Shown here in pieces: positions 1 to 64,000 of a stretch of 64,000 nt of DNA. The DNA is from Georgenia satyanarayanai. GTDB lineage: Bacteria; Actinomycetota; Actinomycetes; Actinomycetales; Actinomycetaceae. The DNA lies in the NCBI RefSeq assembly GCF_900116375.1, contig NZ_UETB01000001.1, positions 310,001 through 374,000 on the forward strand, in the 5' to 3' direction. The notes beneath the pieces are model-generated. The model saw only the letters and a list, made by a program, of their open reading frames with translations, did not search any database and was not told the DNA's origin. How positions within the stretch are numbered: the first letter of the stretch is position 1; every line of letters begins with the position of its first letter. The position numbers and the translations under genes were made by a program.

Positions 1-969
1 GCCCGGTACGAGGAGTACGTCGGCCGCGACTCGGGCACGTTCACCGCGTGGACCTGGGACGGCTCCCGCTCCACGAGCGGTGACGGCCGCAGCGCCGTGC
101 CGGACGGGCACTACGTGCTCGAGGTCGAGGCGCTCAGCGCGCTCGGCGACGCGGACAACCCGGACCACGTCCAGACATGGTCGACCCCGTCCTTCGTCGT
201 CGACCGTGACGGCGACGGCGAGGTGCCGCCGCTGGAGCCGGAGCAGCCGCAGCCCGGGCCGCAGCGGTACGGGTTCTACCTCAACGACGGCTGGGACGGG
301 GAGCCCGAGCACGTCTTCCAGTACGGCCGGCACACCGACGAGGTGCTCATCGGTGACTGGGACGGCGACGGCACCGACACGATCACCGTGCGCCGGGAGA
401 ACCGCTTCCACGTCAACAACGCCCCGCGGGGCGGGGACGCGGACCGCGTGTTCACCTACGGCCGCCCGGGCGACGTCGTCCTGGTCGGTGACTGGGACGG
501 TGAGGGCACCGACACCCTGGCGGTGCGCCGCGGGTCGACCTACCACGTGAAGAACTCCCTGCGTGGCGGGGAGCCGGACCACGTCATCACCTACGGCCGC
601 GTCGATGACGCCGTCATGGTCGGTGACTGGGACGGCGACGGGACCGACACCTTCGCGGTGCGGCGCGGGTCGACCTACCACGTGAAGAACTCCATGCGTG
701 GTGGGGATGCCGACCGCACGTTCACCTACGGCCGGGAGGCCGACGTGACGCTGGCCGGTGACTGGGACGCCAACGGGACCGACACCTTCGCGGTGCGGCG
801 CGGCAACGCCTACTTCGTCAAGAACTCCCTCGCCGGTGGCGACGCGGACTTCTCGGTGAGGTTCGGCCGTGAGAGCGACGAGGTGCTCGTCGGTGACTGG
901 AACGGCGACGGCCGCGACACCCTCGGCGTGCGCCGCACGCCGTTGGAGACGGCCGAGCCGACCGGCTGA
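1..969 (+). CDS. C-terminal part of a large secreted protein with FG-GAP/VCBS-like repeats (5' end outside window)
   Basis: The reading frame is open from the first base and ends with TGA at 967-969, so only the last 322 residues are present. The first ~60 residues (a WTWDG...VPDGHYVLEVEAL stretch) look like a FlgD-type immunoglobulin-like domain of the kind found at the C-terminus of secreted subtilases. An acidic, Pro-rich linker (about residues 68-86) follows. Then come five repeats of 45 residues, each with a GDWDGDGTDT-type Asp-rich loop followed by AVRRG and an HVKNS strand. Such loops usually bind calcium in beta-propeller or VCBS-like domains. The role is probably extracellular: a protease or wall/polysaccharide-associated protein. 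The catalytic part lies outside the window, so the enzyme class is inference. Confidence 0.75.
   Translation, partial: ARYEEYVGRDSGTFTAWTWDGSRSTSGDGRSAVPDGHYVLEVEALSALGDADNPDHVQTWSTPSFVVDRDGDGEVPPLEPEQPQPGPQRYGFYLNDGWDGEPEHVFQYGRHTDEVLIGDWDGDGTDTITVRRENRFHVNNAPRGGDADRVFTYGRPGDVVLVGDWDGEGTDTLAVRRGSTYHVKNSLRGGEPDHVITYGRVDDAVMVGDWDGDGTDTFAVRRGSTYHVKNSMRGGDADRTFTYGREADVTLAGDWDANGTDTFAVRRGNAYFVKNSLAGGDADFSVRFGRESDEVLVGDWNGDGRDTLGVRRTPLETAEPTG
352..900 (+). repeat. 135-bp in-frame tandem repeats (5 copies of a 45-residue FG-GAP-like unit)
   Basis: The 9-base marker ggtgactgg recurs at 352, 487, 622, 757 and 892, exactly 135 bases apart each time. The period is a multiple of three and falls inside the coding frame, so these are protein-domain repeats. 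Copies 2 to 4 are close to each other in DNA, which suggests recent internal duplication. Confidence 0.9.
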
Positions 970-990
970 CCGGCCTGAGCTGAGCCCGGC

Positions 991-1024
991 GGGACCCCGC
1001 ACCACCGAGGTGGTGCGGGGTCCC
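991..1024 (+). terminator. Strong hairpin terminator after the FG-GAP protein
   Basis: A perfect 15-bp GC-rich stem (991-1005 with 1010-1024) closes a CGAG tetraloop 22 bases after the stop codon at 969. There is no T-run, which is common for actinobacterial terminators. Being symmetric, it could act on both strands. Confidence 0.7.
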
Positions 1025-1208
1025 GTCATGTCACGGCGCGAGAGCGGCGTCGCTGTTCGTCAGACGTCGCCCACGATCCTCGCTAGCGTGGACCGTGCTG
1101 GAGGCATCGCGTCGTCGGGGTGCCGCAGGGGGAGGACGGGCGCCACACCAGCCGGGACGCCGCAGCAGCCACGCGGCGGTGCGTCGCGGCAGACAGACGG
1201 AGCCTCCC

Positions 1209-2114
1209 ATGTCACAGCACGAGCCCCCGACCTACGACGCACCGTGGACCGGCGGCCCGTCGGCCGACACGACCACCGACGGCGGAGGGGAGCCGACGCA
1301 TTCTCGGCCCTGGTACCGCAAGAAGCGCTACCTCGTCCCCACCGGCGTCGTCGCGCTCCTCCTCGCCATCGGTGCCGTCAGCCAGGGCGACGAGCCGGCC
1401 GCTCCGCCCGCCGCGGAGGCGACGGGGCGCGTGGAGCCGAGCGCGACGGCCGACCCGGGCGCGGAGGAAGCGGACGCCGCGGCCGAGGCCGAGGAGCGCA
1501 AGGCCGAGGAGGCCGCGGCGGAGGAGGCCGAGAAGTCCGAGCGGCTGGCGGCCGAGGAGGCCGAGCGGCTGGAGGCCGAGGAGGCGGAGCGACTGGCAGC
1601 CGAGGAGGCCGAGCGGCTGGAGGCCGAGCAGGCAGCAGCCGAGGAGGCGGAACGGGTGGCGGCCGAGGAGGCCGCGGCAGCCGGGACGGTCTCGCAGCAG
1701 AACGCGCAGCGCTCCGCGGAGAGCTACCTCGACTACTCGGCCTTCTCCCGCTCCGGCCTCATCGACCAGCTCGAGTACGAGGGCTTCTCGACCGAGGACG
1801 CGACGTGGGCCGTCGAGCACGTCACGGTCAGCTGGAAGGAGCAGGCGCAGCGGTCCGCGGAGAGCTACCTCGACTACTCGGCCTTCTCGCACTCAGGCCT
1901 GGTCGACCAGCTCGAGTACGAGGGCTTCTCGACCGAGCATGCGACCTGGGCGGTCGACAACGTCACCGTCGACTGGAACGAGCAGGCGGCGAGGTCCGCC
2001 GAGAGCTACCTCGAGTACTCGGCCTTCTCCCGCTCCGGCCTCATCGACCAGCTGATCTACGAGGGCTACTCCCGGGAGCAGGCGCAGTACGGGGTAAGCC
2101 AGACGGGACTGTAG
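1209..2114 (+). CDS. Membrane-anchored Ltp-repeat protein with Ala/Glu-rich coiled coil
   Basis: A 301-residue protein. The start is set at ATG 1209, with GGAG about 7 bases upstream and an MSQHEPP opening; longer in-frame extensions are low-complexity. Residues 1-40 are hydrophilic and end in WYRKKR. One hydrophobic segment (about 41-58) follows, then an Ala/Glu-rich stretch (about 78-160) with heptad-like AEEAERL repeats that should form a long coiled coil. The C-terminus holds three 47-residue Ltp modules (SAESYLDYSAFSRSGLIDQL...), each about 90% like the next. Ltp modules were named from a phage-encoded superinfection-exclusion lipoprotein and are frequent in actinobacterial surface proteins. 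Expected topology is cytoplasmic N-terminus and extracellular repeats. A role in surface contacts or blocking phage DNA entry is possible but unproven. Confidence 0.75.
   Translation: MSQHEPPTYDAPWTGGPSADTTTDGGGEPTHSRPWYRKKRYLVPTGVVALLLAIGAVSQGDEPAAPPAAEATGRVEPSATADPGAEEADAAAEAEERKAEEAAAEEAEKSERLAAEEAERLEAEEAERLAAEEAERLEAEQAAAEEAERVAAEEAAAAGTVSQQNAQRSAESYLDYSAFSRSGLIDQLEYEGFSTEDATWAVEHVTVSWKEQAQRSAESYLDYSAFSHSGLVDQLEYEGFSTEHATWAVDNVTVDWNEQAARSAESYLEYSAFSRSGLIDQLIYEGYSREQAQYGVSQTGL
1721..2114 (+). repeat. 141-bp tandem repeats encoding three Ltp modules
   Basis: The marker gagctacctc recurs at 1721, 1862 and 2003, a constant 141-base period equal to 47 codons. The third copy is shorter at its 3' end. 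The upstream Ala/Glu stretch is also internally repetitive at DNA level. Confidence 0.9.
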
Positions 2115-2165
2115 CCGGGCCTTCGGGGCGCGCGCGCCGGTTCCTGACCAGGACGTCGGGTCTCT

Positions 2166-4004
2166 TCAGAAGGGCGGCTCCGCGCTCCACCGTGTCGGCG
2201 CCGCGGCGTAGGTCGACGGCCAGCTCGCCATGGCGCCCTCCGCGACGCGCGGACGCCGGGCCACGGCCTTGCGTGGCTGCGACGGCATCCTCACCTGGAC
2301 GGGTGCGGAGCGGGGTCTGGTCGGCGGCTGCGGCGCGTCTGCGCCTGGAGGGGTGGAGGCACGTGCCGTCGCTGCTGCTGCCTCGGCCGGTTCCTCCGGC
2401 GGTCCGGCACCGCAGGCCACCTCTGCGGGTGCTGTGGTCGCGGGCTGCTCGACCGGTGCTCTCGGCGGGCCTGCGCCGCGGGGCGTCTTGGGGAGTCGCG
2501 GAGCCGCTGGTGGCTGGGCCCGCTCTGCGGGCGGGTCGTCGCCGTGAGCGGACTCGGGTCGTGCCATCGGCGCCGGCATCGCGGGTCCGGGCGCCGGTCC
2601 CGCGTGCGGCCCGAGCGGCTGACCGGCCGGGTTGACAGGTCGGTCGCACGGCGCGGCCGACCGCGCCGGGCGGTCGCCCTGCGCGCACGCCACAGGGAGA
2701 CGGCTCCCGGGCGGCGACCCTCGCCGGCTCGTGCCGATGTGCGTGCCGTCGGGGAAGTGGAAGTCGAAGCCGTCGGCCAGCACGGTGATCCGCACGTCGA
2801 GCTCGTGGATTCGGTGGTGGTGGTAGCTGCATGCGGTCATGCCCTCCTCCATCGAGGTGACACCGCCGCGAGAGAACCACGTGATGTGGTGGACCTCGCA
2901 CCAGGACGCCCGCAGGCGGCAACCGGGCCACTGGCAGTGACGGTCGCGGGACGTGACCGCCCGGCGCAGCTCCTTGCTGTAGGTGCGCTGCGTGCGCCCG
3001 ACGTCGAGCGGGACCCCCTCGGCGCTCATGACCATGCGAGTGACCTCGCTGTCACACATGAGGCGCTCGAGCTCGCCCAGCGGGACGAGCGTCCCGTTCT
3101 CGAGCTCGGCCGGCGGCACGTCGGGGAGCGGCGGACGGTCGCCAGACGCTGACTCGCAACGCCTCCGCCGCGACATGAGACCTGTCCACGTGTCCTCGTT
3201 GACGAGCAACGAGAGGTGGGGGCGGACCTGGGCACCGTTGAGGTCGGAGCCGACCTGCAGGGTGCGCCCGGCCAAGGTCGTCAGAGCGTCGGCCATGCGC
3301 TGCTCGCGGGTCCGACCGTCGTCTGCTGCCGGACGCCCGGCGATGGCGTCCAGGGCGGTGCGCAGCTCCTCCCCGGCGACCGGGTCGAGGAAGAACTCGC
3401 CTGCTACGCCGCCGGCGCTGTTCCGCATCGTCAGCGACCGGCGTCGTCGAACCGCGTCGAAGCCTGCTTGAGCGGCCGCGGCGTCGACGGTGGCCGCCCA
3501 CGCGCGGGCCGTCTTCCCGAGCTCGGGGGCGGTGAGCCCGTCCTGTGTGGCCTGGGTGACCAGCTCGTCGAGCTCCCCGGCCTCCATGGCGGTGCGAACC
3601 TCCGGCGACGCGCTGCGGCGCAGCCGGCCCAGTACCTTGGTGTGCTCGAGGTGAAGCTCTCCGCTGTCGACCGCCCGCGCGAGGGCGGGCATCTGCGCGA
3701 GCCCCTCGGCCAGCTCCAGCTCGCCGAGGGCTGCGCCACGGCCCTCGCCTGTCGACCGGGAGCGGTAGTCGGCGTAGTCGCGGTCCCGCACCGATCCCCA
3801 GTGACCGTCCTGACGGTGCGCCAGCAGGATCTGCCCGCGGTAGACGGTGAGGACCTGGATCGCGGCGTCGAGGCCCGCGATCACCTCCTCGCGCAGCGGG
3901 TGGTCCCACGCCGCAGCACCCTCGCCCGGCGCACCCTCGCGCAGCCGGGAGACGGCGCGCTGCACGTGCTCGAGGAAGGCGCCGGGAGGTGGCTGCGGTG
4001 TCAT
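2166..4004 (-). CDS. DUF222 / HNH endonuclease-domain protein
   Basis: A 612-residue protein of the large actinobacterial DUF222-HNH family. DUF222 covers roughly residues 35-330. The HNH core is at 355-402: a CQWPGC zinc knuckle, WCEVHHI with the catalytic-type His pair, and a C-x-x-H-H-H-x-x-I-H end. These proteins occur in many copies per genome and are often linked to mobile DNA; no substrate is known. After residue ~430 comes a long Pro/Ala/Arg-rich tail without recognisable fold, longer than in most relatives, which typically end near 450-500 residues. It converges with the Ltp gene and is divergent from the MurB-like fragment. Confidence 0.85.
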   Translation of the reverse strand: MTPQPPPGAFLEHVQRAVSRLREGAPGEGAAAWDHPLREEVIAGLDAAIQVLTVYRGQILLAHRQDGHWGSVRDRDYADYRSRSTGEGRGAALGELELAEGLAQMPALARAVDSGELHLEHTKVLGRLRRSASPEVRTAMEAGELDELVTQATQDGLTAPELGKTARAWAATVDAAAAQAGFDAVRRRRSLTMRNSAGGVAGEFFLDPVAGEELRTALDAIAGRPAADDGRTREQRMADALTTLAGRTLQVGSDLNGAQVRPHLSLLVNEDTWTGLMSRRRRCESASGDRPPLPDVPPAELENGTLVPLGELERLMCDSEVTRMVMSAEGVPLDVGRTQRTYSKELRRAVTSRDRHCQWPGCRLRASWCEVHHITWFSRGGVTSMEEGMTACSYHHHRIHELDVRITVLADGFDFHFPDGTHIGTSRRGSPPGSRLPVACAQGDRPARSAAPCDRPVNPAGQPLGPHAGPAPGPAMPAPMARPESAHGDDPPAERAQPPAAPRLPKTPRGAGPPRAPVEQPATTAPAEVACGAGPPEEPAEAAAATARASTPPGADAPQPPTRPRSAPVQVRMPSQPRKAVARRPRVAEGAMASWPSTYAAAPTRWSAEPPF

Positions 4005-4115
4005 GGCCCCTCCCTGCCTGGTCGAACGCGTGTGCTAAGCGTACCGAGAGCGTCTGACATCCGGGGCGGGCTGTGGACGGTTGCGAGAGCCGCTGTCCGG
4101 GCGTGTCATTGAGAC

Positions 4116-4649
4116 ATGACCGCCGTCCCGCCGTTCGCCGTCTCGAGCCCCGGAATCAGCGTCGACGCGTCCGCCTGCGATCTCGACGACCTCGCGCCCT
4201 GCGGGGGCGTGGACGTCCAGGTGGCCGCCGCTGACGTGCGCTGGGCCGGGCTCGTCGAGCGCGCGGTGACCTCGGGCTGGCCGGGTGTCGAGCGGCTCGG
4301 GGACCTGCCGGGCACGGTCGCGGACGTCGTCCGCGAGAACCCCGAGGTGGACGGTCAGACCCCGGCAGAGACCATCGCCTCGGTCCGGGCCTGGGACCGT
4401 ACCGAGGAGCGGGCACGGACCTTTGCGTTCGTCGAGTGCGAGTTCGGCCCGGGCACCTCACGGTTCCAGGAGCATCTGCCGGACGGCCGGGACCGTTACG
4501 AGATCCACGAGGTCTCCTTCCTCTTCGAGACCGGTACCAGGACCGCGCCGATCCGCGACCCGGAGCTCGCCGCCGCACTCGGCATCGAACCGGGGGAGCG
4601 GGTCCCGCTCACCGAGTACGCCACCCGCCGGACCGAGGCGGCCAGGTAG
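4116..4649 (+). CDS. MurB-like fragment (middle domain only, probably non-functional)
   Basis: The 177 residues align by eye with the central region of UDP-N-acetylenolpyruvoylglucosamine reductase: GVDVQVAAAD, a W-x-G-L-V-x-R-A-V helix, LPGTV in the place of IPGTVGA, ETIASVRAWDR, TSRFQ in the place of TSRFK, and an ELAAALGIEPGERVPL segment. The N-terminal FAD-binding domain (GGGSN motif) and the whole C-terminal domain are missing; full-length MurB is about 340-350 residues. The QNVGAYGQ loop is changed to ENPEVDGQ. The frame itself is intact, so this may be a decayed paralogue still under some constraint, or a small protein with a new role. A true MurB would be expected elsewhere in the genome. 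Confidence 0.6.
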   Translation: MTAVPPFAVSSPGISVDASACDLDDLAPCGGVDVQVAAADVRWAGLVERAVTSGWPGVERLGDLPGTVADVVRENPEVDGQTPAETIASVRAWDRTEERARTFAFVECEFGPGTSRFQEHLPDGRDRYEIHEVSFLFETGTRTAPIRDPELAAALGIEPGERVPLTEYATRRTEAAR

Positions 4650-4651
4650 CG

Positions 4652-4960
4652 GTGGGACGAGGGCCAGGGCGGCCGACGACGGCGTCCGTCGTCGCCACCG
4701 ACGAGACGACCGACCTCGACGGCGCCCGCTCGCCCGCCGGCGAGGTCCACGCCTGGGTCCCGGGCACCAACCAGACCGTGTGCGGGCTCGCGCTGAGCCG
4801 GGAGCGGCTCGCGCGCTTCTCGCACGTCCCGTGGGCGGAGGTCCAGCCGGCGACGGGAACCCATGCCGACGCCGTCACGTCCCTGTGCTCGCGGTGCGCG
4901 GCCGGGATGGGCGCGCGTCGGGGCGAGAAGCGCTGGAAGCGTGTCGACCCACGCCCCTGA
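4652..4960 (+). CDS. Small conserved protein with CxxC motif, function unknown
   Basis: The frame shows strong G/C third positions and a plausible globular core (AWVPGTNQTVCGLALSRERL, then HVPWAEVQP and a C-x-x-C near the end). This looks like a recurring small actinobacterial hypothetical protein. The two cysteines of CSRC with the earlier Cys could bind a metal. The GTG at 4652 is chosen as start because AGG lies a few bases upstream and it follows the preceding stop at once; the exact start is uncertain. It may be co-transcribed with the MurB-like fragment. Confidence 0.5.
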   Translation: MGRGPGRPTTASVVATDETTDLDGARSPAGEVHAWVPGTNQTVCGLALSRERLARFSHVPWAEVQPATGTHADAVTSLCSRCAAGMGARRGEKRWKRVDPRP

Positions 4961-4998
4961 CCCCAGCAGCGCCTGGTCGGGTCGGCTCGACGAGGCGG

Positions 4999-5550
4999 TC
5001 AGGCAGGATCGCTGAGCAGGTCGGGGGGCAGCAGAGACGCGCCCAGCACCCCGCTCATGAGCATCGGGTCGATGCGCTCGCCGCGCCGGAGCACGCTGAC
5101 CGCGCCGGTCGGCTCGAAGATCACGGCGGCGACCTCGCTCGGATGGCGGATCCCAGCCAGCCGCAGGCGCGACTGGAGCTCACCGGGCTGCACGTGGCAG
5201 CGCCGCATGTGCCGCTCGATGACCTGACCACCGGCCATGAGGAGGATGGGGTCGCTGGTCACCGCCAGCGCACCCCAGCGCAGCCGCCGGACGACCCCGA
5301 GCACCGCCTGCAGGACCAGCAGGGTGGTCAGCGCGACGATGCCGCCTGCCAGCCGCGGAATCTCGCCGAGCGAGGCGCGGCCGATGATCGAGCCGAAGGC
5401 GATGACCGCCACGAGGTCAAAGCTCGACAGCCCGGACAGGACCCGCGGGCCCAGGATGCGGATGAAGAGGAGCATCGCCAGGTACATGCCGACCGTGGCC
5501 AGGACCACGGCAAGGGCTTCGGTGGGAGAGATCCAGAGCAGCTCGCGCAT
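4999..5550 (-). CDS. DUF421 domain membrane protein (YetF-like)
   Basis: 183 residues. Three hydrophobic segments occupy about residues 12-88. They are followed by the family's soluble domain, with the usual DPILLMAGGQVIERHMRR strand-helix unit and a later AVIFEPTGAVSVLRRG beta pair. DUF421 proteins are small inner-membrane proteins of unknown function, in bacilli linked to spore and membrane properties. A second, divergent copy lies at 10835-11359. It is transcribed towards the HNH region and stands alone. Confidence 0.85.
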   Translation of the reverse strand: MRELLWISPTEALAVVLATVGMYLAMLLFIRILGPRVLSGLSSFDLVAVIAFGSIIGRASLGEIPRLAGGIVALTTLLVLQAVLGVVRRLRWGALAVTSDPILLMAGGQVIERHMRRCHVQPGELQSRLRLAGIRHPSEVAAVIFEPTGAVSVLRRGERIDPMLMSGVLGASLLPPDLLSDPA

Positions 5551-5587
5551 GACACCCGTCTACCACAGCAAGAAGGAGCCGACGGCG

Positions 5588-5693
5588 CCGCAGACGTCGT
5601 GGACGACACGCGACCGTGCCGACGGCCGGTTCGCCGTCGACGGCGTTCCACGCCCACTCACCGACCCGCACGGTGCGTCGGTGGTGGGCTCAG
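5588..5693 (+). pseudogene. Fossil of a DUF2332 C-terminus
   Basis: On the plus strand, translation gives a TRDRADGRF...GVPRPLTDPHGASV segment. This closely matches the C-terminal residues of the intact DUF2332 protein at 15165-16151 (ARDRADGRF...GVPRALTGPHGASV). No other part of the family is visible nearby, and the segment runs into the 3' end of prfC on the other strand. It is best read as the left-over end of a second DUF2332 gene. Confidence 0.6.
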
Positions 5694-7306
5694 GTCGCCA
5701 CCAGCGGTTCCAGGACGACGTCGGGATGGTTGCGTTGGATCGACCGCACCCGCCACTGGTCGGGGAGGAGCGCGAGCAGCTCACCGTCCTCGCGGAGGAC
5801 GACCTCGACGCCCCACTCCGCGCTCAGGGTCGGGGCCCAGGCTGGGGTGGTGCGCCGTGCCACGCCGTAGCCCAGCGGCTCCAGGTGGATCGGGGCGCCG
5901 AACTCCGCGCGCATGCGCCCCTCGGCGACCTCGAACTGCATCGGTCCCACGGCCGCGAGCACCGGCGCCTGCTCCCCACGCAGGTCGGATCGCAGCACCT
6001 GGACCACGCCCTCGGCCTCGAGCTGGGTGATGCCGCGGCGGAACTGCTTGTACCTGCCCGTGTCCACGCCGCGAGCCACCGCGAAGTGCTCCGGTGCGAA
6101 GGTCGGCAGGGCGGGGAACTGGACCGGGGGGCCGGCGTGCAGCGTGTCGCCGATGCGCAGGTTCGAGGCGTTGACGAGCCCCACGACGTCGCCGGGGTAG
6201 GCCACCTCCACCAGGCTGCGGTCGCGGCCGAAGGCCTGCTGGGCGTACTTCGTCGCGAACGGTCTGCCCGTGCGCGCGGTGGTCACCACCATGCCGCGCT
6301 CGAAGACGCCCGAACAGATCCGGATGTAGGCGAGTCGGTCCCGGTGCGCGGTGTCCATGCCCGCCTGCAGCTTGAACACGAAGGCGCTGAACGGAGCATC
6401 GAGGGGGCGTGCCTCACCCTGGCGATCCGTCCTGGGGCTGGGCGCCGGGGCCAGCTCCACCAGTGCGTCCAGCAGCCGGCGCACACCGAAGTTGCGGACC
6501 GCCGCAGCGAACAGCACCGGGGTGGAGATGCCCCCGAGGAACATCTCCTGGTCGTGCTCGGCGCCCGAGGCAGCCAACAGCTGTGACTCCTCCCGGGCGA
6601 CCGTCCAGGCGTCTCCCTCGCGGGCGGCTGCCGCACCGGGGCTCATGCGCTCCTCGGGGGCGATCTGCGCCCCGCCCGCGGTCGGCGTGAACGCGACGTA
6701 CTCGCCGCTGTCCCGCTCGACCACGCCGCGGAAGTCGCCGGCGATCCCTACCGGCCAGCTCAGCGGGGTGGGCGTCAACCCGGTGCGTTCGGCGATCTCG
6801 TCCATCAGCTCCAGCGGGTCCTTGCCCGGCCGGTCCCACTTGTTGATCACGGTGATGATCGGGATCCCGCGGTGCTTGCACACCGCGAACAGCTTCATCG
6901 TCTGCACCTCGAGCCCCTTGGAGGCATCGACGAGCATGATCGCCGCGTCCACCGCCGTCAGGACCCGGTAGGTGTCCTCGGAGAAGTCCGCGTGGCCGGG
7001 GGTGTCGACGAGGTTGAGCACCGTGTCGCGGTAGGTGAGCTGGAGCACCGCCGAGGAGATCGAGATCCCGCGGGCCTGCTCCATCTCCATCCAGTCCGAG
7101 ACGGTCGCGTTGCGCCCGGCCTTGCCGTGCACGTGCCCGGCCTTGGTGATCGCCCGCGCGTGCAGGGCCAGCGCCTCCGTCAGCGTTGACTTGCCCGCGT
7201 CCGGGTGGCTGATCACCGCGAACGTCCGACGACGCGCTGCCGCGCCCACGGGCTCGTCAGCTGCGCCGGCCTGTTGTTCCAGCACGTGCTGCATCACTCC
7301 AACCAC
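5690..7306 (-). CDS. prfC: Peptide chain release factor 3
   Basis: 538 residues, normal length for RF3, a translational GTPase that removes RF1/RF2 from ribosomes after termination. G1 is HPDAGKST (about residues 34-41), G3 is DTPGHADF and G4 is NKWD, where most relatives have NKMD. The effector-region EMEQARGISI sequence is typical. Domains II and III follow (AFVFKLQAGMD, GDVVGLVNASNLRIGDTL, MQFEVAEGRM). The first ATG gives an N-terminus with a second Met at residue 5; either could be used. It stands alone with no operon partner. Confidence 0.93.
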   Translation of the reverse strand: MVGVMQHVLEQQAGAADEPVGAAARRRTFAVISHPDAGKSTLTEALALHARAITKAGHVHGKAGRNATVSDWMEMEQARGISISSAVLQLTYRDTVLNLVDTPGHADFSEDTYRVLTAVDAAIMLVDASKGLEVQTMKLFAVCKHRGIPIITVINKWDRPGKDPLELMDEIAERTGLTPTPLSWPVGIAGDFRGVVERDSGEYVAFTPTAGGAQIAPEERMSPGAAAAREGDAWTVAREESQLLAASGAEHDQEMFLGGISTPVLFAAAVRNFGVRRLLDALVELAPAPSPRTDRQGEARPLDAPFSAFVFKLQAGMDTAHRDRLAYIRICSGVFERGMVVTTARTGRPFATKYAQQAFGRDRSLVEVAYPGDVVGLVNASNLRIGDTLHAGPPVQFPALPTFAPEHFAVARGVDTGRYKQFRRGITQLEAEGVVQVLRSDLRGEQAPVLAAVGPMQFEVAEGRMRAEFGAPIHLEPLGYGVARRTTPAWAPTLSAEWGVEVVLREDGELLALLPDQWRVRSIQRNHPDVVLEPLVAT

Positions 7307-7426
7307 CGATCATCGGCGCTGCTCCAGGTGTGGACCATCGCTCGGAGGCAGCGGAAGGCTGCCGAAGCGTGGCTACCTCAGGCTGTCATACCCCTCGGGG
7401 AAGCTCGCGCGCCGGCCGCCCCGCTG

Positions 7427-7825
7427 TCAGCTCCCCATCACGCCGTGGCCGGTGGCGAGCTCGGTGACGATCCCCGCGGGGAGGTAGCGCGCGGGCGTCG
7501 GGGCGACCGGGCCGACGCCGTCGTGCACGTGGACGTTGACGACGACCCGGGCGACGGCGAGCACGTGCCAGCGCTCGTGGACCATGACGGCGGTGCCGGG
7601 AGGGCACATGACCGACAGGTCGTGGTGGTGCCAGAGGGTGCACGCCCCCTCGCCGGTGGCGTACTCGACGACGGCGACATTGTGCTCGTCGATCGAGCGG
7701 ACGACGGCGTCTCGCCAGCCCTCCGGTGCCTGGCGGACCAGGGTGACCTGGATGCTGTGCATCAGGTGGCCGGGCGTGCAGCTGCGGCAACGGGCGCCGG
7801 CGGTGCAGGGGGCGTGGGTGGTCAA
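7427..7825 (-). CDS. Small protein with N-terminal Cys cluster, function unknown
   Basis: 132 residues from a TTG start at 7825, preceded on the coding strand by GAGGAG five bases upstream. This is a better start than any upstream ATG, because the longer frame runs into low-complexity sequence and the palindrome at 8034-8088. The protein begins with a short C-x5-C-x2-C motif. A mixed alpha/beta stretch (VTLVRQAPEGWRDAVV, then IDEHNVAVVEYATGEGACTLWHHHDLS) and several Val-rich strands follow. It resembles no family I can name. Its neighbours give no functional hint. Confidence 0.6.
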   Translation of the reverse strand: MTTHAPCTAGARCRSCTPGHLMHSIQVTLVRQAPEGWRDAVVRSIDEHNVAVVEYATGEGACTLWHHHDLSVMCPPGTAVMVHERWHVLAVARVVVNVHVHDGVGPVAPTPARYLPAGIVTELATGHGVMGS

Positions 7826-8033
7826 GGCGTCTCCTCGTCTCGCTCTTCCCGAGCCGGTCGGCGCGGGCCGGTCTTCCTCCGGGGGCACCGTGCGCGAGGC
7901 GCGGTTGCCGGACCAGCTCGCCGGAGGGCGTGGCGCTGGTCCTCGTGACCTGGTGGCACCGTAGCGAGGGGCAGTGACACCCGGGCCCGTCCTCGCGGGC
8001 GAGGTGCCTGACTCGGCCAGCCACGGGATACAG

Positions 8034-8088
8034 GTGCGGGAGACGTGAGACTGATTCATGCGGTGGATCAGTCTCACGTCTCCCGCAC
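8034..8088. repeat. Perfect 22-bp inverted repeat (hairpin) downstream of arsC-like copy 1
   Basis: Bases 8034-8055 are the exact reverse complement of 8067-8088, with an 11-base spacer. The element lies between two minus-strand genes, 14 bases beyond the DUF1801 fossil that follows arsC-like copy 1. It could be a transcription terminator for that gene. Its length, perfect pairing and mixed base composition also fit a dispersed intergenic repeat or a protein-binding palindrome. Confidence 0.8.
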
Positions 8089-8101
8089 ACCGCCCCTTCC
8101 G

Positions 8102-8139
8102 TCAGACCCCGCCTTCCGGGCGCGAGGCCCTCACCAGCC
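8102..8139 (-). pseudogene. Remnant of DUF1801 C-terminus next to arsC-like copy 1
   Basis: The minus strand reads LVRASRPEGGV followed by a stop, the counterpart of LVSASRAEAGV in the longer fossil at 11364-11480. The remainder of the dead gene is missing here. It shows that the duplicated block included more than the ArsC-like gene. Confidence 0.5.
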
Positions 8140-8493
8140 CTTCGCGAGGAACGCCGCGACCCGGTCCTTGGGACGGCCGATGACGGCACGGTCGCCGCGG
8201 ACGAGGACGGGACGCTGCATGAGCCGGGGGTGCTGGACGAGCAGGTCGGCCACCTGCTCCGCCGTCGTGATGTCGTCCGCGGCCAGACCCTGCTCGGCGA
8301 AGAACGCGTCCTTGCTGACGAGATCAGCGGGCGGGTCCTCGAGCGTGGCAATGAGGTCGAGCAGCTGCGCCCGGTCCAGCGGCGTCTTGAGGTAGTGCAC
8401 GACCTCGGCGTCGACCCCCGCGTCCGCGACCGCGTCGAGGGCGTGGCGAGAGGTGGAGCAGCGGGTGTTGTGGAGGACGGTGAGCTCGGCCAT
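8131..8493 (-). CDS. ArsC/Spx-family thioredoxin-fold protein, copy 1
   Basis: 120 residues, the usual length for glutaredoxin-type arsenate reductases. It starts at MAELTVLHN and carries one catalytic-type cysteine in NTRCSTSRHAL. An Arg-Pro pair (MQRPVLVRGDRAVIGRP) provides the family's cis-Pro and the Arg that contacts arsenate or thiol substrates. No ars operon genes (arsB/acr3, arsR) are near, so the true substrate is open; YffB-like proteins share this fold. It is about 92% identical to the copy at 11485-11844. Its start faces the methyltransferase at 8605 across 111 bases. Confidence 0.85.
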   Translation of the reverse strand: MAELTVLHNTRCSTSRHALDAVADAGVDAEVVHYLKTPLDRAQLLDLIATLEDPPADLVSKDAFFAEQGLAADDITTAEQVADLLVQHPRLMQRPVLVRGDRAVIGRPKDRVAAFLAKGW

Positions 8494-8604
8494 GGCAGCC
8501 TGCGTACGGACAAGGCGAGCGGCCGGCCGGGCGTGCTGCGCGTCCTGCGACGAGACGTGCGCGGAACCGCCCGTGCCGGCCGACTGCGGGTGCAGACTGG
8601 TCCC

Positions 8605-9246
8605 ATGGCCGGGTGCTGCGACCCGCACGGGTGCGACCAGATGTTCGGTGCCGGCTTCGCCCGGTACGCGGCGAGGCGGTTCCGCCGGCGTGGCCTCGAC
8701 ACGGCCGCGAGGCAGATGGTCGACTTCCTGGCTGTCGACGGCGTCGCCGGGGCCACGGTGCTCGACATCGGCGGTGGGGTCGGCGAGATCGGCATCGAGC
8801 TGCTGAGGCGCGGGGCGGCGAGCGCGACCACGCTCGAGCTCTCACCGGCGTACGACGTCGAGGCGAGGCGCCTGGCGCAGGAGGCGGGCGTCGCCGACAG
8901 GGCGTTCCGGCACGTCACCGACATCGCGGCCGACGCCGACGACGTGGAGCTTGCCGACGTCGTCGTCCTCCACCGCGTCGTGTGCTGCTACCCCGACTTC
9001 GAGCGGCTGCTGGGCGCGGCGGCGGACCTCTGCCGTGGCCGGCTGGCGTTCAGTCACCCACCCCGGAACTTCGTCACGCGCGCCTTCGTGGCCGCACAGA
9101 ACGCGACGTCCAGCGTGCTGGGCCGCGAGTACCGCGCGTTCGCGCACCCGCCGGTGGCGATGGTCGGCGCCGTGGAGGCCCGGGGCATGCGACAGGTTCT
9201 CAAGGGCTCCGGGATGGTCTGGCAGGTTGCGGCACTGGTGCGCTGA
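8605..9246 (+). CDS. Class I SAM-dependent methyltransferase
   Basis: 213 residues from ATG 8605. The protein opens with MAGCCDPHGCDQMF, a Cys-rich start shared by a small actinobacterial methyltransferase group. Motif I is VLDIGGGVGEIGIELL (about residues 52-67), followed by an acidic loop in TLELSP. Later strands include DVVVLHRVVCCYPDF, the family's motif IV position, and LAFSHPP. The substrate is unknown. It is divergent from arsC-like copy 1, so the two may share a regulatory region at 8494-8604. Confidence 0.8.
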   Translation: MAGCCDPHGCDQMFGAGFARYAARRFRRRGLDTAARQMVDFLAVDGVAGATVLDIGGGVGEIGIELLRRGAASATTLELSPAYDVEARRLAQEAGVADRAFRHVTDIAADADDVELADVVVLHRVVCCYPDFERLLGAAADLCRGRLAFSHPPRNFVTRAFVAAQNATSSVLGREYRAFAHPPVAMVGAVEARGMRQVLKGSGMVWQVAALVR

Positions 9247-9252
9247 GCACGC

Positions 9253-9291
9253 GGCGACCCGGGCCGCCCCCTCGGGGCCGGCCGCGTCGCC
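9253..9291. terminator. GC-rich hairpin between convergent methyltransferase and MFS genes
   Basis: An outer 6-bp arm (ggcgac at 9253, gtcgcc at 9286) and an inner GGCC-rich arm pair around a CTC loop. It sits 6 bases after the methyltransferase stop codon and before the 3' end of the convergent MFS gene, so a bidirectional terminator is the natural reading. The pairing is imperfect. Confidence 0.45.
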
Positions 9292-9333
9292 CTCGCTCAG
9301 CGAGAACGGGGGCGGCACCGGGGCGGCCACGCG

Positions 9334-10716
9334 TCACGCGGTGACGACCGCGGTCCGCGTGCGCCTGCCCGGCAGGAGCACCCCGCAGACCGCGGCCCCG
9401 AGGAGGAGCAGCGCCGCGCACCACCACATGGCCGCGACGTAGCCCGCACCGAAGGTGTCGGGCGCCAGCTCACCGTCGAGACCGACGAGTGCGGGCAGCG
9501 CCGCCACGGACAACAGGCCGGCGGCACGCGCGACGGCGTTGTTGACGCCACTCGCCAGGCCCACGTGCTCGGCGGGCGCGGCGGCGAGGACGGTCGCCGT
9601 CAGCGGCGTGACGAGCAGCGTGATTCCCGCGCCGAAGACGACGACGCCGGGCAGCACGTCGGTGAGGTAGGAGGCGTCGTCGTCGGGGATGCCGGTGAGG
9701 AGCGCGACCCCGACGGCGGCGACGGCCGGGCCGAGCGTCATGAGCGGGCGGGGACCGACGCGGGCGAGGAGGGTGCCCACGCGAGGGGAGAAGACGAGCA
9801 GGAGCAGCGTGAACGGGATCGTCGCCGCGCCGGCGGCGAGCGGGCTGTACCCCACGACCACCTGGAGGTGGAGGACGAGGAAGAACATCACCGCGCCGAG
9901 CGCCGCGTAGATGAGGAACGTCGCGACGTTGACCACCGAGAACGTCCGGTGCGCGAACAGTCGCAGCGGGACCATGGGGCGGCGCGTCCGCGCCTCGACG
10001 GCGACGAAGGCCACCGCCGCCACCGCTCCGACCGCCGCCGCCACCCACACGCCCTGGATGAGGGCGACGGTGATGCCGCCGAGCGCGACGACGCCCAACG
10101 CCGCTCCGGGCACGTCGAAGCGCCCGCGCACGGCCGCCGGGTTCGACTCCGGCACCCGCAGCACCGCGATCGCGATGACGACCGCGGCCACCGGCACGTT
10201 GATGAAGAACACCCACCGCCAGGAGAGCGTCTCCACGAGCCAGCCCCCGAGCAGCGGCCCGACGGCGCCCGCCACGCCCGACCACGCCGACCAGTAGCCG
10301 ATGGCGCGGGCGCGGTCCTCCTCGGCGATGAGGGACTGGATGAGCGCGAGGCTGCCCGGCGTCAGCAGGGCCGCGCCGATGCCCTGCAGCCCGCGGGCGA
10401 CGACGAGCTGCTCGATGCTCTGCGCCAGTCCGCACGCGACCGACGCGGCGCCGAACCACGCGATCCCGACGACGAAGACCCGCCGCCGGCCCAGCCGGTC
10501 CCCGAGGGAGCCACCGACGAGGATGAGCGAGGCCAGCGCGAGCATGTACGCGTTGACCACCCACTGCAGGTCCACCAGCGTCGCGTCGAGGTCGAGCGCG
10601 ATGGGCCGCAGCGCGACGTTGACGACGGTGCCGTCGAGGAAGGCGATCGCCGACGCGAGGGTCGCGGCGAGCACCACCCAGCGGCCACGCGCCGACCGGA
10701 GCGGGATGGTCTCCAC
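9334..10716 (-). CDS. MFS drug transporter, DHA2 (14-TMS, EmrB/QacA-like) family
   Basis: About 460 residues with 14 predicted membrane helices. The first helix carries the DHA2 signature FLDGTVVNVALRPI, followed by WVVNAYMLALASLILVGGSLGDRLGRRR (motif A in loop 2-3) and GPLLGGWLVETLSWRWVFFINVP (motif C region). It is expected to be a proton-driven multidrug or dye exporter. The GTG at 10716 gives METIPLRSARG, a natural cytoplasmic start; an ATG at 10761 would add 15 His/Arg-rich residues. It is divergent from the DUF421 gene and has no regulator beside it. Confidence 0.88.
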   Translation of the reverse strand: METIPLRSARGRWVVLAATLASAIAFLDGTVVNVALRPIALDLDATLVDLQWVVNAYMLALASLILVGGSLGDRLGRRRVFVVGIAWFGAASVACGLAQSIEQLVVARGLQGIGAALLTPGSLALIQSLIAEEDRARAIGYWSAWSGVAGAVGPLLGGWLVETLSWRWVFFINVPVAAVVIAIAVLRVPESNPAAVRGRFDVPGAALGVVALGGITVALIQGVWVAAAVGAVAAVAFVAVEARTRRPMVPLRLFAHRTFSVVNVATFLIYAALGAVMFFLVLHLQVVVGYSPLAAGAATIPFTLLLLVFSPRVGTLLARVGPRPLMTLGPAVAAVGVALLTGIPDDDASYLTDVLPGVVVFGAGITLLVTPLTATVLAAAPAEHVGLASGVNNAVARAAGLLSVAALPALVGLDGELAPDTFGAGYVAAMWWCAALLLLGAAVCGVLLPGRRTRTAVVTA

Positions 10717-10834
10717 GTGACCATGGTGACGCCTCCGCGGACCTTCGGCCCACCGCCCCACGCTGGTCCGTCCCGGATCTGGCCGGCGCGCTCACCGCCT
10801 CGCCCGTGAGCGGCGGCGGTGCGAGGGTGGCGAG

Positions 10835-11359
10835 ATGAACCTCGACTACTTCTGGACCGGATGGTCGCCGATCCTGCACACCCTGCTCATCGCCACGGTG
10901 GGCTACCTCGTGCTCCTCCTCATGCTGCGGGCGACCGGGCCCCGGACGATGGCGAAGATGACGCCGCTGGACTTCATCATCGCGGTGACGCTCGGCTCGG
11001 CCTTCGGGCGGGTGATCACCGCCGTCGACGTCAGCCTCGCCCAGGCACTGGCGGCCCTCGCGCTGCTCGTGCTGCTGCAGTGGGTCCTGGCCGCCGGGCG
11101 GGCCCGGTGGACGTTCATGCGGCGGGTCATGGACTCCCCGCCCGTGCTGCTGTACTACGACGGCGAGATCCAGCACCGGGCGCTGCGCCGGCACCGGCTG
11201 ACCGAGGCCGACGTCCACACCGCCGCCCGGCAGTCCAGCCAGGGCTCCCGCGCCGGGGCCCAGGCCGTGGTGCTGCACCAGGACGGGTCGCTGGGCGTCA
11301 TCTCCGAGGGGTCGATGGGGGACGGCTCGAGCCTGCTGCCCTACGTGGAGCGCGGCTGA
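10835..11359 (+). CDS. DUF421 domain membrane protein, second copy
   Basis: 174 residues with three membrane segments in the first ~85 residues and the family core MTPLDFIIAVTLGSAFGR. The soluble domain has DSPPVLLYYDGEIQHRALRRHRL and AVVLHQDGSLGVISEG. It is only distantly similar to the copy at 4999-5550, so this is an old paralogue pair, unlike the recent ArsC duplication nearby. Function unknown. Confidence 0.85.
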   Translation: MNLDYFWTGWSPILHTLLIATVGYLVLLLMLRATGPRTMAKMTPLDFIIAVTLGSAFGRVITAVDVSLAQALAALALLVLLQWVLAAGRARWTFMRRVMDSPPVLLYYDGEIQHRALRRHRLTEADVHTAARQSSQGSRAGAQAVVLHQDGSLGVISEGSMGDGSSLLPYVERG

Positions 11360-11363
11360 GGCG

Positions 11364-11480
11364 TCAGACCCCGGCTTCCGCACGTGAGGCGCTCACCAGC
11401 CGTTCGACGAGCTGGTCCGGGATCGGCTTGCGCGGGGAGAAGGTGACGCCGGTCTTCGTGGCCTTGAGCCCGGCGGCGGG
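11364..11480 (-). pseudogene. Fossil of a DUF1801 gene (C-terminal end only)
   Basis: The minus strand encodes GLKATKTGVTFSPRKPIPDQ followed by LVERLVSASRAEAGV and a stop. This is the usual ending of DUF1801 (iron-chaperone-like YdhG) proteins, which finish in F-x-x-E/R-K-P-I-P-x-x-L-V. No start, SD or N-terminal part is present; the sequence upstream is already the end of arsC-like copy 2. It is a remnant carried with the ArsC duplication. Confidence 0.55.
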
Positions 11481-11484
11481 CCCC

Positions 11485-11844
11485 TCAGCCGTCGGCGAGG
11501 AAGGCGGCCACCCGGTCCTTCGGGCGGCCGATGATGGCCCGGTCGCCACGGACGAGAACGGGACGCTGCATGAGCCGCGGGTGCTGGACGAGCAGGTCGG
11601 CCACCTGCTCCGCCGTCGTGATGTCGTCTGCAGACAGGCCCTGCTCGGCGAAGAACGCGTCCTTGCGGACGAGGTCCGCCGGCGGGTCCTCGAGCTTGGC
11701 GACGAGGTCGAGCAGCTGTGCCCGGTCCAGCGGTGTCCTGAGGTACTGCACGACCTCGGCGTCGACCCCAGCGTCCGCGACGGCGTCGACGGCGTGCCGG
11801 GAGGTGGAGCAACGGGTGTTGTGGAGGACGGTGAGCTCGGCCAT
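11485..11844 (-). CDS. ArsC/Spx-family thioredoxin-fold protein, copy 2
   Basis: 119 residues, with about nine substitutions relative to copy 1 at 8131-8493 and no insertions apart from the last residues. It retains the NTRCSTSRHA cysteine motif and the MQRPVLVRGDRAIIGRP segment. DNA similarity continues only about 17 bases upstream of the start. Downstream both copies end in the same dead DUF1801 tail. Recent segmental duplication is the simplest explanation. The role (arsenate reduction or another thiol redox reaction) is not fixed by context. Confidence 0.85.
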   Translation of the reverse strand: MAELTVLHNTRCSTSRHAVDAVADAGVDAEVVQYLRTPLDRAQLLDLVAKLEDPPADLVRKDAFFAEQGLSADDITTAEQVADLLVQHPRLMQRPVLVRGDRAIIGRPKDRVAAFLADG

Positions 11845-11966
11845 GGCAGCCAGCCTACGGAGCCGGCACCCGCAGCGGCCTCCGTACGGCCCCGCGCCCC
11901 GGTCTCTGCCTATAGTGACGCCGTCCCGGGACCGGGCCGCGCGCGCTTCGGAGGGGGCTGAGGAGC

Positions 11967-13325
11967 ATGACCCGGACGGGGCGGGGACACGACTTCACCC
12001 AGGGCAGCACGCTGCGGCAGCTTGTCGTCTTCTCGGCGCCGATCATGGCGGCGAACCTGCTCCAGACGTCCTTCCAGATCGTCGACAGCCTCTGGATCGG
12101 CAACCTGCTCGGCGCGGACGCGCTCGCCGCCGTCGCCGTCTCCGCCGTCATCGTCTTCACCGCGCTGTCCTTCGTCATCGGGATGAACAACGCGGCCCTG
12201 ACGATCCTGTCCCAGCAGCGGGGGCGCGCGGACGAGCGCGGCCTGGAGCGCTACCTCAACGCCTTCGTCGTCACGCTGCTCGTGCTGTCCGTGGTGGTCG
12301 GCGCCCTCGGCTACGGGCTCTCCGGGGGCCTGCTCGGGCTGCTCGGGACGCCGGAGGAGATCGTCGCGCCGGCGCAGGAGTACCTGCGCATCACCTTCCT
12401 CGGGATCCCGTTCCTCTTCGGGTACACCTTCCTCAGCACCGTGCTGCGGGCGGTGGGGGACAGCCGCACGCCCATGCGGTTCGTGCTGGTCGCGGTGCTG
12501 CTCAACGTCGTCCTCGACCCGCTCCTCATCCACGTGCTCGGGCTGGGCGTCCGAGGCGCCGCCGTCGCGACCGTGCTGTCGCAGGGGATCGCGTTCGGCT
12601 ACGGCCTGGTCCACGTGACCCGACGGCGGCTCGTCCCGTTCCGGCGGCCCACCCTGCCCGCGGGGGCCGAGGTGCGCACGATCCTGCGCCTGGGGATCCC
12701 GGCGGGCCTGCAGATGGCGGTGATCTCGGCCGGCGCCGCGGCGATCACGAGCGTGGTGACGGGCTTCGGCCCCGCCGTCCTCGCCGGGTACGGCGCCGCG
12801 CAGCGGATCGACTCGCTCATCATGCTGCCCGCCCAGGCGCTGGGGATCTCAGTCTCGAGCATGGCCGGGCAGAACATCGGCACCGGCAACTGGGACCGGG
12901 TGGGCCGCGTCTCCCGCGTGGGTGTCGTGTACAACCTCGCGATCATGACGGCGGTGGCCCTGGTGGTCGTGGCGCTCGCCCGGCCGGCGGTGTCCCTGTT
13001 CGTCCGCGAGCCCGACGCCGTCGAGTTCGGCACCCAGTACCTGCGCATCGTGGCGCTGTGCTACCCGTTCCTCGGGATCAACTTCGTCCTCAACGGCGTG
13101 GTGCGGGCGGCCGGCGCGATGTACCAGGTGCTCGTGCTCAACATCATCTCCTTCTGGGTGCTGCGCTTCCCGCTCACCGCACTGTTCGCCCGCCTCTCCG
13201 GGGAGAGCGGCATCGCCCTGGGCATGGGGGCGAGCTTCATCGTCAGCAGCGCGATCGCCTTCCTCTACTACCGGTTCGGCCGGTGGCGGGAGACGGAGCT
13301 GTTCGCGGAGGCGGAGCGCCGGTAG
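11967..13325 (+). CDS. MATE-family efflux transporter
   Basis: 452 residues with 12 predicted membrane helices in two similar halves. The first half starts LVVFSAPIMAANLLQTSFQIVDSLWIG and the second starts LRLGIPAGLQMAVISAGAA, each preceding a typical MATE helix pair. The start codon is preceded by GGGGGCTGAGGAG. Expected function is Na+- or H+-coupled export of cationic drugs or metabolites. No regulator is adjacent, and arsC-like copy 2 is divergent upstream. Confidence 0.9.
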   Translation: MTRTGRGHDFTQGSTLRQLVVFSAPIMAANLLQTSFQIVDSLWIGNLLGADALAAVAVSAVIVFTALSFVIGMNNAALTILSQQRGRADERGLERYLNAFVVTLLVLSVVVGALGYGLSGGLLGLLGTPEEIVAPAQEYLRITFLGIPFLFGYTFLSTVLRAVGDSRTPMRFVLVAVLLNVVLDPLLIHVLGLGVRGAAVATVLSQGIAFGYGLVHVTRRRLVPFRRPTLPAGAEVRTILRLGIPAGLQMAVISAGAAAITSVVTGFGPAVLAGYGAAQRIDSLIMLPAQALGISVSSMAGQNIGTGNWDRVGRVSRVGVVYNLAIMTAVALVVVALARPAVSLFVREPDAVEFGTQYLRIVALCYPFLGINFVLNGVVRAAGAMYQVLVLNIISFWVLRFPLTALFARLSGESGIALGMGASFIVSSAIAFLYYRFGRWRETELFAEAERR

Positions 13326-13365
13326 CGCCGCACGCAAAGGGTCTTGTGCCCGCGTCCTCCGGGGC

Positions 13366-13398
13366 ATATCGTCTGCCGATATTATCGCCATTCGATAA
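13366..13398 (+). promoter_or_regulatory. Two abutting 17-bp palindromes in front of the DUF2975/HTH operon
   Basis: ATATCG-N5-CGATAT (13366-13382) and TTATCG-N5-CGATAA (13382-13398) are both perfect 6+6 inverted repeats. They share one base and their centres are 16 bp apart. The second touches the AAGGGGG ribosome-binding site of the gene at 13410, and the first may cover a -10 element (TATCGT with TTGTGC 17 bases upstream). The spacing puts two dimers on roughly the same face of the helix. Likely ligand: the HTH protein at 14096-14326 in autoregulation. Confidence 0.6.
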
Positions 13399-13409
13399 GG
13401 GGGCCGGCC

Positions 13410-14099
13410 ATGAGCCGACTGCTGGAGCTGCTGCTCAAGGTGTGGTCCGGTGTCCTGGTGGCGAGCGCCCTGCTGTGGGTGCTGCCGAACGCCGTGAGGC
13501 ACTGGATCGCCGAGCTGTCCGGCGGGTTCCTGCGCACGCAGTTCGGGCCGACCGACGCCCTGTACGGCGGCATACGGATGGGCGCCTACTTCACCGACGG
13601 CACCGTGGACCGCCTCGTCGACGCCATGCGGCAGAACATGATGCTCGCGGCCCACGAGGCCAACGGCATGGGGTTCCGCAACCAGGGTGACGTGAACATC
13701 GGGTGGGTCCTGCAGTTCTTCCCGTCCGGGTGGCAGCACGTCGTGCACGCCGCGCTCACCGTCATCCCGCTGCTCGTCATGGCCGTCCTGTGGTGGTGGC
13801 TCGCCACCGCCGTCGCCCAGAGCCGCCGTCGGGAGGTGTTCAGTCTCGCCAGCGCGCACAAGCTCACGGTCGCAGGCGCCGTCATCGCGCTGGGCGGGCC
13901 GCTGCTCGCCCTCGCCACCTGGCTGCTCTACCGGTGGGTGCTGGAGACCTCGCAGTTCGGCGCGCGCGCCGAGATCCCCGCCTTCGATCTGTCCGCCGTC
14001 CCGTGGGGCGCCGTCGCGGCCGGGCTGGCCCTGGTGGTGCTCGGCACGGTGTGGCGCAAGGGCGCCGTCAAGGAGCGTGAGCTGGCAGGACTCGTGTGA
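13410..14099 (+). CDS. DUF2975 membrane protein
   Basis: 229 residues from ATG 13410, which has a clear AAGGGGG site; an ATG further upstream would run through the double palindrome. The architecture fits DUF2975: an N-terminal helix (LKVWSGVLVASALLWVLP), a large external loop, and three helices at about residues 110-135, 150-175 and 195-220. DUF2975 proteins are nearly always paired with a YozG-type HTH gene, as here. Function is unknown; the pairing suggests a membrane sensor or partner of the regulator. Confidence 0.8.
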   Translation: MSRLLELLLKVWSGVLVASALLWVLPNAVRHWIAELSGGFLRTQFGPTDALYGGIRMGAYFTDGTVDRLVDAMRQNMMLAAHEANGMGFRNQGDVNIGWVLQFFPSGWQHVVHAALTVIPLLVMAVLWWWLATAVAQSRRREVFSLASAHKLTVAGAVIALGGPLLALATWLLYRWVLETSQFGARAEIPAFDLSAVPWGAVAAGLALVVLGTVWRKGAVKERELAGLV

Positions 14100-14326
14100 G
14101 CCCGGCCGACCTCGACGACGGGCACCGGATCCACTGCCGGCTCGACGAGCTGCTCGCGGAACGGGGCATGACGCTGACCGAGCTGGCCGACAGGGTCGGC
14201 ATCACCGTCGTCAACCTCTCAGTCCTCAAGAACGACCGGGCGCGGGCGATCCGCTTCACCACGCTCACCGCGATCTGCGAGGCGTTGGACTGCGACGTCG
14301 GTGACGTCCTGCTCGTGGGGGAGTGA
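14096..14326 (+). CDS. Xre-type HTH regulator (YozG-like)
   Basis: 76 residues, GTG start overlapping the TGA of the DUF2975 gene by 4 bases, so translation is coupled. The HTH is MTLTELADRVGITVVNLSVL, followed by DRARAIRFTTLTAICEALDCDVGDVL, the normal Cro/C1 fold ending. It lacks any sensor domain. It is the probable protein that binds the palindromes at 13366-13398. Confidence 0.85.
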   Translation: MSPADLDDGHRIHCRLDELLAERGMTLTELADRVGITVVNLSVLKNDRARAIRFTTLTAICEALDCDVGDVLLVGE

Positions 14327-14350
14327 CGGCGTCGTGTTCTCACACTGAGG

Positions 14351-14397
14351 ACGACGGCGGCGCAGCCTCCCTGCCCAGGTGGGTGCGCCGTCGTCGT
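14351..14397 (+). terminator. Hairpin terminator after the DUF2975/HTH operon
   Basis: 14-base arms (14351-14364 and 14384-14397) pair with a single mismatch around a 19-base loop, 25 bases after the HTH stop codon. The rest of the gap up to 14606 shows no gene I can support. Confidence 0.5.
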
Positions 14398-14606
14398 GGT
14401 CGATGGAACCGGTCATGACGATGTCCTCGAAGCGCCGTCGCGGCCCCGAGAACCACGAGACCGGCGCGCCACCCCATGGCGCGCGCCGCACCAGCAGGGC
14501 CGCCGCGACGCGGGCGAGGATCATCTCGCCGCAGATCCGGTGTGCTGCGCGACCGCGCTCCGGCAAGATCGGTGGCCCTGGACCGAGCGCACGGACGGAT
14601 CTCGCC

Positions 14607-15149
14607 ATGACCGCAGCACACGTCACCCCCGACCCCACGATGGAGGCGATCAACGCGGCCGTCGTCCGCGCGCACCGAGGGGACGTGGAGCGGGCACGTG
14701 GGAACCTCCTCGCCATCTGGCATGACATCGGTGTGGCAGGCGACGCGCTCCATCGCTGCACGCTCGCGCACCATCTCGCGGACCTCGTCGACCACCCCGC
14801 CGAGTCGCTCATGTGGGACGTCCGTGCACTCGATGCTGCGCACGCGCTGAGCAACGAGCGCCTCCAGCAGCACCACGCAGACCTCGAGGTTGCCGGCTTC
14901 TACCCGAGCCTCTACCTCAACCTCGCCGATGACCTCCGCCGCCTGAGCGCGTTCTCCGCGGCTGCCGACCAGCTTGCCGAGGCCTCACGGCACCTCGCAG
15001 CACTTTCCGAGGGCCCGTACGGCGACACCATCCGCATCGCCCTCGACGAGGTGAACCGGATGGTCGCCGAGGGGGACACCTCGCGGCGGGACTCTGCGCC
15101 CGGTCCCCGCTCGGCCGGTAGGTCTCGCAGCCCCGGTCGTCGTGCCTGA
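14607..15149 (+). CDS. Conserved actinobacterial helical-repeat protein (TPR-like), function unknown
   Basis: 180 residues from ATG 14607 (MTAAHVTPDPTMEAIN). The helix pairs ARGNLLAIWHDIG, HRCTLAHHLADLVDHPAESL, VRALDAAHAL and FYPSLYLNLADDLRRLSAFS resemble a recurring actinobacterial family with TPR-like arrangement. The last ~20 residues are Arg/Ser-rich and not conserved. It precedes the DUF2332 gene by 15 bases and is probably co-transcribed. No catalytic motif is visible. Confidence 0.7.
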   Translation: MTAAHVTPDPTMEAINAAVVRAHRGDVERARGNLLAIWHDIGVAGDALHRCTLAHHLADLVDHPAESLMWDVRALDAAHALSNERLQQHHADLEVAGFYPSLYLNLADDLRRLSAFSAAADQLAEASRHLAALSEGPYGDTIRIALDEVNRMVAEGDTSRRDSAPGPRSAGRSRSPGRRA

Positions 15150-15164
15150 TGCAGACTCGGACAG

Positions 15165-16151
15165 ATGGACCCGACCATCCACCAGGGACAGCGACCCGTC
15201 GCCGAGGTCTACCGGCTCTTCGCCGAGCGGGAAGCCCGCGGCGCCTCACCGGTCTACGAGGCGTGGGCAAGCCGGATCGCGGAGGACGCCGCGGTGCTGG
15301 CGCGGCTCGAGACGCTGCCGCCGGGAAAACGGCAGCCCAACCTCGTCCTCGCCGCCGCACGCTGGCACGGGGCGGGGGAGGAGTACCGGTCCGTGCGCGA
15401 GACGCTGCTCGACGGCTGGCCCGCCGTGCGCGAGACGATCCTCAGCCGCGCGACCCAGACGAACGAGGCCGGCCGCTGCGCCACCCTCCTGCCGTTCCTC
15501 GCCGAGCTGCCCCAGCCGCTCGCCCTCCTCGAGGTGGGCGCCTCCGCCGGGCTGTGCCTCCTCCCGGACCGCTACTCCTACCGGTACGACGACGGTACCT
15601 CGCTCGACCCCGACGACGGGCCATCCGACGTCGTCCTCGAGTGCCGGCTCGGGGAGGGAGTCACCGCGCCGACGGCGATGCCGCAGGTCGCGTGGCGTGC
15701 GGGCCTCGACCTGGCGCCGGTGGACGTCACCGACGCCGACGCACGCGCCTGGCTCGAGACCCTCGTCTGGCCGGGGCAGGAGCTCCGACGGCGTCGGCTG
15801 GCGGCCGCGCTCGACGTCGCCCGCCGCGAGCCGCCCGCCATCGTCCGTGGCGACCTGCTTACCGACCTCCCCGCGCTCGCGGCCACCGCACCCGCGGACG
15901 CGACACTCGTCGTGTTCCACAGCGCGGTGCTCGCCTACGTGCCCGCCGACGTCCGCGACGGATTCGTCGACCTGGTCACCGACCTGCCCGGGCACTGGAT
16001 GAGCAACGAGGGCCAGGCGGTGCTGCCGGAGGTGTGGACGGCGCGGGACCGCGCCGACGGGAGGTTCCTCCTTGCCGTCGGCGGTGTCCCGCGGGCGCTC
16101 ACCGGCCCGCACGGGGCGTCGGTGGACGGGCTCGGCCGAGCCGCAGGCTGA
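15165..16151 (+). CDS. DUF2332 family protein
   Basis: 328 residues, full length for DUF2332. Typical parts are FAEREARGASPVYEAWASRI at the N-terminus, a PLALLEVGASAGLCLLPDRY motif that resembles a SAM-binding Gly loop, and the ending GRFLLAVGGVPRALTGPHGA. The family's methyltransferase-like core is suggestive but its activity is not established. A fossil of the same C-terminus lies at 5588-5693, so the genome once had a second copy here. Confidence 0.85.
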   Translation: MDPTIHQGQRPVAEVYRLFAEREARGASPVYEAWASRIAEDAAVLARLETLPPGKRQPNLVLAAARWHGAGEEYRSVRETLLDGWPAVRETILSRATQTNEAGRCATLLPFLAELPQPLALLEVGASAGLCLLPDRYSYRYDDGTSLDPDDGPSDVVLECRLGEGVTAPTAMPQVAWRAGLDLAPVDVTDADARAWLETLVWPGQELRRRRLAAALDVARREPPAIVRGDLLTDLPALAATAPADATLVVFHSAVLAYVPADVRDGFVDLVTDLPGHWMSNEGQAVLPEVWTARDRADGRFLLAVGGVPRALTGPHGASVDGLGRAAG

Positions 16152-16272
16152 GAGGCGGTCACCCTCGGACGCGGCCCTTGTGCAGCGCACCCGAGACGCC
16201 GCGAAACTGTCCGGTCGTGCCGAAGCTCCGGCTTCTTGTGAAGGCCGACGGAGACATGGAGGATCGGGTCCC

Positions 16273-17508
16273 GTGACCTCGCCACACCTGGCCGACGCAG
16301 TCCTGCCCCTCATCCGCACCCGTGCCGACCTTCATCGGTGGAGCGCGGCCAATGCGCACGGCACCCAGATGCACGATGCCGTCGACATCCTCGAGGACGC
16401 CGTCAAGTCGGAGGATCCGGCCACCGTGTACGCCGTCACCCACAAGGCACTGGCGTCGGCGGTCAAGGTGATCGCGCGTGCCGACGACTCCAGCGGCATC
16501 ATCGGCGATGCCTGCCGCCGCCTGCTCGACCTCCACCCGAAGGCGGCCGCTGCCGCGCATGTCCCGTCCCGCAAGCTCGTCGACTGGATGATCGCGTTCC
16601 AGTTCGACGGCGACGTCGACTACTTCGAGCTCGACCCCGTCGCCTACGCCGCGGCACTCGGGGACCAGGGAGTGGCCACATACCGGGCGCGACTCGCGGA
16701 GATCTCCGACGGCCTCGGGCCGGTGCCCGCCAACGCCGAGCCGTGGGGGGTCCCGAACCGGCACGAGCGCTGGGTCCTCGAGTGGAACGAGCGCCGGCTG
16801 GCGGTCCTTCACCGTGACGTCGAGGCGATCATCCGCACCCACGCCCGGGACCGGAAGGTCGCCGCGTGGCTGCAGGACACGGCTGAGGCGTTCGAGGAGA
16901 TCGGCGCGTTCGACCTGGCCATCGACTGGGCCAGACAGGCGGCGCGCTTCGATCTCGGCCACCAGTCGCTCCGGGCCGCCGACTACTGGTGCACGCTGCT
17001 CGCCGAGCACCGCCCGGCGGAGCTGCTCGAGGCGCGTGTCGAGGTCTTCCGTCGCTGGCCGACGTCGAGCACCGCGGCCGCGCTCCACCGGGATGCCAGA
17101 GACGCGTGGCCGGTTCATCGCGAGGAGGTCATGGAGCGGCTCTCCGCCAGCCCGCGCGACGCCGTGCTCTTCGCGCTCCACCCCCTCAAGGAGGTCGAGC
17201 TCGCCTGGGAGATCGCCCACTCGCTGGCGCTGGAGGCCGACGACGTCTGGGAGCGGCTTGCCAAGGAGTACGCGAAGACCGACCCACTGGCCGTCCTGCC
17301 CGTTCTCGGCCGGCTGGTCGAGCGTGACCTCACGCAAGCCGACGCGCAGCGCTACCGCGCCGCCGCGCGACGCCTCGCGAGGATGCGGCACCTTGCCGCC
17401 GGCAGCGACGAGGCTGCCGGTGTCGACCGGTTCGTCGCCCAGCTGCGCGAGTCTCACCGTCGTCGACCACGCCTTCAGCAGGAGTTCGACCGCGCAGGGC
17501 TGCCGTAG
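16273..17508 (+). CDS. DUF6880-like helical protein, function unknown
   Basis: 411 residues from GTG 16273, with GGAGGA about 9 bases upstream; the longer frame from 16072 would overlap the DUF2332 gene and is poor in quality. Visible features are an ADDSSGIIGDACRRLLDLH motif, FQFDGDVDYFELDPVAYAAALGDQG, and a C-terminal half of helical repeats (AEAFEEIGAFDLAIDWARQAARF and others). The first half matches my memory of DUF6880 proteins, some of which carry a SWIM zinc finger elsewhere; no such finger is seen here. Function unknown. Confidence 0.65.
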   Translation: MTSPHLADAVLPLIRTRADLHRWSAANAHGTQMHDAVDILEDAVKSEDPATVYAVTHKALASAVKVIARADDSSGIIGDACRRLLDLHPKAAAAAHVPSRKLVDWMIAFQFDGDVDYFELDPVAYAAALGDQGVATYRARLAEISDGLGPVPANAEPWGVPNRHERWVLEWNERRLAVLHRDVEAIIRTHARDRKVAAWLQDTAEAFEEIGAFDLAIDWARQAARFDLGHQSLRAADYWCTLLAEHRPAELLEARVEVFRRWPTSSTAAALHRDARDAWPVHREEVMERLSASPRDAVLFALHPLKEVELAWEIAHSLALEADDVWERLAKEYAKTDPLAVLPVLGRLVERDLTQADAQRYRAAARRLARMRHLAAGSDEAAGVDRFVAQLRESHRRRPRLQQEFDRAGLP

Positions 17509-17636
17509 CCAGGCGCGAGTGACAGTCGCCCTCGCAGTCGACGCACGTCCGACGGTGGAGGCGCGCGAACGGCTGCTTTCCCACCACCACGGTGCGAGAC
17601 AAGAGACTTACGTAGGAGCCTCGGACGTGGAAGAAC

Positions 17637-17665
17637 TTGACGCAGGCATAGGTGCGCGGGACAGT
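17637..17665 (+). promoter_or_regulatory. Candidate promoter of the muropeptide-uptake operon
   Basis: TTGACG at 17637 and GACAGT at 17660, spaced by 17 bases, lie 67 bases before the ATG of the binding-protein gene. The -35 is close to the sigma-70 group consensus and the -10 is moderate. No obvious operator is seen around it. Confidence 0.4.
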
Positions 17666-17731
17666 GGCGTCTGACCCGGTGAGGACCGGGACATGCGAGC
17701 GGCGTCGATGCCGTCTGACGGGGAGGTCAGC

Positions 17732-19276
17732 ATGAGGAACGTCCACAGGTCACCAGTCCGTGCGGCGGCAGCGTTCGCCGCGACGGCTCTCGTCCTCGCC
17801 GGCTGCTCCGGCGGCGGCGACGACGGTGGGTCGGACGACGACGGCGGAGGCGACACCCTCGTCGTCGGTGTCACCAGCGACCCGGACACGCTCTTCCCCT
17901 GGAAGGCGACCCAGTTCCAGGCCATCGACGTCCTCACCAACCTCTACGGCACCCTCACCGAGCTCGACGCCGACCTCGAGGTGGTCCCCGGCCTCGCCGA
18001 GGAGTGGGAGGTCTCCGAGGACGGCCTGACGATGACCTTCACCCTGCGCGAGGGCGTGACCTTCCACGACGGCTCCGACCTTGACGCCGGTGACGTCGTC
18101 CACTCCCTCGAGTCGGTCATGGCCGAGGAGACCGCCGCCGTCGCCGCCGCGACCCTCGGCTCGGTCGAGTCCGTCGAGGCACCCAACCCCTCCACCGTGG
18201 TCCTCAGCCTCTCCGCGCCGGACTCCTCGATCCTCGCCGGCCTGGCGAGCGTCAACCTCGCGATCCTCTCCTCGGAGGACACCGAGCAGGACCTCACCAC
18301 CGCGGCCAACGGCACCGGACCCTTCGAGCTCGGTGACCGCACGCCCAACCAGTCCCTCACCGTGACGTCCTTCGCGGACTACTGGGGCGGGGCACCGGAG
18401 CTCGAGGCCGTGGAGTTCCGTGTCATCCCCGACGAGACGTCGATCGTCTCGGCGCTGCAGTCCGGCAACGTCCACCTCGCCGTCTTCGACGACCCGCTCG
18501 TCGCGCAGAGCGCGGAGAGCGGAGGCGTCGAGATCACCGAGACGCCGCAGCTCGCCTACCACGCGCTGCAGCTCAACGGCCGGCAGGCGCCGCTCGACGA
18601 CGTCAACGTCCGCCTCGCCATCCAGTGCTCCATCGACCGCCAGGAGGTCCTCGACACCGCCGCGCAGGGCGCCGGCGAGGTCATCGGCCCGATCACCTCC
18701 CCGGCCTACCTCTCCGACCCGGACGCCCGCCCGTGCCCCGAGCGGGACTACGACCAGGCCCGCGAGTACCTCGCCGAGGCGGGTTACGAGGACGGCCTGG
18801 AGCTCGACGTCATGGTCTCCCAGGGTGAGTACGCCACCTCGGTCAACGAGGCGCAGAACATCCAGGCCCAGCTCGCCGAGGCGGGTATCACCGTCAACCT
18901 CGAGGTCCTCGAGATCGGCGCGTACGTCGACCGGTGGGTGGCCGCGGACTTCACCGCCGCCGTCGCCCTCAACGGCGGGCGGCCCGACCCGGAGGGGATG
19001 TACGGGCGCTACTTCCCCTCGACGGGCAACCTCAACCAGGTGGCCGGATACAGCTCCGACACCCTCGACGAGCTCTTCGCCCAGGGCCGGCAGACCGCCG
19101 ACCCGGAGGAGCGGCGCGCGATCTACGACGAGGTCTCCCAGGAGCTCGAGGACAACGCGGTGTGGATCTGGCTCTTCAGCTCCTACAGCTTCACCGCGAC
19201 GCAGGCCGACGTCGAGGGCTTCGTCCCGATGGCCAACGGGTCGCTGCAGAGCCTGCGCGAGACCACCCTCGGCTGA
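17732..19276 (+). CDS. ABC transporter substrate-binding lipoprotein (SBP_bac_5, peptide/muropeptide)
   Basis: 514 residues from ATG 17732, with GGGGAGG six bases upstream. It has a lipoprotein signal peptide (AAAAFAATALVLAGC; lipobox LAGC with Cys at about residue 24) and a Gly/Asp linker, followed by the family-5 fold: VVGVTSDPDTLFPWK, GLAEEWEVSEDGLTMTFTLREGVTFHDG (family signature), and CSIDRQEVLDTA. It binds peptides outside the membrane for the permeases encoded next. AnmK in the same operon suggests that the ligand contains anhydro-MurNAc, that is, cell-wall muropeptide, rather than plain dipeptide. Confidence 0.9.
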   Translation: MRNVHRSPVRAAAAFAATALVLAGCSGGGDDGGSDDDGGGDTLVVGVTSDPDTLFPWKATQFQAIDVLTNLYGTLTELDADLEVVPGLAEEWEVSEDGLTMTFTLREGVTFHDGSDLDAGDVVHSLESVMAEETAAVAAATLGSVESVEAPNPSTVVLSLSAPDSSILAGLASVNLAILSSEDTEQDLTTAANGTGPFELGDRTPNQSLTVTSFADYWGGAPELEAVEFRVIPDETSIVSALQSGNVHLAVFDDPLVAQSAESGGVEITETPQLAYHALQLNGRQAPLDDVNVRLAIQCSIDRQEVLDTAAQGAGEVIGPITSPAYLSDPDARPCPERDYDQAREYLAEAGYEDGLELDVMVSQGEYATSVNEAQNIQAQLAEAGITVNLEVLEIGAYVDRWVAADFTAAVALNGGRPDPEGMYGRYFPSTGNLNQVAGYSSDTLDELFAQGRQTADPEERRAIYDEVSQELEDNAVWIWLFSSYSFTATQADVEGFVPMANGSLQSLRETTLG

Positions 19277-19284
19277 TCGCCGGC

Positions 19285-20253
19285 ATGCGCGTCGTCATCC
19301 AGCACCCGGTGCTGCGCCGGGTCCTCGAGGCCCTGGGCACGCTGCTCGGCGTCGCCGTCCTCGTCTTCATCATGATGCGGGCGCTGCCGGGGGACCAGAT
19401 CACCGCGTCCCTCGGCACCGAGGCCGCGGCGCTCACCCCCGCGCAGCGCGAGGCGCTGGAGGCGTACTACGGGCTCGACCAGCCGCTCGTCGTCCAGTTC
19501 TTCACCTGGCTCGGCAACGTGCTCACCGGCAACCTCGGCGTCTCCACCCGCACCGGGCAGTCGGTGCTGGAGATGACGGCGGCGTCCCTGCCGGTGACCA
19601 TCGAGCTCGCCGTCATCTCGACGATCCTCGGGATCGCGATCGGCGTCCCGCTGGCGATCTGGTCGGCCTCGAGGCCGAACTCGGTGCGCGACGCGAGCGG
19701 CCAGCTCGTCGGTCTCGCCGGCCTGTCGATCCCGGCGTTCCTGCTCGCCTCGGTACTCCTGGCGACGTCGGCGCGCTTCCTCGGCTACAACCCCAACGCC
19801 GAGCAGTTCGCCACCCTCTTCAGCGACCCGTGGCTCAACCTCCAGCAGATGCTCATGCCCGCGCTCGTCCTGGGCTTCGGGCTGGCCGCGCCGATCATGC
19901 GCACGGCGCGCTCGGCGATCCTCGAGGTCCAGACGCAGGACTTCGTGCGCACCGCCCGCGGCAAGGGCGTCAAGCCGCGCGTCGTCCAGTTCCGTCACGT
20001 GCTGCGCAACGCGACCGTCCCGATCCTCACGATGACCGGCATCCAGTTCGGCTACCTGCTCGGTGGCGCGGTCGTCGTCGAGGAGGTGTTCTCCGTGCCG
20101 GGGATCGGTCGCCAGGTGCTCACCGGCATGCACCAGCAGGAGTTCGCCCTGGTGCAGAGCACCGTCCTCGTCATCGCGCTGTCCTTCGTGCTCGTCAACC
20201 TGCTCACCGACGTCCTGTACCGCGTCGTCGACCCGAGGGTGAGGCAGACATGA
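19285..20253 (+). CDS. ABC transporter permease (DppB/OppB family)
   Basis: 322 residues with six predicted helices. The N-terminal helix is LGTLLGVAVLVFIMMRALPGD, with the family's RALPGD motif. The ATPase-docking EAA loop is RTARGKGVKPRVVQFRHVLRNA (about residues 222-243). It starts 8 bases after the binding protein stop and overlaps the next gene by 4 bases (ATGA). It forms the translocation pore with the product of the following gene. Confidence 0.9.
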   Translation: MRVVIQHPVLRRVLEALGTLLGVAVLVFIMMRALPGDQITASLGTEAAALTPAQREALEAYYGLDQPLVVQFFTWLGNVLTGNLGVSTRTGQSVLEMTAASLPVTIELAVISTILGIAIGVPLAIWSASRPNSVRDASGQLVGLAGLSIPAFLLASVLLATSARFLGYNPNAEQFATLFSDPWLNLQQMLMPALVLGFGLAAPIMRTARSAILEVQTQDFVRTARGKGVKPRVVQFRHVLRNATVPILTMTGIQFGYLLGGAVVVEEVFSVPGIGRQVLTGMHQQEFALVQSTVLVIALSFVLVNLLTDVLYRVVDPRVRQT

Positions 20254-21131
20254 CCGCCGAGATCACCGCCGACGTCCCCGTCCGCAGCCGCCGCCTCGGT
20301 GGCGCGGTCAAGCGGGTGCTCGCCAGCCGCAACGGGCTGGTCGGCGCGCTCCTCACCGTGCTCGTCGTCGGCATCGCGCTCGCCGCGACCCTCGGCGTGT
20401 TCGGCGATCCCGTCGCGCAGGACCCGGCCGTGCGGATGCAGGGCCCCTCGGGCGAGCACTGGTTCGGCACCGACCAGTTCGGCCGCGACGTCTTCGCCCG
20501 CGCCGCCGCCGGGGCGGCGAACTCGCTGCGCATCGCAGTCGTCGCCGTCGCCCTCGCCACGCTCGTCGGCACCACCGCGGGGCTGGTGGCGGGTTACTTC
20601 AGCGGGTGGTCGGGCCGCGCGATCCTCGGGCTGACGAACGTGCTGTTCGCCTTCCCGCCGCTGCTCCTCGCGCTCGCGCTCGCCGCGGCCGTCTCGCGCA
20701 GCTGGCTCACCATTGCCGTCGCGATCGCCATCGTCTACACCCCGATCTTCGTCCGCGTCACGCGCGGGCCGGTGCTCTCGCTGCGGGAGGCGGAGTTCGT
20801 CAAGGCCGGCACCGTGCTCGGCTTCTCGACGGCGCGGATCCTGCTGCGGCACGTGCTGCCGAGCATCACCGCGATCGTCATCGTCCAGGTGACGCTCTCG
20901 CTGTCCTGGGCCGTGCTCACCGAGGCCTCCCTCAGCTTCCTCGGGCTCGGCACCCCGCCGCCCACGCCGTCGCTCGGGTCGATGGTCCTCGAGGCCCGCT
21001 CCCTCGTGACGACGGCGTGGTGGACCATGGCCGCGCCGGGCGCCGTCATCGTGCTCCTCGTCGTCGGGCTCAACCTCCTCGGTGACGGCCTGCGCGACGC
21101 CCTCGACCCGAAGAACGAAGGGAACCGATGA
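20250..21131 (+). CDS. ABC transporter permease (DppC/OppC family)
   Basis: 293 residues. It has the DppC-type N-terminal helix plus [19 protein letters not shown], the hallmark preceding helix 2. The EAA loop is [19 protein letters not shown] followed by RHVLPS. ATG overlaps the stop of the previous gene, and its own stop overlaps the anmK start, so translation is coupled in both directions. Confidence 0.9.
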
Positions 21132-22318
21132 GAGTCCTCGGCATGATCTCCGGCACCTCCCACGACGGCATCGACGTCGCCGTCGTCGACTACGACGTGG
21201 ACGACGACGACGCGACGGCGCTCGTCGGCACCGTCCTGCACACGGGGAGCGCACCGTACGAGCCTGGGCTGCGTGCCCGGCTGCTCGCCGCGCTGCCGCC
21301 GGCCGGGACGACGCTCGCGGAGGTGTGCGAGCTCGACACGCTCATCGGGCAGGCCTTCGCTGCCGCGGCGGCGGGCGCGATCGCGGCGGCCGGGCCGGTG
21401 GACCTCATCTGCTCCCACGGGCAGACCGTCTACCACTGGGTGGAGGGCGGGCGGGCACTCGGGACGCTGCAGCTCGGGCAGCCGGCGTGGGTCGCCGAGG
21501 CCACCGGCGTGCCGGTGGTGGCGGACGTGCGGGCGCGGGACGTCGCGGCCGGCGGGCACGGCGCCCCGCTCGTCTCCTTCCTCGACTCCCTCGTGCTGGC
21601 CGACGGTGAGGGGACCGCGGCGGCGCTCAACCTCGGCGGGATCGCCAACATCACCGTCGTCGGCCCGCGGGGAGTGCTCGCCTACGACACCGGGCCCGCC
21701 AACGCGCTGCTCGACGTCGCCATCCTCGACCGCGGCGCCCACCCGGCCGGCTACGACGCCGGCGGCGCGATCGCCGCGACCGGCACGGTGGACGAGGACC
21801 TCCTCGCGCTGCTGCTGCGCGACGACTACTACGCCCAGCCGGCGCCGAAGAGCACCGGCAAGGAGCTCTTCCACGCCGGCTACCTCCGGGCGGCGCTGGA
21901 GGAGCACGGCCGCGAGCTGAGCACCCCGGACCTGCTCGCCACCCTCACCGCGCTCACCGCCCGCACGGTGGCGGACGAGCTGCGCGCCCACGGCGTCACC
22001 CGGGTGCTCGCCTCCGGGGGCGGGGCGGCGAACCCGACGATGCTGCGGATGCTCGCCAAGGAGGTGCCCGGCGTCGAGGTGCTCACCACCGACGTGCTCG
22101 GCCTCCCGGCCGACGCGAAGGAGGCGATCGCCTTCGCCCTCTTCGGCTGGTGCACCGCCCACGGCCTGCCCGCGACCGTGCCCTCGGCCACCGGCGCGCG
22201 CGGCGCGCGGATCCTCGGCAGCATCACGCCGGGCGCCGGCCCCCTGCGTCTGCCTGAGCCGGTGGCGCAGGAGCCGCGTCGCCTGCGGCTGCGGACGGCC
22301 ACGGAGGGGGCTCGATGA
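21128..22318 (+). CDS. anmK: Anhydro-N-acetylmuramic acid kinase
   Basis: 396 residues. AnmK phosphorylates and hydrolyses 1,6-anhydro-MurNAc to MurNAc-6-phosphate using ATP, in cytoplasmic cell-wall recycling. Signatures: [17 protein letters not shown] (phosphate loop of the hexokinase/actin fold), [19 protein letters not shown] and [11 protein letters not shown], and [14 protein letters not shown]. The first motif usually reads GTSxDGxD, as here. It sits between the permease and ATPase genes of an uptake system, overlapping both neighbours by 4 bases. Confidence 0.93.
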
Positions 22319-23286
22319 CCGCTGAGGTGCTGCTCGACGTCCAGGACCTGCGGGTGAGCGCCCGTGGCAAGGACGACGTCGAGATCGTCCACGGCGTCGA
22401 CCTCCAGCTGCGGCGGGGGGAGATCGTCGGCGTCGTGGGGGAGAGCGGCTCGGGCAAGTCGCTCACCATGCTCGCACTCATGCGGCTGCTGTCCCGGCCG
22501 CTGGAGATCACCGGCGGCAGCGTCACCTTCCAGGGCCGCGACCTCGCCGGCCTGCGCGAGGAGGAGATCCGCGACCTGCGCGGCCGCGAGATCGCCATGG
22601 TCTACCAGGACCCGATGACCTCCCTCAACCCGCTCATGCGGGTGGGCGACCAGGTGGTCGAGGCGCTGCGCGCGCACGGGGTGCCCAAGGCCGAGGCGCG
22701 TGAGCGCTGCGTCGAGCTCTTCGCCCGCGTGGGCATCCCCGACCCGGCGCGCACCGTGCGCGCCTACCCGCACGAGTTCTCCGGCGGGATGCGCCAGCGC
22801 GTCGTCATCGCGATGGCCCTCGCACTGCGGCCCACCCTGCTCATCGCCGACGAGCCGACGACGGCGCTCGACGTCACCATCCAGCAGCAGATCCTCGCGC
22901 TCGTCGCCGAGCTGCAGGCCGAGCTGGGGATGATGACGATCTGGGTGACTCACGACCTCGGCGTCGTCGCGCGGCTCGTGCAGCGCGTCGTCGTCATGTA
23001 CGCCGGGCGGGTGGTGGAGGACGCGCCGGTGGAGCGGCTCTTCGCCGCCCCGCAGCACCCCTACACCGAGCGGCTCCTCGCCTCCCTGCCCAACCCCGCG
23101 GACGACGAGCGCCCCGCCCTCGCGCAGATCCCCGGCCGGCCCGCGCTGCCCACGGACCACATCGAGGGCTGCCCATTCCGGCCGCGCTGCCCGCAGGCGC
23201 GCGACGTGTGCCTCGAGGAGCCGCCGCTCATCCGGCGCGGCGAGAGCCTCACCCGGTGCTGGGTGCCCCCGGAGGAGTGGACCTGA
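22315..23286 (+). CDS. ABC transporter ATPase (DppD/OppD family)
   Basis: 323 residues. Walker A is GESGSGKS, the Q-loop [10 protein letters not shown], the signature FSGGMRQR, Walker [13 protein letters not shown], and the H-switch WVTHD. The C-terminal oligopeptide-transporter extension has the cysteine cluster [14 protein letters not shown], known to hold an iron-sulfur cluster in some DppD proteins. One of two ATPases for the permease pair. Confidence 0.92.
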
Positions 23287-24293
23287 TGCTCGAAGCGGTC
23301 GACCTCGTCAAGCACTACCCGGTCCGCGGCTCGCGTGACCCGGGCGCCGTCGTCCACGCGCTCGACGGCGTGTCCCTCACCCTGCGGCCGGGACGGACGC
23401 TGGGGATCGTCGGCGAGTCCGGGTGCGGGAAGTCGACGCTGGCCAAGGTGCTCGTGCGGCTCGAGGACCCGACGTCGGGACAGGTGCTGCTCGACGGCAC
23501 CGAACTCACCGCGCTGCGCGGCGCCGCCCTGCGCGAGCAGCGGCGTCGGGTCCAGATGGTCTTCCAGGACCCGAACGCCTCGCTGAACCCGCGCCGCACG
23601 GTGGGGCAGACGCTCACCGAGGTGCTCGAGGTCCACCGCATCGGCACCTCGCGCAACCGGCGGCAGCGGGTGCGGGAGCTGCTCGACATGGTGGGCCTGA
23701 GCGACGTGTTCGCCGAGCGGTACCCGCACCAGATGTCCGGCGGGCAGCGGCAGCGGGTGGGGATCGCGCGGGCGCTGGCGGTCGAACCGTCGATCGTCCT
23801 GCTCGACGAGCCGGTCTCCGCGCTCGACGTGTCCGTGCGGGCGGAGGTGATGAACCTGCTCGTGCGGCTGCGCGACGAGCTCGACCTGTCCTACGTGTTC
23901 ATCAGCCACGACGTCGCGATGGTGCGGCAGATCAGCGACGACGTCGGGGTCATGTACCTCGGCAAGGTCGTGGAGATTGGGCCGTGGAAGCCGGTGCTCG
24001 ACGAGCCGCTGCACCCCTACACCCACGGCTTGCGCGGGGCGGTGCCGGTGCCGGACCCGAGTGTCGCGCAGCCGATCTCGGCGACGGTGGTGGGGGAGGT
24101 GCCCAACCCGGCCGACCCGCCGAGCGGCTGCACCTTCCACCCGCGCTGCCCGCTGCGCGAGGACGTGTGCGTGGCGCAGGTGCCGCCGCTGACCGACGCG
24201 GGGACACCGCACCCGGTGGCGTGCCACGTGGCGCAGCGCGAGGGCGGGCGGATGCCGCTGCTGCTGAGCCGTGCACCGGGCGCGGTGAGATGA
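23286..24293 (+). CDS. ABC transporter ATPase (DppF/OppF family)
   Basis: 335 residues, ATG sharing one base with the preceding stop. Walker A is GESGCGKST, the Q-loop FQDPNASLNPRRTV, the signature MSGGQRQR, Walker B IVLLDEPVSALD and the H-switch FISHD. The C-terminal extension has CTFHPRCPLREDVC. Together with the preceding ATPase it powers import of the operon's substrate. Confidence 0.92.
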   Translation: MLEAVDLVKHYPVRGSRDPGAVVHALDGVSLTLRPGRTLGIVGESGCGKSTLAKVLVRLEDPTSGQVLLDGTELTALRGAALREQRRRVQMVFQDPNASLNPRRTVGQTLTEVLEVHRIGTSRNRRQRVRELLDMVGLSDVFAERYPHQMSGGQRQRVGIARALAVEPSIVLLDEPVSALDVSVRAEVMNLLVRLRDELDLSYVFISHDVAMVRQISDDVGVMYLGKVVEIGPWKPVLDEPLHPYTHGLRGAVPVPDPSVAQPISATVVGEVPNPADPPSGCTFHPRCPLREDVCVAQVPPLTDAGTPHPVACHVAQREGGRMPLLLSRAPGAVR

Positions 24294-24335
24294 CGGCGCC
24301 GCCGGCCGGCGGACGCCTCGACCAAGGGGGAAGCG

Positions 24336-25907
24336 ATGGAGCTGACGAGAAGGACGACGGCACGGGCGGCGGCGCTGCTCGCGGTGCCGGCACTGGCGCT
24401 GGCTGCGGGGGCTCCTGCCGTGGCTGAGACCGATCTGCCGCCCGAGGGGCAGGTGGTGCTCGAGCTGTCCGCCGAGCCGCGCGACAGGGACGAGCAGAGC
24501 GCGACGTTCTACTCGCCGCACGGCCACGCGACGTTGCGGGTGGCGGCCGAGGGCCGCGCGGCCGGTCAGGTGCGCGTCAACGGCGAGGTGGTGCCGGGTG
24601 CGACGGCGGCGCTCGGCCGCGGGCGGGACGCCGTCGTCGACGTCTCGGAGCTGGTGGAGGCGGGGGAGAACACGGTGGAGGTGCGGGTGGTGCGCGGGGG
24701 CGCGTCCGTGAGCGTCGACTTCCCCGAGCTCGTCGACGTCGACCCTGCGGACGTGGGGGTGGACCCGGCGGTGCTCGCGCGGATCGACACGGCGGTGAAG
24801 AGCCGGCTCGGTCTCGAGGACACCGACCGGTACACCGGCGCCGTCGCGCTCGTGGCGCACCGGGGTCAGGTGGTCTACGAGAAGGCCTTCGGGGACGCGC
24901 AGACGCACGACGGCGCTGACCTGCTGGCCGAGCCACGGCCCGCGACGGTCGACACGATCTTCGACATGGCCTCGATCACCAAGGTGGAGGCGACGACGGC
25001 GGCGGTCATGCGGCTCGTCGACGAGGGCCGGCTCGACCTCGACTCGCGGCTGGACGAGCACCTGCCCGAGTTCGAAGACGAGAAGGGCGCGATCACCGTC
25101 CGCCAGCTCATTACCCACCGCTCGGGCCTGTGGGAGTGGCAGCCGACGTACCTGCACGGGCGCAACCAGGAGGAGGTGCTCGACTTCCTCACCGAGCTCG
25201 ACCTGCGCTACGAGATCGGTAGCCAGCGGCGGTACTCGGACATCGGGTTCATGCTGCTAGGCGTCATCGTCGAGCGGGTGAGCGGGCAGCCGCTGGACGA
25301 GTACGTGCGCGAGCACGTCCACGAGCCGCTCGGGATGACCGACACGTCGTTCCGGCCCGACCCGGCGCTGCGCGACCGCATCGCCGCGACCTCGCTGGGC
25401 AACTCCTACGAGTACACGATGATCGAGACGGGTAGCCCGTACCCGATCGTCGGCGACCTCTCGCCGGAGGCGTTCACGGACTGGCGTGACTACACGCTGG
25501 TGGGGGAGGTCAACGACGGGAACGCCTGGTACGGGTGGGAGGGCGTGGCCGGTCACGCCGGTCTGTTCTCGACGGCGCGGGACCTGGCGATCTACGGGCA
25601 GACGCTCGTCAACGGCGGCGGATACGGAGATGCGCGGCTCGCCTCGGTGGAGACCGTCGCGCAGTTCCTCGAACCGCAGTACGACGCCGGGCAGGTGCTC
25701 GGGTTCTGGTCCAACCGGCTCTCCTTCGCCGGCCTGCCCGGCGGGTACGGGCACAACGGATTCACCGGGACGGAGTTCCTCTTCGACCCGGAACGGGAGC
25801 TCGTGGTCGTGCTGCTGACCAACCGGCTGCACCCGGACCGGGGGCCTGCGAGCATCACAGCGGTCTGGCAGGAGGTGGCCCGCGCGGCGCTGGAGGTGGC
25901 TGGGTGA
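24336..25907 (+). CDS. Secreted beta-lactamase-fold serine hydrolase
   Basis: 523 residues. A signal peptide covers about residues 1-30 (ending AGAPAVA), with a beta-rich domain to ~130 and a class C-type serine hydrolase domain after that. The catalytic motifs are SITK (213-216), YSD (300-302, Tyr as base) and HNGFTG in the position of KTG. A comparable AmpC/PBP4*-like fold cleaves wall peptides or their D-Ala/lactyl bonds. As last gene of an operon with AnmK, a role in trimming muropeptides outside the cell before uptake is likely. AAGGGGG lies 6 bases before the ATG. Confidence 0.85.
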   Translation: MELTRRTTARAAALLAVPALALAAGAPAVAETDLPPEGQVVLELSAEPRDRDEQSATFYSPHGHATLRVAAEGRAAGQVRVNGEVVPGATAALGRGRDAVVDVSELVEAGENTVEVRVVRGGASVSVDFPELVDVDPADVGVDPAVLARIDTAVKSRLGLEDTDRYTGAVALVAHRGQVVYEKAFGDAQTHDGADLLAEPRPATVDTIFDMASITKVEATTAAVMRLVDEGRLDLDSRLDEHLPEFEDEKGAITVRQLITHRSGLWEWQPTYLHGRNQEEVLDFLTELDLRYEIGSQRRYSDIGFMLLGVIVERVSGQPLDEYVREHVHEPLGMTDTSFRPDPALRDRIAATSLGNSYEYTMIETGSPYPIVGDLSPEAFTDWRDYTLVGEVNDGNAWYGWEGVAGHAGLFSTARDLAIYGQTLVNGGGYGDARLASVETVAQFLEPQYDAGQVLGFWSNRLSFAGLPGGYGHNGFTGTEFLFDPERELVVVLLTNRLHPDRGPASITAVWQEVARAALEVAG

Positions 25908-25948
25908 TGGACTGTTCCATTTCTCGCGGCCTTGAGGTAGGCGAACGC

Positions 25949-26086
25949 TCAAAGAGCCGGCTGAGCGTTCGAGTCTGTCTTGGGCCGGTCCCAGGGTCGT
26001 CGGTTGATTCCCAGTGCCCTCGCCACGTCTGCCATTCGCATCCCGGCTCGCCGAAGCTGCCGCCGGCTCGCCAACCTTGTCGAGAT
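25949..26086 (-). pseudogene. Possible remnant with resolvase-type HTH
   Basis: An open minus-strand frame with no start reads LRRAGMRMADVARALGINR. This resembles the C-terminal HTH of serine recombinases (a helix, then ARALGV-type turn and recognition helix). Nothing else of such a gene is visible. The stretch 25908-26372 otherwise holds no supportable gene and is visibly less GC-rich than what precedes it. It marks the left edge of the foreign island. Confidence 0.25.
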
Positions 26087-26372
26087 TCAGTGGATGGCGA
26101 AGGCAGCGGAACACCGCCGTCTCGACTTCTGTCAGTGTTCTCAGACTTGCTGCGGATTGCCAATGTCGAGCCCAACGTTGGCTGACACCAGTCTGGCTTT
26201 GCCGGATTACGCGGTACCGGGCATGAGCTCAGCTCAGCAAAGAGTAGAGCGGCAAGGTGCGTCGGACGGTGGAAGAGCCAGTCCTACCTGCCGCAACGAG
26301 GGTGCCCACATCACGACTGTTGGGACTCGTCTGCGCTTTTCCGACATGCAGAGGTGGGTGTCGTAGTGCGAC

Positions 26373-26519
26373 TTAGCCCACGATCGAGCCACGCGGGTCG
26401 TCGCCATAGATTGCATACAGCCCGGGAAGCCGTGGCACGTGCCGGACCGCGTCCCGATACGGCAGCGTCAGGTCAGCCAACGACTCGAGCGCTTCGGCGA
26501 CCGCCGCATCCGTTGCCAT
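26373..26519 (-). pseudogene. Truncated GIY-YIG nuclease-family gene (N-terminal 48 residues)
   Basis: The minus strand encodes MATDAAVAEALESLADL, then TLPYRDAVRHVPRLPGLYAIYGDD, followed quickly by a stop. The P-x-x-PGLYAIYGD segment is the opening of actinobacterial GIY-YIG nuclease-family proteins, whose full length is about 200 residues or more. The catalytic YVGKA part and everything after it are missing. The loss probably accompanied arrival of the defence island. Confidence 0.45.
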
Positions 26520-26660
26520 GCGTCCATCTTGCCCGCGGCCGTCCTGGCGGAGCCCGCTGTGTGCCTCCGGGCCGGCAAGTCAACCGGCCGTCTTGGCGTG
26601 ATAGAGAATCAGTATCGTAGAGCATGCCCCGGAAACCACTACCGAACCGAGGAGCAACCC

Positions 26661-28766
26661 ATGGCTGAGACCTTCGGCCACCATCCGTGGACCGTCCAGG
26701 ATCTTGTCGCTGGAGTGTCGTCCGGTCGGGTGAGGCTTCCCGACATCCAGCGGCCCTTCGTGTGGGGCAACGCCAAGGTTCGGGATCTGGTGGACTCGAT
26801 GTACCGCGGTTTCCCAGTGGGGCAATTAATGTTCTGGGAAAACGCGGCCGCCGAGCACACGAAAGCGATCGGCATCGACACCAAGTCTCAAAGTAGTTCG
26901 ATGCAGGTCGTTGACGGCCAGCAGCGGCTTACCTCGCTGTATGCCGTGGTCCACGGCCAGAGAGTCCTGCGCGAGGACTACTCCGAAGAACTCATCGTCA
27001 TCTCGTTCAACCCGTTGACGCAGCGGTTCTCCGTCCCGGACAGTGCAACCAAGCGGTCCTCAGAGTGGATCCAGGACATCCGTGAAGTGTTCGAATCTGC
27101 GATCGACGCAAGGTCCAAGTACCTCGACGGGCTGGAGAGGGCCCGTGATCTCGACCGGTTGGACCGGGGGACCGAACGGGCTGTGGAGATTGCCATCAAC
27201 AAACTCGCTGACGTGCTCAAGTTCAGTTTCGAGGTCGTTCAACTCAAGGAGCAAGTCTCGCGCGAGACCGTGGCCGACATCTTCGTGCGGATCAACTCGC
27301 AGGGAGCCACTCTGTCGTCGGCGGACTTCATCCTGACCTGGCTCTCGGTATTCTGGGAGGAGGGTCGCCACGAGATCGAGGAGTTTGCGCGCCGGTCGCG
27401 GTTCACGCCTCAGGAGATGACCCGCTCGACCGGAGAGAATGTGCGCTGGACGCCCAAGAATCCGTACCTGACCCTCGATGCCAACCACGTGCTACGTGTC
27501 GTGGTCGCCGTCGGCAACCGGCGTGCTCCCCTTGGTGATGCATACAACGCCCTGCGGGGCCGCAACCCCAGGACGCGTGAGATCGTCCCCGAGGAGCGGG
27601 AGCGGGAGCTTGAGAAGCTCAAGGACGGGCAGGCCCGGGCGCTCGATCCCAAGCACTGGGACGAATACCTCAAGGTGATTGAGCGCGCTGGTATCCGGAC
27701 CAGCTCGATGGTGACCTCGAAGAACACCGTGATCTACGGCTACGCACTCTGGCTGATCGGCCGCACCGAGTTCAACGTGCCAGTCGACGAGTTGCGGGAG
27801 GTTATGGCCCGCTGGTACTTTATGGCCCAAATCACCGGCCGGTTCTCCGGCAGCCCCGAAACCCGGGCCCAGGAGGACCTGAACCGCCTCGATGGGCTGG
27901 CACGCACACCCCAGGTTTTCAAGGAGGTCATCACCTCCCAGGTGGACACCACACTCACCGAGGACTGGTGGAGTGTCACGCTGCCAGACAACTTGTACAC
28001 GTCAAGCACGACGAGCCCGGCGTTCACCGCATACCTTGCCGCGCTAACGATCCTGGACGCCGAGGTGTTGCTGTCGACCCTAACGGTTAAAGATTGGATC
28101 GCCCCTTCTCGGCGCCCGGTGAAGGGCGTCGAGAAGCACCACCTGTTCCCAAAGGCCTACCTCAAAGCACACCTCCACATCACCACTACTCGGCAGATCA
28201 ACCAGGTCGCCAATCAGGCTCTCGTGGAGTGGTCGGACAACATAGACATCTCCGACGAGGCGCCCAGCTGCTACTGGCTCCAGCAGGTGGCAGGCAAGAC
28301 CATCGGCGATGAGCGACTGTCCAGGCAGATGTGGTGGCACGCCCTACCCGAACTCTGGACAGAGATGGAGTACCAAGAGTTTCTGGTGGCACGCCGCAAG
28401 CTCATGGCCCAAGTCACCCGGGAGGGCTTCCGCAAGCTCTCGGACCCGAACTATCAGCCGCCGTCACCAGCCAGGGTCGCCGCCTCAACGTCGGAGCCGC
28501 AATTGCCATCTTTCGACGAGCTCGTGCATGCAGAGATCATCCCAGCGGGTACCTACCTCACACCGGCTGACGGCGAGAAGGACTCCATCGCCGAAGTTAC
28601 GCAGGACGGCATGATCCTGCTCGACGATGTCGAGTACCGCACACCGGACCTGGCGGCTCACGCCGACGGAGCGGACGACGCAAACGGTTGGGACTACTGG
28701 AGCGTGGAGCTCGAGGAACCTATGCTCTTGTCGGAGTTAAGAGCACGCGGAGGCGAGCCGGCCTGA
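26661..28766 (+). CDS. DUF262-HNH-RAMA fusion, GmrSD/BrxU-like restriction nuclease candidate
   Basis: 701 residues from ATG 26661 with GAGGAG six bases upstream. DUF262 covers about residues 5-330, with the ParB-like nucleotide-binding motif VVDGQQRLTSL near residue 84, LPDIQRPFVW and DIFVRINSQG. A DUF1524-type HNH nuclease follows near residue 490 (VEKHHLFPKAYL). Residues ~617-687 (AEIIPAGTYLTP ... GWDYWSVE) look like a RAMA domain, associated with DNA-modification systems. DUF262-HNH proteins include type IV restriction enzymes (GmrSD, BrxU) and SspE, which cleave or nick DNA depending on modification. The RAMA tail may read modification state. Codon use is less GC-biased than in the flanking operons, which suggests transfer. 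Confidence 0.8.
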   Translation: MAETFGHHPWTVQDLVAGVSSGRVRLPDIQRPFVWGNAKVRDLVDSMYRGFPVGQLMFWENAAAEHTKAIGIDTKSQSSSMQVVDGQQRLTSLYAVVHGQRVLREDYSEELIVISFNPLTQRFSVPDSATKRSSEWIQDIREVFESAIDARSKYLDGLERARDLDRLDRGTERAVEIAINKLADVLKFSFEVVQLKEQVSRETVADIFVRINSQGATLSSADFILTWLSVFWEEGRHEIEEFARRSRFTPQEMTRSTGENVRWTPKNPYLTLDANHVLRVVVAVGNRRAPLGDAYNALRGRNPRTREIVPEERERELEKLKDGQARALDPKHWDEYLKVIERAGIRTSSMVTSKNTVIYGYALWLIGRTEFNVPVDELREVMARWYFMAQITGRFSGSPETRAQEDLNRLDGLARTPQVFKEVITSQVDTTLTEDWWSVTLPDNLYTSSTTSPAFTAYLAALTILDAEVLLSTLTVKDWIAPSRRPVKGVEKHHLFPKAYLKAHLHITTTRQINQVANQALVEWSDNIDISDEAPSCYWLQQVAGKTIGDERLSRQMWWHALPELWTEMEYQEFLVARRKLMAQVTREGFRKLSDPNYQPPSPARVAASTSEPQLPSFDELVHAEIIPAGTYLTPADGEKDSIAEVTQDGMILLDDVEYRTPDLAAHADGADDANGWDYWSVELEEPMLLSELRARGGEPA

Positions 28767-28774
28767 CATGTGGC

Positions 28775-28805
28775 GGGTGGGGCCTCTCAAATGCGGGTCC
28801 CACCC
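28775..28805 (+). terminator. Weak hairpin after the DUF262 gene
   Basis: GGGTGGG at 28775 pairs with CCCACCC at 28799 (7 bp, 17-base loop), 8 bases after the DUF262 stop. The stem is short and the loop long, so this is only a candidate. Confidence 0.3.
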
Positions 28806-28839
28806 TTCGGTCGCAATGCACGCATATGCCTTTTGAGCC

Positions 28840-29110
28840 ATGCAAACCTCGCGTCGCGCCGACCAGCGGCCAGCCGACGATCGCGTGGCGCCAGTTGACT
28901 CCCAGGTCCCGCCCGCCTGGTTGGCCGAACAACGCGCCTTCGCCACCTAAGACGACGCCGGCGGCTTTCCCGACCTCGACGGCGGCGAGGACGGCCGGCT
29001 CACCCACGCCGTGAGCGACGTGGCCGGCCTGCCGTGGACGAGCACCGACCGCACCTGGGTGCTCACCGCCTCCCGGCGCCAGGGCGCGAGCGCGGCGACG
29101 GAGTCACCTA
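28840..29110 (+). pseudogene. Unrecognised gene remnant with in-frame stop
   Basis: One frame keeps almost exclusively G/C third positions and a protein-like sequence (VPPAWLAEQRAFAT, stop, DDAGGFPDLDGGEDGRLTHA, then VAGLPWTSTDRTWVLTASRR). It is broken by a TAA near 28948, has no full start-to-stop structure, and I do not recognise the family. Between here and the ISL3 left target duplication at 29309 nothing else is supportable. Confidence 0.3.
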
Positions 29111-29308
29111 CTGTTGCACGGGCGGCAGTGAGCAGGGCGGTGAGGTGGGGGGCCGGTGGTCGCCGGGGGCTGGGGCTGCAGGGGGAGAGTCCGATCACCA
29201 GCCCATCCTGCGCTTTGGCTACTCCTCGCGCGCACGTCGCCGATGGCTCACATCGCCGCTCAGTGTGTGCCGGCACTTAGGACCCAGGATCATCAGAGGG
29301 GCAGAGGC

Positions 29309-29316
29309 CTCATACG
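29309..29316 (+). repeat. 8-bp target duplication (CTCATACG) at left end of the ISL3 element
   Basis: Identical to 32976-32983 on the other side. Eight bases is the duplication length characteristic of ISL3-family insertions. Confidence 0.85.
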
Positions 29317-29340
29317 GGCTCTTCGGACTTCCGGTGGGGA

Positions 29341-29608
29341 TCAGATCTTGAGTCCTCCGGCGACGAGGAGCATGCGGAGTCGGTAGTTGTCGCCGGTTGC
29401 GGTAGCCGCGAGCGAGGCGGCGATGGAGCTCGATGATGCCGTTGATCGCCTCAGTGCCGCCGTTGTTGGACCGCTCGGTGGTGAAGTAGGCCAAGAACGC
29501 GTCCTTCCAGCGGCGTAGCGTCCGCCCGAGGCGCGCGATCTCGGGGACCGGGCAGGTGTGGAAGATCGCCAGGATGCGCTCGGCCATCGCGCGCCCGGCG
29601 CTCAGGTC
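29341..29608 (-). pseudogene. 3' part of the split ISL3 transposase gene
   Basis: Carries the ISL3 transposase C-terminus: FHTCPVPEIARLGRTLRRWK, then FLAYFTTERSNNGGTEAING and ELHRRLARGYRN. After GYRN one extra C near 29394 shifts the frame. Without it the protein would continue YRLRMLLVAGGLKI and stop at 29341, directly next to the terminal repeat. So this fragment has a frameshift in addition to the split. Confidence 0.8.
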
Positions 29609-29684
29609 AGCGCTGTCAACGCCGGGTGAACTCTGACCCCCTGTTGCCGATCGAAAGTTGACCCCCCGGGGTCGTTGTTGATGG

Positions 29685-30470
29685 TCAGTTGTTGGTGCTC
29701 GCTGGCGGCGGCGTGGTGGCTCGGTGCCCGCGGGTGCGGTAGGAGTCCCCGTCCAGGGCGATGACGTGGGCGTGATGGACGAGGCGGTCGATGGTCGCGG
29801 CGGCGACGACGTCGTCTCCGAGGGTTTCGCCCCACCGGGAGAAGCTCAGGTTGGAGGTGACGATGACCGAGCCGGTCTCATATCTGGAGGCGATGAGCTG
29901 GAAGAACAGCGAGGCCGCGGTGGCGTCGAATGGCAGGTATCCGACCTCGTCGATCACCAGGAGCCGGTAGCGGTTCAGTTTGCGCAGCTCGCGGTCCAGG
30001 CGGCCCTCGGCGTGCGCGGTGGCCAGGCGGGTGATCCATCCCGTGGCGGTGTCGAACGCGACGGGGTAGGAGGCCTCGGCGGCCTTGATGCCCAGCGCGA
30101 TGGCGAGGTGGCTCTTGCCGGTCCCGGGCGGCCCGAGCAGGACGAGGTTCTCGCGTTTGGCGATGAACGTGGTCGTGGCCAGGTGAGCGATGAGGTCACG
30201 GGTGGCGGCCGGGACGTGGTCGAAGGTGAAGTCCTCGATCGTCTTGACGGCGGGGAAGTGCGCCGCGGAGATCCGCATCCGGGTCCCGTTGGCGGTCCGG
30301 GAGGCGACCTGGCGGCCCAGGACGGCGGCGAGGTACTCCTCGTGGGACCAGCCCTCGGCGCGGGCCTGGTCTCCCAGCGCGGTGAAGGTCTCGGTGATTA
30401 CCGGGGTCTTGAGCTCACGGGCCAGGAACGCGACCTCGCTGCCGATGTCTCTTCGGGTGGTGGTGCTCAT
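29685..30470 (-). CDS. istB: IS21 helper ATPase IstB
   Basis: 261 residues of the DnaC/IstB AAA+ family. Walker A is LLGPPGTGKSHLAIALG, Walker B is LLVIDEVGYLPF, and sensor 1 lies in VIVTSNLSFSRWGE. IstB assembles on target DNA and activates the IstA transposase. Its start overlaps the istA stop by 4 bases. Confidence 0.92.
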   Translation of the reverse strand: MSTTTRRDIGSEVAFLARELKTPVITETFTALGDQARAEGWSHEEYLAAVLGRQVASRTANGTRMRISAAHFPAVKTIEDFTFDHVPAATRDLIAHLATTTFIAKRENLVLLGPPGTGKSHLAIALGIKAAEASYPVAFDTATGWITRLATAHAEGRLDRELRKLNRYRLLVIDEVGYLPFDATAASLFFQLIASRYETGSVIVTSNLSFSRWGETLGDDVVAAATIDRLVHHAHVIALDGDSYRTRGHRATTPPPASTNN

Positions 30471-31741
30471 CGCACGATCTCCAGGTGCCGGCCCGTGCCC
30501 TCAGCCGCTGCGGTGGGCGGGGTGAGGGAGAAGAGGTCGTCGTAGTCCGACAGGGCCCGGACCCCGACCACCGCCCCGGCCTTGGCCGCCGGCCCGCTCA
30601 CGGCGGCCGAGCGGCCTCGGTAGGTCTGGCGCAGGACTCCCGCGGCGGTCACGTGGGCCGGATCGGTGATCGTGCGGCGGGTGTCCCAGCAGCGCTCATG
30701 GGCGGCTACGACTTGCCCGGCGCAGGTCACTGCCACCTCGGTGAGGCCTGCGGTGACGTCGACGAAGCGGCCGATGACGGTCGGGTCGACGGAGTAGTCG
30801 TTGCCCAGCACGCGGACGTAGTAGTCCCGGCCCAGCCGCACCCGGTCCCTCATGCCAACCGAGGGGGCGACCGGGGGCAGGTCCATCATCGCCGCCGCGT
30901 CGTTGCCGACCTGCAGTCCGGGCTGGGTCCCGGTGCGCCGCAGCGTCCGCTGGTTCGCCCGCGGGAGCCACTCCTCGAGCTGGGTGTTGAAGTCGGCCGG
31001 GGAGGTGAAGGTCCGCCCGGGCAGGAACGAGGTCTGCAGGTAGCCGTTCGCGCGCTCGACCACGCCCTTGGCCTCCGGGTCACGGGGCCGGGTCTGGTAG
31101 ATCCGGGTCCCCAGCGTCCCAGCGAACGCTCGCGCCCCGACGGTGAGCCGGTGGTGCTGGCCGATGCCGGCCTCGTTGTCCCACACCAGCGTCTTGGGCA
31201 CCGCGCCCAGCGTCCCGGACAGCAGGTGCCACATCCCCGCGAGCAGGTCCCCGGTGGTCCGCGAGGGCAGCAGCACGGCCATGATGAATCCCGACCACGC
31301 CGCGACCATCGTCAGCACCGGCGGAGCGGCCATCACCCCCGGGCTCACGGGCACGATCTTGGCCGGGAACCACAGGTCGCACTGCACGATCTCCCCCGCC
31401 CGGTACTCAGTGCGGTCGGCCGGGTCAGCCGGCGCGAACAACGGCCGCAACTGCGCGACCCTCGCGCGCAGCACCGACGCCGAGTGCTCCCACCCGATCC
31501 GCTCCGCGATCACCGACGCCGGCATCGTCGGCGTCTGCGCCAGCAACGCCCGGATCTGCCCCTCGAAGGCATCCACGCGCGACCCGGCCGGCTTGCGCTC
31601 GTACTTCGGCGGGGTGTCGGCCGCCAGCGCCGCCCGCACGGTGTTCCGCGCGACACCGACCTGCCGGGCGATCGCCTTGATCGCCATGCCCTCCGACCGA
31701 TGCAGCCGTCGGATCTCAGCCCAATCCTCCACGTTGATCAC
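30467..31741 (-). CDS. istA: IS21 transposase IstA
   Basis: About 424 residues from GTG 31741; the family start M-I-x-V-E-D-W-A-E-I-R-R-L fits this codon, whereas an ATG at 31774 lies inside the terminal repeat. The N-terminal HTH is GMAIKAIARQVGVARNTVRA. The DDE core begins at IVQCDLWFPA (first Asp) and continues with LVWDNEAGI (second Asp) and the Glu of KGVVERANGYLQ. The C-terminal beta-barrel follows. Together with IstB it moves the element by copy-out or cut-and-paste transposition. Confidence 0.92.
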   Translation of the reverse strand: MINVEDWAEIRRLHRSEGMAIKAIARQVGVARNTVRAALAADTPPKYERKPAGSRVDAFEGQIRALLAQTPTMPASVIAERIGWEHSASVLRARVAQLRPLFAPADPADRTEYRAGEIVQCDLWFPAKIVPVSPGVMAAPPVLTMVAAWSGFIMAVLLPSRTTGDLLAGMWHLLSGTLGAVPKTLVWDNEAGIGQHHRLTVGARAFAGTLGTRIYQTRPRDPEAKGVVERANGYLQTSFLPGRTFTSPADFNTQLEEWLPRANQRTLRRTGTQPGLQVGNDAAAMMDLPPVAPSVGMRDRVRLGRDYYVRVLGNDYSVDPTVIGRFVDVTAGLTEVAVTCAGQVVAAHERCWDTRRTITDPAHVTAAGVLRQTYRGRSAAVSGPAAKAGAVVGVRALSDYDDLFSLTPPTAAAEGTGRHLEIVR

Positions 31742-31811
31742 TCCCTCACTCTGTCCGAGGGGGTCAACATTCACTCGGCACCAGGGGGTCAGTCTTCACG
31801 CGGCATCGACA

Positions 31812-32858
31812 AGCGCTGCGGTAGGCCGCCCGCAGGTCCTGGGCGCAGCGCCAGGCGATGTAGACGGCCTGATGTGCCTCGTCGGCCTCGATCGCTCTTG
31901 CCAGCCGGGTGAGTTGCCGGTCGGTGAGGTTCTCCGCGCCGGCACGCAGGATCTTCTGGATGCCATACAGCGGGTCTCCCTTGCGCCCGCGGTGGCCCAG
32001 GGTCTCTTGCTGGACACGTCGACGAACCTCATCAACGGCCTGGGTGCCGAGCTTGACCACGTGGAACGCGTCCAGCACCGCGGTGGCATCGGCGAGCTCG
32101 TCGGCGATGGCGGTCTTGTAGCCGGCGAAGGGGTCCAGTGCGGCGACCTGGACCCCGGCACGGAAGTCGGTGCTGCGGCCGGTGAGCCAGTCGGCGTAGG
32201 CCTTCTTCGACCGGCCGGGCACGAGGTCGAGCAGGCGGGCGCGGACCTTGCCGTCGGTGTCGCGGGTCAGGTCGACCATGCCGGTGAGTTCCTTGGGGCC
32301 GCGGCGCCGCTGGTCTACGTGGTGCCAGATGTGCTCATCGACCCCGAGGCTGACCACCCCGTCGAAGCGGGACTCGTCGGCGGCCAGGTCCACCAGGCGG
32401 GGCTTGATCGCGCGCCACAGCGTCTTCCAATCCACGCCCAGCTGCCGGGCCAGGCCCTGGACGGTGGCATGCTCGCGGCGCAGCTGCCCGACCGCCCAGT
32501 CGACCACCCGCACCGTGAGCGCGCCCCGCGGTGCGACGAGGGCGGGGACCTGCTCGACGAACGTGCCCCTCGTGCAGTCCGGGTCGGGGCAGCGCCAGGT
32601 GCGCTGCCGCCAGATCACCCGCACGGGCACGAGGCCCGGCACGTCATGCAGCTCGCGCCGTCGGCGACCGCGGCTGGGCGCCACGACGCCGCAGGTCGGG
32701 CATCCCATCAGCTGCCAGGGCGTGGAGACGGTGACCGTCACCGCCGTCTCGGTACGCTCCACGGCCTCCACATGGAGCTCGGGGATGCCCAGGAGTGTGT
32801 CGCAGCGGACGCAGGGATTGGTGGTGGGCGCATCGCTGCACCCCGTAGCGTTGGTCAA
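31812..32858 (-). pseudogene. 5' part of the split ISL3 transposase gene
   Basis: Encodes the ISL3 N-terminus: zinc motifs in GCPTCGVVAPS and CPDPDCTRGTF, an HTH (GLARQLGVDWKTLWRAI), and the first part of the DDE domain (SLGVDEHIWHH, then ALDPFAGYKTAIADELADAT and LDAFHVVKL). After AAYRSA the frame enters the IS21 end at 31811. The TTG at 32856-32858 is the likely start. The rest of the gene is at 29341-29608. Confidence 0.85.
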
Positions 32859-32975
32859 CGTCGAGGTCCTCGGAGTGAACAGTTGCTTGGTCGCTACTGA
32901 TCATCGGGGACCTCGACCCCTACCCGCCCTCAGCTACCTCCGCGAGTCCCCTCCCCACCGGAAGTCCGAAGAGCC

Positions 32976-32983
32976 CTCATACG
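32976..32983 (+). repeat. 8-bp target duplication at right end of the ISL3 element
   Basis: CTCATACG, identical to 29309-29316; it lies 59 bases before the start of the small gene at 33042. Confidence 0.85.
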
Positions 32984-33041
32984 GGATGTGAAGGCGGCCG
33001 ATCCCTTGACGGCGGTGTGCCAGGTCGCGAAGCTACGCCGC

Positions 33042-33287
33042 ATGGCAGCCAAGACGGATCTCATGGACTGGGTGGTAGAAGCGCTCGAGCAGCTCGGCGG
33101 TACCGCAGGCGTGTTGGAGGTGTCCCGACAGGTCTGGCACAACCATGAGGATCAGCTGCGTGAGTCCGGCGACCTCTTCTACACCTGGCAGTACGACCTG
33201 CGGTGGGCTGCCACGAATCTGAGGAAAGCGGGGCGGTTGCAGCCGAGCTCTGGTCGCGGGGTTCGCGCGAACTGGACGCTCATCTGA
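33042..33287 (+). CDS. Small winged-helix-like protein at the edge of the insertion
   Basis: 81 residues from ATG 33042. Three helices (LMDWVVEALEQLGG, VLEVSRQVWHNHEDQL, WQYDLRWAATNLRKAGRL) and a final strand (GVRANWTLI) suggest a winged-helix or Mrr-N/HARE-HTH type fold. Such folds are common in defence loci as DNA-binding modules. No SD is visible; a TTGACG at 33006 would place a transcript start near the ATG, so the mRNA may be leaderless. ISL3 inserted just upstream and may have removed longer-range regulation. Function not recognised. Confidence 0.55.
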   Translation: MAAKTDLMDWVVEALEQLGGTAGVLEVSRQVWHNHEDQLRESGDLFYTWQYDLRWAATNLRKAGRLQPSSGRGVRANWTLI

Positions 33288-33788
33288 AGCACGCCTAGCG
33301 CTGCGCCCCTGTTCTTCAGTCGAGCGTGACGCCCGCGTAGGCGAGGCGGTGCTGAACCGTCGTCAGCCGTGCACGATCTCTCGGTGGTACCGGGGCCGTC
33401 CCTGCCTAAGGCCCCGCTGTACCGCTGCAGACTGCGACGGGAACGTCTCAACCGGAGCTCAGCGAGCAGCCCGGCGGCCGCGCGGAGCGGAGCGGGAGTG
33501 TCGCCACCGCCCACGGTGACGCCTGGCGGACAGCAGCCACCCCGAAGGTCGTACGGATGAATGGAAGCTGAGAACCGCCACCGACGGTGGCGGTAGCGGG
33601 GCGACGACCACGGATGCGGGGCACTGGTACTTGGTTACCGCGTGCACCACTCCTTGCCTGTCTCCCGACAGGGCTCTGTTGAAAGGTAACGTTCGGGCCG
33701 TGGGCCGGTGGGAGCGCGGGGTGGTCGTGAGGGCAACACCACCTTGGTCATGATGGACTCAGGATCACGGTGTCTGGAGGATGTAGGC
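33288..33788. other. 500-bp gap without a supportable gene; contains one perfect hairpin
   Basis: No frame shows consistent G/C third positions. A perfect 9-bp stem with 3-base loop lies at 33574-33594 and may end transcripts arriving from the left. The regulatory region of the small-protein/methyltransferase operon must lie in the last ~100 bases; I see no clear promoter boxes. Confidence 0.5.
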
Positions 33789-34031
33789 GTGGCGCGTATC
33801 AGGGCTTTCTCTCCATCGGAGCAGGACATCCGTCCCCATCCGACTGAGGTCGACTGTGAGTACCGTGTCGTCGAAGGAGATGGGCGTCGCCTCCTACATC
33901 TCACGACCTTCGGCTCTGACGAGAGAGCTAGCCGGCCGAAATCCAGCCAGAGTCTTCAACTCGATGTCGAGAGGGCACGCGAACTGCTCGAGATCATCGA
34001 GACCGCGTTCCCTGAGCTCCGGCGTCCGTGA
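33789..34031 (+). CDS. Small protein coupled to a cytosine methyltransferase
   Basis: 80 residues from GTG 33789, with GGAGG eight bases upstream; an upstream ATG frame is not credible. The sequence VARIRAFSPSEQD, then TEVDCEYRVVEGDGRRLLHL and SQSLQLDVERARELLEII resembles small proteins I have seen in front of Dcm-type methyltransferases. No catalytic motif is present. Its stop overlaps the methyltransferase GTG by 4 bases, so the two are translated together. It might be a specificity, stability or regulatory partner. Confidence 0.7.
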   Translation: MARIRAFSPSEQDIRPHPTEVDCEYRVVEGDGRRLLHLTTFGSDERASRPKSSQSLQLDVERARELLEIIETAFPELRRP

Positions 34032-35212
34032 CTATCTCTCAGGGGACACCGCTCACCACCGCTTCGTTGTTCAGCGGGATCGCGGGTATCGAGTTGGGCC
34101 TCACGGCCGCAGGCGTTTCCCATACCACGTGGTTCTGTGAGCGATGGGAACCCGCGCGGGCGGTGCTCCGGGACAGGTTCCCCGAAGTTGAGGTCAAGGA
34201 CGATGTGACCAGCCTCGATGATTTCGGTGGTGCGTCGCTCGTCACGGCAGGCTTCCCATGCACGGACCTCAGTCAGGCCGGGCGTACCAGCGGACTGGAC
34301 GGGGTCAATTCGGGCCTCGTCATCGGCGTGCTGGAGAAGGTCGCCGGGCACCGTCCCGACTGGGTGCTCCTGGAGAACGTTCCGAACATGTTGCACCTTG
34401 GCCGCGGTGCGGCGATGGGTCGCATCATCGACAACTTCGAAGCCGCGGGATATACGTGGGCGTATAGGGTCGTCGACAGCAGGTTCACGGGGCTCGCCCA
34501 GCGTCGGCGTCGAGTGTTTCTGCTCGCCTCACGGGTGCAGGACCCGGCTCGTATACTCCTGGGCGAGGACAGCGGTTCAGCCCCCTCGCCTGACGTCGCC
34601 CGTGCATTCGGCTTCTCGTGGACGGAGGGCAACAGGGGCGTCGGTTGGGCGGTTGGGGCGACGCCTACGCTCAAGGGTGGTACGACCGTGAGAGTCGCGA
34701 GTCCGCCCGCTGTATGGCTCCCGCAGAAGGAAGTCGGATGGCAGATCGTGCGCCCTTCGATCGAAGCAGCCGAGGTGCTGCAAGGCTTCTCCCCGGGGTG
34801 GACAGCTCTGGCTCCCGAGCGCGACCGGTGGAAACTGATGGGAAACGCAGTGAGTGTCCCGGTTGCCCGTTGGCTGGGCGAGCGGCTCGCCCAGCGTGAG
34901 GGTCTCACGGAGCCGATGGAGGGTGGCGTCCTCCTGGTCGACGGGGACCGATGGCCCACGGCTGCGTACGGAACCCCTGACGGTAGACGATGGCGCGTCG
35001 AAGTTTCGGACTTTCCACGACTACCCCGTACTGAAGACTTGCAGGAGCTCGGCTCTCTCCTGGCCCGCCACGGCTCCGAGCCGCTATCTCTTCGTGCCAC
35101 CAAGGGCTTTCGTGATCGCCTGCTCAGGAGCAACCTGCGCTACGAGGGGGCTTTCATGGCCGCCTTGGACGCGCACGTTGATCACATGTCTTCCGGTCGC
35201 ACCACCTCGTAG
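34028..35212 (+). CDS. DNA (cytosine-5) methyltransferase
   Basis: 394 residues. Motif I is SLFSGIAGIELGL, motif IV is GFPCTDLSQAG with catalytic Cys 78, motif VI is ENVPNM, motif VIII is QRRRRVF and motif X is GNAVSVPVARW. The target-recognition region between VIII and X is short (about 100 residues), and a ~120-residue extension follows motif X. It should transfer a methyl group to C5 of cytosine in a motif that cannot be predicted. It is next to a Vsr gene (3' ends overlap by 31 bases) and to class 1 DISARM. C5 methylation is the chemistry of class 2 DISARM (DrmMII), but gene order and orientation here suggest a separate Dcm-Vsr unit. Confidence 0.9.
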   Translation: MTISQGTPLTTASLFSGIAGIELGLTAAGVSHTTWFCERWEPARAVLRDRFPEVEVKDDVTSLDDFGGASLVTAGFPCTDLSQAGRTSGLDGVNSGLVIGVLEKVAGHRPDWVLLENVPNMLHLGRGAAMGRIIDNFEAAGYTWAYRVVDSRFTGLAQRRRRVFLLASRVQDPARILLGEDSGSAPSPDVARAFGFSWTEGNRGVGWAVGATPTLKGGTTVRVASPPAVWLPQKEVGWQIVRPSIEAAEVLQGFSPGWTALAPERDRWKLMGNAVSVPVARWLGERLAQREGLTEPMEGGVLLVDGDRWPTAAYGTPDGRRWRVEVSDFPRLPRTEDLQELGSLLARHGSEPLSLRATKGFRDRLLRSNLRYEGAFMAALDAHVDHMSSGRTTS

Positions 35213-35619
35213 ATGTGCCGTGCGACCGTGTCGGGCGCCTCGTGTTCCCAGAATCGCAGCACCTTCCATCCAAGTTTCTCCAGTTGTGCGTTGGCCGAGG
35301 CATCGCGCGCCCGATTTGCCGCCAGTTTGTCCCGCCACCAGTCGGCGTTGGACCGGGGAAGCGTCCCGTGCTGCGGGCAGCCGTGCCAGAAGCACCCGTC
35401 GATGTACACGGCCACGCGTTTCCGGGTGAACGCGATGTCGATGGTCCGGCGCCGTTGACCAGGCACCGGCCACGCAACGCGGTACCTGAGACCCATGGCA
35501 TGGAGACGTTGTCTGATCGCTGTCTCGGGACCGTTGTCGCGGCGCCGCAGTGCAGCCATCCGGCGGGAGACTGCCGGACTCGACGCTCCGGGGTGTGCTC
35601 CTGGTCCAGAAGACTGCAT
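35182..35619 (-). CDS. vsr: Very short patch repair (Vsr) endonuclease
   Basis: 145 residues, normal Vsr length. Family motifs are MAALRRRDNGPETAIRQRLH, RRTIDIAFTRKRVAVYIDGC (the metal-binding Asp in DIAF), FWHGCPQHG (zinc-binding Cys/His), and LGWKVLRFWEHE. Vsr nicks next to T:G mismatches left by 5-methylcytosine deamination, which fits the convergent C5 methyltransferase; some Vsr-like enzymes in defence clusters act as restriction nucleases instead. It is divergent from drmD across 109 bases. Confidence 0.9.
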   Translation of the reverse strand: MQSSGPGAHPGASSPAVSRRMAALRRRDNGPETAIRQRLHAMGLRYRVAWPVPGQRRRTIDIAFTRKRVAVYIDGCFWHGCPQHGTLPRSNADWWRDKLAANRARDASANAQLEKLGWKVLRFWEHEAPDTVARHIYEVVRPEDM

Positions 35620-35728
35620 GTCCTCAGCATGCCGCGAGCTGTGATCGGTCGCGACGCGCCGATGTGTCGACGTGGATGCCAGTCGGAACCCGGGCGTTAT
35701 GGTGGCCCAAACGTGAGGAAGGGCATAA

Positions 35729-38700
35729 GTGCAGACGCAGCTCCCTGAAGCCGGCCAGATGGTGCATGTCCGAGGCGCTCAGTGGGTGGTGACGGACGTT
35801 GCCGCGCAGGCCCTTCCGCGTTCGTCCGCGGACGACGACGTCACCGAGATCCAGCATGCCGTCACTCTCCAGGCGATGGGTGAGGACGCCGCGGGGGATG
35901 AGTTGCGGGTCGTCTGGGAGATCGAGCCCGGACGCGCAGCCGTCACGGAACGCGGTCTCCCGCGACAGATCGACCCGGACCGCTTCGACCACCCGGGCAC
36001 GCTCGCGGCGTTCGTCGATGCGCTGCGCTGGGGGGCGGTCACCTCCGCCGACCCGGGGACCTATCAGGCCCCCTTCCGGTCTGGTGCCGCCGTCGAGCCG
36101 TACCAGCTGGAGCCGCTCCGGCGGGCGCTCTCGGCCCCGCGGACGAACCTGCTCCTCGCCGACGACGTGGGCCTCGGCAAGACGATCGAGGCCGGCCTCG
36201 TGATCCAGGAGCTACTCCTGCGGCACCGGGCTCGCTCTGTTGTCGTCGTGTGCCCAGCGGGCTTGGTGCTGAAGTGGCGCGACGAGATGCTCGAGAAGTT
36301 CGGGTTGTCCTTCGAGGTCGTGAGCTCGGAGACAATGAAGGACGTGCGCCGCCGGTACGGGGTGCACGCCAACCCGTTCGTGCTCTTCCCCCGCGTGATC
36401 GTATCGATGTCGTGGCTCCCCGGTCCTCGTGCCCAGCGCATGCTGCAGTCGGCGTTCGGCGCCGCCCGGCGGACCGGGCGTGATGGTCGGGTCTTCGACG
36501 TGCTCGTGGTGGACGAGGCGCACCACGTGGCCCCTTCGGCGCCGCAGCAGGCGGCCGGCCGTCGCGGTTACGCGGTCGACTCGCAGCGGACGGCCGCCGT
36601 GCGCGACCTCGCGCGGCGGTGCGAGCACCGGCTCTTCCTGTCCGCCACCCCGCACAACGGGTACGAGGAGTCGTTCACCGCGCTGCTGGAGATGATCGAC
36701 GAGCACCGATTCGCCCGTGGTGCCCAGATCGATCGGACGGCGCTCGCCGAGGTTGCGGTACGGCGGTTGAAGTCCGACGTGCCGGGCGATCGTTTCCGGC
36801 AGCGGCAGGTGCGGCCGCTGCCCGTCGAGGCCGCGGACGACGAAGCGGAGATGTACGACCGGTTGACCGCGCTGCTCAATAGGCGACGACGCGCGGCTGC
36901 GGGCGCACCAGCGCGTGCCGCTGACATCTCGGCGCTGCTGCTCAAGAAGCGGTTCCTGTCATCGCCCTGGGCCTTCGCGCGGACGGCCGCCGCCTACCTC
37001 GAAGCGCGTCGTGACGGTCGCGAGCCCGACCTGCCGGAGTTCGACGACCTGTGGGGTGATGCCGCGCCCGACGAGGAGGAGGGCCGTACCGCCCAGCCCG
37101 AGCTCGGTGCGCTCACCGACAGTCGCCGCGTGCTCGAGGATCTCCCGCCCCAGGACGTGGCGGACCTCGAAGCCCTCATCGCCTGGGGCCGTAGCTACGA
37201 GGCGCGGCCGGACTCCCGACTGACTGAGCTGGTGAGGCTCCTCGAGGGGGAGATCCGCCCGACGGGGACGTGGTCCAACGAGCGTGTCGTCGTATTCACG
37301 GAGTACGTGGACACCCTCGAGTGGATCGAGCGCGTCCTGCGCACCGCTGGCTACGACTCCGACCGACTCGCCGTCATCCACGGGCAGACGCCGGCCGACG
37401 AGCGCGAGGACATCCGTCTGCGCTTCAATGCCGACCCGTCGGAGCACCCGGTGCGGGTCCTGCTGGCGACCGACGCCGCCGGCGAGGGAATCGATCTGCA
37501 GCGCTACTGCCACCGGCTCGTGAACTTCGACGTGCCGTTCAACCCCAATCGGCTCGAGCAGCGCATCGGCCGCATCGACCGTTACGGGCAGACGGAGACG
37601 CCCGTGGCGTGGCACTTCGCACCGGTCAGCGGGCGGTCCGCGCTGGACCGTGACGTCGACCTCCTGCGGCGGCTGCTGGACAAGATGCAGCGGGTGCGCA
37701 CCGACCTCGGCTCGGCGAACGACGTCCTGGCGCCGGACCTCGAGGAGGAGCTCATGGGGCGTCGTCGGCGGGCAGCCCGGCCGGCTCGCGACGAGTCGGC
37801 TCGCGCGGTGACCGACATGCTGGCGGGTGATCGCCGGATGTCCGCCGAGCTCACCCGCATCACCGAGGGTCTCGACGACGTCCGCCAGCGGCTGCACCTG
37901 CACCCCGCGAACGTCCACCGGGTGGTCGACACGGCTCTGAGCCTCGCAGGGCAGCCGACCCTGGAGCGCGTCGGGGACGTCGACACCGACGCCCCCGTCT
38001 TCGCCACGCCGACGGCGATGGCACGTACCTGGGCGCTCGCGGTGCAGGACCTGGACGACCCGCTCACCTCCGAGCGTCGGCACCTGACTTTCGACGAGGA
38101 GGCGGGTCGCGGACGCCAGGACCTCGTGCACGCTCACCTCGGCCACCCGCTCGTCCGGTTGGCGACCCGGGCGCTCCGTCAGGAGCTGTGGTCACCGCAC
38201 CCGTCCGTCCAACGCGTGACCGCGGTCGTCGTACCCGGGCTCCGGGACTCGTTCGCAGCGGCCGTCGCGCGTCTGGTGCTGGTCGGTGGCAGCGGTGTCC
38301 GCCTGCACGAGGAGGTCTTCCTCGCAGGGACCCGGCTGCGACGACGCCAGGACCTCGGTGAGGAGCTCTCGGAGGACCTCCTCGCCACGACGCTCGACGG
38401 GCACGACCTGCGCTCGCCGCGGCCCGAGGTGTTGCGCGCGCTCGCGGCTCGGTGGAACGAGAGCGCGGAGGACGCGCTCCGTGCACGCGTGGAGCGTGCG
38501 GTCGAGGTCCGGGCCGCCCGGCGGCTCGGCGAGCTGGAGGAGGCGCTCCGGGATCGTCGTGAGGCCGACCTCGAACGGGTCGAGGGCACCTTCGCGCGCT
38601 TCCGGGAGACACTCCAGAGGTCCGTCGCCGCGATGGAGCGGGCAGCCCGGGAGGTCGAGGAGTCGCTCTTCGAGCTGGAGGGGTCCGCGCGGCAACGGCG

Positions 38701-38866
38701 TCGCGACATCGAGGAGGTGCGACGCCGGCTGGACGTTCTCGATGACGAGCTGGACCGGGAACGACACGCTGTCGATTCCCGGTACGAGGAGTCGCAGCAC
38801 CACGCACTGACCGGGGCGCTCGTGTTCGCACTGACGCCCGCCGACGCCGAGGGGAGCTTCGCATGA
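35729..38866 (+). CDS. drmD: DISARM class 1 helicase DrmD (SNF2-like)
   Basis: 1,045 residues from GTG 35729, GAGGAAGGG about 8 bases upstream. It is an SF2/SNF2-type helicase: Walker A DVGLGKTIEAG (GKT at ~150-152), DEAH at 262-265, SATPHNG, and in the second half VVVFTEYVDTLEWI, LLATDAAGEGIDLQ and QRIGRIDRYGQ. The C-terminal ~130 residues are rich in Arg/Glu and predict a long coiled coil. DrmD is the class-defining subunit of class 1 DISARM. It is first in an operon of five genes, each overlapping the next by 4 bases. Confidence 0.88.
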   Translation: MQTQLPEAGQMVHVRGAQWVVTDVAAQALPRSSADDDVTEIQHAVTLQAMGEDAAGDELRVVWEIEPGRAAVTERGLPRQIDPDRFDHPGTLAAFVDALRWGAVTSADPGTYQAPFRSGAAVEPYQLEPLRRALSAPRTNLLLADDVGLGKTIEAGLVIQELLLRHRARSVVVVCPAGLVLKWRDEMLEKFGLSFEVVSSETMKDVRRRYGVHANPFVLFPRVIVSMSWLPGPRAQRMLQSAFGAARRTGRDGRVFDVLVVDEAHHVAPSAPQQAAGRRGYAVDSQRTAAVRDLARRCEHRLFLSATPHNGYEESFTALLEMIDEHRFARGAQIDRTALAEVAVRRLKSDVPGDRFRQRQVRPLPVEAADDEAEMYDRLTALLNRRRRAAAGAPARAADISALLLKKRFLSSPWAFARTAAAYLEARRDGREPDLPEFDDLWGDAAPDEEEGRTAQPELGALTDSRRVLEDLPPQDVADLEALIAWGRSYEARPDSRLTELVRLLEGEIRPTGTWSNERVVVFTEYVDTLEWIERVLRTAGYDSDRLAVIHGQTPADEREDIRLRFNADPSEHPVRVLLATDAAGEGIDLQRYCHRLVNFDVPFNPNRLEQRIGRIDRYGQTETPVAWHFAPVSGRSALDRDVDLLRRLLDKMQRVRTDLGSANDVLAPDLEEELMGRRRRAARPARDESARAVTDMLAGDRRMSAELTRITEGLDDVRQRLHLHPANVHRVVDTALSLAGQPTLERVGDVDTDAPVFATPTAMARTWALAVQDLDDPLTSERRHLTFDEEAGRGRQDLVHAHLGHPLVRLATRALRQELWSPHPSVQRVTAVVVPGLRDSFAAAVARLVLVGGSGVRLHEEVFLAGTRLRRRQDLGEELSEDLLATTLDGHDLRSPRPEVLRALAARWNESAEDALRARVERAVEVRAARRLGELEEALRDRREADLERVEGTFARFRETLQRSVAAMERAAREVEESLFELEGSARQRRRDIEEVRRRLDVLDDELDRERHAVDSRYEESQHHALTGALVFALTPADAEGSFA

Positions 38867-41800
38867 GCCCGCGACCCGGATACCGGCCGAGGCGGCCGGA
38901 CGACGTCTTCGCGTGGCTCGACCTCGTCGTCGTCGACGGGCCGTTCCTCGCGCGCCCGGCGGTCAAGGCGCAGTACCGCGACGGTCTGCCCCGCCCAGAC
39001 GCGACTGTCGACCAGGTGGGTGAGTCGTTCACGGAGGGCTTCCGCCTGTGGGAGCGGGCCTGGACCACGTGGGTGCGGTCGGCACGAGACGACTCCGCGA
39101 CCGCCGCGTACCTCACCGAGCGTGACGCCTGGGTGACGACGATGACCCGCCAGGTGTTGGAGTGGGACGGGTACATCGTCGAGGCGTCGCCGGACCTGCA
39201 GGCAGTGTCGCTGGACGGTGAGCGCTCCGTGCGCCCGACGGCGGTCCTCCGGACCGCTGAGGAGGACGAAGCGCTGCTGCTGGTAGTCGACCCGACCGAT
39301 GACCTCGCGGCACCGGGGGCTGACGGATGGACGGCCACCGCGATCGACCGAGGCGCCGCGCTCCTCCGTGCGAGCCGGTCCAGCGGTTTGAGCGGCATCC
39401 CTGTGGCCCTCGTGACCGACGGCCGTTGGTGGGCCCTCGTGTGGATCAGTGACCAGGGGGCGGTGGGTTCTGGCACATTTGACGGTGCACTCTTCCGGGA
39501 GGAGCCCGACCTCAGAGCGGCCTTCTGGGCGCTGGCGCGACTCACCTCCGTGGCGGGCGGGGCACCCGAACGCCGCCTGCCCGCGCTGCTGCGTGACTCG
39601 GTCGCCAGCACCGAGGAAATCACCGACCAGCTCGGCCAGCAGGTCCGCGCGGCCGTCGAGCTGTTGGTGCAGTCGTTCTCGGAGTCGCACCTCCACGCGC
39701 TCGCAGCAGGGGAGACGTCGCCGCTCCCGGAGGATGGACACGTCGCCTACGACGCGGCCGTGACGGTCATGATGCGCGTCGTCTTCCTGCTGTTCGCGGA
39801 GGCGAATGAGCTCCTCCCCGACAGCGTGCTGTATCGCGACGCCTACGCGATCTCGGACGTCGGGGAACGCCTCGACGCCCGCCGACGCGCTGCCGTCGCC
39901 GCGGACGGTGAGGAACTGCTTGAGGGGGCGTTCGACACGTGGCACCGCTTGCTCGCGACGAGCAGCGCGCTGTACGAGGGCGCGACGTTCGAGGACCTGC
40001 GCATGCCGGCGTACGGCGGATCGCTGTTCGACCCTGAGCGCTTCGCGTGGCTGCTCGCCACCGACCCCACGACCGGGCGTCTCCGGGTGGTGGTCGACGA
40101 CCGCGTGATGCTGCACGTGCTGCGTGCCGTCCAGCAGGTACGCATCGGGAACGAGGCGCGAGCGGTCTCCTTCCGGGACCTCGACGTCGAGCAGATCGGC
40201 TACGTCTACGAGGGTCTGCTCGGGTACTCCGCCCGGTTCACCGAGCCCGACGAGACGATCATCGGATTGTCGGGCCCGCAGGACGGCGCCGAGCCGGAGA
40301 TCCCGCTCGAGGTGCTGCACCAGCTGTCCGACGACGCGGGCGAGGACCCCGCCGCTTTCGCAGCGGCGCTGGTCGCCTGGCTCAAAGAGGACCAGCCCGG
40401 TGCGCGCGCGGGCACGGTCCGTCAGATCGCCAAGGCGTACGAGACCAGCGGCACCGTCGAGGCGCAGGACGAGGGCCGGCGGGTGCTGCGCCCCGTCGTA
40501 CGGGACACGGGCTTGCTCGACGAGCTCGTCGGGTACATCCACCTGATCCGCCGCGACCTGCGCGGGCTGCCCTACGTCGTGCTCGGTGGTGGGCTCGTTG
40601 TCGTCGAGACCCGGTCCCGCGCCAACTCCGGGACGCACTACACGCCGCGGGCGCTCGCGGAGGAGGTCGTCCTCCACGCCCTCGAGCCGCTCGTGTACCA
40701 GCCGGGGCCGCTGCAGACGGCGGACACGAGCGAGTGGAAGCTCATCCCGTCATCGCAGATCCTCGACCTCAAGGTCGCGGACATCGCCGTGGGCTCCGGG
40801 GCCTTCCTCGTCGCTGCCGCCCGCTACCTCGGCGGGAAGCTGCTCGAAGCGTGGGACGCCGAGGGCATCACCCGCGAGGACGTCAGCGCCGAGCAGCGAC
40901 GCCGACGGGAGATCGAAGCCCGGCGGGAGATCGTCGCGCACTGCCTCTACGGTGCGGACATCAACCCCATGGCTGTCGAGATGTGCAAGCTCTCCCTGTG
41001 GCTGGTGTCGCTCGACCGGGACAAGCCCTTCTCCTTCGTCGACGACAAGATCTTCCGCGGCAACTCACTGCTCGGTCTGACGGAGCTCCGGCAGCTGCGC
41101 GGGCTCCACATCGACCCGTCGCCTGCCCGCCTGCGAAACCCGGGCTTCACGGTGGACGTCGACCTCGCCATCCAGCGCGCGACCGAGATCCGCGGGCAGC
41201 TCGCCACGGCCGTGTCCGACGGCGACGCGATGCGGACGACGCACGCCAAGCGGCAGCTCATGAGGCAGCTCGACCAGCAGCTGGAGGAGCTCCGGACCGT
41301 CGCCGACGGGATCGTGGCCGCGGGGCTGGCGGTCGGCGGCAAGCCTGGGAAGCTAACTGATGCCACTTACGAGAACCTGTCGCTCGCCCTCATGCGGGCC
41401 TCGCTCGGTGACGATGCAGCGTTGACGGGAATCATCGAGCGTGGCCTGACTCCGATGGTTCCGACCGACTACAACAAGTGGCGGCCGTTGCACTGGATCC
41501 TTGAGGTCCCCGACGTGATGTTCGGGCACGGTGGGTTTGATGCCGTGGTAGGCAACCCGCCGTTCCTCGGAGGCAAGAAGCTCACCGGAGCGATGGGTGA
41601 CAATGTGCGCGACTGGTTCGTCCATCAGATCGCCGGTGGGACGAGGGGGAGCGCCGACCTCGTCGCCTACTTCTTCCTGCGAGGGTTTGGCCTCCTCCAT
41701 CCCGAGAGGGGGCAGCTCGGCCTGATCGCGACCAACACCATTGCGCAAGGTGACACCCGTGAGGTCGGCCTGGACCGGCTCGCAGAGGGCGGTCTCACGT

Positions 41801-42975
41801 TGCGGCGCGCCATCCAGAGTGCGCCGTGGCCGGCGCGCAGCGCCAATCTGGAGTACGCCGGGGTGTGGGGTAGCCGAGCACCCCTCGACGCCGCCGCTGA
41901 GCGTGTCTCCGACGGGAATCCGGTCCGCGCGGTGTCGACCCTTCTCGAGCCGCAGGGGCGGGCAGAAGGGGCGCCCGTGCGTTTGGCGGAGAATGCTGGT
42001 ATCGCGTTCGTTGGGAGTTATGTCCTTGGGAAGGGCTTCGTCCTCACAGGCGAGGAGGCGACCGCCATGTTCGCGGCCGACCCGCGCAACCGTGACGTCG
42101 TCTTTCCGTACCTCAACGGGGAAGATCTCAATTCGCGCCCCGATATGGCAGCGTCGCGTTGGGTGATCAACTTCTTCGACTGGTCAGAAGAGCGCGCGGC
42201 GACGTATAAGGCTCCGTACGCTTGGATTCGCGATCGGGTGATGCCCGAGCGTACCCGCCGGAATCCCGATGGGTCCTTCGTTCTCCGAAAGCCGTTGCCT
42301 GAGCGATGGTGGATATACGCAGATAAGCGGCCCCGCTTGTACCGAGAAATTGCCACACTTTCGGAGATTCTCGTTATTGCGAGGGTCGGTAAGGTCGTTA
42401 TGCCTGCAAGGGTTCCTACTGGGCAGGTTTGTAGCGACGCGACTGTCGTTTTTGCCACTGACGACTTTGGTATCCAAGCCGTTCTCTCGTCGTCATTCCA
42501 CCAGATCTGGGCGATCGCCTACGGGTCGACTCTCGGAACTGTCGCGCGTTACACCCCTTCGGACGTCTTTGAGAGCTTTCCGAGGCCCGTTTCCACGTCA
42601 GCCCTCGAGGAATCTGGTCGAGTTCTTGATGGTGAGGTTCGAAGCCTAATGAAGAGGAGGGGGCTTGGTTTCACAAAGCTGTACAATCGCGTGAATGATC
42701 CGGAAGTCGTTGGTGACCCGGATGTTCGGCATCTTCGAGATATTCATGTGGCGCTCGACGAGGCTGTGCTCGATGCATACGGATGGCATGACGTGCAGCT
42801 CCGTCACGGTTTCCATTCGTACCGGCAGGCGCAGAGATTCACAATCGACCCAGCCGCCCGCGTCGAAATACTCGACAGATTGCTCGAGGAGAACCAGCAA
42901 CGTGCGGGCGGCTCCGGCCAATCTGAGATCGCCGGAGCCTTATCCGGTAGCATGAGAGCGAGGGCGCGCGCGTGA
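38863..42975 (+). CDS. drmMI: DISARM adenine methyltransferase DrmMI (Eco57I/PglX-like)
   Basis: 1,370 residues. The N6-adenine methyltransferase core has motif I near residue 643 (ADIAVGSGAFLVAAARYL), an acidic follow-up in YGADINPMAVEMCKLSLWL, and the catalytic motif VGNPPFLGG near 897. It should modify host DNA so that DISARM does not attack it. The N-terminal ~500 residues are specific to this family. From about base 42000 to the end, base composition falls and T/A-ending codons become common, unlike the rest of the gene; this is the region expected to hold target recognition. ATG overlaps the drmD stop. Confidence 0.88.
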   Translation: MSPRPGYRPRRPDDVFAWLDLVVVDGPFLARPAVKAQYRDGLPRPDATVDQVGESFTEGFRLWERAWTTWVRSARDDSATAAYLTERDAWVTTMTRQVLEWDGYIVEASPDLQAVSLDGERSVRPTAVLRTAEEDEALLLVVDPTDDLAAPGADGWTATAIDRGAALLRASRSSGLSGIPVALVTDGRWWALVWISDQGAVGSGTFDGALFREEPDLRAAFWALARLTSVAGGAPERRLPALLRDSVASTEEITDQLGQQVRAAVELLVQSFSESHLHALAAGETSPLPEDGHVAYDAAVTVMMRVVFLLFAEANELLPDSVLYRDAYAISDVGERLDARRRAAVAADGEELLEGAFDTWHRLLATSSALYEGATFEDLRMPAYGGSLFDPERFAWLLATDPTTGRLRVVVDDRVMLHVLRAVQQVRIGNEARAVSFRDLDVEQIGYVYEGLLGYSARFTEPDETIIGLSGPQDGAEPEIPLEVLHQLSDDAGEDPAAFAAALVAWLKEDQPGARAGTVRQIAKAYETSGTVEAQDEGRRVLRPVVRDTGLLDELVGYIHLIRRDLRGLPYVVLGGGLVVVETRSRANSGTHYTPRALAEEVVLHALEPLVYQPGPLQTADTSEWKLIPSSQILDLKVADIAVGSGAFLVAAARYLGGKLLEAWDAEGITREDVSAEQRRRREIEARREIVAHCLYGADINPMAVEMCKLSLWLVSLDRDKPFSFVDDKIFRGNSLLGLTELRQLRGLHIDPSPARLRNPGFTVDVDLAIQRATEIRGQLATAVSDGDAMRTTHAKRQLMRQLDQQLEELRTVADGIVAAGLAVGGKPGKLTDATYENLSLALMRASLGDDAALTGIIERGLTPMVPTDYNKWRPLHWILEVPDVMFGHGGFDAVVGNPPFLGGKKLTGAMGDNVRDWFVHQIAGGTRGSADLVAYFFLRGFGLLHPERGQLGLIATNTIAQGDTREVGLDRLAEGGLTLRRAIQSAPWPARSANLEYAGVWGSRAPLDAAAERVSDGNPVRAVSTLLEPQGRAEGAPVRLAENAGIAFVGSYVLGKGFVLTGEEATAMFAADPRNRDVVFPYLNGEDLNSRPDMAASRWVINFFDWSEERAATYKAPYAWIRDRVMPERTRRNPDGSFVLRKPLPERWWIYADKRPRLYREIATLSEILVIARVGKVVMPARVPTGQVCSDATVVFATDDFGIQAVLSSSFHQIWAIAYGSTLGTVARYTPSDVFESFPRPVSTSALEESGRVLDGEVRSLMKRRGLGFTKLYNRVNDPEVVGDPDVRHLRDIHVALDEAVLDAYGWHDVQLRHGFHSYRQAQRFTIDPAARVEILDRLLEENQQRAGGSGQSEIAGALSGSMRARARA

Positions 42976-45900
42976 CATCGTCGAGACACGTTCGGGACGG
43001 AGTGCACCGGCTCCTGGCGGCGGATCTGGTTGGGCCGTGGGGCGGTCCCGCTGAGACGGTCATCGGCAACCCTCGCGGAAGGTACCTCGCGGGTGCCCTG
43101 GCGCCTGTGAAGGTCGAGGGGACCGGTCATCCCACAGCACCGGACCAGATCCTGGTGACGGACGAGATCGCTGACCTTCGATCAGGAGACGACGCGATTC
43201 CCGTTCCCGACGGACGCGGCACCGACGGCGTCCCCGAGGTCGACGACGGGGAGATCTCCGACAGCGGCACCCCGGAGGAGTCGGAGGACCGAGGGCCCGC
43301 GTCCCAGCTCATCGCGCCGTCGTCGATGGGTCTGCGCTTCCGCGTGAGTGCGGGGGAACCGGGTCTCGTGCTCATCGCGCGGTGGGGCACGTACGTACCG
43401 CGTCGTGAGGCTGACGACAATGGTCGGGTGCGGACACTGTACGACCGCACGCCGCACGAGCACCGCGTCGTCCTGACCTCGGACCGCATCACCGCCGGTG
43501 CGGTGATCGACGAGCCCGTGCTGGTCGAGAACGGCGCGGTACAGGTGTCGGTGAGTGTGGACGTCCTTGCGGGAGACGGGGAGACGCTCGTCGCCGAGGT
43601 GGCCCTGCAGAATCGCCGCATCACGGATGGCGCCCTGCCCCCCAAGCTGTGGCTCTTCCAGGCCGAGCTCGAGGTCGTGGCCGCCGACGGGTCGGCAGCG
43701 TTCCTGCCCATCCACGATCCGCTAAACGCGCTCGCACCCGGTCTCGACAGCGAGGAGCAGCGCCTTGAGCTGCTCTACCGGGATCGCCTCGAGTTCGCGG
43801 TCGGCCGTACGTGCTCGGCCACGTGGACATGCGCTGATCCCGAGACGACGGACGGCGAGTGGGTCCGCGACCTCGTGGAGGGCGCGCGCCGCGCGCACCG
43901 GGTCCGCACCACCTGGTTGCCGACCGCCGAGGTGCCGCAGACGGTGGCGCCCGCCGTCCCTGGCGCCGTTGTGTCGATGGATCGCCTCGGCAGCGCCCCG
44001 CTCGAGGCCGTCGTTGCCGGCCTCCGTCCGATGGTGGACGGCTACTGCTCATGGCTGGTCAATCGGCGCGACGAGGTCGCCGACCTCCCGGCCCACTTGC
44101 AGGAGATCGCGGACGAGGCGGTCGAGGACGCCGAGGGTGTGGCCGACCGCTTGCAGGCCGGTCTCGCACTCTTGGCCGACCCCGACGTGTTCCGCGCCTT
44201 CCAGTTCATGAACCGGGTCATGGCGGACCAGCGCGTCCACAGCCAGGTCGCGCAGCTCCGGTCCGAGAGCGCTGACGTGACCATCGCCGAGGCGACGGAT
44301 CAGGTCATGGCGAAGGACGAGCTTGCGCGAGCATCGTGGCGGCCGTTTCAGCTTGGGTTCATCCTCATGCAGCTCCGCAGCCTCGCCGACCCGGCGTCCC
44401 CGCTGCGCAGCGGGGACGCCGCGCAGGCCGAGCTGCTCTTCTTCCCCACTGGTGGCGGTAAGACCGAGGCGTATCTCGGGCTCGCCGCGTTCGCCTTCGC
44501 GATGCGGCGACTCCAGGGCGAGGTCCCCTCCCCGGACGGCCCCCTCGACGGTCGTGACGGCGTCGCGGTCCTCATGCGCTACACGTTGCGACTGCTCACG
44601 ACGCAACAGTTCCAGCGCGCCACGGCGCTCGTCTGCGCGGCGGAGCTCGAGCGGCGCCGCGACCCCGAAACCTGGGGCACCGAGCCCTTCCGCATCGGCC
44701 TGTGGGTGGGGACCAGCGTTAGCCCCAAGTCCGTCACCGAGGCGCGTGCGCAGGTGGAGGACGCGCGGGGCGCCGACGGGAAGGCGTACGGCGTCACGGT
44801 CTTGCAGCTGCAGCGCTGCCCCTGGTGCGGTTCGCGGATCAGCCCCAAGCAGCACATCCGGTACGACGACGTGCGCCGACGCGTCCTCGTCCACTGCGGG
44901 GCCAAGCTCGGCACCGAGTGCCCGTTCGCCGAGGGCGGGCTCGTCGAGGACGGCCTCCCCGTGCTCACCACGGATGAGGAGATCTACCGGCACCCGCCCA
45001 CGTACCTCCTCGCGACCGTCGACAAGTTCGCGCGGATCGCTCGTGAGGGGCAGACGGCGCACCTCTTCGGCCATGTCGCGCAGCGGTGCCCTCGTCACGG
45101 CTACGTCCACCCGGATACCCCGGACGAGGTGTGCAACCGCACGAGCCACAACCGCAAGGGCTCTGCCCCCAAGGTCACCGTCACAGCGGTCGGCCGCCTA
45201 CGCCCGCCGGACCTCATCATCCAGGACGAGCTGCACCTCATCACGGGCGCGCTCGGCACCGCTGTCGGGCTGTTCGAGGTCGCCGTCGACACGCTCTGCA
45301 GCTGGCAGTACGGACCTGACGCCGCGACCGCGGCCGCCATCCGGCCCCTGGTCGTCGCGTCGACGGCGACCAGCCGCAACGCGCTCGGGCAGGTGCGCCG
45401 GCTCTACGGGCGTGGCGTCGAGATTTTCCCGCCCCAGGTGCTCGACGTGCGCGACACGTACTTCTCGGCCGAGGTCGCGATCAGCGAGAAGAGTCCCGGC
45501 CGGCGCTACGTCGGGGTGTGCGCGCACGGCGCACGCCTGACGCTCGCCGAGATCCGCGTGTCGGAGATCCTCCTCCTCGCGGGCCAGCGTCTCCTCGACG
45601 AGCACGGCGAGGCGGCCGACCCGTACATGACCCTCGTCGGCTACTTCTCGGCGACCCGCGAGCTCGCCGGCATGCGGCGGTATCTCGACGACGACGTCAC
45701 GACACGGATCACCAACCCGGACCGCACGAGCGGCTACGCCCCGCGCGGACGGTTCGGGCTCGAGGTCGGCGAGCTCACGTCCCGCATCTCTTCGACGGAG
45801 ATCACCGCGACGCTCGACCGGCTCGCCGTGACGTTCGACCCGCACTTCGACAGCACGAGCGCGCACGCGCGCATGGTCCAGGCCGCACGCGACGGGATGA

Positions 45901-46670
45901 AGGAGCCGGGCCGACCCGGAGACCGCCCGTACGACGTGGTGCTCGCGACGTCGATGCTGCAGGTGGGCGTCGACGTCGGACGCCTCGGGCTCATGCTCAT
46001 CGTCGGGCAGCCGAAGAACACGGCGGAGTACATCCAGGCGTCGTCACGCGTCGGGCGGGTGGCCTCACGCCCCGGGTTGGTCGTCACGCTCGCGAACCGG
46101 GCGCGCCCGCGCGACATGGCGCACTACGAGCAGTTCGAGCACGACCACCGGACGTTCTACGCCCATGTCGAGGCGTTGTCCGTCACGCCGTTCTCGGACT
46201 CCTCGCTCGAACGCGGCCTCACCGGCGTCCTCGTCTCCGTCGCGCGGGTGCTTGACGTGACCGCGTCGCCCTCCCTGTCACCGCAGACCGGGGCCAGCGC
46301 CGTCGCCTCCCGGTACGCCACGGTGGAGCACCTCATCGACGTCATCGCGCAGCGGGCGGCGGCAGCCGGAGCCGACGAGCTCGTCGACGCGATCCGGGAG
46401 AAGCTCCAGCGGCGCCTCGAGATCTGGTACGCGAGAGCCACTGCCAACCCCACCACGGTCTACGACAAGCGAGGTAGTGCACCGGGCCTGCTGAAGAGCC
46501 CCGAGGACGAGACGATCCTCGGCGAGGACGCCTACCTCCGCGTCGCCAACTCGATGCGGGAGGTGCAGCCGGAGATCAACCTCGTGGTGCGCTCCGTGCA
46601 GGACAAGGTGACCGACGTCGAACCCGTCGACGCGCCAGCCTGGGAGTTCCCCCTGGAGGTGGGACAGTGA
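42972..46670 (+). CDS. drmA: DISARM helicase DrmA
   Basis: 1,232 residues. Walker A is FFPTGGGKTEAYLGLAAFAF (about residues 490-509), a zinc-type insert CPWCGSRISPKQH lies near 616, and the DEAD-box equivalent is QDELHLITGALGT (~750). Helicase-C motifs include VGVDVGRLGLMLIVGQPKNT and SRVGRVASRPGLVVTLANRA (~1023). DrmA is one of the three DISARM core proteins and pairs with DrmB in DNA binding and blocking of phage DNA. GTG start overlaps the drmMI stop (GTGA). Confidence 0.9.
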   Translation: MTSSRHVRDGVHRLLAADLVGPWGGPAETVIGNPRGRYLAGALAPVKVEGTGHPTAPDQILVTDEIADLRSGDDAIPVPDGRGTDGVPEVDDGEISDSGTPEESEDRGPASQLIAPSSMGLRFRVSAGEPGLVLIARWGTYVPRREADDNGRVRTLYDRTPHEHRVVLTSDRITAGAVIDEPVLVENGAVQVSVSVDVLAGDGETLVAEVALQNRRITDGALPPKLWLFQAELEVVAADGSAAFLPIHDPLNALAPGLDSEEQRLELLYRDRLEFAVGRTCSATWTCADPETTDGEWVRDLVEGARRAHRVRTTWLPTAEVPQTVAPAVPGAVVSMDRLGSAPLEAVVAGLRPMVDGYCSWLVNRRDEVADLPAHLQEIADEAVEDAEGVADRLQAGLALLADPDVFRAFQFMNRVMADQRVHSQVAQLRSESADVTIAEATDQVMAKDELARASWRPFQLGFILMQLRSLADPASPLRSGDAAQAELLFFPTGGGKTEAYLGLAAFAFAMRRLQGEVPSPDGPLDGRDGVAVLMRYTLRLLTTQQFQRATALVCAAELERRRDPETWGTEPFRIGLWVGTSVSPKSVTEARAQVEDARGADGKAYGVTVLQLQRCPWCGSRISPKQHIRYDDVRRRVLVHCGAKLGTECPFAEGGLVEDGLPVLTTDEEIYRHPPTYLLATVDKFARIAREGQTAHLFGHVAQRCPRHGYVHPDTPDEVCNRTSHNRKGSAPKVTVTAVGRLRPPDLIIQDELHLITGALGTAVGLFEVAVDTLCSWQYGPDAATAAAIRPLVVASTATSRNALGQVRRLYGRGVEIFPPQVLDVRDTYFSAEVAISEKSPGRRYVGVCAHGARLTLAEIRVSEILLLAGQRLLDEHGEAADPYMTLVGYFSATRELAGMRRYLDDDVTTRITNPDRTSGYAPRGRFGLEVGELTSRISSTEITATLDRLAVTFDPHFDSTSAHARMVQAARDGMKEPGRPGDRPYDVVLATSMLQVGVDVGRLGLMLIVGQPKNTAEYIQASSRVGRVASRPGLVVTLANRARPRDMAHYEQFEHDHRTFYAHVEALSVTPFSDSSLERGLTGVLVSVARVLDVTASPSLSPQTGASAVASRYATVEHLIDVIAQRAAAAGADELVDAIREKLQRRLEIWYARATANPTTVYDKRGSAPGLLKSPEDETILGEDAYLRVANSMREVQPEINLVVRSVQDKVTDVEPVDAPAWEFPLEVGQ

Positions 46671-48718
46671 CAGAGGAGACGCCCGAGACCCCGGCAGAGA
46701 CTGCCTACGTCGTTGAGAACGCGGTGCTCGACCCGTACGCGCACACCGAGGACGTCGCACCCAAGAACTACGGACGCATCGGCTCCATGCGTCCCACGGC
46801 ATTGCTGTACACCGGAGGGATCGGCGCGACGGTCGACCTGCCGCACGTCGCCGTCATGCCGCAGGGACTCGACGCGTGGGAGCTCGCCTACCAGCGGCTC
46901 GGCAAGGTCTTCCAGGTCTCCGAACCGCGCCTGGTCGAGGCGGTCAAGGCGCAGATCGGACGCCAGGTCACCGAGCTGCGTCGGCCCCCGCGCGAAGAGA
47001 CCGGGCCGGACGGGTACTCCACCATCGGCGTGCCGGCCGCGGTGTTCCCCCGGTGGTTACGGTGCACCGGCTGTGACATTGTCGCGCCGTTCGACGGACA
47101 GGGTGGCACCTTCACCTTCGTCAACACGATCAAGCGCCGGCCGGACAAGGCACGCTTCGAGCACGAGGGCTGCCGCGGACGCAAGGGCACCGCCAAGCCG
47201 CGGCGCAGCCCGGCCGTGCCCGCCCGATACCTGGTCGCGTGCCTCGACGGGCACCTCGACGAGTTCCCCTACTGGGCGTACGTGCACCGCGCCCAGGGCG
47301 CGGGGTGGACGTGCTCGAAGATGGCGGGCATGCCGAACCCCCGGACACAGCTGCGGATGCTCGAGTGGCGCAGCAACCTCGGCCCCGAGGTCCACATCCA
47401 CTGCGTCACGTGCGACGAGCGGCGCTCCATGCGCGAGCTCACCGGGACCGCCGGCGCCGACCGTATGCCTCGGTGCCGAGGGCGACACCCCCATCTCGGA
47501 ACCTTCGAGAAGTGCCAGGCCGAGACGCGGTTCATGCTGCTCGGCGCCGCGAATCAGTGGTTCCCCGCCACCGTGAGCCTCCTCGTGGTGCCGGAGAGCG
47601 TCGAGCTCACCGTCACCGACGTCGCCGCACGCCTCCAGGGAGTCCCCGCTGAGCAGCGTGCGATGGTCACCTCGGAGGCCGTGGTCCCGATGTTCAAAGC
47701 GTTCGTGCAGCAGAGCGCGGGCCTGGATTTCGCGGACGTGCCGGACGACGTCGTCATGGCGGCGATCACGATGCTCGCGCAGTGGAATCTGCCCGACACG
47801 GGGCGGACCACGCCCTACACGGCGGTCGAGCTGAGGCTCCCCGAATGGCGCACGCTCGTCCGGCCCAAGGACTTCGCGAAGCACGCCCGGCAGAGCGACT
47901 TCCGCATCCGGGACGTCGCGCCCCCCGCGGCGCTCGATCCGGTGATTGGGACCGTTGCGGCGGTCGACCGGCTGAAGAAGGTGAACGCCTTCGTCGGGTT
48001 CACACGTGTCGACTCGTTCGATCGCATCGACGACATTGCTCGGCTCGCCCCAATCTCGCGGCGACGCCCGCGCTGGGTGCCGGCGACCGAGGACCACGGC
48101 GAGGGGGTGTTCATCCGGCTCCGCGAGGATGTCGTGGGCCCCTGGGAGCAGCGCGTCATCCCGACGTCGCTCTGGAAGGCGCACGAGCGTGCGCACGAGC
48201 TCAACGTCAAGCGTCGCACAAGCGCGTCCGCTCCCGTGAACGCGGCCGAGCGGTTCGAGCCGCCGCGGTTCTGGGCCGTCCATACGCTCGCTCACCTGCT
48301 CATTCGCCAGATGGCGATGGACTCCGGGTACGGGTCCGCGTCGCTGACCGAGCGCATCTATGCATGGCGATCGGACGAGGATCGCGAGGCTGCTGCTGGC
48401 TTCCTGATCTCCACGACGTCGCCGGACAGCGAGGGCACCCTTGGTGGCCTCGTCGAGCTCTCTGACCCGGAGAGACTGGGAAACCTCGTCATGCGAGCGT
48501 TGCACAAGGCGTCCCGCTGCTCGTCCGACCCCGTCTGCTCGCACCGCACACCCGGCCCTGACGAGGACTTCCTCCACGGAGCCGCATGTCACTTCTGCGT
48601 CTTCAACTCGGAGACGTCCTGCGAGAACGCTAACCGCTTCCTCGACCGGCGCCTCCTGCGAACGCTGTTTCCTGGCCAGGGGGTCGATGGGTTTCTCGAC
48701 GTCGTGTCGCTCGGATGA
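46667..48718 (+). CDS. drmB: DISARM protein DrmB (DUF1998)
   Basis: 683 residues. Zinc-type clusters occur near residue 132 (CTGCD) and 245 (CVTCDERR). The C-terminal DUF1998 region contains HTLAHLLIRQMAMDSGYGSA, and late cysteines in SSDPVCSHRTPG and CHFCVFNSETSCENANRFLD. It forms the core complex with DrmA. GTG start overlaps the drmA stop by 4 bases. No nuclease motif is visible. Confidence 0.9.
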   Translation: MTEETPETPAETAYVVENAVLDPYAHTEDVAPKNYGRIGSMRPTALLYTGGIGATVDLPHVAVMPQGLDAWELAYQRLGKVFQVSEPRLVEAVKAQIGRQVTELRRPPREETGPDGYSTIGVPAAVFPRWLRCTGCDIVAPFDGQGGTFTFVNTIKRRPDKARFEHEGCRGRKGTAKPRRSPAVPARYLVACLDGHLDEFPYWAYVHRAQGAGWTCSKMAGMPNPRTQLRMLEWRSNLGPEVHIHCVTCDERRSMRELTGTAGADRMPRCRGRHPHLGTFEKCQAETRFMLLGAANQWFPATVSLLVVPESVELTVTDVAARLQGVPAEQRAMVTSEAVVPMFKAFVQQSAGLDFADVPDDVVMAAITMLAQWNLPDTGRTTPYTAVELRLPEWRTLVRPKDFAKHARQSDFRIRDVAPPAALDPVIGTVAAVDRLKKVNAFVGFTRVDSFDRIDDIARLAPISRRRPRWVPATEDHGEGVFIRLREDVVGPWEQRVIPTSLWKAHERAHELNVKRRTSASAPVNAAERFEPPRFWAVHTLAHLLIRQMAMDSGYGSASLTERIYAWRSDEDREAAAGFLISTTSPDSEGTLGGLVELSDPERLGNLVMRALHKASRCSSDPVCSHRTPGPDEDFLHGAACHFCVFNSETSCENANRFLDRRLLRTLFPGQGVDGFLDVVSLG

Positions 48719-49437
48719 CCGACGACCTCGCCGAGCTCGTCGGACTGCTGACACCTACTGAATTGAGACGTGTCGCGGCCAGCCTGGAGGCAACCGGGCG
48801 GCCGCGTCGCGCGGCGCGCGAGATAGCACCCGAGCGCGCGGCGTCGGTTGAGCCCGTGCTCGGCGCCGTCGCAGCTTCCTTCGGTAACGCGCGCGCGCTC
48901 GCCGCCGCGCTCCGAGCGGTCGCTACGGCGGCAGAAGACCGGCCCGAGCCTCCAGTAGTGGTCTGGAGCGGTCCGCTCCTTGAGGGTGACTCCGTTCGGA
49001 CGACCGAGGCCATCGTCCGGCTCATAGACGATGCTGAGGAGAGTGTTCTGGCTTCCACCTACTCAGGGTCCCCAGGTGCGCCGTTCGTTCAGGCGCTCCG
49101 CCGAGCGGCCCAGCGGAAGGTAGCGATAACGCTTGTGGTGGATGTCGTTATGCAGGGGGCTACAGCGGAGCTGCTGCGCCGGGCGGTGCCGCGGGCCACC
49201 GTGTACGGGTACCACCACCATGTTGGGGAGCAGGCAGGCCTGCAGCATTCCAAAGTCTTGGTGATCGATGGGCGATTTACTTTCGTGACCAGTGCAAACT
49301 TGTCTATCGCTGCCGTCGAACGGCACCTGGAAGCAGGGGTGCTCCTTACTGACGTCGCGGTTGCAGCCGGTGTCTCGCGTCGTATAGCCGACCTCGCGGC
49401 TGCCGGACATCTGAAGGCACTTCACCCCTCCGTCTGA
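48715..49437 (+). CDS. drmC: DISARM phospholipase D-fold protein DrmC
   Basis: 240 residues with one HKD motif, HSKVLVID (His 178, Lys 180, Asp 185), followed by TSANLS; PLD-fold nucleases of this size act as dimers. The first ~90 residues are helical and Ala-rich. DrmC is the third conserved core gene of DISARM and was reported as less critical than DrmA/DrmB. It ends the operon, with a 237-base gene-free gap before telA. Confidence 0.88.
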   Translation: MTDDLAELVGLLTPTELRRVAASLEATGRPRRAAREIAPERAASVEPVLGAVAASFGNARALAAALRAVATAAEDRPEPPVVVWSGPLLEGDSVRTTEAIVRLIDDAEESVLASTYSGSPGAPFVQALRRAAQRKVAITLVVDVVMQGATAELLRRAVPRATVYGYHHHVGEQAGLQHSKVLVIDGRFTFVTSANLSIAAVERHLEAGVLLTDVAVAAGVSRRIADLAAAGHLKALHPSV

Positions 49438-49674
49438 TGCTCAGTCCGCGGAGCCCTACGCAACGACGGTTGAGACACCCATGGAGGCGTCGGCGCGCTA
49501 GCCAGTAGTGACGCTGCCTGTCGTGACCCAGACGCGCAGCGTTGCTCCGAAGAGGCCACGTCGGCCCTGGCGTGGCCTCGCACCGCGCGACAGTGCGTTG
49601 GTTGTTCGTGGACGCATTCGCGATCGACTTTGAGACAATCGGAGCAGACCCCGAGCGCCCGAGGAGTGCACCGC

Positions 49675-50904
49675 ATGTCGAACCCGCTCGACCTTGGCCA
49701 GAACCAGACCCCCGCCGTCGAGAACCCGCTGCAGCTTGAGCCGCCTGCGCCGGCGGCTGAGGTGGAGGTGCGCGAGCCGGAGAAGGTCGGCGGCGTCATT
49801 CTCGTGGACGCGGAGACGCAGCAGAAGCACGCGGACACCGCCCGCGAGTTCCTCGACGACCTGCTCGCCGCGCCGCTGCACAGCCCTGAGTTCCAGACGA
49901 AGGTCGCGCAGCTCACCAAGCTTGGCGAGGACACGATGCGTCAGGCGGGGGACTCGTCCAACCGCATGCTTCAGCGGCCGGCTGCCGCAGCGTCGGCGTC
50001 CGGTGCGGATCCGGCGTCGAGAACGGGAGCGAGCCTGGCTGAGCTGCGGCAGATCGTCTCCGACCTCGACCCCAAGCGCCACGACCTCACCGGCGGCAGA
50101 AGGCTCCTCAAGTTCCTGCCCAAGGGCAACGCGATCGAGCGGTACTTCCGCAAGTACGAGTCCGCACAGGATCAGCTCGACGCCATCACCAAGGCGCTCA
50201 AGGGCGGCCAGGACGAGCTGCGCATGGACAACGCCGCCATCCAGACCGAGCGCGACGCCCTGTGGGCCGCGCTCGGGCAGCTCGCCAACTACGCCGTCCT
50301 CGCCCGCCACCTCGGCGACGGGCTCGAGCAGCGCATCGCCTCCCTCCGCACCGAGGGCAAGACGGACGACGCCACCACCCTCGAGACCGACGCGCTCTTC
50401 TACGTCCGCCAGCGCCACCAGGACCTCATGACTCAGATGGCGGTCTCCGTCCAGGGCTACCTCGCCCTCGACGTCGTCAAGAAGAACAACACCGAACTCA
50501 TCAAGGGAGTGGACCGCGCGCTCGACACCACGATCGCCGCGCTGCGGGTGGCCGTGATCGTGTCGCAGGCACTCGCGCAGCAGCAGATCACGCTGGCGCA
50601 GATCGAGGCCCTCAACTCGACGACGTCGGAAATGATCCTCTCGACCTCCGAGCTGCTGCGGTCCCAGGGCGCCGCCGTCCACCAGCAGGCAGCGCAGGCC
50701 ACCGTCGACCCGGCCGAACTCCAGCAGGCCTTCGACAACGTCTTCCAGGCGATGGACGAGATCGACCGGTACAAGGTCGAGGCCACCCGGTCGATCAAGC
50801 AGACGGTGGAGGTGCTCGAGGGGCAGGTCGGCCGTGCCCGGCTGCAGCTCGAGCGCAGCCACTCCTCCGACGCCTCGACCACCGACCCGGATGTGAGGAG
50901 CTGA
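49675..50904 (+). CDS. TelA-family protein (toxic anion resistance family)
   Basis: 409 residues from ATG 49675 with GAGGAG eight bases upstream. After a Pro-rich start, the PF05816-type all-helical body shows typical stretches: GRRLLKFLPKGNAIERYFRK, SAQDQLDAITKALKGGQDEL, TERDALWAALGQL, MTQMAVSVQGYLALDVVKKN and NTELIKGVDRA. TelA proteins are linked to tellurite, bacteriocin and envelope stress tolerance; the mechanism is unclear. Two bases separate it from the membrane protein that follows. Confidence 0.88.
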   Translation: MSNPLDLGQNQTPAVENPLQLEPPAPAAEVEVREPEKVGGVILVDAETQQKHADTAREFLDDLLAAPLHSPEFQTKVAQLTKLGEDTMRQAGDSSNRMLQRPAAAASASGADPASRTGASLAELRQIVSDLDPKRHDLTGGRRLLKFLPKGNAIERYFRKYESAQDQLDAITKALKGGQDELRMDNAAIQTERDALWAALGQLANYAVLARHLGDGLEQRIASLRTEGKTDDATTLETDALFYVRQRHQDLMTQMAVSVQGYLALDVVKKNNTELIKGVDRALDTTIAALRVAVIVSQALAQQQITLAQIEALNSTTSEMILSTSELLRSQGAAVHQQAAQATVDPAELQQAFDNVFQAMDEIDRYKVEATRSIKQTVEVLEGQVGRARLQLERSHSSDASTTDPDVRS

Positions 50905-50906
50905 CC

Positions 50907-51692
50907 ATGTCGCGGTTGACCCTCGGCAACGTCATCAAGGTCGGCGCCGTCGTCGTCTTCTTCCCCCTGCTCGCCTACCTCGTGCTGCTCATCGGCGGCG
51001 TGAAGAAGAAGCTGCGCGTGGTGCTCGAGGGCCTGCTCTACGCGGCAGGGTTCACGGCGGGCATCTTCGCGCTCGACGTCATCGGCGTCGGTGGCCTGCT
51101 CGCCCTTGCCTCGATGGGTGCCTCGGGCGTCCGTGCGTGGCACTTGCGCGACCTGTGGCTGCCGGCGCGGCGCCGGTGGTGGCACCGGTTCACGGGGGCG
51201 GAGTCGCACGAGCTCGTCACGACGTCGCCGCCGCCGGAGGCCGCGCTCGAGGGTACGGATGGCCGTGCTGCTGCGCTGAGCTGGGTCGGCGCCCTCGGTC
51301 AGCAGAGCCGGATGCGGCTTCCCTCGAACGCCTACGTCACCTTCCAGCGGACGCTCCGCACGCTGGGCGCCGTCGTCGAGGCGGAGCGCCGTGAGCCGTC
51401 CCGAGACGCGCGCTTCGAGTACGAGCTGGACGCCATGGTGCGGGAGTACCTGCCCGGCGTCCTACGCGGCTACCTCGCAATCCCGCCGAACATGGTGGAG
51501 ACCCGCCAGCCCAACGGCCGCACCCCGAACGAGGAGCTCGCCGAGCAGCTCCAGCTCCTCGCCGGACAGGCGGAGGCCCTGCACGCGAGCCGGCAGAGCC
51601 GGGTCCCGGCGCAGTTGACCACCACGGGCAACTTCCTGCGGGAGAAGTACGGGAACCTCCACAAGGAGGCGTTCGACTTCGGGGTCAAGTAG
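50907..51692 (+). CDS. Membrane protein paired with TelA
   Basis: 261 residues. Two hydrophobic segments (about 12-32 and 42-75) are followed by a charged cytoplasmic part with a helical C-terminus (DAMVREYLPGVLRGYLAI, EELAEQLQLLAGQAEALHAS). Its position directly after telA parallels XpaC, the usual TelA partner in bacilli, although sequence similarity to XpaC is not evident to me. A TelA-anchoring role in the membrane is inference. Confidence 0.65.
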   Translation: MSRLTLGNVIKVGAVVVFFPLLAYLVLLIGGVKKKLRVVLEGLLYAAGFTAGIFALDVIGVGGLLALASMGASGVRAWHLRDLWLPARRRWWHRFTGAESHELVTTSPPPEAALEGTDGRAAALSWVGALGQQSRMRLPSNAYVTFQRTLRTLGAVVEAERREPSRDARFEYELDAMVREYLPGVLRGYLAIPPNMVETRQPNGRTPNEELAEQLQLLAGQAEALHASRQSRVPAQLTTTGNFLREKYGNLHKEAFDFGVK

Positions 51693-51703
51693 GTCCGGCC
51701 AGC

Positions 51704-52525
51704 ATGGCCACCGGAGCGCACGGGACGGTAAGGATTGCCGACGGCGTGGAACTCGAGGTGGTCAGCTACGGCGCGGGGGAGCCTGTGGCCGTCATCCAGA
51801 CCGCCCTCACCGGCGATGAGCTGCTCCCGTTCACCGAGCTGCTCGCGCAGGGGACTGGTCTTCGAGCAATCCATGTCGCCCGCCGTGGCTACGGAACTGT
51901 CAGCGGCCCCGGCAAGCCGACGACGACGATTGCCGACATGGCTGCGGACTGCCGCGACGTCATCGAGGCGCTCGGAGTCGTCCCGTCGCACGTCGTCGGC
52001 GCGAGCTTCAGCTGCGCCGTCGCCCTAGCGTCGGCGGTCCTGGCGCCGTCCCACGTGCGGTCCCTGACACTGGTCGAGCCGCCGCCGCTGGACGGCCCCG
52101 GGGCCGAGCAGTTCCGCGCGGCCACAGCCGGGCTCATCGCCACGGCCACGGCGCGCGGCACAGCAGCGGCGCTCGACGAGTTCATGCCACAGCTCTACGG
52201 GCAGCCGTGGCGCGAGGCGCCGGAGCTCGCGGGATCGGACGTCGCCGCCCTCGAACGGGATGCTGAGACCTTCTTTGCCATCGACCTGCCTGCACTGCTG
52301 GCCTGGAGGGCTGACCCAACGGTGCTTGCAGGAGTCCACTGTCCGGTGATGGTCGTCGGCGGTGCTGAGAGCGGTGCGTGGTTCCGTGAGGCACAGGAAC
52401 TGCTCGTGCAGTGGCTTCCGCGCGCTGAGCAGGTGACCGTCGCCGGTGCCGGCCACCTGTTGGCCGGGACCCACCCGCGCGAACTGGCCGGCCTGACGGC
52501 CGAGTTCGTCGGTCGCCACCGGTAG
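51704..52525 (+). CDS. Alpha/beta hydrolase
   Basis: 273 residues. Oxyanion/nucleophile elbow GASFSC (Ser at about residue 107), a Cys following where many relatives have Gly, and a C-terminal GAGHLLA with the catalytic-type His. The cap region (LIATATARGTAAALDEFMPQ) is helical. Substrate cannot be inferred. It starts 11 bases after the preceding stop, so it may be expressed with the TelA pair. Confidence 0.85.
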   Translation: MATGAHGTVRIADGVELEVVSYGAGEPVAVIQTALTGDELLPFTELLAQGTGLRAIHVARRGYGTVSGPGKPTTTIADMAADCRDVIEALGVVPSHVVGASFSCAVALASAVLAPSHVRSLTLVEPPPLDGPGAEQFRAATAGLIATATARGTAAALDEFMPQLYGQPWREAPELAGSDVAALERDAETFFAIDLPALLAWRADPTVLAGVHCPVMVVGGAESGAWFREAQELLVQWLPRAEQVTVAGAGHLLAGTHPRELAGLTAEFVGRHR

Positions 52526-52580
52526 GTGTCGCTCCGGGGCGTCGAGTAGTCCCACCCCCAGACGCCGTCCCCCTCCGGAT

Positions 52581-53075
52581 TTACGACAACGCGCCGCACA
52601 GGGCATCGAGGTCTCCAGAGAGGCCGACCTGCGGAGTGGCAGCGAAGTCCTGCCCGGTGACCACGAAGTCGAGTCGGCCGGCTGAAAGGAACGTCGTGCC
52701 GTCCGGAAGCGGGACGCGGAGGACGAGCCCGGTGACGACGTTGCTACGTGGCGCGCCGCCTTCGGGCCCAAAGGTGATGTGGATGTTGTACGGGAACGGG
52801 TCCGCCTCGAGGGTCTGGCCGTTCGCGCTGTAGGAGAGCTCTTCGGTGCCGTGGAGGTTCACGCGCCTCAGGAGCCCGGTGTCCGGATTGCGGTGGAGCG
52901 TCGCTCGATACTCGGCGCGGCCCTCGATGACGACCGGGAAGGGACAGAGCTCGGTATCGACGAACGAGAACTCATCGACGACGGATTCGCGGACCGGTGG
53001 AGCGGCCGATGCCGGCGGTGCCGACAGGGCGATTGCCGCCAAGATCGAAACACAGAAAACTACGGCACGTCGCAT
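52581..53075 (-). CDS. Small secreted protein, function unknown
   Basis: 164 residues with a Sec signal peptide (AVVFCVSILAAIALSAPPASA, cut at about residue 24). The mature part is beta-rich (VDEFSFVDTELCPFPVVIEG, LDFVVTGQDFAATPQVGLSG) with two cysteines that may form a disulfide. It resembles a group of small exported actinobacterial proteins without known function. Third positions are less GC-rich than in neighbouring genes. Confidence 0.7.
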   Translation of the reverse strand: MRRAVVFCVSILAAIALSAPPASAAPPVRESVVDEFSFVDTELCPFPVVIEGRAEYRATLHRNPDTGLLRRVNLHGTEELSYSANGQTLEADPFPYNIHITFGPEGGAPRSNVVTGLVLRVPLPDGTTFLSAGRLDFVVTGQDFAATPQVGLSGDLDALCGALS

Positions 53076-53739
53076 GACTGTTCCCCCTGAGTTCCCGCTG
53101 GCCTACTCATCGAGAGTCGACTGGCCGTTTGCCGGTGGCCAGGTCGCGCACCCACCTTCGGGTGCCGTTGCGTAGAACCGCCTCTGCGCGACGGAGGTGA
53201 TCTGACTTCATCGTTGCGCTCGGCGACGGAGCCGGTCAATAGGGACTCGATCGCCGACGCCAGTCATCGTCACGGGATCGCGTCGAACCACTTCGGGGCG
53301 GAGACACACCGCCCCATGCCTCGCCGGTGCGGTCTGGAGCGGGAACGGGGGTCCCTTCATGCTCCGCGATGGTGATGTCGCGGAGCTGAGTCCCGGTGCC
53401 ACCGCTGGCACAGTCCCGGTCGGCGTCCTCCGGCAGCCAGAGGGTCTTATGGATGCTGAGACCGTCGTCGATGGCGACGACGGCGCGTGCACCGTGTCCC
53501 CGCAGCGGGTGGTGCGGGCGATGGGGTACTCGACCGGCTCACGGGCGACCTACCTGCCGGGCCGCGAGAACCGAGCCACCTGCGACAGTTTCGACACGCC
53601 GTCCTGACCGTGCCGCGACGCCCGACGTGGCCGACCCGCCGGGGTGTGGTCTCGCGCGTTCCACCGAACCCGCCACACGTCGGCGACCGCTGTGCCACGC
53701 TGCTGGCACGGGAGTGATGTCCAACGAGGGGGATCCGAG
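53076..53739. other. 660-bp gap with unresolved coding-like stretch
   Basis: Around 53230-53560 several frames on both strands have high G/C third positions. The minus strand gives a protein-like AVVAIDDGLSIHKTLWLPED segment that needs a frameshift to connect with VAREPVEYPIARTTRCGDTV. The plus strand has an 82-codon frame at 53359-53607. I cannot decide which, if any, is real; a decayed gene is the most likely content. Confidence 0.3.
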
Positions 53740-54231
53740 ATGACTGTCGACGTCCAGCAACCGCGACCGAACGACATCGTCGGCGACGAGGTGCAAATCG
53801 CCGGGGTGGCCGGCGGCGCCTTCGAGGCCGGATACGTCTACCGCATCAGCGAGGGACACGACGAGGTCACCGGTCCCTTCATGGCCGGTGACGGCGTCGG
53901 TGGGCACGGGCAGTTCCAGGTCAAGGTCGACGTCTCGGGTGCCGCGTTCACCCGGGAGCGGCTGCAGGTCGAGGTCTTCCACGTGTCGCCCAAGGACGGG
54001 TCCGAGCAGGACAAGGTGATCGTCCCGGTGATCCTCGGCTCGCAGATCGTGCCCGGCTACACCACCTACCTGGAGTACGAGGTGCAGGCGGGGGACACGC
54101 TGTGGGCGATCGCCCAGCAGCACTACGGCGACGGCAGCCTCTACCACCGCCTGGTCGCCGCCAACCCGGACATCACCGACCCTGACGTCATCCACACCGG
54201 TGATGTCGTGCGGGTACCGCAGGGCTCTTAA
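53740..54231 (+). CDS. Gmad2 immunoglobulin-like and LysM domain protein
   Basis: 163 residues from ATG 53740 (CGAGGGGG upstream). Residues ~5-95 form a Gmad2-type beta domain (RPNDIVGDEVQIAGVAGGAF ... VEVFHVSPKDGS). Residues ~112-161 are one LysM module (YEVQAGDTLWAIAQQHYGDG, LVAANPDITDPDVIHTGDVV). LysM binds peptidoglycan. No signal peptide is seen, so export may use another route or the protein may act on internal glycans. It stands alone. Confidence 0.85.
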   Translation: MTVDVQQPRPNDIVGDEVQIAGVAGGAFEAGYVYRISEGHDEVTGPFMAGDGVGGHGQFQVKVDVSGAAFTRERLQVEVFHVSPKDGSEQDKVIVPVILGSQIVPGYTTYLEYEVQAGDTLWAIAQQHYGDGSLYHRLVAANPDITDPDVIHTGDVVRVPQGS

Positions 54232-54345
54232 GCACTGCCGTGCGGCATCTGCTGGTGCGGCAGACGGACGGCGCGTGGAGGAAAGGGCAAGCTCATCGGC
54301 CGAGCGGGGCGACAAGCGCTTTCGCTCCCGCGGCGAGCCGGCCGC

Positions 54346-54741
54346 CTACGCGTCCTCCATCACCGAGATGACGTTGCCGGCCGGGTCGGTGAACCACGCG
54401 ATGAGCGGTCCGCCGCCGCGGAAGATGCCCTGCTCATCGGTCTCCATCTGGGTGCCCGCGTAGCGCTCGAAGGTCACGCCGCGGCGGGCGAGCTCGGTCA
54501 CGGCGGCCTCGAGGTCGGTGACCGGGAAGTTGAGGATGGTGAAGGTCGCGGGCGTGTGGTTGGGCTTCTCGTAGGCGAGCACGCGCGCGCCTCCGGGAAG
54601 GTCGATGAAGACGACGCCGGGCTGGACGGGCTCGCTGACCGTGAGGCCGAGGGTGTCGCGGTAGAAGCGGGTGGCGGCGTCGACGTCGTCGACGGAGAAA
54701 CCGGCGAAGGCGGTGGAGCTCTCGAACAGTGTGGTGGTCAT
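54346..54741 (-). CDS. VOC family (glyoxalase/dioxygenase-like) protein
   Basis: 131 residues with the two beta-alpha-beta-beta-beta modules of the family: FAGFSVDDVDAATRFYRDTL, then PGGARVLAYEKPNH and FPVTDLEAAVTELARRGVTF, ending FTDPAGNVISVME. The final Glu and an upstream residue are the usual metal ligands. It could be a lyase, a dioxygenase or a drug-binding protein. No partner gene. Confidence 0.85.
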   Translation of the reverse strand: MTTTLFESSTAFAGFSVDDVDAATRFYRDTLGLTVSEPVQPGVVFIDLPGGARVLAYEKPNHTPATFTILNFPVTDLEAAVTELARRGVTFERYAGTQMETDEQGIFRGGGPLIAWFTDPAGNVISVMEDA

Positions 54742-54864
54742 GTCCGGGTAGACCCGCCGCGTCCGCCGGACTCATCGCGCACGCACCACTGGAGTTGAGC
54801 ACATAAAGGTCCGAGTGCCTCACGGCCGCCCAGGCGTCCCTGTCGGGACTCGGCCGCCGAAGGG

Positions 54865-55446
54865 TCAGAGGGGCGTGGAGAAGGTGCCGTCCGTGGCGAG
54901 CTCCAGCAGCAGGCGGCGGGCAGAGTCGATACTCGCGGCGTCCTCGTCACCGAGCAGGACGGCGGTGGCGACCCCCTCGGCGGCTCGACGCACGATCTGG
55001 ATGCGCTCGGCGCTCAGCCCGTCGAGGGCGAACTGCTCGCTCCACCACGCGCTGTGCTCCTGCGCGACCGCGGCCGCCGCAGGAATCGCGTGGAGACCGG
55101 TCCAGGTCGCCGCTGACGTGAGGTCGCGCGCCGCGTCAGCATCCGAGCTCCCCGCGCACAGCGCGCGGATGTAGGCACGAAGCATCTTCCCGGGGTAGTT
55201 CTCCGACAGGTCGAGGTGACGGAGAACCGCCTCCCGGAAGCGTTCGTGCACGTCCTGCACCACGGCCGTCACCAGCTGGTCCCGGCTGCCGAAGTGATGG
55301 ATCAGACCGCTCTTCGACACACCGGCGGCCGTGGCGACCTGACCCAGGGTGACGGCGGCGCCCTTTTCCAGGATCACCTGGGTGGCCGCGTCGAGCACTG
55401 CGCGCCGGGTGCGCTCGGTGTTGCGCGTCGGGCGCTCCTCGGTCAT
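54865..55446 (-). CDS. TetR-family regulator next to MFS pump
   Basis: 193 residues from ATG 55446. N-terminal HTH: VILEKGAAVTLGQVATAAGV, then SKSGLIHHFGSRDQL. The C-terminal ligand-binding domain is helical. It lies 101 bases downstream of the MFS exporter on the same strand, an arrangement typical of a repressor that controls the pump and itself. A GACC-AGCC-GGTC palindrome at 55479-55490 lies 32 bases before its start. Confidence 0.88.
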   Translation of the reverse strand: MTEERPTRNTERTRRAVLDAATQVILEKGAAVTLGQVATAAGVSKSGLIHHFGSRDQLVTAVVQDVHERFREAVLRHLDLSENYPGKMLRAYIRALCAGSSDADAARDLTSAATWTGLHAIPAAAAVAQEHSAWWSEQFALDGLSAERIQIVRRAAEGVATAVLLGDEDAASIDSARRLLLELATDGTFSTPL

Positions 55447-55478
55447 CGGCCCATCCGTTCTGCTTCGATTCCCATACT

Positions 55479-55490
55479 GACCAGCCGGTC
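55479..55490 (-). promoter_or_regulatory. Candidate TetR operator
   Basis: A short palindrome (GACC, 4-base centre, GGTC) within a wider imperfect dyad, just upstream of the TetR gene. Short, so uncertain. Confidence 0.3.
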
Positions 55491-55547
55491 GATCGTAGGA
55501 CACAGGCGTGCCGCTGGTACCGCCGCGCACGGCGGTACCAGCGGGAC

Positions 55548-57104
55548 TCAGTGCACGAGCTCGTGCTCGTGCTCCGCAGCGAGATCCGTGTTCGCGGCCG
55601 CACCGCGGAGCGTGACCAGGGTCCAGATCGCGGTGAGGACCATGAGCGCCGCACCGGCGATGCCGGTGACGGTGATCGCGTCGGTGAACGCGTTCTCGGC
55701 GGTCTCGAGGACGGACGCCCCGGTACTGCCGCCGACCTCGGCCGACACCAGGAGGGCTTCCGCCATCGTCGAGGACGCCCGTTCGGCAAGGTCCGCGGGC
55801 AGGTCGAGCGCTGCCGTGCCGGCCGTGACGACCCGGGTGTACCAGGCGACGAGCACCCCGCCCAGGACGGCGGTGCCGAGCGTCGTGCCGAGCTCGTACG
55901 CCGTCTCCGAGGTCGCGGCGGCCTGTCCTGCACGGTCGGGCTTGACCGAGCTCATGATGATGTCGTTGCTCAACGCCAGGCCCACGCCCGCGCCCAGGGC
56001 GACCAGCGCGAGCGCGGTCGCGATGAGAACGGGGCTCGACGTCGGCGTGAGGAAGATCGTCAGGCTGAACCCGACCGCGGCGATGACGAGGCCGGAGGCC
56101 ATGACATAGGCGGGCAGGAATCGCTTGACGAGCACGGCCGCGGCGAACGCGGCGGTCGCAGCGAAGACCGCCTGAGGGATCAGCCAGACCGACGCCTCAA
56201 GCGGGTTGAGGCCCAGGACGAGCTGAAGGTGCTGGACGAGCGCGACCAGCGCACCGACCATCGCGAAGACCGAGAGCAGGTCCGCGATCACGGCGCCCCG
56301 GAAGTAGCGCACCTTGAACAGCCTGACCTCGAGGAGCGGCGTCGGAAGGGTGAGCTGCCGACGGATGAACAGGCCGATGGCGACCAGACCGACGACGAGG
56401 GCCGTGATCCCCAGAGCGGTGTCCTTGTCGCCGGTGAGGGTCTTGATGGCGTAGACCGTGCCGATCATGCCGACGAAGGAGAGCGCGACGCTGGCGAGAT
56501 CGATCCGGTGCAGGTCGGGGTTGCGGCTCTCGGGCAGCAGGATCGGGCCCAGGACGAGCAGGACCAGCATGACGGGGATGTTCATGAGGAACGCGGCCTG
56601 CCAGCTGAAGGTCTCGATGACCCAGCCGCCGACGATCGGGCCGACCGCCGCACCGACTGACGCCATCGCCGCCCAGGCGGCCATCGCGTAACGGCGCTGC
56701 TGCCGGTCGAGGAACATGTTGCGCACCAGGGACAGCGTCGACGGCATCATGATCGCGCCGCCCACCCCCAGGAGTGCACGAGCGCCGATCAGCATCCACG
56801 GTGCTGTCGCCAGCGCTCCGAGCGCCGATGCCATCGCGAAGATGACCGCGCCGATGAGCAGGTTCCGTCGCCGTCCGAAGCGGTCGCCCAGAGTGCTCAT
56901 CGCGACGAGCAGGCTGGCAAGGACGAGCGAGTAGATGTCGATCATCCACAGCTGCTGAATGCCCGTGGGGCTCAGCTCGGCGGAGATCGCGGGCAGGCCG
57001 AGGATCAGCACGGTGCCGTCGATGGTGATGAGAAGAAGGGGTAGGACGAGTACGGCAAGACCCATCCAGGTCTTGGCTGTGGCCTTCGGGGGTGAGTGAC
57101 TCAT
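55548..57104 (-). CDS. MFS drug transporter, DHA2 family (SmvA/LfrA-like)
   Basis: 518 residues with 14 membrane helices. The first helix region is VLPLLLITIDGTVLILGLPA, followed by WMIDIYSLVLASLLVAMSTL and GDRFGRRRN (motif A); motif C region GPIVGGWVIETFSWQAAFLM. The TIDGTVL variant and length point to the SmvA/LfrA branch, which exports quaternary ammonium compounds and fluoroquinolones. ATG at 57104. The TetR gene behind it is the likely regulator. Confidence 0.9.
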   Translation of the reverse strand: MSHSPPKATAKTWMGLAVLVLPLLLITIDGTVLILGLPAISAELSPTGIQQLWMIDIYSLVLASLLVAMSTLGDRFGRRRNLLIGAVIFAMASALGALATAPWMLIGARALLGVGGAIMMPSTLSLVRNMFLDRQQRRYAMAAWAAMASVGAAVGPIVGGWVIETFSWQAAFLMNIPVMLVLLVLGPILLPESRNPDLHRIDLASVALSFVGMIGTVYAIKTLTGDKDTALGITALVVGLVAIGLFIRRQLTLPTPLLEVRLFKVRYFRGAVIADLLSVFAMVGALVALVQHLQLVLGLNPLEASVWLIPQAVFAATAAFAAAVLVKRFLPAYVMASGLVIAAVGFSLTIFLTPTSSPVLIATALALVALGAGVGLALSNDIIMSSVKPDRAGQAAATSETAYELGTTLGTAVLGGVLVAWYTRVVTAGTAALDLPADLAERASSTMAEALLVSAEVGGSTGASVLETAENAFTDAITVTGIAGAALMVLTAIWTLVTLRGAAANTDLAAEHEHELVH

Positions 57105-57157
57105 GAACGTTCCTCGCCGGGTGGGAGTGGGTGGCTGTGACGACGGTACAGCACGAG

Positions 57158-57185
57158 CGGTCGGTAAAACATTCCCGACGGTCGG
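57158..57185 (-). promoter_or_regulatory. Candidate operator in front of the MFS gene
   Basis: Two CGGTCGG units occur 21 bases apart (57158 and 57179); the second is half of a palindrome CCGAC-G-GTCGG at 57175-57185. Position, 55-80 bases before the MFS start, suits binding by the TetR protein, but no in-sequence proof exists. Confidence 0.3.
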
Positions 57186-57434
57186 CTGGGCGGTACAAGC
57201 GCTAGGTAAGGTGGCAGTGACCGAGGGGCCAGCAGTGACCTGTCCGATGCCCGGGGTGCCCATCCGGGTCAGCGCCGTGCCGCCAGGCTCGCAGTGGTGC
57301 CGGCGGCTCCGCGTCCGTGGAAGTCCCTGTGGGTTGGTGCGGTCGCGTCGGTGACGTTGACGTAGGGCGGCACGGGGGGCGGGACCTCCCCGCTGTCACC
57401 GAGACGCCCACGACGACGTCGTCGGGGCCGCCCA

Positions 57435-57751
57435 GGACGTCCGGCTGGCGGCCGGGGAGTGCTTCGTCGCGCGACGAGCGGTGGGTGCACCTGCGCCGCT
57501 GCACCGCCTGCGGACACATCGTCGCTGCGACAGCTCCCCGGGCCGGCACGCGACCGGCCCCGACAAGAGCGCGGGGCGCCGGTACATGCGCAGCGTCGAA
57601 CCGGGGGGAGTGCTGGTGCTGGGACCTTCAGGGCGAGGTCGCGGCGGTGGGGCCCGAGCCGGCTCCGCCTCAGCACCACCCGACGGGCCAGCCCGCGCCA
57701 GGCCCTGCCGGTGTGGTGCCGGCCGACTGGCTCGAGCGCATCGACCGCTGA
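57435..57751 (+). pseudogene. Decayed UBP-type zinc-finger gene
   Basis: The segments ERWVHLRRCTACGH, then CDSSPGRHAT, YMRSVEPG and WCWDLQGEVAAV occur in order on the plus strand but in different frames. Together they match the ZnF_UBP proteins of actinobacteria (normally RWVHLRxCxxCGHVGCCDSSP...HATAH...RSxEPGExWxWCYxDE). At least two frameshifts and a lost GCC/HxxxTGHP part show that it is dead. The stretch 57105-57434 before it has no supportable gene. Confidence 0.5.
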
Positions 57752-57777
57752 GGGTCCGTCGGGCGGTGGGGGCGGTC

Positions 57778-58485
57778 CTACGCGGGGAGCAGGGCCCCGT
57801 ACCGCTCGGCGGGGTCCAGCCCCAGCCCGGCCTTCACCTCGGCGGTGAGCCGGTCCGCGACCACCTCGCTCGCGCCGGACTCGACGCCGTCCAGCGCACG
57901 CGAGACGACGACGTCGGCGGCTGACTTCTCCACCGCGAGGTCCTTCGTCATGTCGGTGTCGACGGCGGCCATCTGCAGTCCGACGACGCGCGTCCCCTGT
58001 CCCGCGAGCTCGAGGCGCAGCCCGTCGGTGAGGTTCCAGGCGGCTGCCTTGGTCATGCCGTAGGTGGTGGCGCCGGGGACCACGAACCATCCCGCGGCGG
58101 AGAGGACGTTGAGCATCGTCCCCCCACCGTTGGCGGCAAGGACGGGTGCGAAGGCGCGAGCCATCGTCAGTGGGCCGAAGAGGTTGACCTCCATCTCGTG
58201 GCGGATGGCGGCGAGGTCCCCGGTGAGGAGGGGCTGACCGGAGCTGGCGCCGGCGTTGTTGATGAGGAGGTCGACGTCGGCGGCCGTGCGGGCGGCCGCG
58301 TGCACCTGAGCCTCGTCGGTGACGTCCAGGGTGAGCACCTCGACCCCGTCGATCGTCACCGACCCCGGCCGGCGTGCTGCGGCGTAGATCCTCCGCGCGC
58401 CACGCTCCTTGAGCTGACGGACGAACTCTGCCCCGATCCCTCGGTTGGCGCCTGTGACCAGTGCTGTCGAACCCGCGATCTCCAT
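57778..58485 (-). CDS. Short-chain dehydrogenase/reductase
   Basis: 235 residues, classical SDR. Cofactor loop is TGANRGIG (residues 11-18), followed by LDVTD, NNAGA and the YGMTK active site (YxxxK), with a Ser in SAAGW in the right position. The Arg pair in the second strand suggests NADP(H). Substrate unknown. It is divergent from the TetR gene at 58570, which probably represses it. Confidence 0.9.
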   Translation of the reverse strand: MEIAGSTALVTGANRGIGAEFVRQLKERGARRIYAAARRPGSVTIDGVEVLTLDVTDEAQVHAAARTAADVDLLINNAGASSGQPLLTGDLAAIRHEMEVNLFGPLTMARAFAPVLAANGGGTMLNVLSAAGWFVVPGATTYGMTKAAAWNLTDGLRLELAGQGTRVVGLQMAAVDTDMTKDLAVEKSAADVVVSRALDGVESGASEVVADRLTAEVKAGLGLDPAERYGALLPA

Positions 58486-58508
58486 GATGGACCTATCTGT
58501 AGTGAGCG

Positions 58509-58560
58509 CTATAGAACGTGAGGCGCGAACGTAGCACTGTTGCGTAGCGGACGTTATAGA
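58509..58560. promoter_or_regulatory. Divergent promoters with mirrored ACGTT-TATAG motifs
   Basis: On the plus strand ACGTTATAGA (58551-58560) and on the minus strand ACGTTCTATAG (58509-58519 reversed) are near-identical, one ahead of each divergent gene. Each contains a TATAG -10-like box. A TetR dimer bound to the ACGTT arms would cover both promoters. From the plus box, transcription would begin close to ATG 58570. Confidence 0.5.
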
Positions 58561-58569
58561 ATGGTCGCC

Positions 58570-59133
58570 ATGGGCCGACCTCGAACGTTCGACAAGGAGC
58601 AGGCGCTGCTCATCGCGATGGAGCGCTTCTGGAGCGACGGCTACGAGAGCACCACGGTCGCGGCCCTGACCGAGGCGATGGGCATCAGTGCGCCGAGCCT
58701 CTACGCCGCCTTCGGTGACAAGGACCGGCTCTTCGAGGACGCCGCCTCGTGCTACGGCGAGCGCATCACCGAGCAGGTCGACCGCGCACTGGAGCGGCCC
58801 ACCGCGCGAGAGGGCGTCACGGAGCTGCTCCGGGTCACGGCCGAGGGCATGGTTGCTCCCGGATCCCCACGAGGCTGCTTCATGCTCAGTGAGCGTCGGC
58901 TCGGGAGGCAGCGTGAGGAGATCCGTCAGCGGATCGCGCAGCGCCTCGCACGCGGACGTGCTGACGGCGACCTCCCGGAGGACGTCGACCCGCAGCGGTT
59001 TGCTGACTACCTCATGGCGGTGATGGCCGGGATGTCCTCCCGCGCCAAGGACGGCGGCAGCGCCCGCGACCTGCTCGGGATCGCGGAGAGCGCGATGGCC
59101 GCCCTGCCCGCCTCCGCGCCCGCCTCTACGTAG
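58570..59133 (+). CDS. TetR-family regulator, divergent from SDR
   Basis: 187 residues from ATG 58570 (MGRPRTFDKEQAL). HTH: STTVAALTEAMGISAPSLYA, then AFGDKDRLFEDA. The C-terminal half, with RGCFMLSERRL, is of the TetR_C type often found near oxidoreductases. An ATG at 58561 would be possible but leaves no room after the -10-like box; no SD precedes 58570, so the mRNA may be leaderless. Likely target: the SDR gene and itself. Confidence 0.88.
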   Translation: MGRPRTFDKEQALLIAMERFWSDGYESTTVAALTEAMGISAPSLYAAFGDKDRLFEDAASCYGERITEQVDRALERPTAREGVTELLRVTAEGMVAPGSPRGCFMLSERRLGRQREEIRQRIAQRLARGRADGDLPEDVDPQRFADYLMAVMAGMSSRAKDGGSARDLLGIAESAMAALPASAPAST

Positions 59134-59173
59134 GCGCCGCCTCCGAGGAGGTTGGCGAGCCCGCGGTCCCGGG

Positions 59174-62100
59174 TCAGCTGCTGCAGCGGCTCGGTACCGC
59201 CACGAGGGGCGAGGACCGCAGCATCGCCACCTCGCCGAGGTCTCCCGCCAGCGGGTCAGGGAACAGCTCGCCGCCCTGCGGCCCGCGCGGCGCGGGCATC
59301 ATCTCGACCGCCAGCACGCTGAGACCCGCGGCCGGGTCGAGCGCCAGCACGTCGAGCCACTGCCGCACCTCCTCGAGCTCCCACTGCGCTTTCGCGAAGA
59401 GCCGCGGTGGCGGTGGCCACTCCGGGTCCGTGAGGTGGCCCCGGCGGCGGTCCAGCAGGAGGTTGCGGACGCCGGCCCCCGCGACGTCGGTCACCTGCGC
59501 GTACAGGAGGAACCACAGGTCCGTGTGGTGCGTGCGCACCTGGATGGGCGCGTCGGGTCCCTCCACGCGGGCATACGGCGCATGGGCCACGATCGACGCC
59601 GGAAGGCGCTCCGCGCTGCAGTCGAGCGTCGGCGGAGGGTGGCGCAGCCCGTCCATCCGGAGCGCCGGCCCGAAGCGTGCCCGCGCGGTGGACCAGAGGC
59701 TGGGCCCGTGACCGACCCGGAGCTCGTAGCGGTAGAAGCCGAAGAGCTGCGGGGACCCGGGTTCCACGCCGGGCGGCAGCGGCAGGACGTACACCGTGGG
59801 CGATCGCGTCGGGACGAGGGGCTGCATGGCGTCCTCACCGGCCCGGTCGTCCGCCTGGTCGGGGACGACGAGACGCACCGGCTCCTCGGGAAGCACGAGA
59901 GCCGGGTCGTCTCCGTCGCGAGCGGCGGGCAGGTCCCCGGTGAGCACGGGGTCCGGGGACCAGTGGAGAACCCGGCCGTAGAGCACGTCCGCCGGGTTCA
60001 CCGGGGGAGCGGCGAGCTCCAGCCACAGCACACGCTGCCGAGGCGAGCTCGCGGAGTAGTCGGCCGAGTGCTCGTACGGTGTGGCGGCCACGCCCGCCGA
60101 GACGATCGCGGGCTCGTCCTGCGGGGGCGCGGCGACCGGCAGGCGGATCTCACCCGTCCAGGGCTGGGGCGCCGCGGCCTCGGCTGGGTGGGCCAGCTCC
60201 GGCTCGACGGCGTAACGCAGGTGACGCTCGGACGGCGGGCCGGCCCCCGTCACGGGATCGACGACGTCGAGGAAGAGCACGGACGTCGACCGGCGGTCCG
60301 GCTCGCCCTCGGACGCCGCGCGGCTGACCGCGCGAGGGTCGGTGACGCGGCCCGCGAGGACCGTCGTGCCGTCCTCCTCCGTGCGCCACACGGCGAGGCC
60401 CGTGGGGGACAGGCCGTCCCAGCTCCAGTCCCGGTCGAGCGTCAGCCGGACGGCGACCAGCCAACGGTCGACGAGCTCGGCCTCGCTGCCGAGCGTCAGG
60501 CTTCCACGGTCGGGGGACAGGAGGTGCGAGAGTCGCGAGGAGCAGGAGAGCAGGGTGCGGGTCCCCGCGCGCCCCGACAGCGTCATGCCCTGCTGAGCCA
60601 GCCGCAGGGCGGCCGCGAGGCGCACCGCAGCACTCGGCTCGCCACCGCGGGGTGGCGCGACGAGCACCGCGGCGAGCGGGGGGACACCGGGCGCGGGCAG
60701 GAGCAGTGCAGACTCGTCGACCGCGGGCTGGCGGAGCGTCCAGGAGGTGGGGCTGCCGATGCGGGCGGCCTGGTTGCCGTAGTACTCCAGGTGCGCGTCC
60801 CGCCGGGTGAGGTCCGGCCGGGGGAGCTGCCCGACGAGCGCGGGATCCTCCGCCTCGCTGCGGTCCATCGCCGGGTCGGGCCGCGCGACCGGAGTCGCCT
60901 CGAGGAACACGTCCCGGCTCGTGGGCAGGACGATGTCGCCGTCGTCGCTCGGCGGTGGCAGCTGGTCCACCGAGGTCACGTCGACGAAGCGACAGATCAC
61001 CTGGAGCGGTGCCTCCGGGTCCTCGGGGAAGCGCCGGACCACAGGGCCGCCGAAGAGCGGCTGACGCGGCGAGACGGTGCCGGGGAGGTTGGCGGGGTCG
61101 CCGTCGGTCATGGCCACCGTGAAGTCGAGGCGGACCATGGTGACGTCGGTGTCGACGACGTGGGGCTCGCGGCCCGGCCCGTCCGCCGTCGCCGCGGCGA
61201 GCAGGGCGGCCCGTCGCGCGTCGAGGTCCCCCGGGAGGAACAGGGCGTCGGGAGCGCCGATCGTGGGACGCGAGACGTTGAGGACGACGCGGCGCTGGCC
61301 GGCCACCTCGAGCTGCCTCGCCGGGACGAGGTCGCGTGGAGGGACGAAGCGGCGGAAACGGAGCTGTGCCACCCCGTGCCGCGCCGCCCCGAGCGCGTGG
61401 GCCTCGACCGGGGGCCCGCCGCCGGTGAGGTCCACGCCACGGACGCGGAACTCGTACAGCCCGCCGTAGCGCAGCGGGACGGCCGAGACCGGGTCCGGGA
61501 CGAGCGCAGGCACGGGTCCGCCGCCTCCGGCCAACGCCCTGCGCAGCTCGTCCCCGCCGAGCAGGGAGCCGCCCGACCAGCGTGCCGCCTCCGGCGTCAT
61601 CCAGGCCTGCTCCTCCGTCGCGCCGCCCGCGAGCGGCTGGTGGCGCTGCACGGTGGGCGGCGTCTCGACCGACAGGTCGCCGTCGAACCGGCCCAGCGGG
61701 ACGTCCTCGAGGGTGAGCTCGCCGGCGGCGCGCACCAGGGACACCCAGGGAGCGTCGTCGTCGGCACCTGCCTCGCGCACGTCCACGCGCCAGCCCATGA
61801 CGCCGAGCGGGGCGTCGCGGCTCGGCTGGCCGGCCGCGCCGTTGCGAGGGTCCTCCGCGAACTGGCGGTTCATCCACTCCAGCAGCTGCTCGTCGTCCCA
61901 GCCGAGCCGCACGCCCCCGTCGCTGACGGGGCGCAGCGGAACGGCACCGTGCGAGACCCGGTGGGGGTCGTGGCGGTCGGGTTGTGTCGCGTGGACGACC
62001 TTGGCGAAGCCGTCGGAGTAGGCCTCGGCCTCCGCGAAGAGCAGGTCGTAGGACCCGGCGGGAGGCGTCTGCCGCACCGGGAAGAGCACCGCTGCCAGCA

Positions 62101-62827
62101 GCTGCCGCGCCGCGCCGTCCGGGAGCCTGGGCACCCGTGCCGCGTAGAGACGGAGCAGGTCGGGCGTCGTCGTCGCGGCGGTGGCCAACGGTGAGCCCGC
62201 GGCGGCCTCCACCCAGAGGAAGGCGCCGTCGTCCAGGCTCGTCCCCTCCGGCAGGTCGACGGTGACCTCGTGGACGAGGCCGACGGCGTGGGCGAGGAGC
62301 GGCTGACGCAGCGCCCGGCCGAGGATCTCGTTCCAGCGCAGGCCCGGGCGGGGTGGGGGCGGCGTCGGGCGCTTGGCGGGGTCGAGCGCATCGCGCATGG
62401 CGCAGGCGTAGCGGTGGGAGTCGACGAGGTAGGAGCTGCCGAGCCGGGACGCGCCCGCGGCCTGGAGGTACCCCTCGGTGGCGACCTTGTACACGCGCAG
62501 GCGCCCGGTGCCCGGGTCCGCCGGGGGGACGGACGGGTCGACCGGCAGCCGCCGGCCGAGCGCCTCCAGCACCGGTCGCGCCGTGGCCACCGGGCCGAGT
62601 GACGGCGTGGCGAGCAGCTCTCCCGCGCCCGGGGTGGGGAGGTCCTCGAGGGTGGGCAGCAGCCGCACCTCGACGGGCAGGGCGAGGTCGCAGAAGGCGG
62701 CGACGTCCGGGACGAGGGGAGCGAGCGGGTCCCGCGTGGGGGCGCACAGGATGCGGAGCACGAGCCGGCGACCCTCCACGCGCTGCGGGAAGGTCATCAG
62801 CGAGAGTCGGACGTCGTCGGCGGTCAT
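59174..62827 (-). CDS. Very large protein of unknown function (1,217 residues)
   Basis: Long frame with consistently high G/C third positions and no competing coding frame. The protein has no signal peptide or membrane helix, is rich in Pro, Asp, Arg and Leu, and is mainly beta-type. Stretches like YGGLYEFRVRGVDLTGGGPP and PQLFGFYRYELRVGHGPSLW suggest fibronectin-like or other Ig-like modules (about residues 430-480 and 1010-1060). No catalytic motif is visible. It begins 12 bases after the stop of another unknown gene (62840-64000), so both form one operon. I do not recognise the family. Confidence 0.75.
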   Translation of the reverse strand: MTADDVRLSLMTFPQRVEGRRLVLRILCAPTRDPLAPLVPDVAAFCDLALPVEVRLLPTLEDLPTPGAGELLATPSLGPVATARPVLEALGRRLPVDPSVPPADPGTGRLRVYKVATEGYLQAAGASRLGSSYLVDSHRYACAMRDALDPAKRPTPPPPRPGLRWNEILGRALRQPLLAHAVGLVHEVTVDLPEGTSLDDGAFLWVEAAAGSPLATAATTTPDLLRLYAARVPRLPDGAARQLLAAVLFPVRQTPPAGSYDLLFAEAEAYSDGFAKVVHATQPDRHDPHRVSHGAVPLRPVSDGGVRLGWDDEQLLEWMNRQFAEDPRNGAAGQPSRDAPLGVMGWRVDVREAGADDDAPWVSLVRAAGELTLEDVPLGRFDGDLSVETPPTVQRHQPLAGGATEEQAWMTPEAARWSGGSLLGGDELRRALAGGGGPVPALVPDPVSAVPLRYGGLYEFRVRGVDLTGGGPPVEAHALGAARHGVAQLRFRRFVPPRDLVPARQLEVAGQRRVVLNVSRPTIGAPDALFLPGDLDARRAALLAAATADGPGREPHVVDTDVTMVRLDFTVAMTDGDPANLPGTVSPRQPLFGGPVVRRFPEDPEAPLQVICRFVDVTSVDQLPPPSDDGDIVLPTSRDVFLEATPVARPDPAMDRSEAEDPALVGQLPRPDLTRRDAHLEYYGNQAARIGSPTSWTLRQPAVDESALLLPAPGVPPLAAVLVAPPRGGEPSAAVRLAAALRLAQQGMTLSGRAGTRTLLSCSSRLSHLLSPDRGSLTLGSEAELVDRWLVAVRLTLDRDWSWDGLSPTGLAVWRTEEDGTTVLAGRVTDPRAVSRAASEGEPDRRSTSVLFLDVVDPVTGAGPPSERHLRYAVEPELAHPAEAAAPQPWTGEIRLPVAAPPQDEPAIVSAGVAATPYEHSADYSASSPRQRVLWLELAAPPVNPADVLYGRVLHWSPDPVLTGDLPAARDGDDPALVLPEEPVRLVVPDQADDRAGEDAMQPLVPTRSPTVYVLPLPPGVEPGSPQLFGFYRYELRVGHGPSLWSTARARFGPALRMDGLRHPPPTLDCSAERLPASIVAHAPYARVEGPDAPIQVRTHHTDLWFLLYAQVTDVAGAGVRNLLLDRRRGHLTDPEWPPPPRLFAKAQWELEEVRQWLDVLALDPAAGLSVLAVEMMPAPRGPQGGELFPDPLAGDLGEVAMLRSSPLVAVPSRCSS

Positions 62828-62839
62828 GGTGCCTCCTCG

Positions 62840-64000
62840 TCACAGGGCCTCGGCGGCGAGCAGGTACGGGTTGCCGAGCGCGAAGGCGGCGAACGTCGGC
62901 ATCCCCAGCTGGATGTCCGTCTCCGCGTGGACCTTCGCCTCACCGGAGAAGACCCACCCGAGGGTCGCCTCGAGAACCACCTCGGCCTCGAGGTGGAAGT
63001 TGACCTCCTCGGTGTGCTGATCCTGCTCGTCCTTTCCCCGCCGCGGGCTGCACATGCACTCGAAGCCGATCGCGACGCCCGCCAGGCCGTCGAGGATGTC
63101 GGCCTGTCCCTCGAACTGGTACTTGAGGCCGTAGTGGACCTCGTTCTTGATCTCGAGCACGTGGAGCGTGGCGACGGAGAGCTCGGCCGCGAAGGCCTTG
63201 AAGTCCGCACCGAGGTAACCCACGAAGCCACCCTGGAGCTCGAACTCGTGGCTCTCCTTCCGCGGCTGGAAGTACTGGCCGACGCCCGGGTCGGCGCCGG
63301 TGACGTACTCGTACGTGAGCTTGAGCGCCCCACCGCCCCAGATCGGGCCGATGATCGGGACGAGGAGCTTGCCGCCGATCTCGAACTTGAGGCCGTGGAC
63401 GAGGTTGGTCTCGCGATGGACGCTCTGCTCGAGGTGGTCGATCCGCAGGAAGATGCCGATCTTGGCCTTGATCTTGCCGCCACCGAAGTCGGCCCAGCCC
63501 TTCGCGGGCTCCAGGTCCCACCGGTCGTCGTCGTGGGGCGGGGTGACCTTGGGCTTCGTGCCGACCGGGAGGTCGAACTCCTTGCCGAAGTAGACCGGCG
63601 AGAAGGCTCGCTCGGGTCGCTCGCCGACGCTGCCCGGCGCCTCGCTCGCGTCGGTGGTCGGCGGCAGGGAGAGGCTGCGCATGATGTCCATGAAGGACTG
63701 GGCGGTCCCGAGCGCGCCGCTGAACTCGACGACGACGTCCTCGACGTCGTCCACGCGGTCCGACCCGGCCCGCAGGACGCCGGCGGTGGTGCAGAAGCGG
63801 CCGAAGATCTCGTAGTCGGTGGTGATGCAGAGCTGCCCGAGCTCGAGGGACCAGTGCCGGGTGGGCTCGCGCGTGTCGATCGCGAGCCGGAGGCGGGCGC
63901 GCCGCTCGTCGAGGCCGCGGTACTCGAGCCGCATGGCGGCGTTCGGCCCCTTCGCGTCCAGCGGGATCTCGCGCCAGGCGCCACCGCCGGGGACCTCGAC
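62840..64000 (-). CDS. Protein of unknown function, 5' end outside window
   Basis: The minus-strand frame is open up to the window edge; the first Met inside (63934) is preceded by in-frame sense codons, so the true start lies beyond 64000. At least 386 residues. The C-terminal ~250 residues alternate beta strands in a regular way (KIKAKIGIFLRIDHLEQSVH, LKFEIGGKLLVPIIGPIWGG, ALKLTYEYVTGAD, VHYGLKYQFEGQADILDG). This resembles a beta-barrel or beta-sandwich, and two Cys in FECMC are present. No signal can be judged. It is upstream partner of the 1,217-residue protein. Confidence 0.7.
   Translation of the reverse strand, partial: VEVPGGGAWREIPLDAKGPNAAMRLEYRGLDERRARLRLAIDTREPTRHWSLELGQLCITTDYEIFGRFCTTAGVLRAGSDRVDDVEDVVVEFSGALGTAQSFMDIMRSLSLPPTTDASEAPGSVGERPERAFSPVYFGKEFDLPVGTKPKVTPPHDDDRWDLEPAKGWADFGGGKIKAKIGIFLRIDHLEQSVHRETNLVHGLKFEIGGKLLVPIIGPIWGGGALKLTYEYVTGADPGVGQYFQPRKESHEFELQGGFVGYLGADFKAFAAELSVATLHVLEIKNEVHYGLKYQFEGQADILDGLAGVAIGFECMCSPRRGKDEQDQHTEEVNFHLEAEVVLEATLGWVFSGEAKVHAETDIQLGMPTFAAFALGNPYLLAAEAL

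What the first reader, a model, noticed from the sequence alone, without database searches (positions are those of the whole stretch)
35729..49437. Complete class 1 DISARM operon with every junction overlapping by 4 bases
The sequence shows, in order, a SNF2-type helicase, an Eco57I-like adenine methyltransferase (NPPF motif), a GGGKT helicase, a DUF1998 protein and a single-HKD PLD protein. This is the gene set described for class 1 DISARM (drmD, drmMI, drmA, drmB, drmC). All four junctions are ATGA or GTGA overlaps, so the five proteins are translationally coupled. No gene is broken, so the system is probably active.
Basis: partly seen in the sequence, partly recalled or inferred. Interest (0 to 1): 0.8.

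Follow-up and report, generated by a model that had tools for sequence, protein, structure and literature searches.

The report
Class 1 DISARM with swapped methyltransferase half
This bacterium carries a complete and ordinary anti-phage DISARM operon, but comparison with relatives suggests that the part of its DNA-marking enzyme that chooses the target sequence is swapped between strains while the main effector proteins stay almost unchanged.

Summary
In detail: five intact + strand genes, 35729-49437, with four 4-base overlaps. The reading as class 1 DISARM is supported. NCBIfam cut-offs are passed for DrmD, short-form DrmA, DrmB and DrmC; PADLOC's best model for the methyltransferase is DrmMI. 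As a system it is ordinary, and 4-base overlaps are common in it.

Three things were added. (1) DrmMI is a mosaic. Against Cellulomonas sp. B6, DrmD, DrmA, DrmB and DrmMI 1-750 are 94-97% identical, but DrmMI 820-1370 is 49%; silent-site identity falls from 0.75 to 0.30, and GC3 within the window gene from 0.90 to 0.72. The target-recognition segment is disproportionately diverged in 18 of 26 close pairs, in 8 of 8 measurable clusters. I read this as horizontal exchange of the specificity part; tree tests alone were not significant. (2) A cytosine methyltransferase and a Vsr gene lie directly upstream, as in two Cellulomonas and one Blastococcus locus. (3) The island (about 25.9-49.6 kb) occupies a hotspot beside a telA-like gene that holds other defence genes in congeners.

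Activity cannot be shown here.

The parts
35729..38866 (+). drmD, SNF2-like helicase, 1045 aa
   Evidence: NF038317 1165.7 bits (cut-off 610); PADLOC DrmD 1203 bits
38863..42975 (+). drmMI, adenine methyltransferase, 1370 aa, mosaic
   Evidence: PADLOC DrmMI 1505.7 bits; Pfam Eco57I 65.4 (cut-off 25.3); GSGAF and NPPF
41200..42975 (+). 3' part of drmMI (from about aa 780) that differs from the nearest relatives; divergence and lower GC3 run on into about the first 100-150 codons of drmA
   Evidence: identity, silent sites, GC3
41962..42612 (+). target-recognition segment of DrmMI, aa 1034-1250 (limits approximate)
   Evidence: alignment to MmeI 5hr4; sub-threshold Pfam MmeI_TRD aa 1056-1242; exchange confined to aa 1100-1250 in L043/L044 and L040/L041
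42972..46670 (+). drmA, SF2 (YprA-type) helicase, short form, 1232 aa
   Evidence: NF038325 DrmAS 1282.4 bits (cut-off 950); aligns to Serratia DrmA 7s9v from residue 135
46667..48718 (+). drmB, DUF1998/MZB protein, 683 aa
   Evidence: NF038324 613 bits (cut-off 240); Pfam MZB
48715..49437 (+). drmC, phospholipase D-like nuclease with one HKD motif, 240 aa
   Evidence: NF038319 142.7 bits (cut-off 133)
34028..35212 (+). cytosine-5 DNA methyltransferase next to the operon; association, not shown to be part of DISARM
   Evidence: Pfam DNA_methylase 135 bits; PADLOC MTase_II 368 bits against DrmMII 52
35182..35619 (-). Vsr endonuclease gene, convergent with the methyltransferase
   Evidence: Pfam Vsr 49 bits, cut-off 27
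33708..34031 (+). small ORF overlapping the methyltransferase start by 4 bases; conserved in two Cellulomonas loci
   Evidence: no Pfam match
25908..49629 (.). variable island between conserved chromosomal flanks (approximate limits)

Best explanation
A complete class 1 DISARM operon. DrmMI marks host DNA with adenine methylation at a short motif. DrmAB, with DrmD and DrmC, acts against DNA lacking the mark; DrmAB is held inactive by a trigger loop until it meets unmodified DNA with a 5' overhang. That activity is taken from the family (PMC9142583) and not shown here. What the sequences show is that the motif-choosing part of DrmMI is diverged far beyond the rest of the operon, at silent sites too. 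The best reading is that it was replaced by recombination with a divergent version, while DrmD, DrmA and DrmB stayed 92-97% identical to the two nearest relatives. The inferred meaning is that DISARM changes the motif it treats as self by swapping this module, and that DrmD, DrmA and DrmB do not themselves read the motif.
For: Identity. Exchange: window against Cellulomonas sp. B6, DrmD 0.97, DrmMI 1-750 0.94, TRD 0.49, DrmA 0.94, DrmB 0.94; silent sites 0.75 to 0.30; GC3 0.904 to 0.716. TRD at least 0.15 below DrmMI 1-750 in 18 of 26 pairs with DrmD identity 0.80 or more, in 8 of 8 measurable clusters; control: the two halves of DrmA differ by 0.15 or more in 0 of 19 such pairs. In L043/L044 and L040/L041 only aa 1100-1250 is affected and silent-site identity recovers beyond it. 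For the window protein 18 of 37 outsiders are nearer in aa 900-1370 than L022 and 28 of 37 nearer than L028. MmeI is the best structural match.
Against: AU tests did not reject the backbone clades in the C-half: p 0.10, 0.08, 0.58, 0.27 for four clusters. 8 of 26 close pairs do not reach the 0.15 drop, and L040/L042 shows none; the threshold was chosen after seeing the data. For L029 0 of 38 and for L075 6 of 38 outsiders are nearer than the sister. No near-identical donor was found: best about 61%. DrmC could be compared over only 41-45 residues (80% identical) and has GC3 near 0.70, so it may not be part of the constant set. No methylation or phage data.
Confidence: 0.8

Rival explanations
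1. Plain class 1 DISARM whose methyltransferase C-terminus simply evolves fast, without exchange, under relaxed or diversifying selection.
For: The TRD is the least conserved part of such enzymes in general (BrxX, PMC11842806, passages); AU tests inconclusive; median TRD identity is low in every backbone bin.
Against: Silent sites of unchanged residues fall with the amino acids and recover beyond the segment in L043/L044 and L040/L041; GC3 changes within one gene; the drop is abrupt.
Confidence: 0.15
2. Composite system: the upstream cytosine methyltransferase and Vsr are working parts of this DISARM, giving two host marks (m6A and m5C).
For: Same neighbours in two Cellulomonas loci and one Blastococcus locus, and Vsr with a weak methyltransferase match in a proteobacterial bin; other C5 methyltransferases or Vsr beside class 1 operons; 'DrmMI and/or DrmMII' is stated in print (PMC9142583, passage).
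Against: Only 4 of 39 class 1 genomes have a C5 methyltransferase within 15 kb of drmD; position and protein family vary; the gene matches type II models far better than DrmMII; Cellulomonas B6 and C. iranensis share nearly the same Dcm (about 85-100% per window) but have different DrmMI halves.
Confidence: 0.15
3. Not DISARM but BREX, Dpd or ARMADA.
For: Shared helicase and methyltransferase superfamilies give secondary matches to BrxH, DpdE and PglX.
Against: DISARM models win by hundreds of bits and four NCBIfam cut-offs are passed.
Confidence: 0.01

Closest known systems
Class 1 DISARM (e.g. Serratia sp. SCBI, DrmAB structure 7s9v)
   Same: Gene set and order; DrmA aligns over aa 6-1206
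   Different: DrmA lacks the N-terminal 134 residues of the Serratia protein (short form, NF038325); cytosine methyltransferase and Vsr next door
Type IIL enzyme MmeI and BREX PglX/BrxX
   Same: Predicted fold of DrmMI aa 560-1370 is nearest MmeI 5hr4, with CamA and BrxX/PglX behind
   Different: Part of a DISARM operon; TM-score only 0.42 and large rmsd, so domain arrangement is not settled
[quoted passage not shown]
   Different: Seen here in DISARM, and often over the whole C-half rather than the TRD alone
ARMADA type I (PMC12458937, passages)
   Same: Shares a SNF2-type helicase, a PglX-like methyltransferase and a YprA-type helicase; an operon of this order lies at the same chromosomal site in congener G005
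   Different: YprA-type protein comes first and carries the DUF1998/MZB region; no separate drmB or drmC

Membership tests
Class 1 DISARM | drmD helicase | tested here: met
   1165.7 bits, cut-off 610
Class 1 DISARM | drmMI adenine methyltransferase | tested here: met
   PADLOC DrmMI 1505.7 bits, Eco57I and NPPF; no DrmMI model among the NCBIfam matches
Class 1 DISARM | drmA helicase | tested here: met
   DrmAS 1282.4, cut-off 950; the long-form model DrmAL is not reached (603.9 of 999)
Class 1 DISARM | drmB (DUF1998) | tested here: met
   613 bits, cut-off 240
Class 1 DISARM | drmC phospholipase D-like protein | tested here: met
   142.7 bits, cut-off 133, class I model
Class 1 DISARM | contiguous operon drmD-MI-A-B-C (order recalled; same in Serratia-type annotated loci) | tested here: met
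   same order in annotated plasmid loci
Class 1 DISARM | N-terminal EVE-like domain on DrmA (reported for class 1 in PMC12458937; not part of the original definition) | tested here: not met
   alignment to 7s9v starts at its residue 135
Class 1 DISARM | phage restriction and m6A methylation | not testable with these tools
   needs experiment
Class 2 DISARM | drmMII cytosine methyltransferase | tested here: not met
   upstream methyltransferase: MTase_II 368 bits, DrmMII 52 bits
Class 2 DISARM | drmE | not tested
   no targeted search; all five operon genes are otherwise assigned
BREX | PglX equivalog | tested here: not met
   34.5 bits, cut-off 500
Exchange of a specificity module | diverged segment inside a conserved backbone, at silent sites too | tested here: met
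Exchange of a specificity module | module tree rejects the backbone tree | tested here: inconclusive
   AU p 0.10, 0.08, 0.58, 0.27

The most novel reading that the evidence does not exclude
Class 1 DISARM is a constant effector machine with an interchangeable specificity cartridge: the DrmMI C-half, or its target-recognition segment alone, is horizontally exchanged, and the DrmA, DrmB and DrmD proteins are blind to the motif, so that DrmMI alone decides what counts as self.
Probability: 0.5. Interest if true: 0.6.

Novelty: new member of a known kind. Interest (0 to 1): 0.4.

Why it matters
How DISARM tells self from non-self is open: DrmAB binds DNA without sequence preference, yet methylation lowers its ATPase (PMC9142583, passages). 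Operons with near-identical DrmD, DrmA and DrmB but different DrmMI halves are natural chimeras. If their methylation motifs differ while these proteins are interchangeable, the proteins cannot be reading the motif. That makes the question directly testable with named strains.

Tried and rejected
BREX, Dpd or ARMADA as identity: rejected by scores. Upstream methyltransferase as DrmMII: rejected. 4-base overlaps as a distinguishing mark: rejected. Spare silent specificity cassettes: G000 has one match to the DrmMI C-half and four congeners (G001, G002, G004, G005) none; nine other DISARM genomes have one each. Near-identical donor of the C-half: not found, best about 60-61%. Functional co-swap of the DrmA N-terminus: not pursued; it adjoins the exchanged tract, and aa 51-100 vary in several other pairs too and overlap the region aligned to the trigger loop. 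DrmD in phage records: no match at E 1e-100. Flank gene of the Cellulomonas B6 locus in five genomes of the window's genus: no match and no positive control, nothing concluded. Small ORF 33708-34031: no Pfam match.

Rows dropped or incomplete: 65 loci entered; L117 is the same locus as L025; L036, L085 and L135 gave no DrmMI; L027, L111, L116 and L120 are cut or interrupted and gave partial or no TRD values; L037 is not DISARM and was left out. The tree used 31 rows and the quick method. The 0.80 and 0.15 thresholds were chosen after seeing the pairs.

Print check: seven searches listed nothing by title or abstract on exchange of DrmMI halves in DISARM or on Dcm-Vsr beside DISARM; only passages of five papers were seen (PMC9142583, PMC12458937, PMC7365801, PMC10273834, PMC11842806). 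Ofir et al. 2018 is not held and the Serratia class I preprint was not seen; both are known from recall and citations, so prior mention there cannot be excluded.
Full report
Identity. Profile scans give DISARM for all five: by NCBIfam DrmD 1165.7 bits (cut-off 610), short-form DrmA 1282.4 (950), DrmB 613 (240) and DrmC_I 142.7 (133); by PADLOC DrmMI 1505.7 bits. Motifs are intact. This is a complete class 1 DISARM operon. DrmA is found in 1 of 6 genomes of the genus; DrmD exceeds its cut-off in 8 of 200 genomes of the family; a close DrmD occurs in 12 of 297 genomes sampled from the order and 21 of 296 from the class. Each count includes the window's own genome. 20 plasmid records match DrmD at E 1e-100. 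The distribution is sporadic, as expected of a mobile defence system.

Island. The gene ending at 25907 and the telA-like gene starting near 49630 both align with three same-genus genomes (G001, G002, G005), where 12.2, 17.8 and 35.9 kb of other DNA lies between them (23.7 kb here). In G004 the telA side aligns and the left gene has no close match; G003 is 57% complete and was not examined. Contents there include: in G001 a type IV restriction enzyme; in G002 a type III methyltransferase and an Orf5/HEC-06-like protein; in G005 a type IV enzyme and an operon of DruE-like, DpdE-like and DrmMI-like proteins followed by an AAA protein and McrBC component; near telA in G004 a type II enzyme pair. 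The order of the first three G005 genes fits ARMADA type I as described in PMC12458937 (passages). The site behaves as a defence hotspot.

Neighbour module. Cellulomonas sp. B6 and C. iranensis have the same three genes before drmD; Blastococcus endophyticus has the methyltransferase and Vsr; a proteobacterial bin has Vsr and a weak methyltransferase match: 4 of 16 named loci. In 39 class 1 genomes a C5 methyltransferase lies within 15 kb of drmD on the same contig in 4 (G000, G434, G461, G734) and Vsr in 2 (G000, G734), read from positions. G734 is the same contig as named locus L025, and many other contigs are short. On plasmids, a C5 methyltransferase follows drmB in Nocardioides sp. JS614 and a Vsr gene follows drmC in Deinococcus sp. 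AJ005. I read the pair as a recurrent travelling companion, not as an established DISARM part.

DrmMI mosaic. Window against Cellulomonas sp. B6: DrmD 0.97, DrmA 0.94, DrmB 0.94, DrmMI 1-750 0.94, then 0.57 in aa 751-1033, 0.49 in 1034-1250 and 0.46 in the tail. The drop begins near aa 760-790 against B6 and near 820-850 against C. iranensis. At third positions of unchanged residues (mostly fourfold codon families) identity is 0.75 before and 0.30 after for B6, 0.65 and 0.27 for C. iranensis. GC3 of the window gene is 0.904 before and 0.716 after aa 800, with similar drops in both relatives. It reaches 0.61 at the end of drmMI and 0.77 in the first 150 codons of drmA before returning to about 0.9. 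DrmC, comparable over only 41-45 residues, is 80% identical and has GC3 near 0.70, so I do not count it in the constant set.

Replication and controls. From 64 distinct DrmD loci, 31 pairs have DrmD identity of at least 0.80 and form 10 clusters; the TRD could be measured in 26 pairs and 8 clusters. TRD identity is at least 0.15 below DrmMI 1-750 in 18 of 26 pairs, with at least one such pair in each of the 8 clusters; 8 pairs do not reach it, and L040/L042 shows no drop. As a control, the two halves of DrmA differ by that much in 0 of 19 pairs. Median TRD identity is 0.48 for 8 pairs at 0.90 or more in DrmMI 1-750 and 0.47 for 309 pairs at 0.5-0.6. In L043/L044 and L040/L041 the drop is confined to aa 1100-1250 and silent-site identity recovers after it (0.91, 0.53, 0.96 and 0.73, 0.40, 0.87). 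That segment falls within the stretch aligned to the MmeI C-terminal part (MmeI domain limits recalled) and a sub-threshold Pfam MmeI_TRD match. The predicted structure of aa 560-1370 (mean pLDDT 75) is nearest MmeI 5hr4, but TM-score is 0.42 and rmsd is large.

Against the reading. AU tests do not reject the backbone clades in the C-half (p 0.10, 0.08, 0.58, 0.27). In aa 900-1370, 18 of 37 outsiders are nearer to the window protein than L022 and 28 of 37 nearer than L028, but for L029 it is 0 of 38 and for L075 6 of 38. The AU results may reflect further mosaicism within the half, but that is conjecture. No close donor was found.

Mechanism. From PMC9142583 (passages): DrmAB binds unmodified 5'-overhang DNA without sequence preference, a trigger loop (176-232 in Serratia DrmA) blocks the site, and methylated DNA lowers ATPase activity. 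By alignment the loop falls at about aa 47-113 here. DrmA here starts where residue 135 of the Serratia protein aligns, so that protein's N-terminal region, where PMC12458937 places an EVE-like domain in class 1 (passage), is absent. DrmD, DrmA and DrmB at 92-97% beside a diverged specificity half suggest that they do not depend on the motif; this is inference.

Verdict. The apparent exchange of the methyltransferase's specificity part is the new observation: well supported by sequence comparison, not by trees, and without functional data.

Noticed in passing
26439-28766 +: Low-GC 775-aa protein with a GmrSD_N domain (105 bits) and a RAMA match just under its cut-off: a further restriction-like gene in the same island.
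   Followed up: partly
29685-32858 -: IS21 pair (istA/istB) and an ISL3 transposase between the GmrSD-like gene and the DISARM block; the IS21 part is 93% identical to DNA in the island of congener G002. PADLOC mislabels istB as DrmD.
   Followed up: partly
L060: 696-16492: In congener G005 the same chromosomal site holds an ARMADA type I-like operon (DruE-like helicase, DpdE-like SNF2 helicase, DrmMI-like methyltransferase) followed by an AAA protein and a McrBC component.
   Followed up: partly
L058: 1813-4874: Two adjacent genes (536 and 484 aa) in the hotspot of G002 without any PADLOC match at 1e-5.
   Followed up: no
33795-34028 +: 78-aa conserved core of a small protein that overlaps the cytosine methyltransferase start and is 79-81% identical in two Cellulomonas loci, without a Pfam match.
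   Followed up: partly
32988-33287 +: 99-aa ORF with a weak, sub-threshold Mrr N-terminal match.
   Followed up: no
L111: 17210-22019: In the Acidibrevibacterium plasmid DISARM, drmMI is annotated as two pieces on either side of an IS5 transposase.
   Followed up: no
36737-36829 +: ARAGORN reports a tRNA-Phe inside drmD, probably a false call.
   Followed up: no
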